Of a stretch of DNA of 64,000 nucleotides, positions 1 through 64,000 are shown piece after piece; the stretch's first letter is position 1; each line of letters begins with the position of its first letter. Source of the stretch: Henricia sp. BOLD:AAB3569 (Eukaryota; Echinodermata; Asteroidea; Spinulosida; Echinasteridae); the NCBI GenBank assembly GCA_037783545.1, contig JBBELK010000011.1, positions 124,001 to 188,000 of the forward strand, in the 5' to 3' direction. Below the pieces are notes generated by a model. It saw only the letters and a list, made by a program, of their open reading frames with translations, ran no database searches and had not been told where the DNA came from. The translations under genes and the position numbers were made by a program.

Positions 1-720
1 TGTGCTAATAGGGATTAAACCTCTTCAGATCCTCTACCAACGCGAAAACGGGGCCAGTGCACATAGGCCTTTCTAAATAAATAATTAACGATTTTGTGTC
101 CTAATTACACAAGTATTTTAACAATTATTTTTAATAATTATTTTTTAATAAGTATTGTAAATACATATTTTAAAAACTCTGTTTGCTAGGATAGGGCGAC
201 AATTTGTGTGTAAAAAAGCTATATTAGGGCGACACGCTTAATAGGGCGACAATTTGGTGTCGCCCTAATATATTTTTTTAAAACATTTTTTTAGGTCAAA
301 AACCATTTTTTTTAAATCGAGAACCATTTTTATTAGGTCTAGAACGGTCTCTCTTAGGTCTGTAACCATTTTTGGAAGCTTTGGGTAAAGAAATTTGGTG
401 TCGATTTGTGTGATTCTTCCCGAAATGTCGGTGGTCTCCGGGGAAAGGCTTCCCTAATTGTCGCCCTATTGCTGCATCCAGAGTTCTTACAATTATTATT
501 TTAATAAGTACTCACAAGCATGTTTTTCATGACTCCAGACAATCCATTATAAAAACACCAGATGTATTTTTTTTTTAATATTAAAAATCGATCATATAAG
601 CAGCTCTAATAAAAATATCAAAAGCACAACCTGAGAGAGTTGTGAAGACATTCCCCGTGTACATGTACATTGTGGTAAATCGACGCCAGAAACACCAAGC
701 CAAACGGCAGGGTTTGTATC
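1..720. other. Upstream region of the GAL3ST-like gene, no gene seen
   Basis: No convincing open frame. The stretch is AT-rich and ends directly at the first coding exon of the GAL3ST-like gene, so it should hold its 5' UTR and promoter. Its one notable content is the TAGGGCGACA repeat cluster listed separately. Confidence 0.5.
185..480. repeat. TAGGGCGAC-type short repeat cluster
   Basis: The word TAGGGCGACA occurs three times (near 190, 224 and 240), followed by its reverse complement in GTGTCGCCCTAATA near 258 and CGCCCTATT near 463. Between them a TTAGGTC...AACCATTTT motif recurs at about 290, 330 and 355. The same style of repeat (TTAGGGAGACA, TTAGGGCACAAACC) occurs at 61300-61520, so this is a dispersed family. 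No coding potential or classic terminal inverted repeat is obvious. Confidence 0.5.
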
Positions 721-2440
721 ATGACACGCTACGCTAGTTTGCGGTTCTTGAAGCAAGTGATACGCGCCCTTGCCTTGGTCATTGTATTCACCAGTCTCTA
801 CTTCGTCTTACTACAAAGACGTGCCGCATCGCTGACAGCATGCCAATCAACCAAACCAACGCAAGGTGTCAACTTAACGTAAGTTAAACATCCAACCAGA
901 ATATTTTGGTAAATTTTGATTCAACAAGAAAACTCTATTTGGTGCACAAATATGTAGGCTAGTTCACCTGCATTTAAAAGTAGAGTACATCAGTTGCAGT
1001 GACCCAATTGACAGGTTGACAAGAACAACCTTACTGAAAGAGTTAATAACAATGGTACCAAACACCACATTATTTTATTTCAGTCCAAAATGGTATTTTG
1101 TGTGAGAAATTAGCAACTGCAGGTGGTTTTTTTAACGTCTTTTGCAAAACAAATTGTTTACCATTCAACTCAACACAAAAACCATGCATCAGAATTATTA
1201 CTGCACTTATGTGGCTGAAATTTCTACAAGGCAGTTTTATCAACACGGGCTTCTAATCATGAGTAGAAATAACGCCTGAACAGTTTACCAATCATTGTTC
1301 TACCTTTAACTCAGGGTACAGAATTGCCTACGACCACATGTGAAGACCCTTCCAAGAGAAGAGAATTTTGATCCTGAACGGCCTTTGCTAGATGCGTCTT
1401 TATGCACACGGCATAAACAACATTTCGTGTTTATCAAGATACACAAGACTGGCAGCACGACCATCACAACCATGCTGGAACGTTACGGCTACCGTCGCGA
1501 TCTCAACTTTGCCGTGCCACGTCCTATAATGCACTTCTTCCCAAGGAATAAGAAGTTTAGTGCCTCGCTGGTTTATCAGTGGGGTCTCAAGGATGCCCAA
1601 GGGTTGCCCGTATGGCCAGCTTTGGGCGGTTTCCATGCGGTGGTTAACCATGCTATATATAACCGAACCGAGCATAGCAAATTGGTTCCTGGTGCTATCT
1701 ACTTCACCATGATTCGAGAACCCGTAGCTCGCCTTGATTCATTCTTTCGTTACTTCCAGCTTGGCAACCAAGTGCCAAGCAATACTCACTTGAAGGACTC
1801 CCTAGACGTTTTTCTTCAGGATCCCGCGAGATACATCTCGTCTATCAAGAGCGAATGGCTCAGGTTTTTCCGAAACGGCCAGCTTTACATGCTGGGATTA
1901 GAACCGGAATCATACGACAATTCAAAGGTAGTCGATGACATCATCGCATCACTAAGCCAAGACTTGCATCTTGTCATGATAAACGAATACTTTGATGAGT
2001 CTCTCATACTCCTCAAGAAAATGATGTGCTGGGATATGCAGGATATCCTTTACATATCCAAAACAGTGAGAAAGAAACGAGGAGTTTCTCCAAATCTCAC
2101 CACCGAAATCCGACGCAAGATGTTAGAGTGGAACAGCGCTGACTGGAAGTTGTATCAACACTTCAACAAGACGTTTTGGGATAAAGTCAACAATTACGGG
2201 CCACACTTTCAGCAAGATTTGGTGTCCTTCCGGCAAATAAAAGCGGATATCACTGACAAGTGCACCAAGAAAGGCGCCCTCCGATGGGATGTGAACCACA
2301 ACTCTAGTTTATGGAAGGCGCAACGAGACGCGAGTGAGAAATGTAAAGATTTGATGAGGGACGATCGGGACTGGGTCAGCCTCTTTAGAAACCGAATGGA
2401 TGAGAAAAGTCAAGCTTTTATTAAATACAGGAAAGGATAA
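721..2440 (+). CDS. Galactose 3-O-sulfotransferase family protein (GAL3ST-like)
   Basis: Two exons, 721-878 and 1315-2440, join in phase (AC|G) through a GT...AG intron and give about 427 residues, the usual size of vertebrate GAL3ST enzymes. Exon 1 encodes a short cytoplasmic tail and one hydrophobic segment (roughly residues 10-32, ALALVIVFTSLYFVLL), that is, a type II Golgi membrane anchor. Exon 2 carries the PAPS 5'-phosphosulfate loop FVFIKIHKTGSTTI and the 3'-phosphate-binding motif FTMIREPVARLDSFFRYF. The family transfers sulfate from PAPS to the 3-hydroxyl of galactose on glycolipids or glycans in the Golgi; which acceptor this member uses cannot be read from sequence. The intron holds a TTAA-flanked MITE ending five bases before exon 2. 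A candidate AATAAA lies near 2866. It converges on FANCA. Confidence 0.88.
974..1309. mobile_element. TTAA-flanked MITE (piggyBac-like target), copy 1
   Basis: Begins TTAAAAGTAGAGTACATCAG and ends CCTTTAA; TTAA at both ends fits a piggyBac-type target duplication. The interior (AATGGTA...CAAACACCACAT, GTCCAAAATGGTATTT) is shared with copies at 16102-16443, 49370-49714, 56367-56723 and a part copy from 26102. Lies in the GAL3ST intron; its pyrimidine-rich end sits just before the exon 2 acceptor. Confidence 0.75.
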
Positions 2441-2534
2441 CACTCACAATTTACATGTAGGCCTATTCTTCATCTCAAATGTTGAACATTTCATGTTTGT
2501 TACAAATTGAACAAGTTGTCTCTGGGATAACTAC

Positions 2535-2715
2535 CAGTTGTAGTCGACTCCATCACAAGTCCAGTAACAAGAAGCAAAGGATGAACACGCACAAAAGAAT
2601 GCCTTTGTTGGAGTTCATTTGAATAGCTTAATTGTGACTTGAATTAAGACCTAGGGACTTGTGGTGGACTTGTGAGGACTTGTAAATGTAATGAACTCGA
2701 CTAGTACAACCCTAA
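2535..2715. mobile_element. Dispersed inverted-repeat element (ACAAGTCC family), copy 1
   Basis: Begins GTTGTAGTCGACTCCATCAC and ends GAACTCGACTAGTACAACCC. The core AGTAACAAGAAGCAAAGG followed by ATGAACACGCACAAAA recurs at 8035-8220, whose end is TGATGGACTCGTCTACAACA. Non-coding, MITE-like. Confidence 0.6.
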
Positions 2716-3230
2716 TAACTACACTATAGTGAAAATTAACTTTGATGCCACTTTGCTGCAATTCAACTGGCAATGCATCAACTTGACAATCATTTATTAC
2801 TTGGGCAAATTTAGGCTAATCACAAAATGTCAACAATTTCTGTGATTACCACAAAATTGTTGAAAATAAAATAAATTCAACATGCCCCAACATTCTTCTG
2901 AAATGTTGGGGCTATATATTCACTGAATGGAATAGTATCAGAATTAATCAATTTTCCCTGAAAGCTCAAAAGGTGGAGGCATCTAAAATGTGCATAGTCT
3001 ATAGACCCTTTGCATGATGGCCATTTTGTGTCCTGTCATCAGTTTAAAAAAAAACATGCCTTCCGACATTGCTGCCAATGCACCTGCACTATTACAAAGT
3101 TACTGGTGCCATCAAAACATCTCCAAGAAATCTCATTTTCTCTGTGAAGTTATACTTGCCTTGGTTTTCAAATACGAGGTTGAATCCTATTTCGCTTGAA
3201 ATGTCTTTGTTTGTTTGAAATTTACACAAA

Positions 3231-3580
3231 ACAGACTTGAAAAAAGACAACAAAAATGACATAAAACAAGAATTTAATAATTGAACATGACTTAAAAAAA
3301 GAAAACCAAAAATAACATAAAACAAGATTTTCTTTTAAACAGACTTGAAATAAGAAAATAAATGGACATAAAACAAAGTTATTAATTGAACATGTCTTGA
3401 AATAAGAAAACAAAAATAACATAAAACAAGATTTTCTTTTAAACAGACTTGAAATAAGAAAATAAATGGACATAAAACAAAGTTATTAATTGAACATGTC
3501 TTGAAATAAGAAAACAAAAATAACATAAAACAAGATTTTCTTTTAAACAGACTTGAAATGAACAAAAATAAAAATGGAAA
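3231..3580. repeat. 104-bp tandem repeat, about 3.3 copies
   Basis: The start word ACAGACTTGAAA occurs at 3231, 3339, 3443 and 3547, giving spacings of 108, 104 and 104. The middle copies are nearly identical; the first is diverged. The unit is A-rich and reads open on the minus strand only because T-rich codons avoid stops. Confidence 0.9.
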
Positions 3581-3600
3581 GACGATGACATAAAATGATA

Positions 3601-4242
3601 GAGAGGTTTCGCAAGCGCATGGATACGGATAGCGCAACGAATGTCATAGGTTTCATTTCATTTTATTTCATTTATTTCGCAGGTAAACATAAGAACAGAC
3701 AAAGTACAGAAATATAAATGACCATAAAATACAAAAATAAATACATTTTGCACCCCTGCTGGATAAGCAAAACTGAATTACTATCGAGTTGCTATCCGAA
3801 AGCACAAAAACAGATTTACAAACATCAAAAACTAACAAGGAAAAAGGACAATAAAATGGAACGACAGGTATGTTATACAACAGAAAAAACACTACACAGA
3901 TAAAACTATGGAAATACAGGTTTCTGCGGTCTTGTGACGTCATACACATCTCACTCTCCGCTACGCGTCTGCAAGGCACGGATATCGAGCTCGCTATGCG
4001 TAAGCACCAAACGAGTAGTGAAATGTGGGATTTCTAATGTTTTCCTAACTTTTCGTTGCGTTTAAGTAGGCAGGTTTAAAAGAGTACGAATTATGTCCAC
4101 GGAATTTTTGTGCATTTCAAAGCTTTGGATTTAAAGTAAAATTAGTATCAAAGCTGTATTGTGCCGGGTAACTTTGTCGCTGTTAGACTCATGTTAGCTA
4201 AACGGTTTGCGTATGTGTAAACGTTGGCTTGCGAAACCTCTC
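3601..4242. mobile_element. MITE with GAGAGGTTTCGC ends, copy 1
   Basis: Terminal inverted repeats GAGAGGTTTCGCAAGCG and GGCTTGCGAAACCTCTC about 640 bp apart, flanked by TA on both sides. A shorter copy with the same ends lies at 51259-51663. No transposase frame. Confidence 0.7.
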
Positions 4243-4267
4243 TATTTTCTTAACAGACTGTATAAAA

Positions 4268-4527
4268 TAGACCTTTATCACGGTGCATCCATCTTTGTCT
4301 TGTTCCTCATTGTACGTGTCAGGCACGATCAACGCGTCTGCGCTACTGTGTGATAGCGCGTGTATCTCCCGTTAGCTCTCTTGATCGCGCAACGCCTGTG
4401 CCATTGTGATGCACACAATGAACAATTTCAAAACGGGACCAAACTAATTGTTTTCAGCAAGCCTCGCTTTGGTTACGTTAATTTTGATAGGAGAATATGG
4501 AAGATGGTCGCACCGTGATAAAGGTCT
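4268..4527. mobile_element. MITE with TAGACCTTTATCAC ends, copy 1
   Basis: Ends TAGACCTTTATCACGGTGC and GCACCGTGATAAAGGTCTA are exact reverse complements. A second, diverged copy with the interior in the opposite orientation is at 11421-11697. Confidence 0.85.
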
Positions 4528-4530
4528 AAA

Positions 4531-4660
4531 GCCGCCATTTCATGGGGCACCTTTTGTTACTTAAACAGTTCAACAATGGAAGCACAATATGTGCAACCGT
4601 GCATGTCCTCAAGGAACAAAGAAACTGCCCCACGAAATGGCGGCTATTCGATACGGTCTA
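4531..4660. mobile_element. MITE with ATAGACCGTATCGAATAGC ends, left end truncated
   Basis: Inner arms GCCGCCATTTCATGGGGCA and TGCCCCACGAAATGGCGGC pair; the right end continues to TATTCGATACGGTCTA while the left end lacks that part, probably lost where it abuts the neighbouring MITE. Family copies: 50006-50153 (complete) and 63948 to the window end. Confidence 0.75.
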
Positions 4661-4695
4661 TTGAGCATTGTACCTGTGCTTGGGGATGACCGTTG

Positions 4696-7600
4696 TTACC
4701 GTCTTGGTTGCAACTTGTGGATAATCATGCTTCTTATTTCAGGATTGTAGTTAGCATACACGGCCGGGTCAATAAATGAAAGGGTTTGAGCAGAGCTTCT
4801 AGATATGACGCTTTGTAGCATAGACTGGCACGACTGAAGGAATCCCAAATTGATTGTCTGACAGAAACCAAATATCAATGACAAAAATTACACAATTTAA
4901 TTGCGATACAAATGTCCATGAGTTTGGGATATCTGGATGCAGTGAAAAGCAACTTGGCTCCACCGGTTGAGCTATGAAGCCAACTGGTGGTCACAAAACA
5001 GTTGTTCCTCACTGACTGGGATAAACCCTTCACTTTAATTTTTTTTTTTTTTAATCGAATTTCTTGATGTTCTATGTCTTTCTTTATTTATTCATTTATA
5101 ACCTCTTCGAGTTTGGATTGGCAGTATGAGGCTTTCAAACCAAAGTATTTGTCTATCCTGGCCTGCTCAGATTGGGTTGTTTTGGGTTATTTGTAACACA
5201 TGTATGTATGAGGTTTTTGTTTTGGTTAAATTGTGTGTTTGTAAAGTGTTGAGAAAGGCCGAATAAATAAAAATAATAACAACAACTCAATTCCTCATAT
5301 GTACGCTAAATCTCATTGTCAAAACGAGGATTGCAATGCATAAAAATATAGTCTGGCACCTTTCCGAACAACAGTGTGCAGTCCATATGATTGATTCAGG
5401 GGACATGTTAATCCATGTGAACAGGGTAAATATATTTCTTTCTCTTTTTTCTCTCTTTTTTTTTTTTGTTCTTAAACTTGAGATAAACCAAATACTGATT
5501 CCGGAAGATGTTTTCTTTTATGATTATTATTATTAGCAGTATTAATTGCTTGGTGCCTATAAACACAGCTGTGTTTACCACATCAATATAATCAAACAAT
5601 GCCCAGCTGCAGCAACAAGTTTAAACTTTCAAAACCTGCATTTGGACTGGACTTTCATTTTTAATACTGGAAATTTTACGGCAGTTAAAGTGTGTGGTTA
5701 AATTATATCGCTGGTTTCACATGGAAAACATCGATATAATCACTTAAACAATTAGGAATTTGTTCACCAACACTGCCCAGCTGCAGCAACAAGCTTTAAT
5801 TGGTCACTTGTTCCTAAGCAACCAGGGTGTTGTGTGATTGGCTGTTCCATATGACAATGCAAGCACACATTGTATCAGAGCTCACCTGGTATTGGTCACT
5901 TGTTCCTAAGCAACCACGGTGTTGCGTGATTGGCTGTTTCATATGACAATGCAAGCACACATGGTCTCAGAGCTCACCTGGTATTGGTCACTTGTTGCTA
6001 AGCGACCAGGGTATCGTGTGATTGGCTGTTCCACACAGCAGTGCAGCTGTTCCAGGGAGGTGTATAGCTGTAACAGGGCCGATAACTGTACAGCATTCAT
6101 GCTAGCTTGCTGTAACACAACATGACATTGACTTGTCTGCAAGATCCTAAAGATACAAAATAGCAAAGATTACCTTTATTAAAGGCAAAGGCTCGTCAGT
6201 ACGTGCCACGAAATACGCAGCTCCATGCCTTTGCTTTGGTATTTATGAATGGGATTAAAAGTAGGTTTCGCCAGTCTCTTTAACAATCTGTTTAAAACCG
6301 GCTAGGGTCCTGGGCGATGATATTGGCCCTTATCAGCACCCAGGACCCAGCTGGTTTTAAACTTATGTTTAAGACTGACCAAACCTATTTTTAATCCCTA
6401 AGTAAGCTTCATTGTTTATGTTGTGTTCTTTTCTACAAGGTCTTATTATACACGGGTCTTATTCATTCAAGTGCTGCATGTGTGGTCGTTGTTCTTCGAT
6501 TGCACGCATGTTGCACATGCATTAGTTAGTATTACATAAACCAGAAAGAGATGATGCAATATGTGGACTTGCACAGGTCCACAGTCGGGTTGTCCTAGCT
6601 TTAAAAACAAGGTTATGGGTCAGGGTGGGGGTTCAAAGTTTAGGGTTAGGGTTTAGGGTTATGATTTTAGTTAAAAAATTGTGTTCATTTTGCAAAAAAG
6701 TCTAATTTTGGAGCAGTTTTCTTAACTACGGAATGTCCACATAGTGTATGGACAAAGTTTTATGCAAATAGAAAACTAAAATTTGTAAACTAAAGAGGAT
6801 CAAAATGGGCAGTCTAAGATAAATATCAGTTTTACCTGAAACACACTACTGGGTACAAGTTGATAACCGCTTCTTGTAAGAAGAACTTCTTCAAGACTGT
6901 GTCACCTGACGAAATAATCAGATTACATCGTCACAATTAGCAAAGACTAAAGTGAGGTCAGTTTATATGTAGACGGTTCTTAACATTAAACTACTGGCAA
7001 ATATGTCAATTATAAATGCCATAAACAGGGCAGCGATTTGTGTGTAGAGCCAATAACTTTACAACCAAGAGAAGTGACATATTGAATTCAGCTCTCTGCC
7101 ATGGCTGAACAGTCTAGTACAATGTAGACTGTATTCAAAATATCGGTTTGTTCAAATGGTTGTGGTTCTGAATCCCGGTCTAGTGCGTCCACGGTACATG
7201 TGCCCTTGGGCAAGGCAGTTTTCCATAAATTGCCTCTCTAAACCCATGAGTAAATGGGTACCTGATAGGGTAGCAAATGTTGATGTGTTTGATTAGCCAT
7301 CGAGTGCCTGATAAGCAGCCAGGGCTGTATACTTCCAAGGGAGCTGAGAAAGTTAGAGCTCAATGACTAGGGGTAACGATGATATGTGCACATTATTAAT
7401 ACTTCCAACAGAAACCTTGCATTTACAGTTTTAAACCAAACAGGACTTGATAATGACTTGCCTTTGGCGGCCATGACGGTGCCTGGTTGCTTACTAAGCA
7501 TAGTAGCGGCCATTGAGCAAAGGGCATCAACTCTATCACGTTCCACTGCGCATGTCACAATCAGCCAGGCAGTCCGAGCAATGTGATACTCAAACAAATG

Positions 7601-10600
7601 CTGCCTCATATCATCCTAATATTAAAAAGAATTTAAAAACAGCGAACATATTACCAGTTGATTAGTATAGAAGCTGGGGGAGTAAGGTTGGCGTAGCGGT
7701 TCTTTCCTCGCCTTCCACCTCTGTGGCCCTGGTTCGATTCCCGTCCGGGTCGGTATGTGGATTGGGTTCTCAGTCCCTGCTCGATTCCGTGGGTTTTCCC
7801 CACACGTTGGTGTGTGGGGTTTTCCTCCCACCTCTAAAACTTAATATTTCTTCCTGTTCTCTCGCACTTCGTGGCCAAGCTGAAGAACCTCCTAGGTGGC
7901 TACAGGGCAACGACTTGAGTCGGCTAATCTCAGCAACCAGATCCCTTTAGGGGATCATACTAAAGCAGCAGCAGTATAGAAGCTACTCAAACCTTATGTA
8001 ACAGGTTTACAGCAGGGTAGTAGACCACAGCCAACAAAATCAAGTATGTGACAAGTCCCGCACAAGTCTCTCACAAGTCCAGTAACAAGAAGCAAAGGAT
8101 GAACACGCACAAAATAATGACTTTGTATTGTAGTTCATTTGAATAGCTTGTGACTTGAATTAAGACCCAGGGACTTGTGAAGGCTTGTGAAGACTTGTGA
8201 TGGACTCGTCTACAACACTAGTGGGAGTCTCAGGGTACCAGACACTACAGGGTTGTAGGACAGCACACATCTAAACAAACATGATGTCAATTAAGGTTTG
8301 TTTTTTTGGCCCTTACCCGACGTATATTAGCACTGTATACTCAGTGCTTTCCCGAGAAACTATGAAAAACTTCATAGCGTGCTCGGGTGGGATTCAAACC
8401 CATGACCTCCTGCAAACAAGGCAGACGTCTTTGCAGGAGGTCGTGGGATCGAATCTCACCTAAGCACGCTTAGTGCTAATCTACGTCGGGTAAGGGCAAA
8501 AAAACAAACCTTAATTAACATTCGTTCTCCCCGACGCAAGTTAAATCAGTTAAAAACATGATGTCATTATGTTTCAAGTCTCCTACCTTGTGGAACAACA
8601 GTCCTAATCGGCTGATAAGACGTTCTTGGAAGATGCTCACTGGGACCTCTTGTTTGGCATGTTGCTTAGTCATGGCATGAATAATAATAACCATCAGGGT
8701 CCACGGCTGGGAAGCTTGAGAAATACAATGCATAGGGGCAAAAGAAGTGTCAAGAAAGATAAAAAGAAATTGGTATTTCCATAAAAACAGGAGCCAAAGT
8801 GTGACATTTTGATGCATAGTATCTCTGTGAAATAGCAGAGCTTCATTGTATTAAATAATGGATCAATAACAAAATTTGCCCTTAAAAGTAAATAGGAAAT
8901 GTCCAACTAATTTAAGGCATTTCAGGACCCATCTTACCAAGTTTGTGCAAGCTTTGGGTGGAAGCCGTGGTGTTTCCTGACTTACTGCTGTAGACTTCAT
9001 TGACAAGGGTGTGCAACTGATCCAAGACGGTAAGGGCACCCGACTGTTGAAGATTTGTTCCCCTCAGTTGCACTGTAAGAGGGTTGAGCAGGTCCCAGTG
9101 TCTCTGTAATCAAGACAGCCGTACATGAGCTGACTTCATTTGCAATCATTTTACACAAATGGGCATGTTTTAATCGGGGGTAAACACATAATGGTGGATT
9201 CTTATATAGCGCACATGTCCGCTCCTAGCGCTGTTGCCATTATTACCCCTAACAGCTCCCAAAATATCGCTTGGGTTGACGAGGCAACTGGGATTAAGTG
9301 CCTTGCCCAGGGTCACAGTGGGGCTTGAACCCACAACATATGCAAGACTTGACCTTAATTGGATGTCCCACAGTCTAGGACATCCAATGGATCCAAGCCC
9401 ATTCAAGTGTAGATGTCAAATGCAGTAACAAATGAATGTTGGTGCCCATATGAGGTCCAGTGGCCGAGTGGTTTGGGTCACAGGTGAAAACTTGGGATTG
9501 CAGGTTCGAAACTCGCCTCGGCTGCGGTACCTGTGCCCTTGAGCAAGGCACTTAATCACAGTTGCTCCATCCTTTGGAAGGGATGTAAAGCCGTTGGTCC
9601 AGTGCGTTAGGTAACGCACTTTAAAGATCCCAGAGCATTCTTTCGTGAAGTGCAAGGGGATTCCCCGGTGTCTCTGGCCGTTTCTAATTCATCATAGGTT
9701 TCCTCACGCTTGTGAGCGACAGTGCAATGGGCACTTTTGAGGAATCCTTGGTTTCAGTACTAGAATAATATTAATAATAATTTGTGAATATTGGTGCCAA
9801 TTTTATGAATATTGGTGCCAATTTACTTAGCTTATAACCTACCAGAATGGAGACCGCAATGAGCGGGCATTCTTGGAGTAGTGTTGTCAGCATGGCAACC
9901 ATATTAGCTCTATCAGTCCCTGTGTGAACAGTGTGGCAATAAAGCTGAACAATCCCCTGAAGAAATCAGAACAAAAACATTATCCTGCTATCAATTCTGA
10001 AGAAAAAAGACTATTATTCTTCATAAAAGGTAGTATAAATGATTGGTAAATCGTTACAAATAGTTTCATCCCCCTGTGTGATTGAAGATATGCATGATTA
10101 AAACCAACCTGAGCAAAAACCAGCTCTGTACTTCGTCTAACTTTTGAGAAAATAGTCAAATAATTGTTTACAGTCACTTTGCCCCAAAACCACTTCGCCC
10201 TGAACCACGGTCTGTGCACGAAGTTGTTTTGGGGCGAAGTGGCATTTGGGTGAGGTAGTGTTTGGACGAAGTGGTTTTGGGGCGAAATGGCCTTTGGGTG
10301 AAGTGCTTCAAGGTGAAGTGCTTTAGGGCGAAGTGGTCGCGAGACAAAAAATAATTGTTTTGCTCATTTCTCAAAGACTATAGCACTTCAGACAAAACCA
10401 TTTCAGGGGAAGTTTTCTACTGTCATCGTGTTTATATTGTGTAAGTTATGTGTAAATTTGTGAACATGTCTGATTCCTCGAGATACCAATCATGTATTCT
10501 ACCTTTAACTAAAGGAAATGAATGGGTTTCTCAACTATCTTCACTAGTATGGTAAAACTACAGACAATAACAAAATCTCTATGTAGACATACCTTCCAAA

Positions 10601-13600
10601 TTAACGCCACTGCATCAAAACTTAATGTGCAGAAATCCTCTTGCAAATGTTCTCGCTGTTCAGAAAAAAAGGGGGGAAGAAAAGGAGATTAGAAGCCATT
10701 TTGGTTCCTGGTTTCTTACATTTGATGTTCATCATTACCATCATCATCAAATGTTTAGAAAGTTTGTTTCAAATAAACAAAGTAAGAACTAACTGGTACT
10801 CATCGGATTGGGAGGGGGTTTTGCCGAGGGGGCTATATAGCCCAATTAAAAAAAGCTAGGGGTGCGGGGAAGAGATACAGACAGCGAGGTTTTTCACTTA
10901 TATTTTCCCTTATTTCCCCTCGTTGGGTTTTTTCCCTCCCCCTTTGATTATTTAACTGTAATTGTTTATGGTTCGACTCTGAGTGCCCCTATAAACCAAC
11001 CTCGCCCTCGCCCTCCCCCTCCCCTCCCCTCCCCTCCCCTCCCCTCCCCTCCCCTCCCCTCCCCTCCCCTCCCCTCCCCTCCCCTCCCCTCCCCCCCCCC
11101 CCCCCCCCCTCCCCTCCTCCTACTAACAAATAGTCTGGATCGCCTATGTACACTGTTTTGGCCACATGGTTTCTCTGTTTCCAAGTTGAGGCTGTAAGTC
11201 ACAGCTCTGAGTCTTATTTGCACTATCGTTGTCTGTTATGACATTTATTTATTTGAAACATTACCAGATGCATATTGATGTAGTTTGCCAGGTGTTTAAG
11301 GGCTGCCTCTGTGGGAACATTCTGAAGACAATTTGTAAGGAGAAGGTGGGGTGCAAGACTTTGGGCCAACCTACAGGGACAAAACAAGTCATTTTAAATT
11401 CTTGAAACGTTAACATTTAATAGACCTTTATCACAATGCGGCCATGTTCCCTTTTCCCTATTAAATTAACGTAACCAAACCAAAGTTGGTTTGGTCCCGT
11501 GTTGAAAATGTTCATTGTGTGCATCACAATGACATTATGACACACTCGTAGCGCGTAACGTGCAGCACGGACAATGATTCTCTCAAAACAACGAAATATT
11601 ACATGCGCGATCACGCAGATGCGTGCGTACGCACTGATCATGCCTGACACGTACTTTGAGAAACAAGACAAAGATGGATGTGCTGTGATAAAGGTCAATT
11701 GTCAACATAACTCTTTTGGCCTTTCAGTGTGACAGTTTCAAAACTTATTGAGAATCAGATGTCATTCCACATAATCAAACACTATAATCACATTCAAAAT
11801 GTACGTTCATCCAACTGGACAGCCTGTAAAAAGCACATCAGTGAGTGTAGTGTGTTGAATCCAAGACTATGGTCAATATCCACAGATCGTGGGTTTGAAT
11901 CCCATCCCGGCTTGTCCATGGTACGTATGCTCTTGGGCAAGGCACTTTGCCATGAATTGCCTCTCTCCAACCAGGAGGAAATGGGTACCTGTGAGGGTAG
12001 TGAAAGATGATGTGTTTGATTAGTCCCTGTGCGCATAAGCAGCACGGGACTGTATACTCCCCAGGGAGCTGAGAAGGATTAAGGAATGATATTACTGAGC
12101 CCAATGACCAGGGGTAATAATGCAGAAAGCACATTGGAGATCTGTCTGATCTGTAATGCGCTATATAAGAACTGTCTATCGCCCTCACGTTATTTGATTG
12201 GCTACTTCAAGACCAGCTTCTAGCTGAAGACATTGGTTTGAATCCCCAGACGCAGCTTGTGACAATCTCTGCAATCGAGCTGTGAATACTTGGAGGAGCC
12301 AGGGACAGTCTGGGCCAATGGAGGGGTCAATCTGATGCACGGGTGCAGGCCAGACTGCAAGAAGCTCCTGAGGAATGCAACAAACAAACTTGAGATGAAA
12401 AACAATATGTGAACTCTGCATTTAACATGGCTAATTTCATAAAGCTGTTCAACAGAAACATTTGTTTGCTTTATAAAAATGGGATAGCAGTCAAAATCTT
12501 ATGTGATGTGTATTACAATGGACCGGTGTTCTGCTATTCTTGCTAAGAACACAAGTTGACATACAACTGTAGGAAGAGGGGAGGGGGGCGGGATGGGTTT
12601 TGAGGGCCACATAGGACTTTACATGTACTGTAAAATGTTGACATTTCACGCTAGTGACAAAAAATGTTGATAAGTAGTATTTCCAGAAGGAGGGAGGGAG
12701 TTGAAATACTACTCTCTTTGGACGGCCAAATTGACATATTTTGAGTTTTTCTGAGATTTGAACCCGTTACCTGCAAGAGCTGTATCATTTCCTGACAAGA
12801 CGATGAACAGTCATTGGCTCTGTTTGCACCCTGGCTACTTCTTGCCTCATGAGGGCAGTATTCCATAGTACTAAGGGAAGCAGGTTCCCTTAAACAATCC
12901 AGTAGGGCATTGAGAATGACTGTGCTGGCATTCACGTAGACAGCAATTGGGCTTCCTTGGTCTGATGTTGATTGTGCAAGTCTTGACAAGAATTGAGTGT
13001 ACAGAGCCCAGTGATGGTAACGCTTCCTGGCAGTATAAAGGATCATCAATGTCTGAAATTATTTTGGATTTTAGGCGCCGATTTCACAAAGCGCTAAGAC
13101 ACGTCTTAGAAAGGGTCACTCTTCTTATCTTGGGACGTTGGTATGGGACATACTGAACTCGTCTTAACTTTGTGAAATCGATCCCAGGTCTCAGTGGCTA
13201 GTTGATAATTTGTACTAACTGGCGAGACCTGTTACTTGATTTAAATACATGACCAGGGGCCGATTTCACAAAGCACTCAGACGCGTCTTAGGAAGGGTCA
13301 CTCTTCTTATCATGGAATGCTGATATGGGAATTAGGACGCATTGAGCTTGTTAAAAAACTCAGATTGGAATCTTCTAAGAAACATTAATTCACGTACTAG
13401 AGAGTAAAAAGCTTACCGCTGCATCTGTGTGAGAGCGTCTTGGCACAAGTGTATTCTTAGCTCCATGTGAACCCACTCTGCAAGACTCAACTTAAAGAAA
13501 AACAAAACAATTAATACAGTCAGAATAAGATTTATTGGTTTATAACAGATAAGTGTTTTTTCAAGCTAAATAATAATTCTCACTTCTGCATATTGGCTTA

Positions 13601-16600
13601 AAGACACAATTATAGACTCTTTTCACCTGTTGCCATGTTAAGGGGCAGATTTTCTTATTTAAATGATGTGACATGCAATAGATCCACAAAGCACCCACTC
13701 ATGCATGACGCACAGTGACAATGTGGTTGCACCCCAAGATGGCCGCTGTGCAAAGAGTCTATACAATAGCAGTGATCTTGACTCAAACCACCGACCTTCA
13801 GCTGAAACGTTTAACTCTTTCAGTACCCATTGTTGTTGACATTTAACCCCCAAGTGCCCAACATTTTGTGTTTTTCATAATTTTGTTGAAATTGAAGTCA
13901 TACATATGCGACGGTTGGCGTGTTGGAAGAAAACGATAGCACTTTCAGAGTCCTATACAATAGATCGTATGTGTACGACCTTAGCACTGAAAGAGTTAAT
14001 AAGCTATCCACTAGACCACTACACCTCCAAGACATAAAACAAGAAGCAACTGAAATACCTCAGTGTCCAATCGAGAGGGGCATCCCTGTTCCTTATTTGA
14101 GATAGTTTCTGATGCTAACGAGACATTCCCAGACATTAACAGTGTGTTCAGTTGGCTCGAAGTTGGGATAAATTCTGGATGACTGGCTGGGTGGAGTCTT
14201 GATTGAAGATATACATGCTACATTAAACAAAAATATAGTCCAACCTCGATATTACACTACTCATAATAAGTTAGGGATATTGTGGGGTATACGCAGATAT
14301 TTTATTGAGGGTATGCATTCCGCTTGAATGATTTTGTATATTATTAGACAATTGACAGTGCAATGGCCACTTTTGAGGAATCCTTGGTATGAATACCAGA
14401 AAGAAATTATAATAACAATAATAATAATAATAATAAGAACCTATTATTATTAGAAACCACTACACATAACAAAACACTAAATTTATTATCTTACATGTTT
14501 GCTAAATACATTTTGTTATCTAAAAAAAACACCTCTTACCAAACACATGTACAAATAGAGAATAATTTATGATTATTCCTCCTCTTCCACTCTCCCCTCC
14601 CCCCCCCCCCCTCCCCTGGGCCCCCAAAAAAATAAATAAATACCTTTTTCTTAAGTTCTGATGGAATGCAGTAATTTTGACTAGATCTGCTAAGTTCAGA
14701 AGTACTTGATAAACAAGCTTTGCAGAACCTGTAGATAGAAAAACAAATTATTTTCAAATTTTGAAAATGGGTAAAATTCTTTAAAGGCGTCACCTTTAGG
14801 GTAAAGGTAACACTCTTACTACGACATGTTTTCAAGGTCTGTACAGGTGAGCCCCTGCTAGCGGCCTACGGCCGGAGGTAGACTTTTCTCAAGCCGCTGT
14901 GAATGGCGCAATGTAGTTAAAGGAAAGGACAGTGTTTAGTATACCGCGGTGTAAGATTTACATACCTGAGTGCAAACTTCATTTCATCTCCAGTGCGGTG
15001 GTCAATTTCCCTGCAAATGAGGTTGAGAATGGACATCTGGTCCGGTTCCGACTCCCTGTCATCATGCTCACATCTATGTCTGTAGTGAGTCTGTAGCTTG
15101 ACTTTTGGCATCCTCTCTCCCAGGGCATTGATGTGTATCAATAGAGCTGCCAGTGCAGCAATGTGCTCCTCAGATAAAACATCTCCCTGAGAAACAGGAA
15201 AATACAAACTTAGTACTGACACCATTATCTCAATTTGTTTGGATTTGGCGTTTATTGCATTTTGCGATGAAACTCTTGATATACGCACCTGGTGGCAAAT
15301 GATGGTAAACAACCTGTGACAGAAGGGGTGATACAGCGCCCCCTGGGTAGCAAACAGACTGGCAAAGTTTTCAGTGACACTTGCAGTGGGACATTTGGCC
15401 TTGATCAGAAGTGCGTGAGTCTTGCAGAAACATGTGAGGAGCATGTCAATCACCTGCAAAATAAACAAAACAGTTCATTCTCCATAGAGTGCTATGGGGT
15501 ACGCCTGCACCTTATGCCAATGTATAAAGCGGGCATCCCACTGTCAGATTTTTGTACAAGTACGATTGTGTATAGAGTCTATAGACAGTCTCTAGTAATC
15601 GTACCAATTCGTAGCAAAAATCGCACACTGGAAGGCACATTGCATACCAGCCGTCTACAGTTGGAGATGCACCTTACACACGGGTGTGCCTTATACATGG
15701 GATTTTACGATACCCACCTGCATAATAGACGGATCAATAAAGGTTTCTCCATAGATGTCCAAGACAATGTGTCTGGCGTCCTCGTTGTTAGGGACACTAA
15801 CAGGTTTAACATCCAACTGCTCCAAAACAGTCGTCAATCGTCCTGATAATAATGCAACGTGCCGTGAGATGTCTGTGTGATAAATATACACAATGATTTC
15901 AAAATCCTCACTGACAGTGAATCTGGTTGCCCCACTGGACAATAATACCAACTCTAGCATTTTTGCCAAAATCTGTTGTTTTATATGGACCAAACTTGTC
16001 AACAATTCATCACAGTTACGTACCATTTCCAACATGGTGGGGAGCAATTCTATTGACCACTCTCACAGAAATCATCTTTGTAGGAAATATACTACTGTGT
16101 ATTAAAGGCCCATTGTATCATTTGCAATGACCCAATTTTGTTTTTCGTGCTTTGACAAGAAAAACGTTAGTCAATGTGTTGATAGCAATGGTAACAAACA
16201 CTACATGAATGTATTTCCGTCCAAAATGGTATTTCAAAAAAGTCCTGTGCACGGGACTTTTTTACCATTCACTTGTACACAAAATCCATTTATAGATTTT
16301 CAAGGTTTTCTGAAGCATTGATGCATCCAAGTAGCTAAAATTTCTTCAGGCTAGTTTACCAACATTCTTCCTTAGATATGTTACACTCTTATTCCACAAA
16401 TCTGTCAAAAGTTTTATCTTGCAAATGATACATAGGGCCTTAAACGCCATCAAGTATGCGCACGCACATCCTGGAAAATGTTCCAAACAAGTGCGCAAGT
16501 TGCTCAAAATTTGATGCGCGTCACAAAGACTAACGCTCAAGATCCTGATGCACGTGACAATATGTAGGAAGTGACATGATTTGAGAGAGATCAATAAATG

Positions 16601-18303
16601 TACTTGATGAGTACCAATCTTTCAAATCAAATGTTTTCATCAAAACGCTTCCTTACCAGCATATTGAGATGTCTGGTGACTGGACTCCTTTATCAGTAAC
16701 CTGGGCAGTGATTCCACATATTCAAGGAGCCTGCCCATGGGTTCTATCGTCATATCATCCAAATCTTCTGATGAAACTCCTGAGGCAATATTATGACAAA
16801 TCGTTGTTAGTGTTTATCAAATGTTCCACATTCATTATCAGAAATATAGGACGTAACCAGGACGTCCGAAAATGTAACGCAAGTGTCCGTCCCGGTTACA
16901 AGCGTATATTGGAAATTTGTACACAGGGTTTTTAGAAAGGCACTATTTGTAACCCTTTTTGGGCCTACGTTATCTCTTCAGAACAACTGAAACTTATTTC
17001 TTTTATTTTGAGACCAGACAAAGGTATTTTCTTTGAAAATGTGGTCTGTATTGCCACAATGCCCCCTTTACTGTGGAAAGACCCAATTACAAAATGGCAT
17101 CAATTTATACACACCTTCCAGCAGTATTCGGAGCTCAGCTGCACAAGCTTCTGTGTATTTATTGTACATCAGTGAGGGAATTTTATCAGCACTGCAAAAG
17201 TCAAACATTTCAGATAATTAAACACCAAAATCAATGGGTTTATCCCTCAGAATTCAAATCAACTTTTCCCGAGGGAGTACAATAAATGTAGCTTACTGCA
17301 TGTCCTTCATTTTACTGTTTGTCAAATTTTTCACAATTCTACAAAGTTTAGTATTTTTCAAGACCCCCTCTCTTGCTCCGAAATACTCCTCATCAACAAT
17401 TGTTGTCAGTACCTTGAAAAGTCAACATTTTACAGTGTATGTAAAGTTGTATGCGGCCCTCAACCTGCCTCTCTCTTCCTACGCTCTGTAGACGCGTGAA
17501 AATGTTGACAACTTTGGACAGACCCTAAACTACCCTGGTAGTAAAAATTCAACTTGACATACCTTTTCAAGGCTTCAATGAATTTCATCTTGCTGTCTGG
17601 AATATCTGGTAACTAAAATGAGAATGTACAAAAGAGAAAAGAAGTAATCTAAATTAAAACAATTTTATTCCTTTGCGTAAAGCCCGGTTCATACTTCACG
17701 CGAAAGCAAACGCGAACGCGAATCTCACGGCAATGTGACGTCAAACATTTCGCGGCGAACATTCGCGCAAGTTGAAACTAGTTCAACTTTTTGCGAATTC
17801 GCTGCGCGAAACAATCGTTGTGACGTCAAATTCGCATTCGCGTTCGCGTCCGCATGAAGTATGAACCGGGCTTAATTTGTCAATTACAGACACACCGAGG
17901 TTTTTATGAGTAAAATAAAAGAATTTCAACATTTCTAGAAACTTACCATTCTCGGGGTAAACAAGGAATGGTAAAAGGAAAAAGAAGTGATCTAAATTTA
18001 AACAATTTTTATTCCTTTGTGTAATTTGTCAATTACAGACACACTGAGGTTTTTATTAGTAATAGAAAAGAATTTTAATATTTCCAGAAACTTACCATTC
18101 TCGGGGTAAACAGAGTTGGAAGGAACTGCCCCATGTAGTATGGACGTCTGAAAATACTGCAGTAAAAAAAACATAAGAAACGAATCATTTAGTGACATTG
18201 TGATCCAGACGTTTCAAACACCTTAAACCTAATCTCCAGGGTCTGTGAGAAACCATTGATTCTGCAAGATTAAGGAACACGATGGTTATTTTCAAAATCG
18301 TGT

Positions 18304-18345
<42 letters not shown>

Positions 18346-21300
18346 GGGAGCAACCTTTACCTGGCCTGCAAAACTCTTTCATGGATGCGACCTGTCTTCT
18401 CAAATGTTGTTACGGCAATTTCAACATCATCCACTGCCAACTTGTTCTAATTAGAAAAAAGAAAAAGAAAATGTTTTGGGATTTTTAGAGAACATATTGT
18501 TTTTTAGGATACAAGAAAACATTTTTAGTCTATATTTCATTTAAATATGGTGCATAGTAGCTCAATTTGACCTCAGCAAAATACTGAATATACCCCAAAC
18601 TGACCGTTTACAACTTACTGAGAAATGGCATGAAACAAACCATTTAATACTTAATGCTTACCTGTACCCTGTTTTCAGTGCTAGATTGTGCAAAATCATT
18701 AGTCTGCCAGCTTTCCTGTACACGGAAAAAATTGTATTATAATAAAAAGCAAATATGTAAATAAAATAAATTACTCCAGGGCACTGATATAAAAAAAAGC
18801 TTTCATAGCGAAGTCAACGTTTTTAGATGCAAGTAGCTCATGCTGAGAATCCTACCTTGAAATCTGCCAGTCTTGTTTTGGCTAATGCTATATAGTCCAT
18901 GAGATCTGCTCTACTCTTGAGAGGCGCATGGGGCGGATGCTTCACATGTGCCTGCATAATAAAAGGTTGTGCTAACGTTAAGGCTATGTCACGACCGCGG
19001 TGTGCTTAAACAGTGCGTCCTTGAACACGGATATGGTTGCGTCACTAAAGCTAGCAAACGATTGACAGTGCTTAGGTTACGGTCTCCCGTTAGCACAAAA
19101 TCGGCTGCTAAACAGCGTCATGAAATTGGCCCCTGAGCTGAGATTATCAATTGACAAAAAAGTCAAGAAATTGTCCGAAAAATCTCCCAATACTAATAAT
19201 GTCCTTCTCTCAGTTTAAAAAATCTGGAAAACAATCTCATGCATGTTTAGGTCATACTTACCTTCAAGCACTGCACTGGCTCATACGGCACAAGCCCATT
19301 CAGAAACTTGATAAAGAAGGCAATGGTTTTAGTTGAAGAGGCATGCACAGCCGATGGACCGCCAAACTGATCCTGAAATAATGAGAGACAAAGGTTGAAT
19401 TAAGCAACCGTGGTCCAAAAAGGCTTCATTTTTTATTGTTGATCCAGTTTTCAATTCCTGCTCATGGAGGATGGGAGGCTGCCAAAAGACAACCTGTATG
19501 GACAACTGGCTCCTGGCACCAGACGAGTGGGTCGTCCCAAACTTCGCTTTAAGGACACCTGCAAGAGAGACCTGAATATCTCCCCGGACAGCTGAGAGAT
19601 ACAGGCCAAAGATCGAGATGTCTGGCGTCGGACTGTTCGCAAGGGCATAGCAGACGCAGACATAAGTAGAGGTCAGCTCTCAGCAGAGATAGAGGAGGTT
19701 GCAGAAGAAGCATGCTGCAGCAACCCTTACTCTTCTGTACATCTGTACCACGTGCAATAGAGACTGTCACTCGCACATCGGTCTATACAGCCACAACAAA
19801 CGATGTCAAGACCCTACGACAACACTCAAGGGGCGCATCTAGCACGGTCTTCCGAGACTGAGCTGCCAATGATGATGATGGATACCAGAAAAAAATTAAA
19901 TATAATGAAATAAAATAAAATAGTTTAACAATTTTATTTTTTGCCGGTTGCCTGAACAAGTAAGTGTTTCCATGTTTCTGCCCTTTATTTAGCCAGTTTT
20001 ATATCTCCAAACACTTTTGGTCATGAGAATCTGTAACGAAACTGTCACTAACCTGAAACCACTGAGCATATGAGGGGAAGTCATGTGACCCTTCGGCAGC
20101 AGCCTGTCTGGCCAATAGGAATGCAGCGTGCAAAACAAACAAACAATTGCTCTCAAGTGATTCCTTCAGTAGACTGGAAACCAATCCTACCAAAGGAAGA
20201 GAACATTTTAATTACTGGCAATAACATTTGGGTGATATCATGTCTATCAATTAAAGATAATAGTTTAAAAACTTTGAACAAAACAATCATTTTTTACCAA
20301 AATGTTCTCAATCACGAAATCTGTTATTTATATTTATCTTTTAATCTTATCTAACCAAGAAAGCCCCATCATTTCTACAAACTGCTCTCCCTGCAGTTTA
20401 ATAGGAAGGGTGCTGAACGGTTGAGAAAATTCAATACTTGGATGAACAGGATTCGAACCTGGGCCACAGAGGTGGAAGGTGAGGAAAGTACCAGCACACC
20501 AACTCAATTTCCCACATGAAGACTTTTTTCAAGCTTTTGTAGTTAGTTACAGGTCAGAGTTGGCAAAGTAGTCAACTCCAAAAAAATCTGATCCTGTTTT
20601 ACCTTTGATATTTGATGGACCGTTCCTGAAACACACACAGAATACTGATACCAGAACAAGGATGTGTTGCCAGTTCACCTGCAATAAGCAAACACATTTT
20701 CAAAACACAGGTCTTAATCCTCAAAAAAAATGCAAGTTTTTATTAAAATGTTTTGGCAAGGAACCAAGCACAAAGTTTTAATAAAATCATATTGGAAATG
20801 TTGCAGAATTATGTACCTTTTGGCCCTCTATCACCTTTTCCAACAGTGGACATATTTGTACCTCGTCAAGGGCAAGTAGCAATTGATTAAACATTGCAAT
20901 GACAGCCTGAGGTGCCTTGGCATAGGTCCAATGACTATGCTGCTTAGTAATAGCCGTGGTCACTGTAACAGAAGAAAATAGAATTAAAATAATGATTTAG
21001 TTATTGTGGTTTACTCTCACAGTGCTCTTGCACTTTGTGATATGGATTCAGATTAGAGTATTTGCAGAGACCTGTGATGGACGCACAGGGCACATTCAAA
21101 TCCCTATTCCTGTATTATCGACATTCAAAACTCTGTTCTCATATTCCAACAAAAGATTGAAGAAATTTCAAGTACATGGAAATGAGAACTTGCAGAAACT
21201 TGTGATGAACATACAAAGTTAGGACTGGCAGAGACATTTGCAGAGACTGGTGATGGACTCCGTTATAACACCAGATATGGAACGCAGCACCGAAAGAAAT

Positions 21301-24300
21301 ATTGGGTTTGCAGCAAAAACATGGGGAGTATACCACTGTGCCTCATAGCACAGCCGGTAGAGCATCTGCCCGGTGTGTCAGAGGTCTTGAGGAAAACCTC
21401 ACTGTGCCTTATAGCTCAGCTGGTAGAGCATCTGCCTGGTAAGTCGGAGGTCTCGGGTTCAAATCCCAACGAGGCCCAAATGATTTTTCTCTCATCCCTT
21501 ATTTGGTTGTCTTACCATTTTCATCCGAATCCCAGCGTAGAAGATTACACATTTGTGTCTTAAAGAACCTCTTGACAGTGTCTTGGTCTAAGACAGGATG
21601 GCATCTCACTAACTCAAACAGATTCCCTACAAGATGGTTCAGGTTGCATGGTTCATCACTTAGCTGGCTCTGGGATTTGTACAATTCTGGAGGGGGGGGG
21701 GGGGGGGAATTCAACAGAAAATTAAAATTAAAATCAATTAAGAGACTGTCTGAGCTGGAATGTGTATATTTTAGACAACCATGTAACTAAACAGGGTGAA
21801 AACTGAATTCAAATTGATTTTAAGCCCAAGACGAATGAGAATAAAGACGTTCTTAAGACTACTCAGAATAAATTTGTAACTAAGCTTGTATTAGTTACAT
21901 GTACATACCCATTAGGATCCAGTCAATAATCTCTTGGGAAGTCTATATGGGACAAAAATAAGTAAACATCGTTGAAAATATTCAAATAAAATCCTGGTAA
22001 TATATGCAGCTAGAATGACATAACAAATACTCAACTCCACAGGGTACATGTTTTGTAAAACGTGAAAATCTTTCTTTCCTTTTTCCCTTTTGAAATGCTT
22101 GTTGACCTGCATATTATGTTTTAACTTTTGTGAAACTGATCTCAGATCATAGTGGCTAGTTGATAATTTGTGCTAACTGGCGAGACCTGTTACTTGATTT
22201 AAATACATGACCAGGGGCCGATTTCACAAAGCACAAAGACACATCTTAGGAAGGGTCACTCTTCTTATCTTGGCACGTTGCTGTAGGACTTGGGACACAT
22301 TGAACTCGTCTTAACTTTTGTCAAATCGATCCCAGGTCACGGTGCCAGTTTGGTAATACTGAAATAATGCCATTTATATTTACAATCATCCGTGCAAGTC
22401 AACAGTGAGCTTGATGGTTACCTCAACAAGTCTCGGGTCCAGAGAATCTTCTGAATATCCGCATCTTACCAGCACTTCCAGGAAATCTAGTAGTTGCAAA
22501 AAGGAAAGAACAAAGAAGTCATATTTGTCACTTCACAATAAATCATTTTGCAGAAAGAGGGTTAGACATTTTACGTAAAATTTACTTTTCACATGGTCAA
22601 AAAGTCATTTGAAACCCAGCAGGTTTCTTTACGCCCATACAACATAACAACGTTTATTTGTTTTCCACGTATACATAAGTACATAAACTGTGGCATGTCT
22701 GCATGTTATATGTTTGACTGTGTGCTGGAAGCTTTACGCAACATAAACATAAAATTATTATCACATTTGGCAACTTTCCTTTCCTCTCACCTCTTTTCAT
22801 TACACTCTTTCTATCCTCAGCGTCTGCTTTCAAGTAGAGATCAGCCATGTTTTTGGCCAAGTTCCGAAGGACTGTCGAATGCCTGAGGTTGCACATTACG
22901 TATCGATCAAGGGGAATGGCCGAGCAAGAATGCAGTTGCCATAACAACTCCAATGGCAGCGAGTCAACCTGCAAAGTTAGAAGATCATGTGGTCCTCATT
23001 GGAAGTGATATAATTGATGTAAAGCGCTGGTGAAACCTTTTTGTAAGAGCGCTATATAAATGCCCAAATTATTATTATTATTATTACCTCACATCTTGGC
23101 ACTCAGTTCATAGTTTAATCTTATAACTTTTGGTAAAGTGGAGGTGGAAATGGCAGGTCTAGTAAAAACAAAATCTATTGTGTCTGCACCATTCTTTTTC
23201 TGTCTCTCTTTCAAGTAAGCAACTTTACCTCTAGCTAGTACCTCAATGTCTAAATTTGGTATCGTGAGAATAAATCTCATTACCTTGGAAGAAAGATTCT
23301 CAATGAAGAGGTTCTTGTTGAGAAGTTGTTGGGAAGATAACGTCTTGACGAGACTCACGACATACTCTAGATTCTTAAGAAACAAATCAAGGAAGAAAAA
23401 AAAATTAGTAATGAATTAAAGTAAATTTTAATTTCAATTTGTTTATTCATCCATAAAGATATTTGATTCAACATAAATTGTTTGAAATATTGGTTTAAAT
23501 ATCAAGCTTCAAATGTTACCACCAAAAGAATACTAACAATTTGACATTCTTAAGAGCATCTATGCCGTTTGCAAAGGTCACTTCCATTGGGAAATCAAAC
23601 AATCTCAGGAAGACAGTAAAAGGACAGCAATGCCAAGACTAGGGTAAGGGAAGCATTTATACCTTCTGGCCTTCACACAATTTGAGGAACCCCGTACCTA
23701 TGCTATAAATCAAATGCAGAGCCTGATACCAGAACCCCCTCCCTTTCATATTAGCTATGCAGATCTATTGACCTTTTCCTCACTGCAGACATCTTGATGC
23801 AGCTGCAGCAATCGACGAATCTCCTCTGCACATTCCCTTGCTGCAATAACGGGGACAGGCGTACCAGTCACATGGGCCCTGGCTTGGATGCAGGCCAAGC
23901 ATGCATCAACTACATGTAGAAAAATAAATATTTGATTGACATTTTCAAGTTTCCCAGGGAGCTTATTTCCAAGATAACAACCCCTGCCTCAACCCCGATC
24001 AAGATTTGTTCTGATTGGTAGAACAAGTGGCCTAGATTACTCAGTTGCTAGCACAACCTTGAGTCTTAAATTCAAATTCTGAATCAGCCAAACATCCTGT
24101 GCTTAATCTGATATTAAAGGCATTCAAGATCTACATTTTTGAAATTGTCGATTTAATTATCACTTCCTTTTAACTTTGGGTCATTTATCACTACTTCTAA
24201 AAACATATTATTTAAACCTGACCATTAAATCATTAAAAAAAATTATCATAAAATGCAAACAAATGTTACTTGGTCTTACTTGACAAATGTTGACTTCGAT

Positions 24301-25293
24301 TTGGTACCACAGAAGAAGCACACTCAACGCTAACTGGTATGGGAGCTTCAGATGTGTTTGAGACGGTAACATTTTCATCGACGGCCTGCACAAACATCAA
24401 AATATATTTTGTTTTTGAGGCAATTTGCAGGTCTTGTCAAACATGTACATTAGTAGGGGAAAGTCGGAAAACATTTTTACAGGTAAAATCTTACAATTTT
24501 CTCTCCTAAATGGAAATATGTGACCCGCTCTGCAAAAAAAGAGTCACAAGTCGCGCTGGCTAGAATTCTTTTTGCGACCATAAAAAGAAATCTGTGGCAT
24601 TTCTACGCTCATTAAAATACCTAAACACAAAAGAAATTCCAGGCGTAACACAGACATTCCAGGGGGAACACAGACATTCCAGGCGGTATCTGGGCACCGC
24701 CAGGAATTTCCATTGTGTTTTGGTATTTTATTGAGCGTGGATTTGCCGCAGATTTCTTTTTATAGTCGCAAAAAGAATACTAGCCAGCGCGACTTGTGAC
24801 TCTTTTTTGCAGAGCGGGTCACATATTTTACTTTAATACCTGTACCTTCAACCCTAGCTGTGCACAAATCTTTAATATTTTCAGGTTTTTCTGAATAAAT
24901 ATGATGGTTTGCCATGCTAAAATCATGACTTCCTTTCATATTTTTACGTGGGGGTTGACATACTCTATAGTATAACTATAAGCTATAAGAAAATTAAGCA
25001 GGTATATAAAAGTAAAAAATCCAACCATTTGTTTTGTCCTGTTGTTTAGATTTGCAGTTAACGATGACTGATAATTCATTGTAAATTCTTACTCAAAACA
25101 AAAACACAAAAAAAATCAGAAGCCAGTGAGACATGTTTTAGTTCAATGGTTCAAGCATGGAGGTTCAAGCATGGAGGTCCATGGTTCAAGCATGTTCTAG
25201 TAACATTAAATTTGCCCTCACCTCACTAAGAAGTTCCTCCAAGTTTTGGTGCCGGTCGATCAATTTAAATACAGCTTGTTGCATGCGGTCCAT
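4696..25293 (-). CDS. FANCA: Fanconi anemia group A protein, complete, 36 exons
   Basis: FANCA is the large helical scaffold of the nuclear Fanconi core complex, which monoubiquitinates FANCD2-FANCI at DNA crosslinks. Exons (high to low): 25293-25222, 24385-24280, 23909-23773, 23373-23284, 22968-22791, 22486-22422, 21942-21909, 21686-21516, 20962-20817, 20678-20603, 20186-20053, 19372-19262, 18951-18856, 18715-18662, 18446-18361, 18156-18096, 17612-17563, 17191-17115, 16779-16657, 15872-15718, 15453-15289, 15186-14966, 14728-14644, 14217-14059, 13490-13417, 13026-12771, 12367-12189, 11370-11265, 10655-10593, 9956-9843, 9103-8938, 8714-8587, 7615-7462, 6905-6836, 6146-5978, 4857-4696. All phases agree; total 4293 nt, 1430 residues (human 1455). 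Telling matches to human [67 protein letters not shown]. The start ATG follows an in-frame TAA. The 7615-7462 exon uses a GC donor (AAAG|GCAAGT). Least certain: 14217-14059 and the last three exons. Confidence 0.9.
5050..5285 (+). mobile_element. LINE 3' end fragment
   Basis: T-rich start, then sequence ending GGCCGAATAAATAAAAATAA. The LINE at 41727-46368 has the same 3' terminal word GGCCGAATAAATAATAAT on its own strand, so this is likely a 5'-truncated relative. It sits in the last FANCA intron. Confidence 0.55.
5795..6020. repeat. Tandem duplication (~92 bp) of the 3' edge of FANCA exon 35
   Basis: TTGGTCACTTGTTCCTAAGC recurs at about 5800, 5893 and (with changes) 5985. Each unit carries GAGCTCACCTGGTA, the exon 35 donor in reverse complement. 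Exon 35 must use the donor at 5978, because reading on into the next unit meets a stop. Confidence 0.75.
6251..6398. mobile_element. Fold-back MITE with GGGATTAAAA ends
   Basis: Arms GGGATTAAAAGTAGGTTT and AAACCTATTTTTAATCCC, and inner arms GGTCCTGGG / CCCAGGACC, make almost the whole 148 bp one hairpin. Confidence 0.7.
6636..6662 (+). repeat. Short interstitial telomere-like tract
   Basis: Four degenerate TTAGGG-like units (AGTTTAGGGTTAGGGTTTAG and onward) inside a FANCA intron. TTAGGG is the usual deuterostome telomere unit. Too short to imply more than chance or a repaired break. Confidence 0.4.
7150..7385 (+). mobile_element. SINE with CTTGGGCAAGGCA module, copy 1
   Basis: Shares GTGTTTGATTAG, GGGAGCTGAGAA and CTTGGGCAAGGCA in order with 11845-12180. 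A diverged tRNA-like B box (TCTGAATCCCGG) is near its start. A reversed fragment lies at 56725-56790. Confidence 0.6.
7680..7965 (+). mobile_element. tRNA-derived SINE (TGGCGTAGCGGTT head)
   Basis: A-box-like TGGCGTAGCGGTT and a perfect B box GGTTCGATTCCC about 35 bp later, followed by an unrelated body with a GGGTTTTCCCCACAC / GTGTGTGGGGTTTTCC hairpin. A reversed head fragment is at 20440-20520. Confidence 0.7.
8035..8220. mobile_element. ACAAGTCC dispersed element, copy 2
   Basis: Same core and end words as 2535-2715, with extra CACAAGTC repeats at its left side. In a FANCA intron. Confidence 0.6.
8291..8514. mobile_element. Fold-back MITE with tRNA-like words in both arms
   Basis: Ends TTAAGGTTTGTTTTTTTG and AAAAAAACAAACCTTAA; inner arms CCCTTACCCGACG / CGTCGGGTAAGGG and TTAGCACT / AGTGCTAA. 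The centre, CCATGACCTCCTGCAAA...TTTGCAGGAGGTCGTGG, is also a hairpin, and each arm has a B-box-like word (GGGATTCAAACCC; GGGATCGAATCTC). TTAA at both ends. Confidence 0.75.
9130..9350 (-). mobile_element. SINE or LINE 3' end fragment, reverse
   Basis: Contains TCTTATATAGCGCACATG, CTTGCCCAGGGTCAC and CTTGAACCC in the order expected for a reversed tRNA-related SINE with a GCGCTATATAAG 3' end (compare 12155-12175 and 23030-23060). Confidence 0.45.
9455..9775 (+). mobile_element. tRNA-derived SINE (GTGGCCGAGTGGTTT head), full length
   Basis: A box TGGCCGAGTGGTTT near 9461, B box GGTTCGAAACTC near 9502, then a body with CCTTGAGCAAGGCACTTAAT, CTTTAAAGATCCCAGAG and CTTTTGAGGAATCCTTGG, and an AATAAT-rich tail. 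A reversed copy is at 55120-55375, a 3' fragment at 14345-14435. A SINE of this build uses the LINE machinery of its host. Confidence 0.8.
10175..10345. repeat. Degenerate GAAGTGGTTTTGGGGC minisatellite
   Basis: The 16-18 bp word GGGGCGAAGTGG with variants occurs about eight times, with reversed copies at the left end (TGCCCCAAAACCACTTCGCC) so the tract can also fold back. In a FANCA intron. Confidence 0.7.
10998..11115 (+). repeat. (CCCCT)n tract with poly-C
   Basis: About 19 units of CCCCT running into about 19 C residues. G-rich on the FANCA sense strand, so G-quadruplex capable in the intron RNA. Confidence 0.95.
11421..11697. mobile_element. MITE with TAGACCTTTATCAC ends, copy 2
   Basis: Ends TAGACCTTTATCACAATGC and GCTGTGATAAAGGTCA; shared internal words (GATGCACACAATGAAC in copy 1) appear here reversed (GTTCATTGTGTGCATC). 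Confidence 0.75.
11845..12182 (+). mobile_element. SINE with CTTGGGCAAGGCA module, copy 2
   Basis: Fuller copy of the 7150 family: B-box-like GGGTTTGAATCCC near 11890, then the CTTGGGCAAGGCA module, CAGGGAGCTGAGAA, and a GCGCTATATAAGAACTG 3' end. Ends right beside FANCA exon 12367-12189. Confidence 0.65.
12428..12560. mobile_element. CAATTTCAT...GCTTT MITE fragment
   Basis: AAAGCTGTTCAACAG, TTTGCTTTATAAAAATGGG and GATGTGTATTACAA match one end of the element at 53424-53652. Confidence 0.55.
12590..12740. mobile_element. Fragment of GTCCAAAGTTGTCAACATTT family MITE
   Basis: Shares AGGACTTTACATGTACTG, AAATGTTGACATTTCACG and AAAATGTTGATAAGTAGTAT with the complete element at 57097-57322. Confidence 0.6.
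13075..13340. mobile_element. GGGGCCGATTTCACAAAG MITE pair
   Basis: Two copies (13078-13190 and 13256-13340, the second truncated) of a ~115-bp element with ends CCGATTTCACAAAGC and CTTTGTGAAATCGATCCC, joined by a 70-bp linker that also recurs at 22140-22212. Other copies: 22213-22336 and 61600-61690. Confidence 0.7.
13611..13763. mobile_element. MITE with TATAGACTCTTTTCAC ends
   Basis: Ends TATAGACTCTTTTCACCTG and GTGCAAAGAGTCTATA pair. Interior TATTTAAATGATGTGACA and AATAGATCCACAAAG is shared with 60800-60947. Confidence 0.7.
13811..13999. mobile_element. TTAA-flanked MITE with TTAACTCTTTCAGT ends
   Basis: Ends TTAACTCTTTCAGTACC and GCACTGAAAGAGTTAA; TTAA at both ends. A 190-bp non-coding element in a FANCA intron, ending 60 bp before an exon. 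Confidence 0.65.
14260..14440. mobile_element. Two transposon 3' fragments and an (AAT)n tract
   Basis: 14260-14340 matches one end of the element at 62501-62884 (AAGTTAGGGATATTGTGGGG). 14345-14400 is the 3' end of the GTGGCCGAGTGG SINE (CTTTTGAGGAATCCTTGG), followed by an AAT tail. Confidence 0.6.
14790..14935. mobile_element. TTAAAG...GGTGAGC MITE, copy 1
   Basis: Shares TTTTCAAGGTCTGTACAGGT, GAGGTAGAC and CAAGCCGCTGTGA with 58905-59033 (TTTTCAAGGTCTCTGACG, GGAAGTAGAC, GAGCCGCTATGA). Lies next to the exon at 15186-14966. Confidence 0.5.
15525..15635. mobile_element. Small MITE with AGCGGGCCTCCCACTG-type ends, uninterrupted copy
   Basis: Left arm AGCGGGCATCCCACTGTCAG, right arm CAAAAATCGCACACTGGAAG, centre ACGATTGTGTATAGAGTC. 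This is the same element whose copy at 41655-46460 is split by the LINE. Confidence 0.7.
16040..16620. mobile_element. Older element split by a TTAA MITE
   Basis: The outer pieces, 16040-16101 (CATCTTTGTAGG...CTACTGTGTA) and 16444-16620 (GCGCACGCACATCCTGGAAA), are continuous in the related element at 62501-62884. Confidence 0.7.
16102..16443. mobile_element. TTAA-flanked MITE, copy 2
   Basis: Ends TTAAAGGCCCATTGTATCAT and ATGATACATAGGGCCTTAA; TTAA at both ends. Also has the hairpin AAAGTCCTGTGCACGGGACTT. Best preserved copy. Confidence 0.85.
16850..17082. mobile_element. Half copy of the 57715-58130 palindromic MITE
   Basis: Shares GGGTTTTTAGAAAGGCA, AACCCTTTTTGGGCC, GAGACCAGACAAAGGTATTT and a final CCTTTACTGTGGAAAG. 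Confidence 0.65.
17425..17525. mobile_element. End fragment of GTCCAAAGTTGTCAACATTT MITE
   Basis: Ends GTGAAAATGTTGACAACTTT then GGACAGACCC, the right end of 57097-57322. Confidence 0.55.
17635..18115. repeat. Tandem duplication of the 3' edge of FANCA exon 18156-18096
   Basis: AGAAGTGATCTAAATTTAAA to TTACCATTCTCGGGGTAAAC is present at 17985-18112 and again at 17638-17965. The downstream copy keeps the donor (GAATG|GTAAGT in reverse) but lacks the exon 5' part, and holds an extra MITE. Confidence 0.8.
17681..17872. mobile_element. MITE with AGCCCGGTTCATACTTC ends, TAA target
   Basis: Ends AGCCCGGTTCATACTTCACG and GCATGAAGTATGAACCGGGC, with GCGAACGCGAA / TTCGCGTTCGCG inner arms. The sister copy of the duplication reads GTAATTTG at this place, so the target is TAA, duplicated: the 3-bp TWA target of PIF/Harbinger elements. 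Confidence 0.85.
18307..18344 (+). repeat. Poly-G tract
   Basis: About 38 G residues 17 bp downstream of a FANCA exon donor (C on the gene's sense strand). The true length is uncertain because such runs assemble poorly. Confidence 0.95.
18966..19135. mobile_element. CAATTTCATGACGCTGTTTAGCA MITE
   Basis: Ends in TGCTAAACAGCGTCATGAAA then TTGGCCCCTGAGC, the same end as 59443-59677; the left end GGTTGTGCTAACG pairs with CGTTAGCAC only weakly. Confidence 0.45.
19440..19915 (+). mobile_element. 5'-truncated LINE, ORF2 C-terminus
   Basis: A plus-strand frame reads [20 protein letters not shown] then [13 protein letters not shown], interrupted by one TGA, and in another frame [19 protein letters not shown], the CxxxC...HxxxxC finger that closes ORF2 of many LINEs. 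It is broken by at least one stop and one frame change and lies in a FANCA intron, antisense to the gene. Confidence 0.8.
20440..20520 (-). mobile_element. tRNA-SINE head fragment, reverse
   Basis: GGATTCGAACCTGGGCCACA followed by GAGGTGGAAGGTGAGGAAAG is the reverse of the 7690-7750 SINE head (CCTCGCCTTCCACCTCTGTG). Confidence 0.6.
21338..21478 (+). other. Two tandem tRNA-like heads (Thr-GGT-like), probably pseudogenes or SINE heads
   Basis: TATAGCTCAGCTGGTAGAGC (A box) and GGGTTCAAATCCC (B box) are canonical in the second unit (21407-21478); the anticodon loop CTGGTAA would give GGT, but the anticodon stem has a mismatch. The first unit lacks the T arm. A reversed relative is at 60655-60722. 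Near a FANCA exon, in sense-opposite orientation. Confidence 0.55.
22140..22336. mobile_element. GGGGCCGATTTCACAAAG MITE plus linker
   Basis: 22213-22336 has ends AGGGGCCGATTTCACAAAGC and CAAATCGATCCCAGG; 22140-22212 is the same linker as at 13190-13256. The two loci therefore share a composite unit. Confidence 0.7.
22985..23088 (+). mobile_element. SINE/LINE 3' tail
   Basis: TGTAAAGCGCTGGTGA, GAGCGCTATATAAATG and (ATT)n, typical of a truncated 3' end. Confidence 0.6.
24519..24824. mobile_element. MITE with TGTGACCCGCTCTGC ends
   Basis: Ends TGTGACCCGCTCTGCAAAAA and TTTTTGCAGAGCGGGTCACA; the pairing continues through GTCGCGCTGGCTAG / CTAGCCAGCGCGAC over about 110 bp. The centre holds a duplicated AACACAGACATTCCAGG. 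Confidence 0.9.
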
Positions 25294-26544
25294 GGCAGCA
25301 GTCAGTTATTTTGCTGAGCTAAAGTGATGGGTTAGGGTTAGGACACCCAGGATTTGCCTTTTTATGATCTATAATTTATAAACCATGTAAAAAAAATTGT
25401 TTGATGATAAAAAAACACAAAATTAAGAGGACAAAAATTTCATTATTTTACTGAGGAAAAACTTAAAATATTGCAGAGCTGTTTCATAAGTGCAGTGTGT
25501 GGGGTCCAAGTGGGTGTCCAATATCTTTCGCGCAGGCTGCCGGGCCGGGCGCGCGCTACCACTTGTTTGCACAGTAGGTACGTACCGGCGCGGTGCGGCC
25601 CTCAGGCCTCGCGGAGGTTTGACAACACAACAGCTCGCTGCAATTTCTCGAAAGTTGTGCAAGCGAAAATTACGCCGAAATAAACACTGTCGGTTTACAA
25701 GAAATAGCCATCAAATTTGTGCAAGTGTGAGAGTATTTCTATGCCCAAGGAAACTCGTAGGCGAGATCAAGATATGTAAGAATATTTCATGAATAAAACA
25801 CTCATCACATCTCACGCACATTTTCGGCTGATTTTTCGGCTGCTAATAATACTTTTTTGACGGTAGCGCGCCCTCACTTGACGCGAAAGTTACAAACTAG
25901 CCTTCAAACAAGCCGTAAATATAGTTTCTCTCTTCTTCGCATGGTAAAGAGTAGTCAATTGTGCATGTGATTTCGGGCCCGGCACACTTTTATCCGGATG
26001 CGAGCAGAACGACGTCTACGCGCATGCAACCTGCGCGCACAAAACGGCGGAAAATGATTGGACGGTGATTTGTCTAATTTGCATGTAGCTACACTGATTG
26101 GTTAAAACCCATTACATCATCTGCAGTGACCGATATTACTTCATGGTGACTTGACAAGAAAAACTCGGCGACTAATGTTCGTAGCAATGGTAAAAACAAC
26201 ATGATTTTTTTCCCCGCGTAAAATTAAACCTCTGTGGGAGAGTTTGCAACTGAAGGTGTTTTTTTTATTCGACACAGTTATCTCTGGAGGTGAGGTCACA
26301 TTAAAAAACGGACAAAGGTTAACCAAAGTTTGAGAAGTTTTACCATCCATGGAGGGTTGCATTGTTTCCTTCCTCCATTGAACATTGAACATATTGAACT
26401 CAAATCACGTGCATGTGTCGTGCACTTGAAGTCACGATAACGAATTAGTCAAATAAAACAGTCAAGTACAAGCGTCAAAGTATAAAGGTGAACAACGAAA
26501 AATGGCGAATAATCATCCAAACTACTTTGTTCATTGATCCAGTC
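25294..26544. promoter_or_regulatory. FANCA upstream region with GC-rich stretch, no gene
   Basis: Between the FANCA start and the palindrome. 25520-25620 is GC- and CpG-rich (GCCGGGCCGGGCGCGCGC) and is the likeliest promoter zone. 26102-26390 holds part of the TTAA MITE family. Short open frames here have no recognisable content. Confidence 0.45.
26102..26390. mobile_element. TTAA MITE, partial diverged copy
   Basis: Begins TTAAAACCCATTACATCATC and keeps GTGACTTGACAAGAAAAACT, then diverges; no clear right end. Confidence 0.5.
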
Positions 26545-26549
26545 GTGAA

Positions 26550-26680
26550 GTTGGTTACTTATTCGACGTTCGACGTTTAATATTCAATAAGGAACTGTTA
26601 CTTATTCAACATTCAATAAGGAGCTGTTACTTATTCGACATTCAATAAAGAGCTGTTACTTATTCGACATTCGTACGTGC
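26550..26680. repeat. Left terminal minisatellite of the palindrome
   Basis: About four units of roughly 30 bp built on GCTGTTACTTATTCGACATT and TCAATAAGGA. The mirror tract is 41270-41400. Confidence 0.85.
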
Positions 26681-26924
26681 GCTAACAGTAACTACGTACG
26701 ATTGTCTACGAATTCCGTACGCACTTTATCCACGTGCATAAGCTAGACTGGTTCCACTGTCCACATATTTACTTCCCCTTCGTCGTATATGTATAGCGAG
26801 AACAGCGTTAGCGCACATGGACAGCCGACCAGTCTAGTCCATGATTCGCGTCCGCAATTAGACTGGTTTCTTATCCTCAAATTTTCTTCTGCCTATATCA
26901 CGCATATAGGCGTAACGACGCGTA

Positions 26925-29900
26925 ATATATACGGCTCGATTTCCCCCTGCCGCACCCCCGGGGCCAGGCAGCCATGGGTGGGGATGTGTAGAGAGGAACC
27001 TTGGGTACTTGTATCCAGTGGTCGCTACCCGGCCCCGTGGGATCTCGTAGTATATTTCGTTCCAGATATATATCACGCATAGGCGTATATAGGCAATGCA
27101 TAACGATGCATAATATATACGGCTCTATTTCCCCCTGCCGCACCCCCGGGGTCAGGCAGCTATGGGTGGGGATGTGTAGAGGGGAACCTTGGGTACTTGT
27201 ATCCAGTGGTCGCTACCCGGCCCCGGGGGTTCTAGTAGTATATTTCGTTCCAAATATATGTCACGCATAGGCGTATATAGGCAATGCATAACGATGCATA
27301 ATATATACAGCTCAATTTCCCCCTGCCCCACCCCCGGGGTCAGGCAGCTATGGGTGGGGATGTGTAGAGGGGAACCTTGGGTACTTGTATCCAGTGGTCG
27401 CTACCCGGCCCCGGGGGTTCTAGTAGTATATTTCGTTCCAAATATATATCACGCATAGGCGTATATAGGCAATGCATAACGATGCATAATATATACGGCT
27501 CTATTTCCCCCTGCCCCACCCCCGGGGTCAGGCAGCCATGGGTGGGGATGTATAAAGGGGAAATTTGGGTGCTTGTATCCAGTGATCGCTACCTGGCCCG
27601 GGGGTTCTAGTGGTATATTTCGTTCCGGATATATATTATAATATCACGCCTTGGCCCATAGGCAATGCATAACGGCGGGTAATATATACGGCTCTATTTC
27701 CCCCTGCCGCACCCCCGGGGTCAGGCAGCTATGGGTGGGGATGTGTAGAGGGGAACCTTGGGTACTTGTATCCAGTGGTCGCTACCCGGCCCCGGGGGTT
27801 CTAGTAGTATATTTCGTTCCAAATATATATCACGCATAGGCGTATATAGGCAATGCATAACGATGCATAATATATACGGATCTATTTCCCCCTGCCCCAC
27901 CCCCGGGGTCAGGCAGCCATGGGTGGGGATGTATAAAGGGGAAATTTGGGTGCTTGTATCCAGTGATCCCTACCTGGCCCGGGCGGTTCTAGTGATATAT
28001 TTCGTTCCGGATATATATTATAATATCACGCCTTGGCCCATAGGCAATGCATAACGGCGGGTAATATATACGGCTCTATTTCCCCCTGCCGCATCCCCGG
28101 GGTCAGGCAGCCATGGGTGGGGATGTGTAGAGGGGAACCTTGGGTACTTGTATCCAGTGGTCGCTACCCGGCCCCGGGGGTTCTAGTAGTATATTTCGTT
28201 CCAAATATATATCACGCATAGGCGTATATAGGCAATGCATAACGATGCATAATATATACAGCTCGATTTCCCCCTGCCCCACCCCCGGGGTCAGGCAGCC
28301 ATGGGTGGGGATGTATAGAGGGGAACATTGGGTACTTGTACCCAATAGTCGCTATCCGGCCCCGGGGGTTCTAGTAGTATATTTCGTTCCAAATATATAT
28401 CACGCATAGGCGTATATAGGCAGTGCATAACGATGCATAATATATACGGCTCTATTTCCCCCTGCCGCACCCCCGGGGTCAGGCAGCTATGGGTGGGGAT
28501 GTGTAGAGGGGAACCTTGGGTACTTGTATCCAGTGGTCGCTACCCGGCCCCGGGGGTTCTAGTAGTATATTTCGTTCCAAATATATGTCACGCATAGGCG
28601 TATATAGGCAATGCATAACGATGCATAATATATACAGCTCAATTTCCCCCTGCCCCACCCCCGGGGTCAGGCAGCCATGGGTGGGGATGTATAGAGGGAA
28701 ACATTGGGTACTTGTATCCAGTGGTCGCTACCCGGCCCCGTGGGTTCTAGTAGTATATTTCGTTCCAGATATATATCACGCATAGGCGTATATAGGCAAT
28801 GCATAACGATGCATAATATATACGGCTCTATTTCCCCCTGCCGCACCCCCGGGGTCAGGCAGCTATGGGTGGGGATGTGTAGAGGGGAACCTTGGGTACT
28901 TGTATCCAGTGGTCGCTACCCGGCCCCGGGGGTTCTAGTAGTATATTTCGTTCCAAATATATATCACGCATAGGCGTATATAGGCAATGCATAACGATGC
29001 ATAATATATACAGCTCAATTTCCCCCACCCCCACCCCCGGGGTCAGGCAGCCATGGGTGGGGATGTATAGAGGGAAACATTGGGTACTTGTACCCAATGG
29101 TCGCTATCCGGCCCCGTGGGTTCTAGTAGTATATTTCGTTCCCGATATATATCACGCATAGGCGTATATAGGCAATGCATAACGATGCATAATATATACG
29201 GCTCTATTTCCCCCTGCCCCACCCCCGGGGTCAGGCAGCCATGGGTGGGGATGTATAAAGGGGAAATTTGGGTGCTTGTATCCAGTGATCGCTACCTGGC
29301 CCGGGGGGTTCTAGTGGTATATTTCGTTCCGGATATATATTATAATATCACGCCTTGGCCCATAGGCAATGCATAACGGCGGGTAATATATACGGCTCTA
29401 TTTCCCCCTGCCGCACCCCCGGGGTCAGGCAGCTATGGGTGGGGATGTGTAGAGGGGAACCTTGGGTACTTGTATCCAGTGGTCGCTACCCGGCCCCGGG
29501 GGTTCTAGTAGTATATTTCGTTCCAAATATATATCACGCATAGGCGTATATAGGCAATGCATAACGATGCATAATATATACGGCTCTATTTCCCCCTGCC
29601 CCACCCCCGGGGTCAGGCAGCCATGGGTGGGGATGTATAAAGGGGAAATTTGGGTGCTTGTATCCAGTGATCGCTACCTGGCCCGGGGGGTTCTAGTGAT
29701 ATATTTCGTTCCGGATATATATTATAATATCACGCCTTGGCCCATAGGCAATGCATAACGGCGGGTAATATATACGGCTCTATTTCCCCCTGCCGCATCC
29801 CCGGGGTCAGGCAGCCATGGGTGGGGATGTGTAGAGGGGAACCTTGGGTACTTGTATCCAGTGGTCGCTACCCGGCCCCGGGGGTTCTAGTAGTATATTT

Positions 29901-31015
29901 CGTTCCAAATATATATCACGCATAGGCGTATATAGGCAATGCATAACGATGCATAATATATACAGCTTGATTTCCCCCTGCCCCACCCCCGGGGTCAGGC
30001 AGCCATGGGTGGGGATGTATAGAGGGGAACATTGGGTACTTGTACCCAATAGTCGCTATCCGGCCCCGGGGGTTCTAGTAGTATATTTCGTTCCAAATAT
30101 ATATCACGCATAGGCGTATATAGGCAATGCATAACGATGCATAATATATACAGCTCGATTTCCCCCTGCCCCACCCCCGGGGTCAGGAAGCCATGGGTGG
30201 GGATGTATAGAGGGGAACATTGGGTACTTGTATCCAGTGGTCGCTACCTGGCCCCGAGGGTTCTAGTAGTGTAATTAGTTACGAATGTATATTACGCATA
30301 GGCCTATGCATAACGACGCGTAATATATACGGCTCAATTTCCCCCTGCCGCACCCCAGGGGCCAGGCAGCCATGGGTGTGGATGTATAGAAGGGAATCTT
30401 GGGTACTTGTATCCAGTGGTCGTTAACTGTCCCCGGGGGTTATAGTGGTATATTTCGTTCCGGGTATATATTATATCACGCGTAGGCCCACAGGCAATGC
30501 ATAAAGGCGGGTAATGTATACGGCCCGATTTCCCCCTGCCCCACCCCCGGGGTCAGGCAGCCATGGGTGGGGATGTATAATGGGGAACTTTGGGTACTTG
30601 TATCCAGTGGTCGCTACCTGGCCCCGGGGGTTCTAGTAGTGTAATTCGTTACGAATATATATTACGCATATGCATATGCATAACGACGCGTAATATATAC
30701 GGCTCAATTTCCCCCTGCCGCACCCCCGGGGTCAGGCAGCCATGGGTGGGGATGTGAAGAGGGGAACCTTGGGTACTTGTATCCAGTGGTCGCTACCCGG
30801 CCCCGGGGGTTATAGTAGTATATTTCGTTCCAGATATATATCACGCATAGGCGTATATAGGCAATGCATAACGATGCATATACGGCTCTATTTCCCCCTG
30901 CCCCACCCCCGGGGTCAGGCAGCCATGGGTTGGGATGTATAGAGGGGAAATTTGGGTACTTGTATCCAGTGGTCGCTACCTGGCTCCGGGGGTATAGTAG
31001 TATATTTCGTTCCGA
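26925..31015 (+). repeat. 188-bp satellite array, 22 copies (left arm)
   Basis: The word CAGCCATGGGTGGGGATGT or a close variant recurs every 180-192 bp from 26968 to 30921, 22 times. Each monomer has CCCCCGGGGTCAGGCAGC, CTTGTATCCAGTGGTCGCTA and a TATATTTCGTTCC segment. Two spacer types alternate (CACGCATAGGCGTATATAGG and CACGCCTTGGCCCATAGG). 27377-28400 repeats at 29080-30105, an offset of about 1704 bp. The long open frames here come from periodicity, not coding. Confidence 0.95.
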
Positions 31016-31333
31016 AAATATAAAATATGTCTACGGAACGCCGCACATGCACAGTGGGCCAGAATGAAACGAAAGTGTACCAAAATGAAATTTACATGTA
31101 TGTCATGTCTTTAAGTGGAAAGTGGAGTTCTGAGGGTTTTGAATCCCGTAGAATTCAATGGTGATAATTTTAAATCTTTGTGGCGTCACTATAGTGGTAA
31201 ACGTACCCAAAACAAACTACATGTAGGAATGTTTGTTTTAAAAACGTATAATCCATGCAATAAAAAGATGCACCAAAATGTCAACTATTGGTCTTTCCCC
31301 ACGAACTTTACGTTTTTATAACACATTTGCGCA

Positions 31334-32385
31334 CACTGCAAAAAACGCGGTGTTAAATTTCTAACACCAGGTTTTTTTTAAATTCTTTGGGTGTTACATT
31401 TGTGTCAAACGAACACCGGTGTAATAGATTAACAGCAGAAAAAGTGGTATATATTTTGCATGGTGTTAAACTTGATAAACTGCGTATGATCATAATGCAT
31501 GACGCTTAGTATTCTAATTGCATGGCAATATCCAGCTATTTGATTGGCTACATGCGTTTCGATGAGTTTTCCGCGTTTGAGCATACAAACCATAATCACC
31601 ACGTTGTACTGTCTTATGGCTAGACTATCTAAAAAAAAAATTCCTATGATACTTCATTACTCCTCAAGGGAATGTGACGAAATCATGAAAACACTTGAAT
31701 CCTTCGCTGATTCCCGTGAGAGAGGAACGTTGCTCAATTGAGTGGCCAGTACGTCTCTGGGATAGGCTTTGGATAATTTTGGAACACGATTGGATCCGTG
31801 TCTGTGATCTTGAAGATTGCTTGATCTGGACTGGTAACGATTGTGCTTGGTACGGCTGGATTCGGACCGGCGTGTTTTATTCGGACGAATAAAACATTTT
31901 AGAAACCAAAAAAACATGATGAAAACAATGGTATATTACCAATTTCATAACTGTTCCACCACAAACAAATCAGTGTTGAAATATTTTAACACCAAATGCT
32001 GGTGTTAATTTACACCATGGGTGTTACATCGAACACCAGAGGTTTTGCAGTGCGTGTTTTATTTTAAAGGGGTTCCCCCATTTTACACCAATTGGTGTCG
32101 GCTTTTAATTCTGTAAGAAAAGATCAACTGTATAGGTGTTAGCATTTAATTCCACATTCATGTGTCAATTAACACCAAAATTCTTGCCCAAAATAAACAC
32201 CAAATAAAAAATACGTTGACACCAAATGGGGGTGTTAAAGTTTAACACTCCTCTTAGTGTTAAAAAATATTGATTCCCAAATTGGTGTTACTTAACACCC
32301 AAATCCTTGCCCAATATGGATACCGACGAAGAATCAAATGTTACATCAGTGGTGTAGATTTCAACACCGCATTTTTTTTGCAGTG
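31334..32385. mobile_element. CACTG-ended DNA transposon (EnSpm/CACTA-like), non-autonomous, in left arm
   Basis: Ends CACTGCAAAAAACGCGGTGT and ACCGCATTTTTTTTGCAGTG. The right arm has the empty site (reverse reads TTTGCGCAGTTGGC), so the insertion is 1052 bp with a 2-3 bp duplication (CA or GCA), as in EnSpm/CACTA. Subterminal GGTGTTAA / TTAACACC words recur many times; no transposase frame. Confidence 0.85.
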
Positions 32386-33439
32386 CAGTTGGCCTTGGTA
32401 TTTCTCACTTCAGATAATCCTTTTACATGTATTGTTTTTAAATTTCACAAAAAAACTAAATTTGCCATCGATTTAATTGTGGAATGTTCTGTAATTTTAA
32501 GTCAATTTTCGTAACTTTGTGGTGTGCACAGCGGTCGTAATACCCTTTAAAATATTATAGAAGTAACATGGTTGTTAGCGTGATTTGCCCGTTCTCGTCG
32601 GGTTTAAGACAGTATTACCTGAAGTTAAATTTTTTAGGGAGATTACTTTTATTATAAAATAGTTGTACAGACCCAACAAAGGTGAATTTTTTTTTTTAGA
32701 AAGATTGCCATTTACCTATGTGGACACAGTTTGCATTCTCACCTGGCACATTGTGCGCCGGGGACGGAGGTATATGTACCCAAGCATGTTGACAGAAAAA
32801 AAAAATATTTTGTCACATGGCCTATATACTGCTCGCCCAATGGTAGTTCATTAATGTTATTTTGAATAATAAGATGATATCAAAACACAGGTTCGACGGG
32901 GAAAATTTAACAACACACACTGAAAAAAAATCAAATAAACAGGCACTTCACTGTAGAGCATCTTGCCGACCTTGTTATAAATATACGCTTTAATATACAG
33001 AAAGTAACCCAGTGAAAAATAAATGCTAAATTAAGAAATGAAATCAAAGGAAGTATTTTGCCATAAAAAATGCACATACTCTAAACTAATTTTGGTAAAT
33101 ACGTTTTGCTAGATATGGTTCAGTGGTCATGATTTATTTGTTCATACGTGCTGTTAGCCAATCAATTGATCGACCCTTCATCGACCTATCATTCATTCGA
33201 TTGGTCGATGGAATGATCAATCAATCGATTAATCATTCAGTCGATCGATCAATCTGCAAAAAGTTACGACCCTCCCGTGTTTGTCCTCCAGATGGGGAGA
33301 GAACAATAGAGCTACGTTGGGAAACGCACGTGGCTGCTTACTGAAGAGCACAGGCTTTATTGTTCTCCGATCTGGAGGACAAACACGGGAGATGTTTATT
33401 GACCCGTGACAGCTGCGAAACCGCTTCATTGGCAGCCGA

Positions 33440-33600
33440 AGTGTGACGTGGTTTGCCATGGGATTTGTCCATAAACATCATAGCCGTCGGAAAAAGTGCC
33501 ACTGCAAAAGCACAGGGACACGGTTCATTAATTTTAAGTTTAGAGCCATTGCCTTGGCAACTACCAACAGATGACGTATTCACGTTGGCAGTCTAATGTA
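33440..33600. mobile_element. MITE-like inverted repeat inside both palindrome arms
   Basis: GTGTGACGTGGTTTGCCATG ... TTGCCTTGGCAACTA ... GATGACGTATTCACGTTGGC; mirrored at 38035-38195. Related to 42275-42412 (GTGTGACGTCAGTTGCCATG ... GGTGACGTATTCACTTTAGT). Confidence 0.5.
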
Positions 33601-34051
33601 CATAACTACCTTCATAAAAAGCAATCATGAGGATTGTACAAATACTTCATAAGTTTTTCCTGTCTGATACGTATACTTTTCATAAAGTAAGGTTTTCTCG
33701 CTCAATTTAAACAGAATACAAATCAAAGTCATTTCAGATGCAATAGTCCGCATCAAACACAATATGGAGATGCGCTATCATCTGACAGAACGTATCCTTT
33801 GCTCAACTTATTGGGTTTGTCTCACTGGCATTCCAAAAAAAGGTCAAAATACTTCGGCTGTAAGTAGTCTTGCCCTTGTTTACAAACTGTAATAGTTTTT
33901 GGCACAAAACTATCAACCAAATTTCAAGATATTTTGAATTGTCTTTTATATAATCAAAGCATTGCAATTAACGTGTAAAGATTATATAGAGTCACATAAT
34001 TATCTAATGCACAACATCTAAAACATACAATGTTGAAACATTATGCCAAAT

Positions 34052-35326
34052 CAGGCGCGGATCCAGGGGGGGGGGGGGGGGGGGGGCCGAGGGGGCACGT
34101 GCCCCCCGGGCAAATTGAGTCCAAAAAAAAAAAAAAATGGGCGGAAAGGAAAGGAGGTAAAAGAAAAAAGGGGGGAGGGCAAGTAGTTGAGTCAAAAAAA
34201 CAAAATGGGGGGGGGGGGGAAGGAAAGGCCGTAAAAAAAAAAGGAGAAATCGGAGGGCAATCTTCTTAAAAAAAATACCGATGCCGATATTTAACATCTG
34301 CGTATACTTTTTGGCTTTAAAAATACTGAAAAAATGCAATAAGAAAAAAAAAGGTAATCAATCATGCCATGGAACTGAATTCCCCCCTCAACATCTAATC
34401 CCCATGGTGGAGTATAATTACTGGTTTGACCATTTTTCGTTTGTTATCGGTAGTCTGTGAATTCTGGTTTGCTGACCTGATTCCTCAAAGTATATAAATT
34501 GTTCTGTTTCGTCTGAAAAAGGTTCAAGGTATACCTTGTGGAAATTTTTGCCGAGGACAACTTGACGCCAATACACATAGGCCTGCCTACTAATGGTCTA
34601 TTATGTCTTGCAGCCGATCTGTCGATGTTTTAACACAGGGCATTAGGGCAAGGAACAGTCTGAAATCAAGTCCTTTTCTTGAACTTTTCAACTGGACTGA
34701 ATTAAAACTAAGAAAAAATCCGGAAAAATAAGAAATGATGATGGGTAAAAACTGCATATTAAATGCCAAATTGGGGAGGGAGAAACTTTATAGATTTTTG
34801 TCAACTTAACCGGGCGAAAATAATGGCTAAAAATAATGGTGAAAATAATTCTTCATACACACAATTCTCAAAACACACAACAATCTTCAAAACTTTTGCT
34901 TAAAAAAGTCAGTTAAAAGTGGCCAGGAATCGCCTTAGATTGCACCACAGAGCATCTAGAATCCAAAATTTCCCGGGGCCCTTAAGCGGGCCCCGGACCC
35001 CACGCCGTAAGGGCTTCGCGCTACGCCCTCGCATTTGTCCCTTTTTGTTGTGCCCCCCCGTCTACAAAATTCCTGGATCCGAAAATAATTATTCATACAC
35101 ACAATTCTCAAAACACACAACAATCTTCAAAACTTTTGCTTAAAAAAGTCAGCTAAAAGTGGCCAGGAATCGCCTTAGATTGCACCACAGAGCATCTAGA
35201 ATCCAAAATTTCCCGGGGCCCTTAAGCGGGCCCCGGACCCCACGCGGTTAGGGCTTCGCGCTACGCGCTCGCATTTGTCCCTTTTTTTTTTGCCCCCCGT
35301 CTACAAAATTCCTGGATCCGCGCCTG
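34052..35326. mobile_element. CAGGCGCGGATCCAGG-ended transposon, non-autonomous, in left arm
   Basis: Ends CAGGCGCGGATCCAGG and CCTGGATCCGCGCCTG. Flanked by CAAAT on both sides (34047-34051, 35327-35331), while the right arm carries a single CAAAT in the uninterrupted GTCAAATGGACGTC (reverse), which proves a 5-bp target duplication. Poly-G and poly-A tracts at the left; a 240-bp tandem duplication (34849-35088, 35089-35326) at the right. No transposase seen. Confidence 0.9.
34849..35326 (+). repeat. 240-bp tandem duplication within the CAGGCG element
   Basis: ACAATTCTCAAAACACACAA starts at 34861 and again at 35101; the units are nearly identical, each with CCCGGGGCCCTTAAGCGGGC. The second unit continues into the element's right end. 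Confidence 0.95.
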
Positions 35327-35477
35327 CAAATGGACGTCATATCTCAACTACTCTACATACAAGATCTAAATAAACAGGTTGAAAAGTTAAAACAAGCTAA
35401 AGCCTGCTGCCTTTAGCAGTATTTTCGAAGTTTTGCAACTTTGATCAAAATCGAGCATTGACCTTCTTTTTTTTAGT

Positions 35478-35815
35478 CAATGCGACCGAAAATTGGTGCC
35501 TTGTGGAGACATGAGTTCTAAAGGGAACAAAATATAGTGTAAAGGTCTCCACAAGGCAATTATAAAGATCTCCACAAGGATGGCACTGATTAAAAAATAC
35601 TGAATGTTCTCAAATATGAGGGATTTTAAAACTATTCTGGTCGCTACATCCTCTAGTGTATGAAATTATGAGAATTCGGTCTAAATTTGAGCTCCAGAAA
35701 AAAATTATGGTTGAAATAGGAGTGTTTTGACGGAATTTTTACCAAATAATAGCCATTGTTCGGATTTTGTGCACAAGAACAAAGGAATGTCTCCATACAA
35801 GGATAGGGGAACGGG
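35478..35815. other. Left-arm-specific stretch of the palindrome
   Basis: The right arm goes straight from GACCTTCTTTTTT to TAGTAGCGGCAACTCG (reverse); the left arm has about 335 bp between them, with TTGTGGAGAC / GTCTCCACAAGG inverted words. Either an insertion on the left or a loss on the right. Confidence 0.6.
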
Positions 35816-35970
35816 AAAGCGGCAACTCGTAGCACCGCACCGGGCACAACTTCATGTCGTTCTTCCATCAGTACCGTTAACAAAAACAAAGAAATAACAT
35901 CAAAGACTATACTTTAGTTGTTTCTTATGCAGAACGGTATATAGTTCTTTGCGACGAATGTTCGAATTCC

Positions 35971-36153
35971 TTACACAAGAGGGGGTCCAGTAGACACGAG
36001 ATATTCCGGTGTTTCTCCGACTCGGAGAACAGGCGACGAACTTCGTTCAAAGAAATGGCCGTCCAAACCATCGTAAGCGAACCAGATGTCATCTTTTTTC
36101 AAACGGCAAGTGAAGTGATATCCTCTCGATGCACCGTCATGCCATGTAAGATG
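35971..36153 (-). pseudogene. Protease-like C-terminal exon fragment in the palindrome
   Basis: After an acceptor (TTTTGTTCAG) the minus strand reads VHLTWHDGASRGYHFTC, then RLKKDDIWFAYDGLDG and ends in a stop. The H-x-T...W-x-x-Y-D-G pattern resembles the histidine end of ubiquitin-specific or transposon-borne cysteine peptidases. The other arm (36350-36500) carries the same sequence with about 50 bp missing. The family assignment is a guess; no other exon was found. Confidence 0.35.
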
Positions 36154-36236
36154 TACCTGAACAAAATAAAAACGCAACAATCATTCTTATTTTGTTTAAT
36201 GCGGATTTCGGCTTGTCTTCCATAGTCGAAATATTT

Positions 36237-36268
36237 GTGTTAGAATTCAAGTCGTACATTTAATATAT
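36237..36268. other. Palindrome centre (32-bp spacer)
   Basis: Arms meet as CATAGTCGAAATATTT - spacer - AAATATTTCGACTATG. A true loop this short predicts cruciform or hairpin formation. Confidence 0.85.
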
Positions 36269-36879
36269 AAATATTTCGACTATGGAAGACAAGCTGAAAT
36301 CCGCATTAAACAAAATGAGAATGATTGTTGCGTTTTTATTTTTTTTAAGTGCATCTTACATGGCATGACGGTGCATCGAGAGGATATCACTTCACTTGCC
36401 GTTTGAGAAAAGATGACATCTGGTTCGCCGCCTGTTCTCCGAGTCGGAGAAACACCGGAATATCTCGTGTATCTACTGGACGACCTCTTGTGTAAGGAAT
36501 TCGAACATTCGTCGCAATGAACTATATACCGTTCTGCATAAGAAACAACTGAAGTATAGTCTTTACAGTGATGTTATTTGTTTGTTTTTGTTAACGGTAT
36601 ACTAATGGGGAACGACGTGCAGTTGTGCCCGGTGCGGTGCTACGAGTTGCCGCTACTAACAAAAAAGAAGGTCAATGCTCGATTTTGATCAAAGTTGCAA
36701 AACTTCGAAAATACTGCTAAAGGCAGCAGGCTTTAGCTTGTTTTAACTTTTCAACCTGTTTATTTAGATCTTGTATGTAGAGTAGTTGAGATATGACGTC
36801 CATTTGACATAATGTTTCAACATTGTATGTTTTATATGTTGTGCATTAGATAATTATGTGACTCCGTAATCTTTACACG

Positions 36880-37689
36880 TTAAAGGTACACACCGGCCTA
36901 CTGTTTACATAGTTAATAGTGATGTAGTATCGTTGACAATAATTTTTTGATGGCCCTTGTGAAAAAGATCATAAAAATCCCCGTGAATACAGACAAAAGC
37001 TTAAAATAATGAAAACGGTAAATAGTCGGGTATACGCTTTACCAGCCGTTCACTATCGTGCCGAAACTCAAGATTTTGTTGCAAGCGATATTCACTCTTC
37101 AGTTGTCAGATGTTGCTTTATTTTCTTCTGAATATGTCACTTGACAGTCAGGACGATTCCATTTTTCTGTAGAGTTGGAGTTTCGGTTTGTCTTCGCGAA
37201 AAAAAATACGTGCGTAGAGCGTGGTAGCACAGTGGACGTGGCGGTGCGGCCGCCGGGCTAATGTTGCGTTTTTCCCGTGGGCTTCAGCGGCGTAACACGC
37301 TTGCATTTCTCGGACTTCTTGTGTCAACATTTTATGTTCGATTTCTCAGAGTTATGTTCAAATTTGTTTCATGATCTGAATAAATATTTTTTTGTTTTTG
37401 GAAAAAAAATCAGAGCTGAATTTGATGCAGTACTACCGTAATAAGCTCCCGAAGTCAACTACCGAACGGCTGGAAACGAAACTAACTCCAATGACACGTG
37501 ACGTTTCTGAACCAGATTCAGGTTCAGAAAAGTCACGTGACCTCAGTTTTTTTTTAATGCTAAAAAACGGTCAAATTTGATGGCGTCTTTTTAAGATATT
37601 TTTTAGACTACTTGAGAAGGGTCTTCATAATCACGTGATAGTGAATTTAGAGCCCAAAATAGCCCAACAAAGCCGGTGTGTTCCTTTAA
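36880..37689. mobile_element. TTAA-flanked transposon (piggyBac-like target), in right arm
   Basis: Ends TTAAAGGTACACACCGGCC and GCCGGTGTGTTCCTTTAA. The left arm has the empty site GCAATTAACGTGTAAAG with one TTAA, confirming a TTAA target duplication. 810 bp, no transposase frame; internal hairpin GTCACGTGACC / TCACGTGACG. Confidence 0.88.
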
Positions 37690-39574
37690 TTGCAATGCTT
37701 TGATTATATAAAAGACAATTCAAAATATCTTGAAATTTTGTTGATAGTTTTGTGCCAAAAACTATTACAGTTTGTAAAAAAAGGCAAGACTACTTACAGC
37801 CGAAGTATTTTGACCTTTTTTGGAATGTCAGTGAGACAAAGTTAACCCAATAAGTTCGGCACATGATATACGTTCTGTCAGATAATAGCACATCTCCATA
37901 TTGTGTTTGATGTGGACTATTGCATCTGAAATGACTTTGATTTGTATTCTGTTTAAATACGTCACTCTTAGACAGGAAAAACTTATGAAGTATTCGTACA
38001 ATCCTCATGATTGCTTTTTATGAATATAGTAATGTACATTAGACTGCCAACGTGAATACGTCATCTATTTGTAGTTGCCAAGGCAATGGCTCTAAACTTA
38101 AAATCAATGAACCGTGTCCCTGTGCTTTTGCAGTGGCACTTTTTCCGACGGCTATGATGTTTAGGGACAATTACCATGGCAAACCACGTCACACTTCGGC
38201 TGCCAATAAAGCGGTTTCACAGCTGTCACGGGTCAATAAACATCTCCCGTGTTTGTCCTTCGGATCGGAGAACAATAAAGCCTGTGCTTTTCGGTAAGCA
38301 GCCACGTGCGTTTCCCCACGTAGCTCTCCCCATCTGGAGGACAAACACGGGAGGGTCGTGACTTTTTGCAGACCGATCGATCGACTGATTGATCGATTGA
38401 TTGATCAATCAGATTTTTGCAGATTGATCAATCAGATTTTTGCAGATGGATCGACCAATCGAATGAATGATAGGTCGATGAAGGGTCGATTAATTGATTG
38501 GCTAACAGCACGTATGAACAAATAAATCATGACCATGTGCACTGAACCATATCTAGCAAAACGTATTTACCAAAATTAGTTTAGAGTATGTGCATTTTTT
38601 CTGGCAAAATACTTCCTTTGATTTCATTTCTTAATTTAGCATTTATTTTTCGCTGGGTTACTTTCTGTATTTAAAGCGTATATTTATAACAAGGTCGGCT
38701 ACAGTGAAGTGCCTGTTTATTTGAATGTTTTTCAGTGTGTTGTTGTTCAATTTTCACCGTCGAACCTGTGTTTTGATATCATTTTATTATTGTCCAAAAT
38801 AACATTAATGAACTACCATTGGGCGAGCAGTATATAGGCCATGTGACAAATGTTCTTTCTGTCAACATGGTTGGGTACATATACCTCCGTCCCCGGCGCA
38901 CAATGGGCCAGGTGATAATGCAAACTGTGTCCAAATAGGTAAATGGCGATCTTTCTAAAAAATAAAAAAATTAAATTTTGGGTCTGTACAACTTTTTTAT
39001 AATAAAAGTAATCTCCCTAAAATGTTTAACTTCAGGTAATACTGTCTTAAACCCGACGAGAACGGGCAAATCACACGAGAAACCATGTTACTTCCATAAT
39101 ATTTTAAAGGGCATTACGACCGCTGTGCACACCATAAAGTTAAGAAAATTTACTTGAAATTACAGAACAATCCACAATTAAATCGATGGCAAATTTAGGG
39201 TTTTTTTTATGAAGGGAAATTCAAAAACAATAAAGGATTATCTGAAGTGAGAAATACCAAAGCCAACTGCGCAAATATGTTTTAAAAACGTAAAGTTCGT
39301 GGGGAAAGACCACGTGGTTGGCATTTTGGTGCATCTTTTTATTGGATGAATTATACGTTTTTAAAACAAACGTCCGTAGTTTGTTTTGGGTACGTTTACC
39401 ACTTTAGTGACCCCATAAAGATTTAAAATTATCACCATTGAATTCTACGGGTTTAAAAACCCTCAGAACTCCACTTTCCACTTAAAGACAGACATAAATG
39501 TATATTTAATTTTGGCAAACTTTCGTTTCATTCTGGCCCACTGTGCATGTGCGTCGTTCCGTGGACATATTTTA

Positions 39575-41045
39575 TATTTTCGGAACGAAATATACTACTA
39601 GGACCAGCTAGGACCCCCGGGGCCAGGTAGAACCACTGTATACAAGTACCCAAAATTCCCCTTTATACATCCCTACCCATGGCTGCCTGGCCCCGGTGGT
39701 TTGGCAGGGGGAAATCGGGCCGCATATATTACCCGCCGTTATGCATTGCCTATGGGCCTAGGCGTGATATTATAATATATATCCGGAACGAAATATACCA
39801 CTAGAACCCCCGGAGCCAGGTAGCGACCAATGGATATAAGTACCCAAGGTTCCCTTCTATACATCCCCACCCATGGCTGCCTGGCCCCTGGGGTGCGGCA
39901 GGGGAAAATCGAGCCGTATATATTATGCATCGTTATGCATTGCTATATATACGCCTATGCGTGATATATATCTGGAACGAAATATACTACTAGAACCCCC
40001 GGGGCCGGATAGCGACCATTGAATACAAGTACCCAATGTTCCCCTCTATACATCCCCACCAATGGTGGGAAATTGAGCCGTATATATTACGCGTCGTTAT
40101 GCATATGCCTATGCGTAATATATATTCGTAACGAATTACACTACTAGAACCCCCGGGGCCAGGTAGCGACCACTGGATACAAGTACCAAAAGTTCCCCAT
40201 TATACATCCCTACCCATGGCTGCCTGACCCCGGGGGTGGGGCAGGGGGAAATTGAGCTGTATATATTACCCGCCTTTATGCATTGCCTCTGAGCCTACGC
40301 GTGATATAATATATACCCGGAACGAAATATACCACTATAACCCCCGGGGACAGTTAGCGACCACTGGATACAAGTACCCAAGGTTCCCCTCTATACATCC
40401 CCACCCATGGCTGCCTGACCCCGGGGGTGCGTCAGGGGGAATTGAGACGTATATATTACGCGTCGTTATAAGGCCTATATGCGTGATATATATCTGGAAC
40501 GAAATACACTACTAAAACCCCCGGGGCCAGGTAGCGACCACTGGATACAAGTACCCAAAGTTCCCCTTTATACATCCCCACCCATGGCTGCCTGACCCCG
40601 GGGGTGCGGCAGGGGAAAATTGAGCCGTATGTATTACGCGTCGTTATGCATTGCCTGTGGGCCTACGCGTGATATAATTTATATCCGGAACGAAATATAC
40701 CACTAGAACCCCCGGGGCCAGGTAGCGACCACTGGATACAAGTACCCAAGGTTCCCATCTATAGGCCTACATCCCTACCCATGGCTGCCTTACCCCGGGG
40801 GTGCGGCAGGGGTAAATCGAGCCGTATATAATACGCGTCGTTATGCATTATGTATATATAGGCCCATGCGTGATATAAATACACTACTAGAACCCCCCGG
40901 GCCAGGTAGCGACAACTGGATACAAGTACCCAAGGTTCCCCTCTATACATCCCCACCCATGGCTGCCTGGACCCGGGGGTGAGGCAGGGGGAAATCAAGC
41001 CGTATATATTATGCATCGCCTGCATTGCCTATATACGCCTATATG
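39575..41045 (-). repeat. 188-bp satellite array, 8 copies (right arm)
   Basis: Reverse orientation of the left array (ACATCCCCACCCATGGCTGC recurring) from about 39670 to 40970; one monomer near 40060 carries a deletion. Confidence 0.93.
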
Positions 41046-41269
41046 CGTGATATAGGCAGAAGAAAATTTGAGGACAAGGAACCAGTCTTATTGCAAATGC
41101 GGATCATGGACTAGACTGGTCACCTGTCCAAGTGCGCTACGCTGTTCTCGCTATACATATACGACGAAGGGGAAGTAAATATGTGGACAGGCGAACCAGT
41201 CTAGCCTATGCACGTGATGCAGTGCGTACGGAATTCGTAGACAATCGTACGCAGTTACTGTTAGCGCAC

Positions 41270-41401
41270 GTACGAATGTCGAATAAGTAACAGCTCCTTA
41301 TTGAATGTCGAATAAGTAACAGCTCCTTATTGAATGTTTAATAAGTAACAGCTCCTTATTGAATATTGAACGTCGAACGTCGAATAAGTAACCAACTTCA
41401 C
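41270..41401. repeat. Right terminal minisatellite of the palindrome
   Basis: Three to four units of GAATAAGTAACAGCTCCTTA plus TTGAATGTC; ends 33 bp before the SULT start codon. Confidence 0.85.
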
Positions 41402-41434
41402 ACCGGTCAAGAACCAAACTATTGAGAAATAATC

Positions 41435-44400
41435 ATGCCTTTAAAGATTCTCCGTGGCATGGCCTTACCGTGGCGGGCACTGGACAGCAATCTTCAGGCG
41501 GCCCAAGATCTAGAAGTCAAAGATACAGATGTCTTCGTCATATCTTTCCCCAAATCAGGTACCGATATAACGCTCGTTTCATGCGTCCTTCTTGGGTCGT
41601 GTGTCTCATCGTTCGTGTTGTTGCGGTGGTTCGTCACAGGCGCTAGCTTGTTTTGTCTTAAGCGGGCCTCCCACTGTGCGATTTTTGCCACGAATTAGCT
41701 ACGATTGGGTACGATTGGGTACGATTATTATTATTATTATTATTATTTATTCGGCCAATACATCAACAAAAAAAACAAAAAAACAAGAGCACACAAATTA
41801 CATGCTGTGAACAATAAACAAAAGTTACAAAAGAAAGCGCAATTTACGATGTAATACTGAATAATGCAGAGAAAATAGACAGGAGTGAACCAGGACAAAA
41901 CAGTCCAAGCCGGCCAGGGTAAGCAAAAGTGAACCTAAACACTGTAGCCCTAAAGCCTGCTCACCCAAGCTTGATCTGTTCACATAAAGAGACACATATA
42001 AATATTTTGTAAATTAATAAAACATAGAAAAAAATATATATATTTATATAACGGCAGATTAACTTGTGGATAAAATAAGGTGTTACAGAAAAATGCAATT
42101 AAAATGATATTTAGTACGAAAAAAAAAAATCAAAGTGATATGTGTGTGGTCAGGCAAATACATTTAAATGTAATGAATGAAATTAGAATAACAAATTGGC
42201 AAGAATGTGGAATAAACATATTAAACACTCATTTTATTTTTTTTTTTTTAAAAATACCACAGGAAATATTGTACTAAAGTGTGACGTCAGTTGCCATGGC
42301 AATTGGGTCTAAACACGTCCACCGGTATAGCACAGGAAAACAGTTCACTGGATTCAGTGTAGACCCAACAACCATGGCAACACACGAAGGGTGACGTATT
42401 CACTTTAGTAGTCTATTGGCAAAACACAGAACACAAACACTTCGAGTAAACAAGTAAACATTCAGAAAAGACCAAGGAAAGAACAAACAAACACAAACAC
42501 CAACAAGTCAAAGTCGAAAACAATTCACTTCCAGTACCCCTATCCCTCCCCCCTCGCACCTCCCCCTACCCCCACTGCACCCCTCGCCCACCCTTCCCCT
42601 TTCCCTCCCACCACCCAAACCCCACACCCCCCCACAGAGCCGCTCCCCCAAGACCCGCCCCCCTCCCCCCACAAGAAACAAACAAACAGCCCAACAAACA
42701 AACATCAACAACCCAAAAAACAAACAAACAAAACGCAACAACAACAATGGGAATGAGTGAAGATTTATCCTAGATCCTGAAAGTAGCTAGACAAGGTTTT
42801 GTTGAATGAATTGAAGCTGTCCATGATAACAGAGTCTCTGATATGTGAGGGAAGGCTGCTCCAGATCCGTGGGAATGAATGAGTGATGGAGTTCTTAAGG
42901 GCAAGTGTTCTGGCATACTGGTGGATGAAAACGAGATGATCCTGGTGGCGCGTGTTTACAGTTAAGTTATCATGAATCGAATGACAGTCAATAACTCGAA
43001 ATAGGGACTTCATAACAAATGTGATTGCTTGCTTGTCACGTCTGTTCCCTAAGGACGTCCAGTTGAGGGCTCGAAGTCTTTCCTCATAAGACATAGACCC
43101 CCTTGCAACCTTTAAGCACATCCTGCAGGCACGGCGCTGGACCCTCTCCAGTTTGGATTTGTCGACCGCGGTGTATGGGGACCAGGCTGGCAAACCATAT
43201 TCCAGCACTGGTAGCACAAGGGATTTGTAGAGGGATGCAATGGCCTTTGTTGACGCACCACCTGCCACTTGCCATATGAAGCCTAATGTTCGGTTGGCTT
43301 TCGAAACAACCGTGTTGATGTGGTTAGTCCAGGTCAGGGTACTGTTGATAGTAATACCAAGGTATTTGTGTGTTGTAGTGATGCTGAGAGGAGTGCCGTG
43401 GAGGGTGTAAACTGGTGGTTCCACTGGTTTCCTCGCTCTTGTCATGTGCAGTACTTTTGTCTTCTTTTTGTTGATCTGCATGCCGTTCATTGTACTCCAT
43501 CTGCCAAGTTCAGTGAGGTCTGCTTGGAGGGCAAGCTCATCATCTGGTGACTGGATTGGTTGGTAAATAATTGTATCATCGGCAAATAACAGGACGTTTG
43601 TCGACAGGTTGTGGGAAATGTCATTCACGAAGAGGTTGAAAAGCAAAGGGCCTAGGACGCTTCCTTGTGGGACTCCGGATGTTACTGGGGCCCAGTCCGA
43701 ACAGCAACCGCGATACATAACACGCTGCCTTCGGCCAATCAAGAAGGATTTAATCCATGCCCAGGTTTGTCCACGGATGTTGTAATTACTTGCAATTTTT
43801 TCAAGCAGGGTGTGGTGAGGCATGACGTCAAAAGCCTTGCTGAAATCGAGGAAGATTATGTCGATGCGAGGAGGACGCGGTCTATCGAGTATGGTTGCCC
43901 AGTCAGAGATTGCATTTGTAAGTTGGGTGACGCAGGATCGGTGTGCAGTGAAGCCGTGTTGTTTGGGGTTTGCAAGGCAAAGTGAGGTGATATGTTCATT
44001 GATGTTCTCTCCCACGGCTTTTTCAAGAACTTTGCAGATGACCGAAGTCAATGCGACTGGACGGTAGTTTTGGATGTTGGTGCGCTTACCAGACTTAAAC
44101 ACTGGTGATATTTGACTGTTTCCAGTCCATAGGGAGGTAACCGGTTGAAAGCGAGGAGTTCATTATTCGTAGGAGTGGAGGTGCAAGTGTTGTGGCCATT
44201 GCTCGTATTAATGTAGACGAGATGCCATCACATCCTGGAGCTTTGTGTGGGTTGAGATTGAGCAGAGTTTTCCGAAGCCATCCAAGCTTAACTGAGATAG
44301 GGGAAAGTTCAGGTATTGGCATGGAACAAGGGGGCGGAGTCAGTGGAGGTGGTGTGGGCGGTGACTGAACTGAGGAGAAGAACTTGTTGAATGCTTCGCA

Positions 44401-47400
44401 GATGTCAGTGGGTTTGTGGAGGAGTGAATCATGTGTCCGAAAAGCAGGAGGGCATTGTGACTTTTTCTGGTCCCTTACGAAGCACCAAAAGCTGCGCTTG
44501 TTATCTTTCAGCAGAAAGAGGTTGTTGACGTGTTTCCAGTAGGCAAATTTAGTTAGGTTTTTCACTTTGTTACGAACTTGTTTGTAGTGTTCCCATGATG
44601 TGCTAGATCCAGATTGCTTAGCCTTAACAAACAACTTATGCTTTAGCCGGATGAGCTTTTTTAGTTCTGGCGATATCCATGGAGATAAACCACGGCGGCA
44701 TTTCTTCCTTGGGATGCAGTCTCGAATAACAGCATCCAGTATGTCCCTGAAACCGTCCCATGAGGCTTCAGGGTCGGTGTCGTCCAAGAAAGCTGACCAT
44801 GGGGTAAGGTGAAAAAGCATCTCCATGTGGTTGAAATCGGCCTTTCTATACTGTAGAAATGAACGGATAACTTGAGGTTGAGGAGCCTTGTTTGAAGAGA
44901 GCGTGAAATGAACTGCGTGGTGATCACTACTGACTGGATTAGCTATAGATTCAACTGACGTGAATTTCTCTGGTCGATTCGTGAAGATGAGATCAATGGT
45001 AGTTCCACTTGATGGTGAGTCACGAGAAGGACGAGTCACATCCTCTACGAGTTGTGTGAGACCAATGGAGTCGGTTATTTCCTTCAGTTTGACAGTGAGA
45101 GCCGATTCGTCTTCCCAATTGATGTTAAAGTCGCCAAGAAGGATCACGCCTTCATAGCATGGGAAATCCGATTGCACTACGTCACATGTCTCCTGTAGGC
45201 TATCGAAGAAACTATTGTCGGAATTTGGGGGTCGATAAGCAATGCCTACCAGCCACTTGGTGCGCTTGAAGGTCAAAGACACCCAAGTTAGCTCAATGGT
45301 GTCAGAATTGAGGTGGTCGAGATGTGTGGGCAAAAGCGAGTCATTGACTACAGCCATTAAACCACCGCCACGACTGTTGCGATCACGGCGAATTGTAGAA
45401 TAGCCGGGCAGAGATGCAAGAAAATCAGTGTCCTCGGATGACATCCAGGATTCGGTGATGAGAACCATATCTAGTGGATTGAGTTCAAGAAAGGATTGGA
45501 GATCTTGTTGTTTGTTACGAATACTTCGGGCGTTTAGGAGTATACCCGAGACGGTATTCTTTGGCCGATGGTTGGAGGGTGAAACTGCAGGAGGGCTGGA
45601 TGTGTCTGGCGGGGGTTGAGTACTGGTGAAACTAGCAGGCATGACAGAGTCGTTGAATAATTCAGAAAATGATGTGTCGCTACATGTTGAAAATGGCAGG
45701 CTTTGATGAGTGCATGATGGGCAGAACCAGTCAACTGTGCTTGAGATAAGTCTTTTGTAGAGAGTAATTGACATATCTGGAATACATTTTTGATGAGAGT
45801 ACTGCAGGCATTCCTCACAAAGAACAGATCTTTGATTTCTTTTAACTGGCTTGCTGCAATTTCCACATGGGTCCTTCACAGGGCCAGGATTGCTCTCAAT
45901 GTCCCCACAAACAGTAAGTGGAATGTTAAATGTAGCAAAACAGTTTGCATAGTAGCTAACTGGGGCATGGCTGAACTTACTTCTCCCAAGTTTCTTGTTG
46001 ATCCGCCATGTTAAATAGGGTATGGTGTAAATACACACACATCCATGTGTGTGTACACACATGTGTGTATGCCGTGGACAAAGGCTGGACCACACTGTAC
46101 AATGGGTGGCATCATGATATGAATGGAGTCGGTCACGCGTGAAACTTGATGCTTGAAGAGTTGTTTGGAAGGGCTGAAGTACTGGCACAAATTCATGCAA
46201 AATTCCACTTTCCTGGGTCGAAATTCCATCAGAAAAGGAGCTAGGAGGATCAGTGGCACAAACTCTATCAGTTGATATAAAATTTACATGATGTAGTGAC
46301 CAAAAGACAGCAAAAATATAGAACATTTGTAGAGCTGAACACAGAGGTTGTTGACTGGCCGCCATGTTGTGTGTAGAGTCTATAGGCAGTCTTCGATAAT
46401 CGTACCAATTCGTAGGAATTTCGTGGCAAAAATCGCACAGTGGGAGGCCCGCTTCAGTCGGCCTCTAATTAACTGTGCGATTTTTGGAACGAATTTGCGA
46501 AGATTACTTGATACTGTATATTATATAGACTGGTAGATGGTCTCAGGTAGTCTGAACAAAATAATATTACCTTATCGTAAAAATCGAACAGTATGGCTAA
46601 TGCACATTGATAAAACGAAACAGGTTATTCATAATAATAATAATAATAATAATAATAGCAATCTTCTATAGCGCCAAATGCCAGGGCCTCTAGGCGCTTA
46701 ATTTTCCACAGTATAAACAAAGCGATAACATACATATACGTGTACATAGATACAAAAAAATATTAAACGTTAAAACCAAAGAGCATCATCAAGAGCATAA
46801 AGTCTGGTAATACTGAACAAAAAGATGTGTCTTAAGCTGGGACTTGAAATTACTGATGGAATGAATTTGACGTATGCTGTTAAAGGGACTATTCCAGAGG
46901 TGTGCCACTGAAGAAAAAAAATTCAGAAGATTAATGTTACGGGAATACCCAAAATGTCGGGCAAAATGCTGTCAGCGATGAGAACCACAATATTTCGAGT
47001 GCTAAATGGGGCGAGTTTTAATATCACTGAGAATTTCCCCCAGGAACAATATGGCTACGAAGCATCATCTGCCGCATGTTGCATCGCCCTGAGGAGCATA
47101 TCAGCCTGAACATGCCGATCGAACTCAGCGTGTGTGGAGGAACATCGGATGAGGAACTCTTGGCTTCTCCTCCCGTGTACTCCTTCGTGAAAACTTGGTC
47201 TTCCCCAAGGGTTATCATGTCCCATCTTCTGCCCTACTTATTGCCGACTCAGCTGTTCCAAACAAAAGCCAAGGTAAAATCATGTATATAGGCCTTTATA
47301 TGCAGCACGATATGTGGCAGAGGGTATCGCCCCCCTACCATTGTTTCCCCATTGTGTCTCAAACATCCAAGGAATTTCCAAAGGGAATACCTTTCAGTTT

Positions 47401-48826
47401 TTAGGTGTTGGTGCGTTAAAAAAAGGGAAGAGTTTGTTGAGGTATAGGGGCGTTAGGGGCTAGTCCCTTATATCGTGCTGGGTATACATGTATTTACCTT
47501 ATTCGCCTTGCGAATTACACTAATGATGCAGCACAAGATTAAGAACATTTGGGACAATAACACGAACACAATTGATACGGTGCGACGACCGGGTTTATAA
47601 ACTATACCCGTATTATTTTGTGCAGGTTGTGTACATTGCTCGGAATCCAAAGGATGTAGCAGTGTCTTACTTCCATTTCTTCAAGGCGCTGAAAGCTGCA
47701 GATAAATGTCCGCCTTGGGATGAGTTTATATCAGTCTTCACTAAGGGAGAAGGTTTGCCCACATAATCGTTTTATTCAGGAATAAACAGTGCACAAAAAA
47801 TGACAAGACTGCAATCAAGTCAGTCACAAGACAGGGGCCGCATTGTATGCGGTGAAACCAAGACGCAACGACTGGATTATTCGTGCCGGCACGTGTCTAG
47901 ATTAAATTTAGACTGGGCTTGTAGTTTTATGAGTTGATCTCTAATTACGGCCCCTGGCAAAAATCAACGTTTTCGGAAGAGTTATATGTAAATCAGGGTG
48001 CAATTCCTTTAGTTACACATAAAATAAGCATAAGTCACAATTACAAACGGAAACATGCGAACAGAAAGAGACAGAGAAATTAAAATGCGAATGTTTCCAT
48101 TTTAGCAAGGCAACCCTTCAAATCCTCCTCAATTTGTTCACATTCTGCCCAAGTACAATTTATCATGTATTATTTTACAAGTTCCCTACGGATCATGCTT
48201 CAAGCACGTCAGAGAGTACTGGGAAATGAGAAACCGCAGCAACGTCTTGTTCATCAAATACGAGGATTTAAAGAAGGTAAAAGTACTGCCAAGTTAACTT
48301 TCGTTTGAGGAGTTTAAGTTTCCCACACCACCCTCAATTATTTAATGTGTAAGGTTTATAAATGTTTCCTTTTCAAACAGGACGAGAAAGCTGTAATCAG
48401 GCAGGTGGGAAACTTCCTCGGACAAGATCTTGACGAAAAGAGGATTTCTGAAATCTCCCAACAATGCTCCATTGATAGCATGCGCAGAATATTTGAAGAG
48501 ACGCCACAAGCAATAGAAAATGTCATTGACACAACGATCACTCCCTTTGTCAGAAAAGGTGATTATACTGATTGTACGCTTTTGGTGATTAGACCAATCA
48601 CATGTCGTCGTTATATCACGTGGTATTTACGACACTTAGAGGGCTACATTTCGTTACAAGACCCCTTATTCAACGTAGATGGACATTAATTTTATATATC
48701 CGTTTGTCCATTTTAGGTAAAGTTGGCAACTGGAAGGAATTTCTGACGGTGGCCCAGAGTGAACTCTTCGATGAGTTGTGTGAGGAGTACTTTGCAGAAA
48801 CAGGACTCACGTTTGATTACGATTGA
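41435..48826 (+). CDS. Cytosolic sulfotransferase (SULT family), complete, 6 exons
   Basis: Exons 41435-41558, 47044-47273, 47626-47752, 48182-48276, 48381-48558 and 48717-48826 join in phase at GT...AG introns: 864 nt, 287 residues, near the usual 285-300. SULTs transfer sulfate from PAPS to hydroxyls or amines of small molecules in the cytosol. Motifs: PAPS loop FPKSGTIW across the exon 1/2 join, SHLLPYLLP with the probable catalytic histidine, 3'-phosphate site YIARNPKDVAVSYFHFF, and RKGKVGNWKEF at the C-terminus, where the common GDWK is GNWK. No signal peptide. Substrate cannot be assigned. Intron 1 (5.5 kb) holds a MITE split by a LINE; the 5' edge of the gene abuts the palindrome, so its promoter lies in or has been displaced by palindrome sequence. 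AATAAA near 49063 may be the poly(A) signal. Confidence 0.93.
41728..46368 (-). mobile_element. Near-full-length CR1/L2-like LINE with 2A peptide, PHD-like finger, APE endonuclease and RT
   Basis: One long minus-strand ORF, 46365-44095 (756 residues), continues in another frame as 44102-42765 (445 residues). In order: hydrophobic N-terminus; 2A-like VCGDIESNPGP (45881-45913); Cys-rich finger CGNCSKPVKR...CEECLQYSHQKC...WFCPSC; APE endonuclease (LLNARSIRNK, ITESWMSS, LLGDFNINW, SSDHHAVHFTL); reverse transcriptase (NYRPVALTSVICK, DFSKAFDVMPH, GVPQGSVLGPLLFNLF, LLFADDTIIYQ). The frame change lies in ITSV/FKSGK at 44095-44110 and fits loss of one base; I see no other break. The 3' UTR (42764-41728) has a C-rich tract and ends GGCCGAATAAATAATAAT. 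The 2A motif DxExNPGP makes ribosomes skip, so the N-terminal part would be made separately. Lies antisense in SULT intron 1. Confidence 0.93.
42275..42412. mobile_element. MITE-like inverted repeat in the LINE 3' UTR
   Basis: Arms GTTGCCATGGCAATTGGGTC and GACCCAACAACCATGGCAAC; outer words ACTAAAGTGTGACGTCA and TGACGTATTCACTTTAGT. Either part of the LINE tail or inserted in it; related to 33440-33600. Confidence 0.5.
46620..46960 (-). mobile_element. 5'-truncated LINE/SINE 3' end
   Basis: Reverse strand ends with GGCGCTATAGAAGATTGCTA then (TTA)n; upstream words resemble the LINE C-terminus FKSQLKTHLF (reverse of AAAGATGTGTCTTAAGCTGG). In SULT intron 1. Confidence 0.55.
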
Positions 48827-49369
48827 TGTCTAATCGAGGGTACAGTCAAAAGAATGCGAGGAAGGAACACGTAATTCGCAATATAAACTTTAAAGGCGTG
48901 ATTGTGATAATGATCATGGTTCAAATGTCAAGTACCACATCGTTTATCTAGCTCCAAGGTTTTCAAGTGATCGACTGCATAAATAACATACCGTGACAAA
49001 GAGGGGTAAACTTCAGTACACGGGATAAATTTAAAATCTAAAATGCAGCCAACTTTATTAAAAATAAATGGAAGTTGACAAACTTGCTCCACAGGCTTCG
49101 CCTCGGGAACTGTTTTTTTTGGTTTCAACTAGTTTAGTCTGGTGGTTGTGGTGTTCTTAATATTTTTCCAATTAAATAATGGTCTTAAGTTATGGATTTG
49201 TTGTGCCTTGATGCTTTTTGGAATGAACTGAATTGAAATATATATCGTTTCTCGCTTTCCGGTTGATGCATTAAAGAAGCGTGTTCAGATTTGACCATCA
49301 AATCCATTTTGTTGTAACCTATAAAATACCTCCCCAAAAAAATTTCCGTGGGCGGAAAACAGGATTTCT

Positions 49370-49714
49370 TTTGCAATGATCCAAGTTTTTCATGAGTTGA
49401 CAAGAAAAACCTTACTCAAAGTGTTGATAACAATGGTAACAAACACCACATGATTTTATTTCCGTCCAAAATGGTATTTCATGCTGGAAATTGACAACCG
49501 AAGGTGGTTTTCAAAAAAAAGTTCCGTGCACGGGACTTTTTTACCATTCTCTTGTACACAAAATCCATATATAGATTTTCTGAAGCATTGATGCATCTAA
49601 GTAGCTAACATTTCTTCAGGCTAGTTTACTAACATTCTTCCTTAGATATGTTACACTCTTATTCCACGAATCTGTAAAAGGTTTTATCTTGCAAATGATA
49701 CATAGGGCCTTTAA
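49370..49714. mobile_element. TTAA MITE, copy 3 (left end missing)
   Basis: Shares TTGACAAGAAAAACCTTACT, CCAAAATGGTATTTC, AAGTTCCGTGCACGGGACTT and the right end ATGATACATAGGGCCTTTAA with 16102-16443. No TTAA at the left. Confidence 0.75.
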
Positions 49715-50005
49715 GCATGTGAAATTTTACAATGGTAATGAGAAAATATGACAAATGATATGGAATCAAAATCCCAACAGCCATGGGAAAAATGGGGCTT
49801 TAAAATTGTGATCTGGTGACGCTTCCTTTAAGTACATTTTGTAATTACTAAAATCTATGAAGTTGGAAAATGTAGGCCTACAAGTCGTCCCCGCTCTGGT
49901 TGTAACATACATGTACTTGAATAAAAACCTTGAAATTAAGAAATAGTGTGTGTGTAATTAATGGACAAGTTTAGAGCGTCGTCGTGTTAAATACCAAACG
50001 CGAAT

Positions 50006-50153
50006 ATAGACCGTATCGAATAGCTGCCATCTTGTAGGGCAGTTTATTTGATTCGCGAGGACTTGTATGGTTGCACATTTTGTGCTTACATTGTTGACCA
50101 ATTTAAACAAGAAAGGTTGCCCTACAAGATGGCAGCTATTCGATATGGTCTAT
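50006..50153. mobile_element. MITE with ATAGACCGTATCGAATAGC ends, complete
   Basis: Ends ATAGACCGTATCGAATAGCT and AGCTATTCGATATGGTCTAT; the arms pair for about 36 bp (through CATCTTGTAGGGCA). Confidence 0.9.
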
Positions 50154-51258
50154 ACACGAAAGTTAACAGGAGTGTACTAAAAGCAACAAAACAACTCGCT
50201 CATTCCATATGTTCTGAGTACTATTATTTAACATTTCGAAATAGTCGCGCACCATCAAATACCTAGCACAATACATGTACATGTATAATATATTACAAGA
50301 GCACCAAAACCAAGTCAATATTCCTTCATTTCCAGGTTGTTTTCAATGAAATGTGTCAAGAAGGCTGCATTTCGTAGAAGGCAAACAGGCCATGAGCGAC
50401 TCAACAAAACGGCAAAGTTTTTGCAGTGTGCAGTTTTCATGCAGACTGTGCTGAACCAAACAGTGCATAATAAACAAAACATAATTAAATGTAATGAAGG
50501 ACATGACAAAACAAACTTGGATAACGTAAAAGTTAAGACCATTCATTAATTAATAATTTAAAATGGCTTAAAAACTGACTGAAGGAAGTCTCTACATCAG
50601 ATCCCAAAATTTCGGTGTAGTTACATTTTGTCACTAGACCAAAATATTACAGGACTCTCGAGTTTTGGATTCGCAAATTCATTCCTTCAATTTAAATGCA
50701 GATGCAAATAAAAACAAATAAAACGGCAAATTGAAATGAAATTTTGTAAAAACGAAATTAAAACAATGTGTTAAATTCAACACACAAAAGAAGAATTTCA
50801 TTAAAAACTATTGGGTTGCAAGAGCCAACGATGAATTAAACAAGAAAATAATAGATTCTCAAAAACCAGAAACCAAATATTAAGTTGCATTGATAAGTTT
50901 CAAACACAAAACAAGTTTAAGAGGTATTCAACAATTTAGCTTTTGCAAACAACAACAAATGTGCTCCTACCTCATAAAAATGGTGAAGAAGGGGAATTTT
51001 GACGATACCATTTCATGCAACACTGGTTATATCTTGAGGTGATAAACTGTAACATTTCTTGAGCTATTTAATTAATGGATACAATATACAACATTAGAAT
51101 GTTCCAGGATTATTTGCTCATATTTCTGTTGAAAATGTAAGCTGTTCTTGTTTTCTTGAGTGATTTAGTTTCTTTTAACAAATGGAATGTACTCCAAACG
51201 TTGCTTCAATTTGATTTTGATAGACATACACATATTGCATTGCAATTTGCAGGCAATA

Positions 51259-51663
51259 GAGAGGTTTCACAAGGTGACGGATACGCTTACGAATACGGAT
51301 ATGATAACGGTAACCATTCACGTTGATGTGCACACTGAACTGGGTTTCGCACAGTGTGAATGTATGTGAACATTTATCTGCTTGGCTTTGTTTTCAGCAG
51401 ATTTTCTTCACTTTCACATTGGCATGATGAATTAAATCAGTATTCACGGCAGACACATAAAAAAGAAACAAAAATGCATACAACTTATTAATCCATCACG
51501 GAAAAAAATCTGCATAACCGGTATCCGCTTTTGTGCTAGCGTATGGAGGCCGATAACCGTTATTTACGCATATGAAAACATGTTTACTTCGGTTACGCAT
51601 CACGAGAAGCGCATAAAGTCATGATGTATCCATATCAGTATCAATGACGGTGCGAAACCTCTC
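51259..51663. mobile_element. MITE with GAGAGGTTTCGC ends, copy 2
   Basis: Ends GAGAGGTTTCACAAGG and GGTGCGAAACCTCTC, with CAATA at both flanks (a possible 5-bp target duplication). Interior has GGATACG-type words as in 3601-4242. Confidence 0.65.
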
Positions 51664-52014
51664 CAATATAGACAGTTCTGTAACTAAAAATCCTGATCAT
51701 TCAATACATGACTATTTGAGTACCTTCACCACACAGTTTCAACTTTTTGAAGCTAACGTCTACAAGTCAACTACACTAAGTAAAATATTTATAAGCTTTA
51801 TTAAAGTTATCAGTACAGGTTTTCTTTATTTATAAATCAAACAGTTTTAACTGTTTCCTCCACAATAAAATATTTTTATGATAAATTGTATTGCTTTAAT
51901 ATTTTTTACTGCATTTTGCATTGTAAAGATGTCTCAGTACTTTTGTAGCGCTCCAATAAGATAATTTGACACTAAAATGTTAATGATGTCACCAAGTTTA
52001 CATTTGTACAATGA

Positions 52015-52195
52015 ATTTGATTGGTCACTATTTTGGCACCATGAATGTGATTGGTCACTATTTTGGCACCATGAATGTGATTGGTCACTATTTTGGCACC
52101 ATGAATGTGATTGGTCACTATTTTGGCACCATGAATGTGATTGGTCACTATTTTGGCACCATGAATGTGATTGGTCACTATTCCGGCATCATTCT
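52015..52195 (+). repeat. 30-bp tandem repeat, 6 copies
   Basis: GATTGGTCACTATTTTGGCA plus CCATGAATGT repeats exactly every 30 bp; the last copy is changed (CCGGCATCATTC). Each unit has an inverted CCAAT box (ATTGG). Just downstream of the GOGAT stop. Confidence 0.95.
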
Positions 52196-52290
52196 GGGAA
52201 ACTAACTTCCCTGCATGCAAGAATCACTAGCACCAAGATTTTCCCCAACTAAAAGCCTAAAGCATAATATAGTAATTTACATCTTACACA

Positions 52291-55200
52291 CTATGCCACA
52301 CACTCAATCACCTGTTGGTTTTTCCGTGCATTGGGTTTGTCCACTTTGACACCTGGAGTGAAGACTACACCTCCTGGTCCAGCAAGGGATGTGTGACCCA
52401 TGAGGTCAAGGTCAATCTCGCGAGCCGCTTGACGCCCCTCGTTGATGGCATGAACGACCAACGATTGCCCGCGGTGACAATCTGAGGACAAAGGGAGAAA
52501 ATTGCAGAGAATCTTACACTAACTTTGATTAAGTTTTAAGAATGCTTCTATACTTTTGCTCTGCAATGACATTACAGCTTTATTCTTGAAGATAGAACAT
52601 TTTCATTCTTGGGGATGGGGGGTATGAATATTGGCCGAGTTCGGGCGGTCTGTTCTTGACATGTGTTGACTCATTCTCGTGCCCGAACAACGGGAACACA
52701 ACCTGAGAACACTGCACTCAGAACAGGATCACACACCACCTATCCATCGAGAACAAGTTACCCGTGTAAAGAACAGACCGTCTGAACGACGGGAACACGA
52801 CCCGAGAACACTGCACTGGAAACAGGATCACACACCACCTATCCTTCAAGAACAAGTTACCCATGTCAAGAACAGACTGCCTGAATGACGTGAACACGAC
52901 CTGAGAACACTGCACTCAGAACAGGATCACACACCACCTGTCCATCGAGAACAAGTTGCCCGTGTCAAGAACAGACCACCCGAACTCAACCTTATAGTTT
53001 TTGCCAACGGTGGCGCCAAGGGTGCCCTCTATAGACTCACCTCCAGCAGCGTACACTCTCGGCACACTAGTCCTGTATCTACCAGACGCCGTCTCAATAT
53101 TCATCCTGGGATCTTGATTCAAACTCAGCTGTTCAATGACAGAGTTTTCAGGACCTAAGAACCCCATCGCTAAGAAGACAAAATCGGCCTTGAAGGTCTT
53201 CTCAGTCCCAGAGACCTGCTCCATAGCGTAACGCCCCGAAGGTTCACGTGTCCATTTCACCTTCACGGTTCGGATGCCGCAAACTCTTCCATTGCCATTG
53301 TCTAAAAATTCCTGCAAACGTAATAAAAAAAAAACATGTTTTTTTGGTCGTTATGAACAACTGGCTTTGTTGTTACAGCTCAGGTTTGGTGCATCTCAGA
53401 ATTATAAACACGGCTAAAGAAAGCTAGGGTCAATTATATCAAGCTGTTTAGCAGAAAAATGTGCTTAATTCAAATTTTGTTTGCTTTATAAAAATGGGTT
53501 AGCCGTAAAAATCTTATGTGATGTCTATTACAACCGACAGGTGTTCTGTTATTCATACCAAGAACAGAATGTGACAACATTCCATAATGCAACCAAATGT
53601 TGGATTAAGCAAATTTTGCTGGTAAACAGCTTTATGACATTGGCCCCTGGCCTCAACATCAACTTGAACATTTATATCTGTTAAGCATATTTCAGGCTAA
53701 GATAAACTCTTCAAACAAGAGTCCTTTTATAAGGAACTAAAATAAGCAAACCAATCAGAGGGAAAAAGACAAACAAAATCACAAAGACTAAATTAGGTCC
53801 AGGAGCTGAACCAGTGATTTTAAAACATGCCCGATTTGCTCCCAGACAAACTGAAAATTTTGTTTTAATGTCAAAAGCACCTGGGCTTGAAAAATGTGAC
53901 AAAGTCCCCACCTAAGGGGTGGTGCAGTGCAGGAGGAAGGGGTAGGATTCGTAGGGGAAACAACTGATAAGTCCATAGAGATTGCAGCACACCTTTGCAA
54001 TTTACCGGCCAATTGGCCTAGTATCGCCCCACATACCGGAAAGGTGTGCGCTGAAACAATTCGATCCAGTCTGACCATACACCAAATGACAAGGGCAAAT
54101 CAAACTTATTTGCTTATTCCACATCCATTGATCCGGTGTCTGATTGGCCGGTAAATCGTGAAGGTATGAGGCGGGGTTTACTTTGCCTCACCTGACTGAG
54201 AATATCAAAGTTCCTTGGGTCATGTCCATGCTTCAGTTTAACTTCATCGTGCCCGTAATCAAACCGCAGAACTTGTGGCCAAGTAGGCCAGGGATTGTTA
54301 GCAGTCCTCTTGAGGGGCGGTTCAGAGAGAATCTCAAATGTAGTGATGGTCTTAGCATCCTGCAGACGAGGTAAGACACACCAAAAGAGAGTGAAATTCA
54401 TGCAAACATTGTGCCACAACCATTTTAACATAGCCAAAACATGTCAACAGATGGAATGAATGTAGGGTATCATGGTCGAGTGTTCTTGCGAATCGAACTT
54501 AAAACCTTGGTTATAGTCACTTCAGAAAGAAGATATATAGTCAAGCTATGTGTACATGCCTATCAATTGAGGGTGTGTTTGCAGAAACCTGAATTTCACC
54601 GAGTTGAACATGGAAGAAATACAGGGCAGTTTGGACGCTTTGAGGAGAAAGTTGCAGGGCAGTTTTGGGCACATTGAGAACTAATGGGTTTAGGAATTAA
54701 TCTGTGATTTCTATATGCCTATTAATTAAGGTTGTCTTAGCAGAAACTTGAGTTTCACTGAGTTAAACATAGAAAACAAAAAACTTTGGGCACTTTGAGG
54801 AAAAAGATGCGGGCGGTTTTAGACTAACGGTTTAAAGAGTACATGTTCCATGAGTACTTACCATACGAAGCGAGGTTCCGATACAATCCACACCTGTGTC
54901 TCCACCCCCGATGATTATAATATCTTTACCCTTAGCATCCAAGTACTCATTGTTATTACCCATCTGGTGTTTCTGCCATTGTCCCAAGAAATCCAAGGCA
55001 AAATGGATGCCTTCAAGGTTACGACCTGAAGAATGTCAAACAAGATAAGATTTAGGGTATTAAACCTTAAACATGTTTTTAAAACCTATAGAATAATTTA
55101 AATTATTACAATTATTTATATTTATTTCTGGTATTCATACCAAGGATTCCTCAAAAGTGTGAGGAAACCCGTGAAGAATTATAAATGGCCAGAGACGCCG

Positions 55201-58200
55201 GGGAATCCCCTTGCTCTTCACGAAAGAATGCTCTTGGATCTTTAAAGTGCGTTAACGTTACCTAACACTCTGGACCAATGACTTTACATCCCTTCCGAAG
55301 GATGGAGCAAGTGTGATTGATTACCTTGCTCAAGGGCACAGGTACCACAGCCGGGGGGAGGTTCGAACCCACATCCCTAAGTCCATATAATTTTTAAAAA
55401 CCATAATATTTTGACGGTTCTACCCTTAATCCTTAATAATGAAATTCTTTTGAACTGACTACATTTGACAGGAGGTATTTGGACTTAAATCTATTTTAAT
55501 TTTGACATTTTGACAGACTCTGACCTGGTATTGGTAAATCTCGTGGCCGAGTGGACCCTGTGCAGAGTAGCAATGCATCATGGTCTAGTAGAAGCTGCCG
55601 AGGGCTGATGGAATCGCCAACGTTAGCATTAGTTACAAACTGGATACCCTCATCTTGCATCAGCTTAACACGACGCTGAACAACCTGTAATGACAAAAAG
55701 ACCAATGCTTATCAACCTATTGACCCCCTTTTTTTCACCCCCGCCAGGATTTTTAAAATTAAATTTGGCATATGTTTGAGGCCTTCGTGTTTGACAACAA
55801 CAGAGATCTGTCAATTGCAGGTATCATGACCACAGACAAAAATATTGAATGAGCGTCCGCACCACCTCCTCCCCCCACCCCCCTCCGCCCTACGCCCTAC
55901 GCCCCCGATCTCAAGCCATCGGCTGCCACCCACCTATGTATCTCAATGTTTAGGTGAAAGACACTTGTAAGCTTCATACTCACATCTTTGCCAAGTTTCA
56001 TGGTTGGTATCCCATACATCAGCAGCCCTCCAATCCTATCATTCCGTTCATAAACCGTCACCATGTGACCAGCTTTATTCAGCTGAGCTGCGCCCGCGAG
56101 ACCCGACGGCCCACTACCAATGATTGCGACTGTCTTGACTGTACGGAATATGGGTGGGCGCGGTTTCATCCAGCCTTGCTCAAAGGCGTGGTCAATGATT
56201 GCGTTCTCAATGTTCTTGATTGTCACTGCTGGAGCATTGATGCCAAGAACACAAGCTCCCTGCAACAAAGGAAAGAAAAATGGAATGCTAAGTAATAATA
56301 TAATTAAGTGGATATTTAGACAGCACATATTATTACCCCTGGTCATTGGGTTCCTAATAGCATTCCTTAAAGACCAATACATGATTTGCAGTTATCAAAA
56401 ATTTTACATCATGAGCTGACAAGAAAAAATTTACTAAAACTGTTGATTGCAATAAATAACAAATGCCACATCTTTTTTGTTTCTGTGTAAAATGGTACCT
56501 TTGTGGGAGAAATTGCCAACGGATGGTGGTTTTTAAAAAAGTTGTCTGCAGACAACGTTTTTACCATTCATTCATACGAAAAAACATGCATGGATTTTTC
56601 AGGTTCTCTGAAGTATTATTACTGCATCTATGTTGCTAAAGTTTTTCTCGACACAGGCTTATAGTTTACAAGTGGAAATAACGCTGTTTTTAACAGTTTA
56701 CCAATCATGTACTGCATCTTTAATTGAACCTTCTCAGTTCCCCAAGGAGTATACAGCCCTGGCAGCCTAATAGGCGCTCATGAGATAATCAAAACAAACT
56801 AGGGCATACCTTCTCAACAATTAAAAGGAATTTATAAAGCAATATAGTTGTACCTCGCAGGGAGCAGGGCAAGCCCTACCAGTGAATTCTGGGAAGTTGT
56901 TGGTTACTTCCAACCTCTCGAGGGCGTCCTTCCATTGATTTTTGAAAACGAGGTCATTCCATGAAGGTATGATGTTACCGAGAGGGCAGCCGGTGTGACC
57001 TTGGCAGAATGGAGTGCCACAGTCCATACACCTGGCAATACACAACATTAGTTAATAGAAAAACTCCAACGAATTCATTCTTGTTTCAATTCTATCAGGG
57101 GCCGTCCAAAGTTGTCAACATTTTCACAGAACTAACAAAGCGTAGGAAGAGGATGGATGGGTTAAAGGCTGCGTAGGACTTTATATGCACTGTAAAATGT
57201 TGACATTTCACGGTAGTGACAAAAAATGTTTATAAGTAGTATTTCGGGGGGAAGGAGGAGGATTTCGAAAAATACTACGTTCTGTAGAATCGTGAAAATG
57301 TTGACAACTTTGGACAGCCCCTTATACAAAATATGATAAATCCTTGTGGTCATTTCATCGTTAATGGTCTTAGAAGGCATTACAATAACATTGACAAGAC
57401 AACCACCATACCTCGCTGCCTGTGTGCGTAACTCCTTCTTGATTGACTTATGGTCATAAATCTCGTTCCAATCCTTGATGCGTACTGCAACCTTCCGATA
57501 TGGGTGGTTGTTCCTCTTGTATTTCACAAATCCTCTGGAATAAAAACCAAAACATTTCTAGCAGTCCAAAACGTCTGCTTCTGATTTTCTTGTAATGTTA
57601 CCAACACAAGGGAAGTATTCTAGGAGAGGGGTATGGCATTTCACTTGTTATGTGGAAGTAACTTTTTAAGGTGTTTGCAAATTGCTGGCAAATATAAGAT
57701 CCATGTATATGAGTCTTTCCACAGTAAAGGGGGCATTTTGGCAACACAGACCATATTTTGTCTGGTCTCAAAATAAAAGAACTAAGTTTAAGTTGTTCTG
57801 AAGAGATAACTTAGGCCCAAAAAAGGGTTACAAATAGTGTGACAACATGCCTTTCTAGAAAACCTGTGTACAAACTTTCAATATACGCTCGTAACCGGGA
57901 CGGCCTAAAATGTAACAGTTTCCGTACCGGTTACGAGCGTACATGTATATTGGAAATTTGTACACAGGGTTTTTAGAAAGGCATGTTGTCACATTATTTG
58001 TAACCCTTTTTGGGCCAAAGTTATCTCTTCAGAACAACTAAAAATTATTTCTTTTATTTTGAGACCAGACAAAGGTATTTCCTCAAAAATATGGTCTGTG
58101 TTGGCAAAATGCCTCCTTTACCGTGGAAACAACAAATATAACACATATTTGTTTAAAATCTGGTTTGAAACCCCAGAACATGTAACCCTAGAACTGAATC

Positions 58201-61200
58201 AGAGGCTGTTGGACGAGTCAAAATTTTACGCGATCTTGTGTTTTTACCAAGAATAGTAAAACACCATTCAATTGTAATACACACCATATGAGATTTTGAA
58301 AACTGATTATTTTTTTATAAATCAAACCATATTTTTTTTAATATAAATGCATTTTTTTTGGGCAAAACAGCTTTATGAAATTAGCCCGTTCGTTTCAGAC
58401 ATACCTCGTTTTATCCAGGATCTTCTCCAGATTTCTCTTGTCCATCTCAGCATCAGGAATGGCCTCCTCAATGTCAATCACCTTGGGTTCTGTATTCCTA
58501 TTGGTTGATTCCTCTCCATTGATACTCAGGGAATCATTGTGATTGGCTAATCCATTCTGAGCATCGATGCCATTGGTCAACTGCTGGTGGGGTAACTCCG
58601 CCTCTTTCTGCCTGGCAAGGATCTGGGCTTTTGTTTTGATGAGCACTTCTCTGTATTGATTAGGGAAAACCTGCAAAAAAAAGACATCTTTATCTTAAAT
58701 ACAAACTTTAAAAAAAATAAAATTTGTTAATATATATGCTTCTTTTTAAAAGACTTTACACACAATTAATGTTGTGTTAGCTCTTTGAATGAAGAAATGT
58801 GTTCCGAATCTGATTCCTCATTTCCAAATCCATAATAAGCCTTTCTTCATTTGAAAGACATCATACAGTGAAAACTTCTTACCTTAAATCTCAAAGTTAA
58901 AAGTGTAACTCTTTAACTACAGAATTTTTTCAAGGTCTCTGACGTTTGTTTGTGTGTGTGTAAAGGTGAGCCGGCCGGAAGTAGACATTTCTTGAGCCGC
59001 TATGAGCGGCTTACCATAGTAAAAGAGTTAAGCATTAATGATTGGTTTGAGTTATGCTTTGAAAAGAATCTATTTTTGATTTCAACATGGTTTTTGAGTT
59101 GTCCAAGTTTGTCTAAGAGGATTCCCTGTACTATTAGACAGTCAATCCCTGAAAGTTCCACCCACCTTGACAAAATGCTGCACCTCACGGTCCCAATTTG
59201 CAAGGACTTCAGCAGCCACGTTTGAACCAGTCAGCTCAACAAACCGCTGCAGTTGCTCTTTGATGAATGTCACATCGATTGCCTTGGTAACGGGTTGAAG
59301 AGTCACTGATTCCTTGTTACAGAGGATGGAAAACTGTTTGGATCTAGAAAAAAGAATATAATTAGGTTTTGAAGGCTTCATCTCTTTCCCCTCCCGCATC
59401 TCTCTGAAACTATGAAATGTAGTTCATATACTTCATATATGGGGCCAATTTCATGGCGCTGTTTAGCACAAAAATTTGCGTAGCACAGAATTTGTTTGCT
59501 TTGTAAAATGGGTTAACAGCCAAAATTGTATGTCAAAATTGTTTTTTTTAGTAAGAGTAGCAGAATATAAGTAAATACACGATTTTGGCTGGCAACCCAT
59601 TTTTTAAATATAAAGCAAATCATTTGTGGTAAGCAAATTTTTGTGCTAAATTTTCTCCTGTTGGTCCCTGGTCAGAGAAAAGTCTTGATATAAATAATTG
59701 TTTATTAATCAACTTGTACCTACCTATCCAGAACATATGCAATGCCACCGGACATTCCAGCAGCAAAGTTACAGCCTGTTGGTCCTAGGATAATGGCTCG
59801 CCCACCGGTCATGTACTCACAGCCGTGATTCAGCACCCCTCCCCTCGCCCCATCACCGTGCCTTTCACCCCCACCTACCTATCCAGAATGTATGCAATGC
59901 CACCGGACATTCCAGCGGCAAAGTTACAGCCTGTTGGTCCTAGGATAATGGTGCGCCCACCGGTCATGTACTCACAGCCGTGATTCAGCACCCCTCCCCT
60001 CGCCCCATCACCGTGCCTTTCACCCCCACCTACCTATCCAGAATGTATGCAATGCCACCGGACATTCCAGCGGCAAAGTTACAGCCTGTTGGTCCTAGGA
60101 TAATGGTGCGCCCACCGGTCATGTACTCACAGCCGTGATTCAGCACCCCTCCCCTCGCCCCCTCACCCTGCCCCTTTCACCCCCACCTACCTATCCAGAA
60201 CGTATGCAATGCCACCGGACATTCCAGCGGCAAAGTTACAGCCTGTTGGTCCTAGAATAATGGCGCGCCCACCGGTCATGTATTCACAGCCGTGATTACC
60301 GACACCCTGCAATGAACAAAGACATGCATTAATACAATGGTTGCGAGATTCTAGAATAAAAGAACCACTGTTGAACCAATGGCTTTCACATTAAGTGCAG
60401 AAACACACATTAACAATGCCTCTTAAACTCCTTGTTTAAGGTTAGTGTTTGCATGAAGGCCTTTTTCTTCGACTGATCGCAAGCCTTTTATTTAGAACCA
60501 TCACTTCTCCTCATAAAATTATGCATTAAACATATAGGCCTACTTCCTGCTTGTGAAAAACTATTAAAGGGCAGAAAACCAATGCAATATTTGCCATTTG
60601 GTATGCCTAATCACAATTGAAAAGATACAACCGAACTTGGGATGAGAGAAAAAAATCATATGGGCCTCATCAGACCTCTGACTCTCTGGGCAGATGCTCT
60701 ATCAGCTGAGCTATAAGGCTCAGTGGTGTAATTATCAAGGTTTCTTAACAAACCCATTTTTATCTCAGCATAGGAGAAACAGTATCTGACCACATCATCT
60801 ATAGACCCTTTGCACCGGCAGCCATGACAGAGGGCAGGTTTTCATATTTAAATGATGTGACAATAGATCCACAAAGTGCCTACTCGTGCATTATGCACGG
60901 TGACAATGTGACTGCCCCCTGTCATGGCCGCACATGCAAAGGGTATATTCATTACCTCACAAACTGCAGTAGCACCAGAGTTCCGGACACAGAATCGTTC
61001 AGCGGCAACACCCCTAAAGTACGCTGACCCACTTGTAGCCCCATACAGACAGACATTGCCAACGATGATATTCTCCTCTGACATAAAATCATCGGCCATG
61101 TCCTTTGGTGGGTAGACAACTACAGTACCGCCAGAAAGACCCTAAAGAAAAATTAAGCATTTTGGTTTATAACAGAACTGTTTACTTCACGCAGACTTAG

Positions 61201-63882
61201 AAGTTTGACGGACGGAAATTAGATGCTGAATAAAAACCAAGGAATTATTGTCGTGAAACGTCCTCAAACCTTCCTATAAATCATTGAGTGTGTATTATCC
61301 CAATAATACACAATATCCCAATAAAAGGTTATTAGGGAGACACCTTAGGAATAAAAATGGGGTATTAGGGGGACATCTGGAATTAGGGAGACATTTTCGG
61401 TGTCTCCCTAGTTTTCATAAATTCATTACAAACGTTAGGGCGCAAACCTGATTTATTAGGGCACAAACCGGACTTATTAGGGCACAAACCATTAATGTTT
61501 CAAATTCCAGTTCGTTAGCTTTAGGTAAAAAAAAAGATAAGTGACATTAGAGTTTTGTGTACGTTTCTATGGAAAAGTCTCCTTACGTACCCATTACTGG
61601 TTTCACAAAAGTTAAGACGAGTTCAATGAGTCCTAATTCCCATACCAACTTCCTAAGATGTGTCTTTGCGCTTTGTGAAATCGGCCCCTGGTCATACTGT
61701 ATTTCAGCCATACTCACCTTTCCAACATAATCATTTGAATCCCCTTCCAACTCCACATACACGCCGTGAGCCAGGAAAGCACAGAAGCTCTGTCCAGCTG
61801 ATCCGCGAAGCTTAATCTCGATTGACTTGTCTGGTAAACCCTCATCACAAAATTTCCTGTTGTGAAAAAGTTGAAGATAGAAATTTCAATTGGCATAAAT
61901 ACCAAGAGCTTGAGTACAGATATTAGAAAAAAAATCCTTATGGAGTTAACAATAGAATTATAGAATTTAAAAAGATCCTATTTCAAGTGCCCTTATAAAA
62001 AGCTAATGAAATTGGTGTTTTGATTATAAAAGGAGAGCTCTTCCTTCCCCCTTACCAAAAAAAACATCATGCCCCCGTTGTGCCAACCACCGAAATGAGA
62101 TTTGAGGTTGGAAAAACTGCATGTATAAAATGCTTTGGGGGAATTTGTGTGTCAAGCTCCAAAGTGCTGTGCTATTTCTTTGGCCCAGTCTACTTTGAAA
62201 AGCTTGGAGATGCCAATGATAAAAAAGTTACCAGGCAATTCTTTAAACACACCATGCAACGCACTCACTGAACATACAACTTTCAATTCTAAAGCAGATA
62301 GCTTACTCAACTTACTTTGCAATGTGGAAACTCAGAGTGGTGGCAAAGGCTCGACTCTGGCTCGTGATTTCCATGTTTAGGGAAACATGCTTGGTCTTTC
62401 CATCTATTACATCTTGTGCTGCTTCTATTAACTTGTTATCCTGTGAATTACAGACATGTCAAACAAATGTATTAATTTATGCCCAAGACCCCTGGAAGAA
62501 GTACACTACTGGCAATAAGTTAGGGATATTGTGGGGTGTATGCAGATATTTTATTGAGGGTATGCATTCCGCTTGAATGATTTTGTATATGATTAAACAA
62601 TTGCATGACAGACACACCTTGTCATCTTTGTAGGAAAAATGCTACTGTGTACTGTACGCGCACGCACACCCTGGAAAATGTTCCAAACACGTGCTGCTCG
62701 AAATTGTTTTCGATATACAGCGCAGCCGATGCGCATCAAACAAATTTAGGCTTAAGATCTTGTCGCACGTGAAAATTTGTAGGAACGTCATTGAGAGTGA
62801 TCAATAGGTGAAAACAATCATTTGAAGAAAAAAATTCCAAAATTGACAACATACCAACATTCCTAACTTATTGTGAGTACGGTACAAAAAGATCAGTTTT
62901 AACTGCAAAAGGTAATACAGGATAAAGAACGATTCTTGCTCATAAAACAAACGATTTTGATGACCAACCATGAAACCTTATACAGCATTAGTACCTACCA
63001 GACGGTTTTCCAGTTCAAAATTCTGCCTGACGCTTCCCCCCGTGGTGTTGACTCCTTCTCGCATCTCATCCCCTCGTTTTAAGATCTTCCCAAAGTCTAA
63101 AAGACGACACTTCTCATTGGCTAGTTGCTTAGCAACAGCCAGTTTGTCGGCTCGTCCAATCATTTCTTGGAATGTACGGAATCCCAACTCTGCCATGTGC
63201 TGCCGGACCTCCTCGGCAAGCATGAAGAAAAAATTGATGACGTACTCTGGTTTGCCTTCAAACTTCTTACGCAACTCAGGGTCCTGTCATTACAGAAAGT
63301 GAAAAATGACCCTAAAAATACAGCAATATTATGCAAGAAAATTGTGACCATCTAGCACAAAACCAATCACATGGGTACATTTTTGAAAAATCAGATTTTG
63401 GGCCCTCCTGTATAGGGAACCCTGAGCTAAATTTTTTATTCCAAACACGATGGGGGAATACCTGTTTATGTCGTGATGTAAGAGATTGTTCTGACGCATT
63501 TTTTATTTCCAAGAAATTTTGTCATGGAATATATGCTACAACTTCTCAATTTATTTTTTTTTTTGTAGGATATTATTAAAAAATAGTGAAAAATTGACAT
63601 TTTGTCTCGCTTTAAACACTAAAATCCGAATCTCTATTCGGCTGTGACTTTTCTACTGTGTTTTCTACTGGAGAGTCACAATTTAGCACTACGTAAAAGT
63701 ACATTTTGTTTGAAATTTTAATATTTAAGTGAGTAAACATTATCTGACCTGCGTTGCCACGCCAACAGGGCAAGTATTAAGATGACATTTCCTCATCATG
63801 ATGCATCCTAAAGCGATAAGTGGCGCAGTGGAGAACGCAAACTCATCAGCTCCAAGGAGGGCAGCAATCACGACATCGCGAC
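52291..63882 (-). CDS. Glutamate synthase (GOGAT), fused large+small subunit, C-terminal 986 codons; 5' part beyond window
   Basis: Makes glutamate from glutamine and 2-oxoglutarate with NAD(P)H. Exons (high to low): 63882-63749, 63283-62999, 62440-62316, 61856-61718, 61141-60956, 60306-60191, 59343-59166, 58670-58405, 57534-57412, 57031-56854, 56259-55984, 55684-55525, 55025-54862, 54359-54192, 53311-53041, 52481-52291, all in phase. Domains in order: end of the FMN/3Fe-4S synthase domain ([19 protein letters not shown]), GXGXG structural domain ([40 protein letters not shown]), a linker, then the GltD-like part: cysteines for 4Fe-4S ([20 protein letters not shown]), FAD loop [15 protein letters not shown](P) loop [12 protein letters not shown], and the closing [13 protein letters not shown]. 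Ends QQVIECVA. The fused form is that of invertebrate, fungal and plant NADH enzymes. The exon at 60306-60191 is followed by three extra tandem copies. Confidence 0.95.
52670..52985. repeat. 100-bp tandem repeat, about 3 copies, in last GOGAT intron
   Basis: GAACACAACCTGAGAACACT and variants start at 52693, 52793 and 52892. Flanking words GGGCGGTCTGTTCTTGACA and TGTCAAGAACAGACCACCC at the outer edges are inverted, suggesting a transposon whose interior has been tandemly expanded. Confidence 0.85.
53424..53652. mobile_element. MITE with AAGCTGTTTAGCAG / TTTATGACATTGGCCCCTGG ends
   Basis: Shares TTTGCTTTATAAAAATGGG with 12428-12560 and its right end with 59443-59677 and 18966-19135. Confidence 0.6.
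55120..55375 (-). mobile_element. tRNA-derived SINE (GTGGCCGAGTGG family), reverse
   Basis: Reverse of 9480-9775: CCAAGGATTCCTCAAAAGTG, GGGGAATCCCCTTG, CTTGCTCAAGGGCACAGGTA and B box GGTTCGAACCCAC (reverse). Lies in a GOGAT intron in the sense orientation. Confidence 0.75.
56367..56723. mobile_element. TTAA MITE, copy 4
   Basis: Ends TTAAAGACCAATACATGATT and AATCATGTACTGCATCTTTAA, TTAA at both ends. A solo right end of this variant lies at 10488-10510. In a GOGAT intron. Confidence 0.82.
57097..57322. mobile_element. MITE with AGGGGCCGTCCAAAGTTGTC ends
   Basis: Ends AGGGGCCGTCCAAAGTTGTC and GACAACTTTGGACAGCCCCT. Fragments at 12590-12740 and 17425-17525. Confidence 0.88.
57715..58130. mobile_element. 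Palindromic MITE with TTTCCACAGTAAAGG ends
   Basis: Arms of about 200 bp: TTTCCACAGTAAAGGGGGCA / GCCTCCTTTACCGTGGAAA, AACATGCCTTTCTAGAAA / TTTAGAAAGGCATGTT, and a central CGCTCGTAACCGG / CCGGTTACGAGCG hairpin. Half copy at 16850-17082. Confidence 0.88.
58905..59033. mobile_element. AACTCTTTAACTACAG MITE, copy 2
   Basis: Ends GTAACTCTTTAACTAC and ATAGTAAAAGAGTTAA; body matches 14790-14935. Confidence 0.55.
59443..59677. mobile_element. MITE with GGCCAATTTCATGGCGCTG left end
   Basis: Inner arms AGCACAAAAATTTGCGTAGC and AGCAAATTTTTGTGCTAAA; ends in GGTCCCTGGTC. Confidence 0.65.
59724..60306 (-). repeat. GOGAT exon in four tandem copies, 155-157 bp period
   Basis: The exon edge CTATCCAGAA(C/T) starts at 59724, 59879, 60034 and 60191. 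Only the 60191-60306 copy has the full exon start and a plausible acceptor. The three others keep about 107 of 116 exon bases and the donor, but their upstream joint is a G-rich tract (CACCCCTCCCCTCGCCCC on the plus strand) without a pyrimidine tract and one base out of phase, so they are best read as non-functional exon copies in the next intron. Confidence 0.92.
60655..60722 (-). other. tRNA-like head, reverse (SINE or tRNA pseudogene)
   Basis: Reverse strand: TATAGCTCAGCTGATAGAGC then ATCTGCCCAGAGAGTCAGAG, ending GATGAGGCCC; no B box. Same family as 21338-21478. Confidence 0.5.
60800..60947. mobile_element. MITE with TATAGACCCTTTGCA ends
   Basis: Ends ATAGACCCTTTGCACCGG and CACATGCAAAGGGTATA; arms pair through GCCATGACAGAGGGCAG / CTGCCCCCTGTCATGGC. 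Ends within a few bases of the donor of GOGAT exon 61141-60956. Confidence 0.8.
61300..61520. repeat. TTAGGGAGACA / TTAGGGCACAAACC short repeat cluster
   Basis: TTAGGGAGACA twice, TTAGGGGGACA once, the reverse TGTCTCCCTA once, then three TTAGGGC(G/A)C(A)AACC words. Same construction as 185-480. Confidence 0.6.
61600..61690. mobile_element. GGTTTCACAAAAG...GAAATCGGCCCC MITE copy
   Basis: Reverse of the 13078 and 22213 elements: GTTAAGACGAGTTCAATG, CTAAGATGTGTCTTTGCG and GTGAAATCGGCCCCTGGTC. Confidence 0.7.
62501..62884. mobile_element. MITE with GTACACTACTGGCAATAAG ends, uninterrupted
   Basis: Ends CAATAAGTTAGGGATATTGT and CCTAACTTATTGTGAGTAC. Contains the sequence that is split by a TTAA MITE at 16040-16620. 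Fragment at 14260-14340. Confidence 0.75.
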
Positions 63883-63947
63883 CTACGAATTGAAACGATG
63901 AAAAGCCAAGTAACAACCATTATTAGTTTACACAATGTGGTCAGTAT

Positions 63948-64000
63948 AGACCGTATCGAATAGCCGCCATCTTGTGGGGCAGTTTCTTTGTTCCTTGAGG
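63948..64000. mobile_element. MITE with ATAGACCGTATCGAATAGC ends, cut by window end
   Basis: ATAGACCGTATCGAATAGCC then GCCATCTTGTGGGGCAGTTT matches 50006 and the right end of 4531-4660. Confidence 0.8.

Follow-up and report, generated by a model that had tools for sequence, protein, structure and literature searches.

A giant palindrome with satellite-bearing arms in Henricia sp., very probably a non-autonomous foldback transposon of a Rehavkus-like family

A palindrome of about 14.9 kb whose arms carry satellite arrays raises the question of whether a transposon lies here or a satellite-containing stretch was duplicated in inverted orientation. The window analysed is 64,000 nt of Henricia sp. 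DNA (contig JBBELK010000011.1, positions 124,001 to 188,000). Comparison of the window with itself confirmed the palindrome proposed in the initial annotation, revealing a single dominant inverted repeat, matched piecewise between 26526 and 41417. Its parts are as follows.

26538–41407, no strand: whole element, ~14.87 kb; termini aligned to other copies, left boundary placed by eye
26538–26909, plus strand: left terminal and subterminal region; 363 aligned bases share 94.5 % identity with the right end
26582–26672, plus strand: left 29-bp minisatellite, 3.1 copies (repeat finder)
26910–31021, plus strand: left satellite array, 188-bp unit, 22 monomer BLAST hits
31022–36236, plus strand: left arm core, paired piecewise with 36269–39573
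34052–35326, plus strand: segment of the left arm only, including a 240-bp × 2 tandem; the same segment is in C159 at 92 %
36237–36268, no strand: central spacer, 32 bp, collinear with the C338 arm past the right-arm breakpoint
36269–39573, minus strand: right arm core, paired piecewise with the left arm core
36884–37685, no strand: segment of the right arm only, absent from the left arm
39574–41018, minus strand: right satellite array, 8 monomer BLAST hits
41019–41407, minus strand: right terminal and subterminal region, end intact; termini compared with other copies
41274–41364, minus strand: right 29-bp minisatellite, 3.1 copies (repeat finder)

The arms are of unequal length (left ~9.7 kb, right ~5.1 kb) and are ~93–95 % identical over aligned bases; the six paired segments give 0.945, 0.931, 0.939, 0.951, 1.000 (151 bp) and 0.944 on that basis, and BLAST, which counts gaps, gives 82–88 %. 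Left and right also differ in satellite number (22 versus 8 BLAST hits) and in their insertions. Parts of the right-arm-only segment match the centres of other giant elements at 68–80 %, and parts match, at 68 %, a stretch 3′ of a transposase relative in C757. The terminal minisatellite, initially put at ~30 bp, resolved at both ends as a 29-bp unit, which is also present in all three pieces of relatives run through the repeat finder (L011, L012 and L016). The 32-bp spacer was recovered at the value first given: an exact-match script left 34 bp between 36235 and 36270, and the outer T/A pair matches too, leaving 32 bp. The central 306 nt have a folding z of −32, and none of 100 shuffles folded equally well.

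Element ends read ACCGGTGTGAAGTTGG. The left end of the window copy is mutated (TCCAGTCGTGAAG) and the right end is intact (ACCGGTGTGAAG, minus strand). A 30-base end pattern, searched with up to 3 mismatches, matched the genome 444 times (230 forward, 214 reverse; control 0/0), at short copies as well as at giants of ~16–24.5 kb. Among the exact ends listed (100 of the 444 matches), 64 pair into 32 inward-facing elements and 36 are unpaired; at distances of up to 30 kb, these listed ends include no divergent neighbours and one same-strand pair. The left terminal and subterminal region finds matches of 77–98 % in at least 61 places outside the window element, among the candidates scored.

A 9-bp target duplication is exact in 14 of 25 other copies and present with at most one mismatch in 19; shuffled flanks gave rates of 0.0000 and 0.0017, respectively. 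Duplications of 5–7 and 10–13 bp occurred in 0/25, and one of 8 bp was exact once and present twice with at most one mismatch. The six copies without a clean 9-bp duplication are C616, M31 (exact 8-bp), M36, M42, M44 and M48. The 25 copies leave out the window copy, two giants of which a single end was retrieved (C343 and C338), M38 (flank cut) and M43 (flanks the same as those of M42). Many loci with the same ends had been named beforehand as support for a transposon, and this pattern was found. No target duplication was seen in the flanks of the window copy, as the initial annotation had said, but the CCAGTC and ACCGGTC that it compared hold the element's own termini (ACCGG intact on the right, mutated on the left). 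The two flanks of the window copy resemble each other in inverted, not direct, orientation; this was seen by eye and is taken as chance.

The satellite unit in the window arms is 188–194 bp long. Its pattern has 354 matches in the genome, 352 of which fall inside ten giant element loci, and the satellite is therefore regarded as part of the transposon family. In each of the eight elements for which both ends were retrieved, the satellite runs in opposite directions in the two arms, and single arms in the family carry up to 42 satellites, numbers per arm being BLAST hit counts. Monomers were compared in a set of 130, each 165 bases or longer. Exact matches between one monomer and the subterminal region reach only 7 bases, so nothing points to the element ends as the origin of the satellite. 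The arrays may expand and contract by unequal exchange.

The nearest relative found, on contig C338 elsewhere in the genome, matches pieces of the arm core at 81–93 % (BLAST), and the left arm core aligns to it at 0.901 over 1530 bases. The search with arm-core sequence that had been proposed was answered in part: of the 40 candidates scored out of 2586, C338 alone carries the whole of a 1.7-kb piece. Positions 4–21614 of C338 form a perfect palindrome save for a 53-bp spacer, around which two perfectly identical transposase-like genes lie head-to-head; it reaches the contig start, and part of it may be an artefact of assembly. In six other giants a centre of several kb is enclosed by satellite-bearing inverted repeats that are themselves multi-kb, their longest paired segments being 2.7–5.0 kb and 90–96 % identical.

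Just inward of the arm that it shares with the window, C338 has an intact frame of 1826 codons with a PHD finger (PF00628, residues 196–240, E 2.5e-9) and a DDE-like domain; judged by its sequence, this frame is the likely transposase source for the family. In Pfam it matched no transposase domain, PF10551 included. Profile comparison with MULE proteins gave weak links (E 4.9e-5 and 3.8e-4, probabilities 68 % and 36 %) in which two presumed catalytic Asp sites align in register; the link weakens in subsets (0.018–0.21), with reversed controls at 0.24–0.5. The MULE rows were the longest frame from each of 13 loci picked among PF10551 matches, and L062 alone was itself scanned. The window element has 45 stop-to-stop frames, 6 of which were scanned in Pfam, none scoring above a curated cut-off, and tblastn of the C338 protein against the window gave nothing above 35 bits. 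A frame of ~150 aa conserved in other giants had no Pfam match in the one representative scanned, and may reflect mere DNA similarity. Other candidate transposases were set aside: the reverse transcriptase frames in C159 and C171 resemble those of nested retroelements, none of the 19 PF10551 matches in the genome lies near a fetched element, and C757 (L053), which carries a transposase relative at 53–59 %, showed none of the family ends across 8 kb with up to 9 substitutions allowed.

Because of the 444 end matches, the 9-bp duplications at 19 of 25 copies and the recurrence of the arm core in C338, the family is regarded as one of foldback transposons, and the window element is very probably a non-autonomous giant member, of a Rehavkus-like (Mutator-related) kind. 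The family has long inverted repeats whose internal tandem repeats vary in number, as well as dispersed copies with common ends and target duplications, the window copy itself showing no duplication. The end matches and the duplications likewise support the suggestion of a new giant foldback family, and the window element is an unusually large example of an already known kind of transposon. A transposase of a sister element, such as that of C338, would bind the ACCGGTGTGAAG... ends in trans, excise elements of the window type and reinsert them elsewhere with a 9-bp target duplication.

It is very unlikely that the locus is immobile and arose when an ordinary satellite locus was duplicated segmentally in inverted orientation. 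The window copy has no target duplication and, among the 40 of 2586 candidates that were scored, the searched core piece is full-length only in C338, both of which favour immobility; the abundance of the ends, the duplications at other copies and the near confinement of the satellite to loci bearing these ends all oppose it. The inverted duplication that the initial annotation had considered is nonetheless partly borne out at the centre, which looks as if one transposon end had been duplicated head to head. Still less probable is an assembly artefact, from a foldback read or a misjoined contig. C338 has its perfect palindrome at a contig start and a COX1 match in C955 recurs at 16,221-base steps, so the assembly may hold such errors; however, the window arms are ~6 % apart over aligned bases, with 22 against 8 satellite hits and unlike insertions, which argues against a simple foldback-read artefact. 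It is quite unlikely that the element is a similarly built foldback from another superfamily, for example P, as in Galileo, or hAT: the foldback shape is described as arising with several kinds of transposase (PMC3169594) and the MULE link here is weak, whereas the 9-bp duplication fits MULE/Rehavkus and a PHD-bearing, DDE-like frame adjoins the arm.

As for the origin of the palindrome, C338 can be followed collinearly along the left arm and spacer to ~30 bp past the right-arm breakpoint, with a 3-bp (AAA) overlap (by eye). The core arms have a mutual identity of 0.939, against 0.901 and 0.895 to C338. The left arm's centre piece is nearer to C338 (0.965) than to the right arm (0.944), which argues against a simple single-event tree. 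The staggered centre suggests a fold-back duplication of one transposon end, less surely than the family assignment. By template switching or a hairpin, one end of an autonomous element would have been duplicated in inverted orientation, so that the resulting element would carry that end twice. A serious though less probable route, departing from this account solely in how the palindrome arose, is an internal deletion between pre-existing long terminal inverted repeats of the same foldback transposon. The inverted repeats of the six giants imply that long repeats pre-exist any deletion, and Galileo copy 112 is a 9-kb foldback consisting of TIRs only (PMC4168063); against this, the two breakpoints must by chance lie no more than ~32 bp apart in arm coordinates. 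That fold-back duplication is the routine birth route of the family's giant palindromes, with the window copy old and diverged and C338 fresh and real, is rather doubtful; were it so, broken or single-ended elements would be reborn two-ended. The staggered centre makes the birth mechanism of foldback elements testable.

The genome holds the full set of short copies, giants, a near-centreless palindrome and a candidate transposase source, and one satellite repeat (352/354 matches) is tied almost wholly to one transposon family. A foldback body plan whose arms carry tandem repeats is that of the FB/NOF elements and the sea urchin TU elements.

Among described systems, Galileo copy 112 of D. willistoni is likewise a TIR-only foldback with tandem repeats (~140 bp) and has nested TE fragments; it differs in belonging to the P superfamily, with 7–8-bp duplications (PMC4168063). 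Tm1 of root-knot nematodes likewise has foldback TIRs built from tandem units, shows 9-bp duplications and falls into three element classes (there transposase-bearing, hairpin and MITE-like), but its units are described as ~14 bp long, its main amplicons as ~0.9 and 2.3 kb and its transposase as Phantom-type, carrying FLYWCH and MULE domains (PMC3169594). Tetris/DAIBAM of Drosophila virilis has tandem ~220-bp repeats within long TIRs (up to 1.7 kb in Tetris), 8–10-bp duplications and a MITE with common ends (PMC4079207), and resembles the present family in repeat placement, duplication size and short copies with common ends. In that account the Tetris repeats also form separate satellite-like arrays and an autonomous copy was not found, whereas here all but two satellite matches lie inside element loci and a copy with a candidate transposase, the piece missing for Tetris, is present.

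The closest match is with Rehavkus, which is described as having a 9-bp target duplication and a PHD finger in its transposase (PMC6446971, PMC10218199). The duplication (19/25 family copies, none at the window copy), the PHD finger of the C338 frame and a mini- or satellite array beside the terminal repeat are common to both, the likeness being by published description, not protein sequence. The inverted termini of Rehavkus-1_TC from Tribolium hold the 164-bp TCsat23, mostly as 5 and 8 monomers (PMC6446971, PMC10218199); that element is 9.5 kb long, against ~15–24.5 kb here, with as many as 42 satellite hits in one arm. Mitochondrial COX1 of the present genome reads open under NCBI tables 5, 9, 13 and 14; table 9 (AAA=Asn, AGA=Ser), the echinoderm-type code that flatworms also use, is preferred because the AAA sites concerned are conserved as Asn across animals. 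The published hosts are Arthropoda and Annelida, a descriptive rather than defining trait (PMC6446971), and the host here is an echinoderm; Rehavkus-like elements in echinoderms, if confirmed, would widen the known host range.

Self-comparison of the window resolved an inverted repeat whose arms run inward from 26538 and 41407 to a 32 bp spacer (36237–36268). From the outside in, each arm comprises terminal sequence, a 29 bp minisatellite of ~3 units, a subterminal stretch of ~240 bp, a 188 bp satellite array and a core, bearing out the layout of terminal minisatellite, satellite and spacer described in the initial annotation. Identity between the arms over six segments of aligned bases is 0.945, 0.931, 0.939, 0.951, 1.00 and 0.944. 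The satellite gives 22 hits in the left arm versus 8 in the right, and comparison of the arms identified two extra segments:

34052–35326, left arm, extra segment of 1.3 kb
36884–37685, right arm, extra segment of 0.8 kb

These unlike insertions, together with the unlike satellite counts and ~6 % arm divergence, argue strongly against a simple fold-back read during assembly as the source of the palindrome. Parts of the 36884–37685 repeat recur, in varying orientation, in the centres of other large copies (giants) and directly 3′ of a transposase relative on contig C757.

The palindrome is a member of a transposon family. The window corresponds to C11:124001–188000 in a genome of 740.7 Mb (2104 contigs). 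A genome search with the terminal 356 bp matched 63 places among the best 40 of 1659 candidates scored; 61 lie outside the window element. A 30-base end pattern with up to 3 mismatches matched 230 times forward and 214 times in reverse, against 0 for the backward control; the many loci sharing the palindrome's ends that a transposon predicts are thus present. Of 100 listed exact ends, 64 can be joined into 32 pairs that face inward (30 span 238–2105 bp, one 19.3 kb and one 24.5 kb); the remaining 36 have no exact partner in that list, and no outward-facing neighbouring pairs occur within 30 kb. Copies begin with ACCGG or one of its variants. In 25 copies besides that in the window (7 giants and 18 short), the 9 bases outside one end match those outside the other exactly in 14 and with at most one mismatch in 19 (shuffled-flank fractions 0.0000 and 0.0017, respectively), and flank duplications of 5–7 or 10–13 bases occur in 0 of 25. 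A clean 9 bp duplication is absent from the giant C616 and from short copies M31 (8 bp exact), M36, M42, M44 and M48. In the window copy the right end is intact and the left end mutated, and no target duplication can be seen.

The 188 bp satellite belongs to this foldback family: a 30-base satellite pattern has 354 genome matches (control 0), of which 352 fall within ten element loci, including two for which a single end was fetched. Along with the 444 end matches and the 9 bp duplications in 19 of 25 copies, this confinement upholds the giant foldback family proposed initially. Both ends were fetched for eight elements, and in every one of these the array runs forward in the left arm and is reversed in the right, each arm giving 8 to 42 hits. 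Monomer similarity is 0.913 within an arm, 0.906 between the two arms of an element and 0.891 between elements, a small gradient, consistent with arms exchanging sequence or sharing descent. In six other giants (C254, C171, C616, C571, C267 and C702), satellite-bearing arms in inverted orientation enclose centres several kb long, and the longest arm stretches that match are 2.7–5.0 kb at 90–96 % identity; C159 is more fragmented. Among the matches listed, C267 and C702 have centre DNA in common at 98 %, which suggests a young subgroup. Reverse transcriptase frames inside C171 and C159 are probably nested retroelements.

Among the best 40 of 2586 candidates scored, contig C338 alone carries a full-length match to a 1.7 kb piece of the window arm core; an element end lies near C338:28621. 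There, a long frame is found:

C338:12649–18126, open frame of 1826 codons, directly inward of the arm related to the window core

The frame encodes a PHD finger (E 2.5e-9) and has a 159 bp repeat inside the coding region. Its C-terminal half has relatives (21–28 %) at a set of other loci in the genome and, by eye, appears to contain a D...D...E pattern of the DDE-transposase type (DATG, ETDFSW, VENW). Profile comparison with frames from loci of this genome that match MULE (sets of 5 or 13) aligns the first two Asp sites, at E 4.9e-5 and 3.8e-4 (probabilities 68 % and 36 %); with reversed controls E was 0.24–0.5, and with subsets it weakened to 0.018–0.21, so that a link to MULE proteins is suggestive, not proof. 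A C338-type locus, with its candidate transposase, is the likely enzyme source for the family. C338:4–21614 is a perfect palindrome (53 bp spacer, 0 mismatches in ~10.8 kb per arm) that starts at the contig end and may be an assembly artefact; only one half was therefore used. The relative on C757 (884001–892000) is 53–59 % identical and has its own tandem repeats (60 bp and 24 bp units); no ends of the window element's family were found in the 8 kb around it.

In an alignment read by eye, the left arm and spacer remain collinear with C338 for ~30 bases past the point at which the right arm turns back, and the switch shows an overlap of 3 bases. Fold-back of one transposon end, by template switch or hairpin, would yield a two-armed palindrome and predicts two breakpoints so close in arm coordinates; it is favoured for that reason over deletion between two older long repeats, which would need near-coincident breakpoints by chance and so be a coincidence. 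Core identity is 0.939 between arms, and 0.901 and 0.895 between the arms and C338. The centre piece departs from this: there the left arm has 0.965 identity with C338 and 0.944 with the right arm (right arm–C338 0.925), making later gene conversion, or a more complex history, likely.

Several other features lie in the window:

1310–2437, frame like Galactose-3-O-sulfotransferase (PF06990, E 1.1e-57)
14920–15474, minus strand, frame with a match to the FANCA arcN subdomain (E 2e-13)
21405–21477, tRNA-like match (38 bits)
24514–24828 and 57716–58129, two smaller self-inverse palindromes (82–83 %, BLAST)
42768–46464, minus strand, LINE-like retroelement adjoining the palindrome, with reverse transcriptase and endonuclease domains and a sub-threshold PHD finger match
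52919–56391, minus strand, two frames, possibly exons of a single gene, with matches to NAD/FAD oxidoreductase domains
59718–60297, tandem repeat of 3.7 copies of a 155 bp unit (96 % matches)

Elsewhere, contig C955 carries one COX1 match three times over in 16,221-base steps and looks like a concatenated mitochondrial genome. COX1 is compatible with an echinoderm-type code, a reading that hinges on sites we take to be conserved Asn.

Among the papers listed, drawn from a collection with few subscription journals and judged on titles and abstract openings, there was no comparable family in an echinoderm and no Repbase report; searches aimed at echinoderms or sea urchins brought up only the Tetris paper. 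The word Rehavkus is absent from the available text of a review of giant transposons. Rehavkus elements are described from arthropods and annelids, with a PHD finger, a minisatellite and 9 bp duplications as their traits (PMC6446971); Rehavkus-1_TC is 9.5 kb long with a 164 bp satellite within its inverted termini (PMC10218199). Of the elements compared, Rehavkus is the closest match, and Tetris, Tm1 and Galileo have their body plan in common with the window family. The likeness to Rehavkus is one of described traits and does not prove placement within Rehavkus proper. The window element is a genuine foldback transposon, Rehavkus-like in kind and of unusually large size, and, as far as these searches go, represents a new family of a kind already known.
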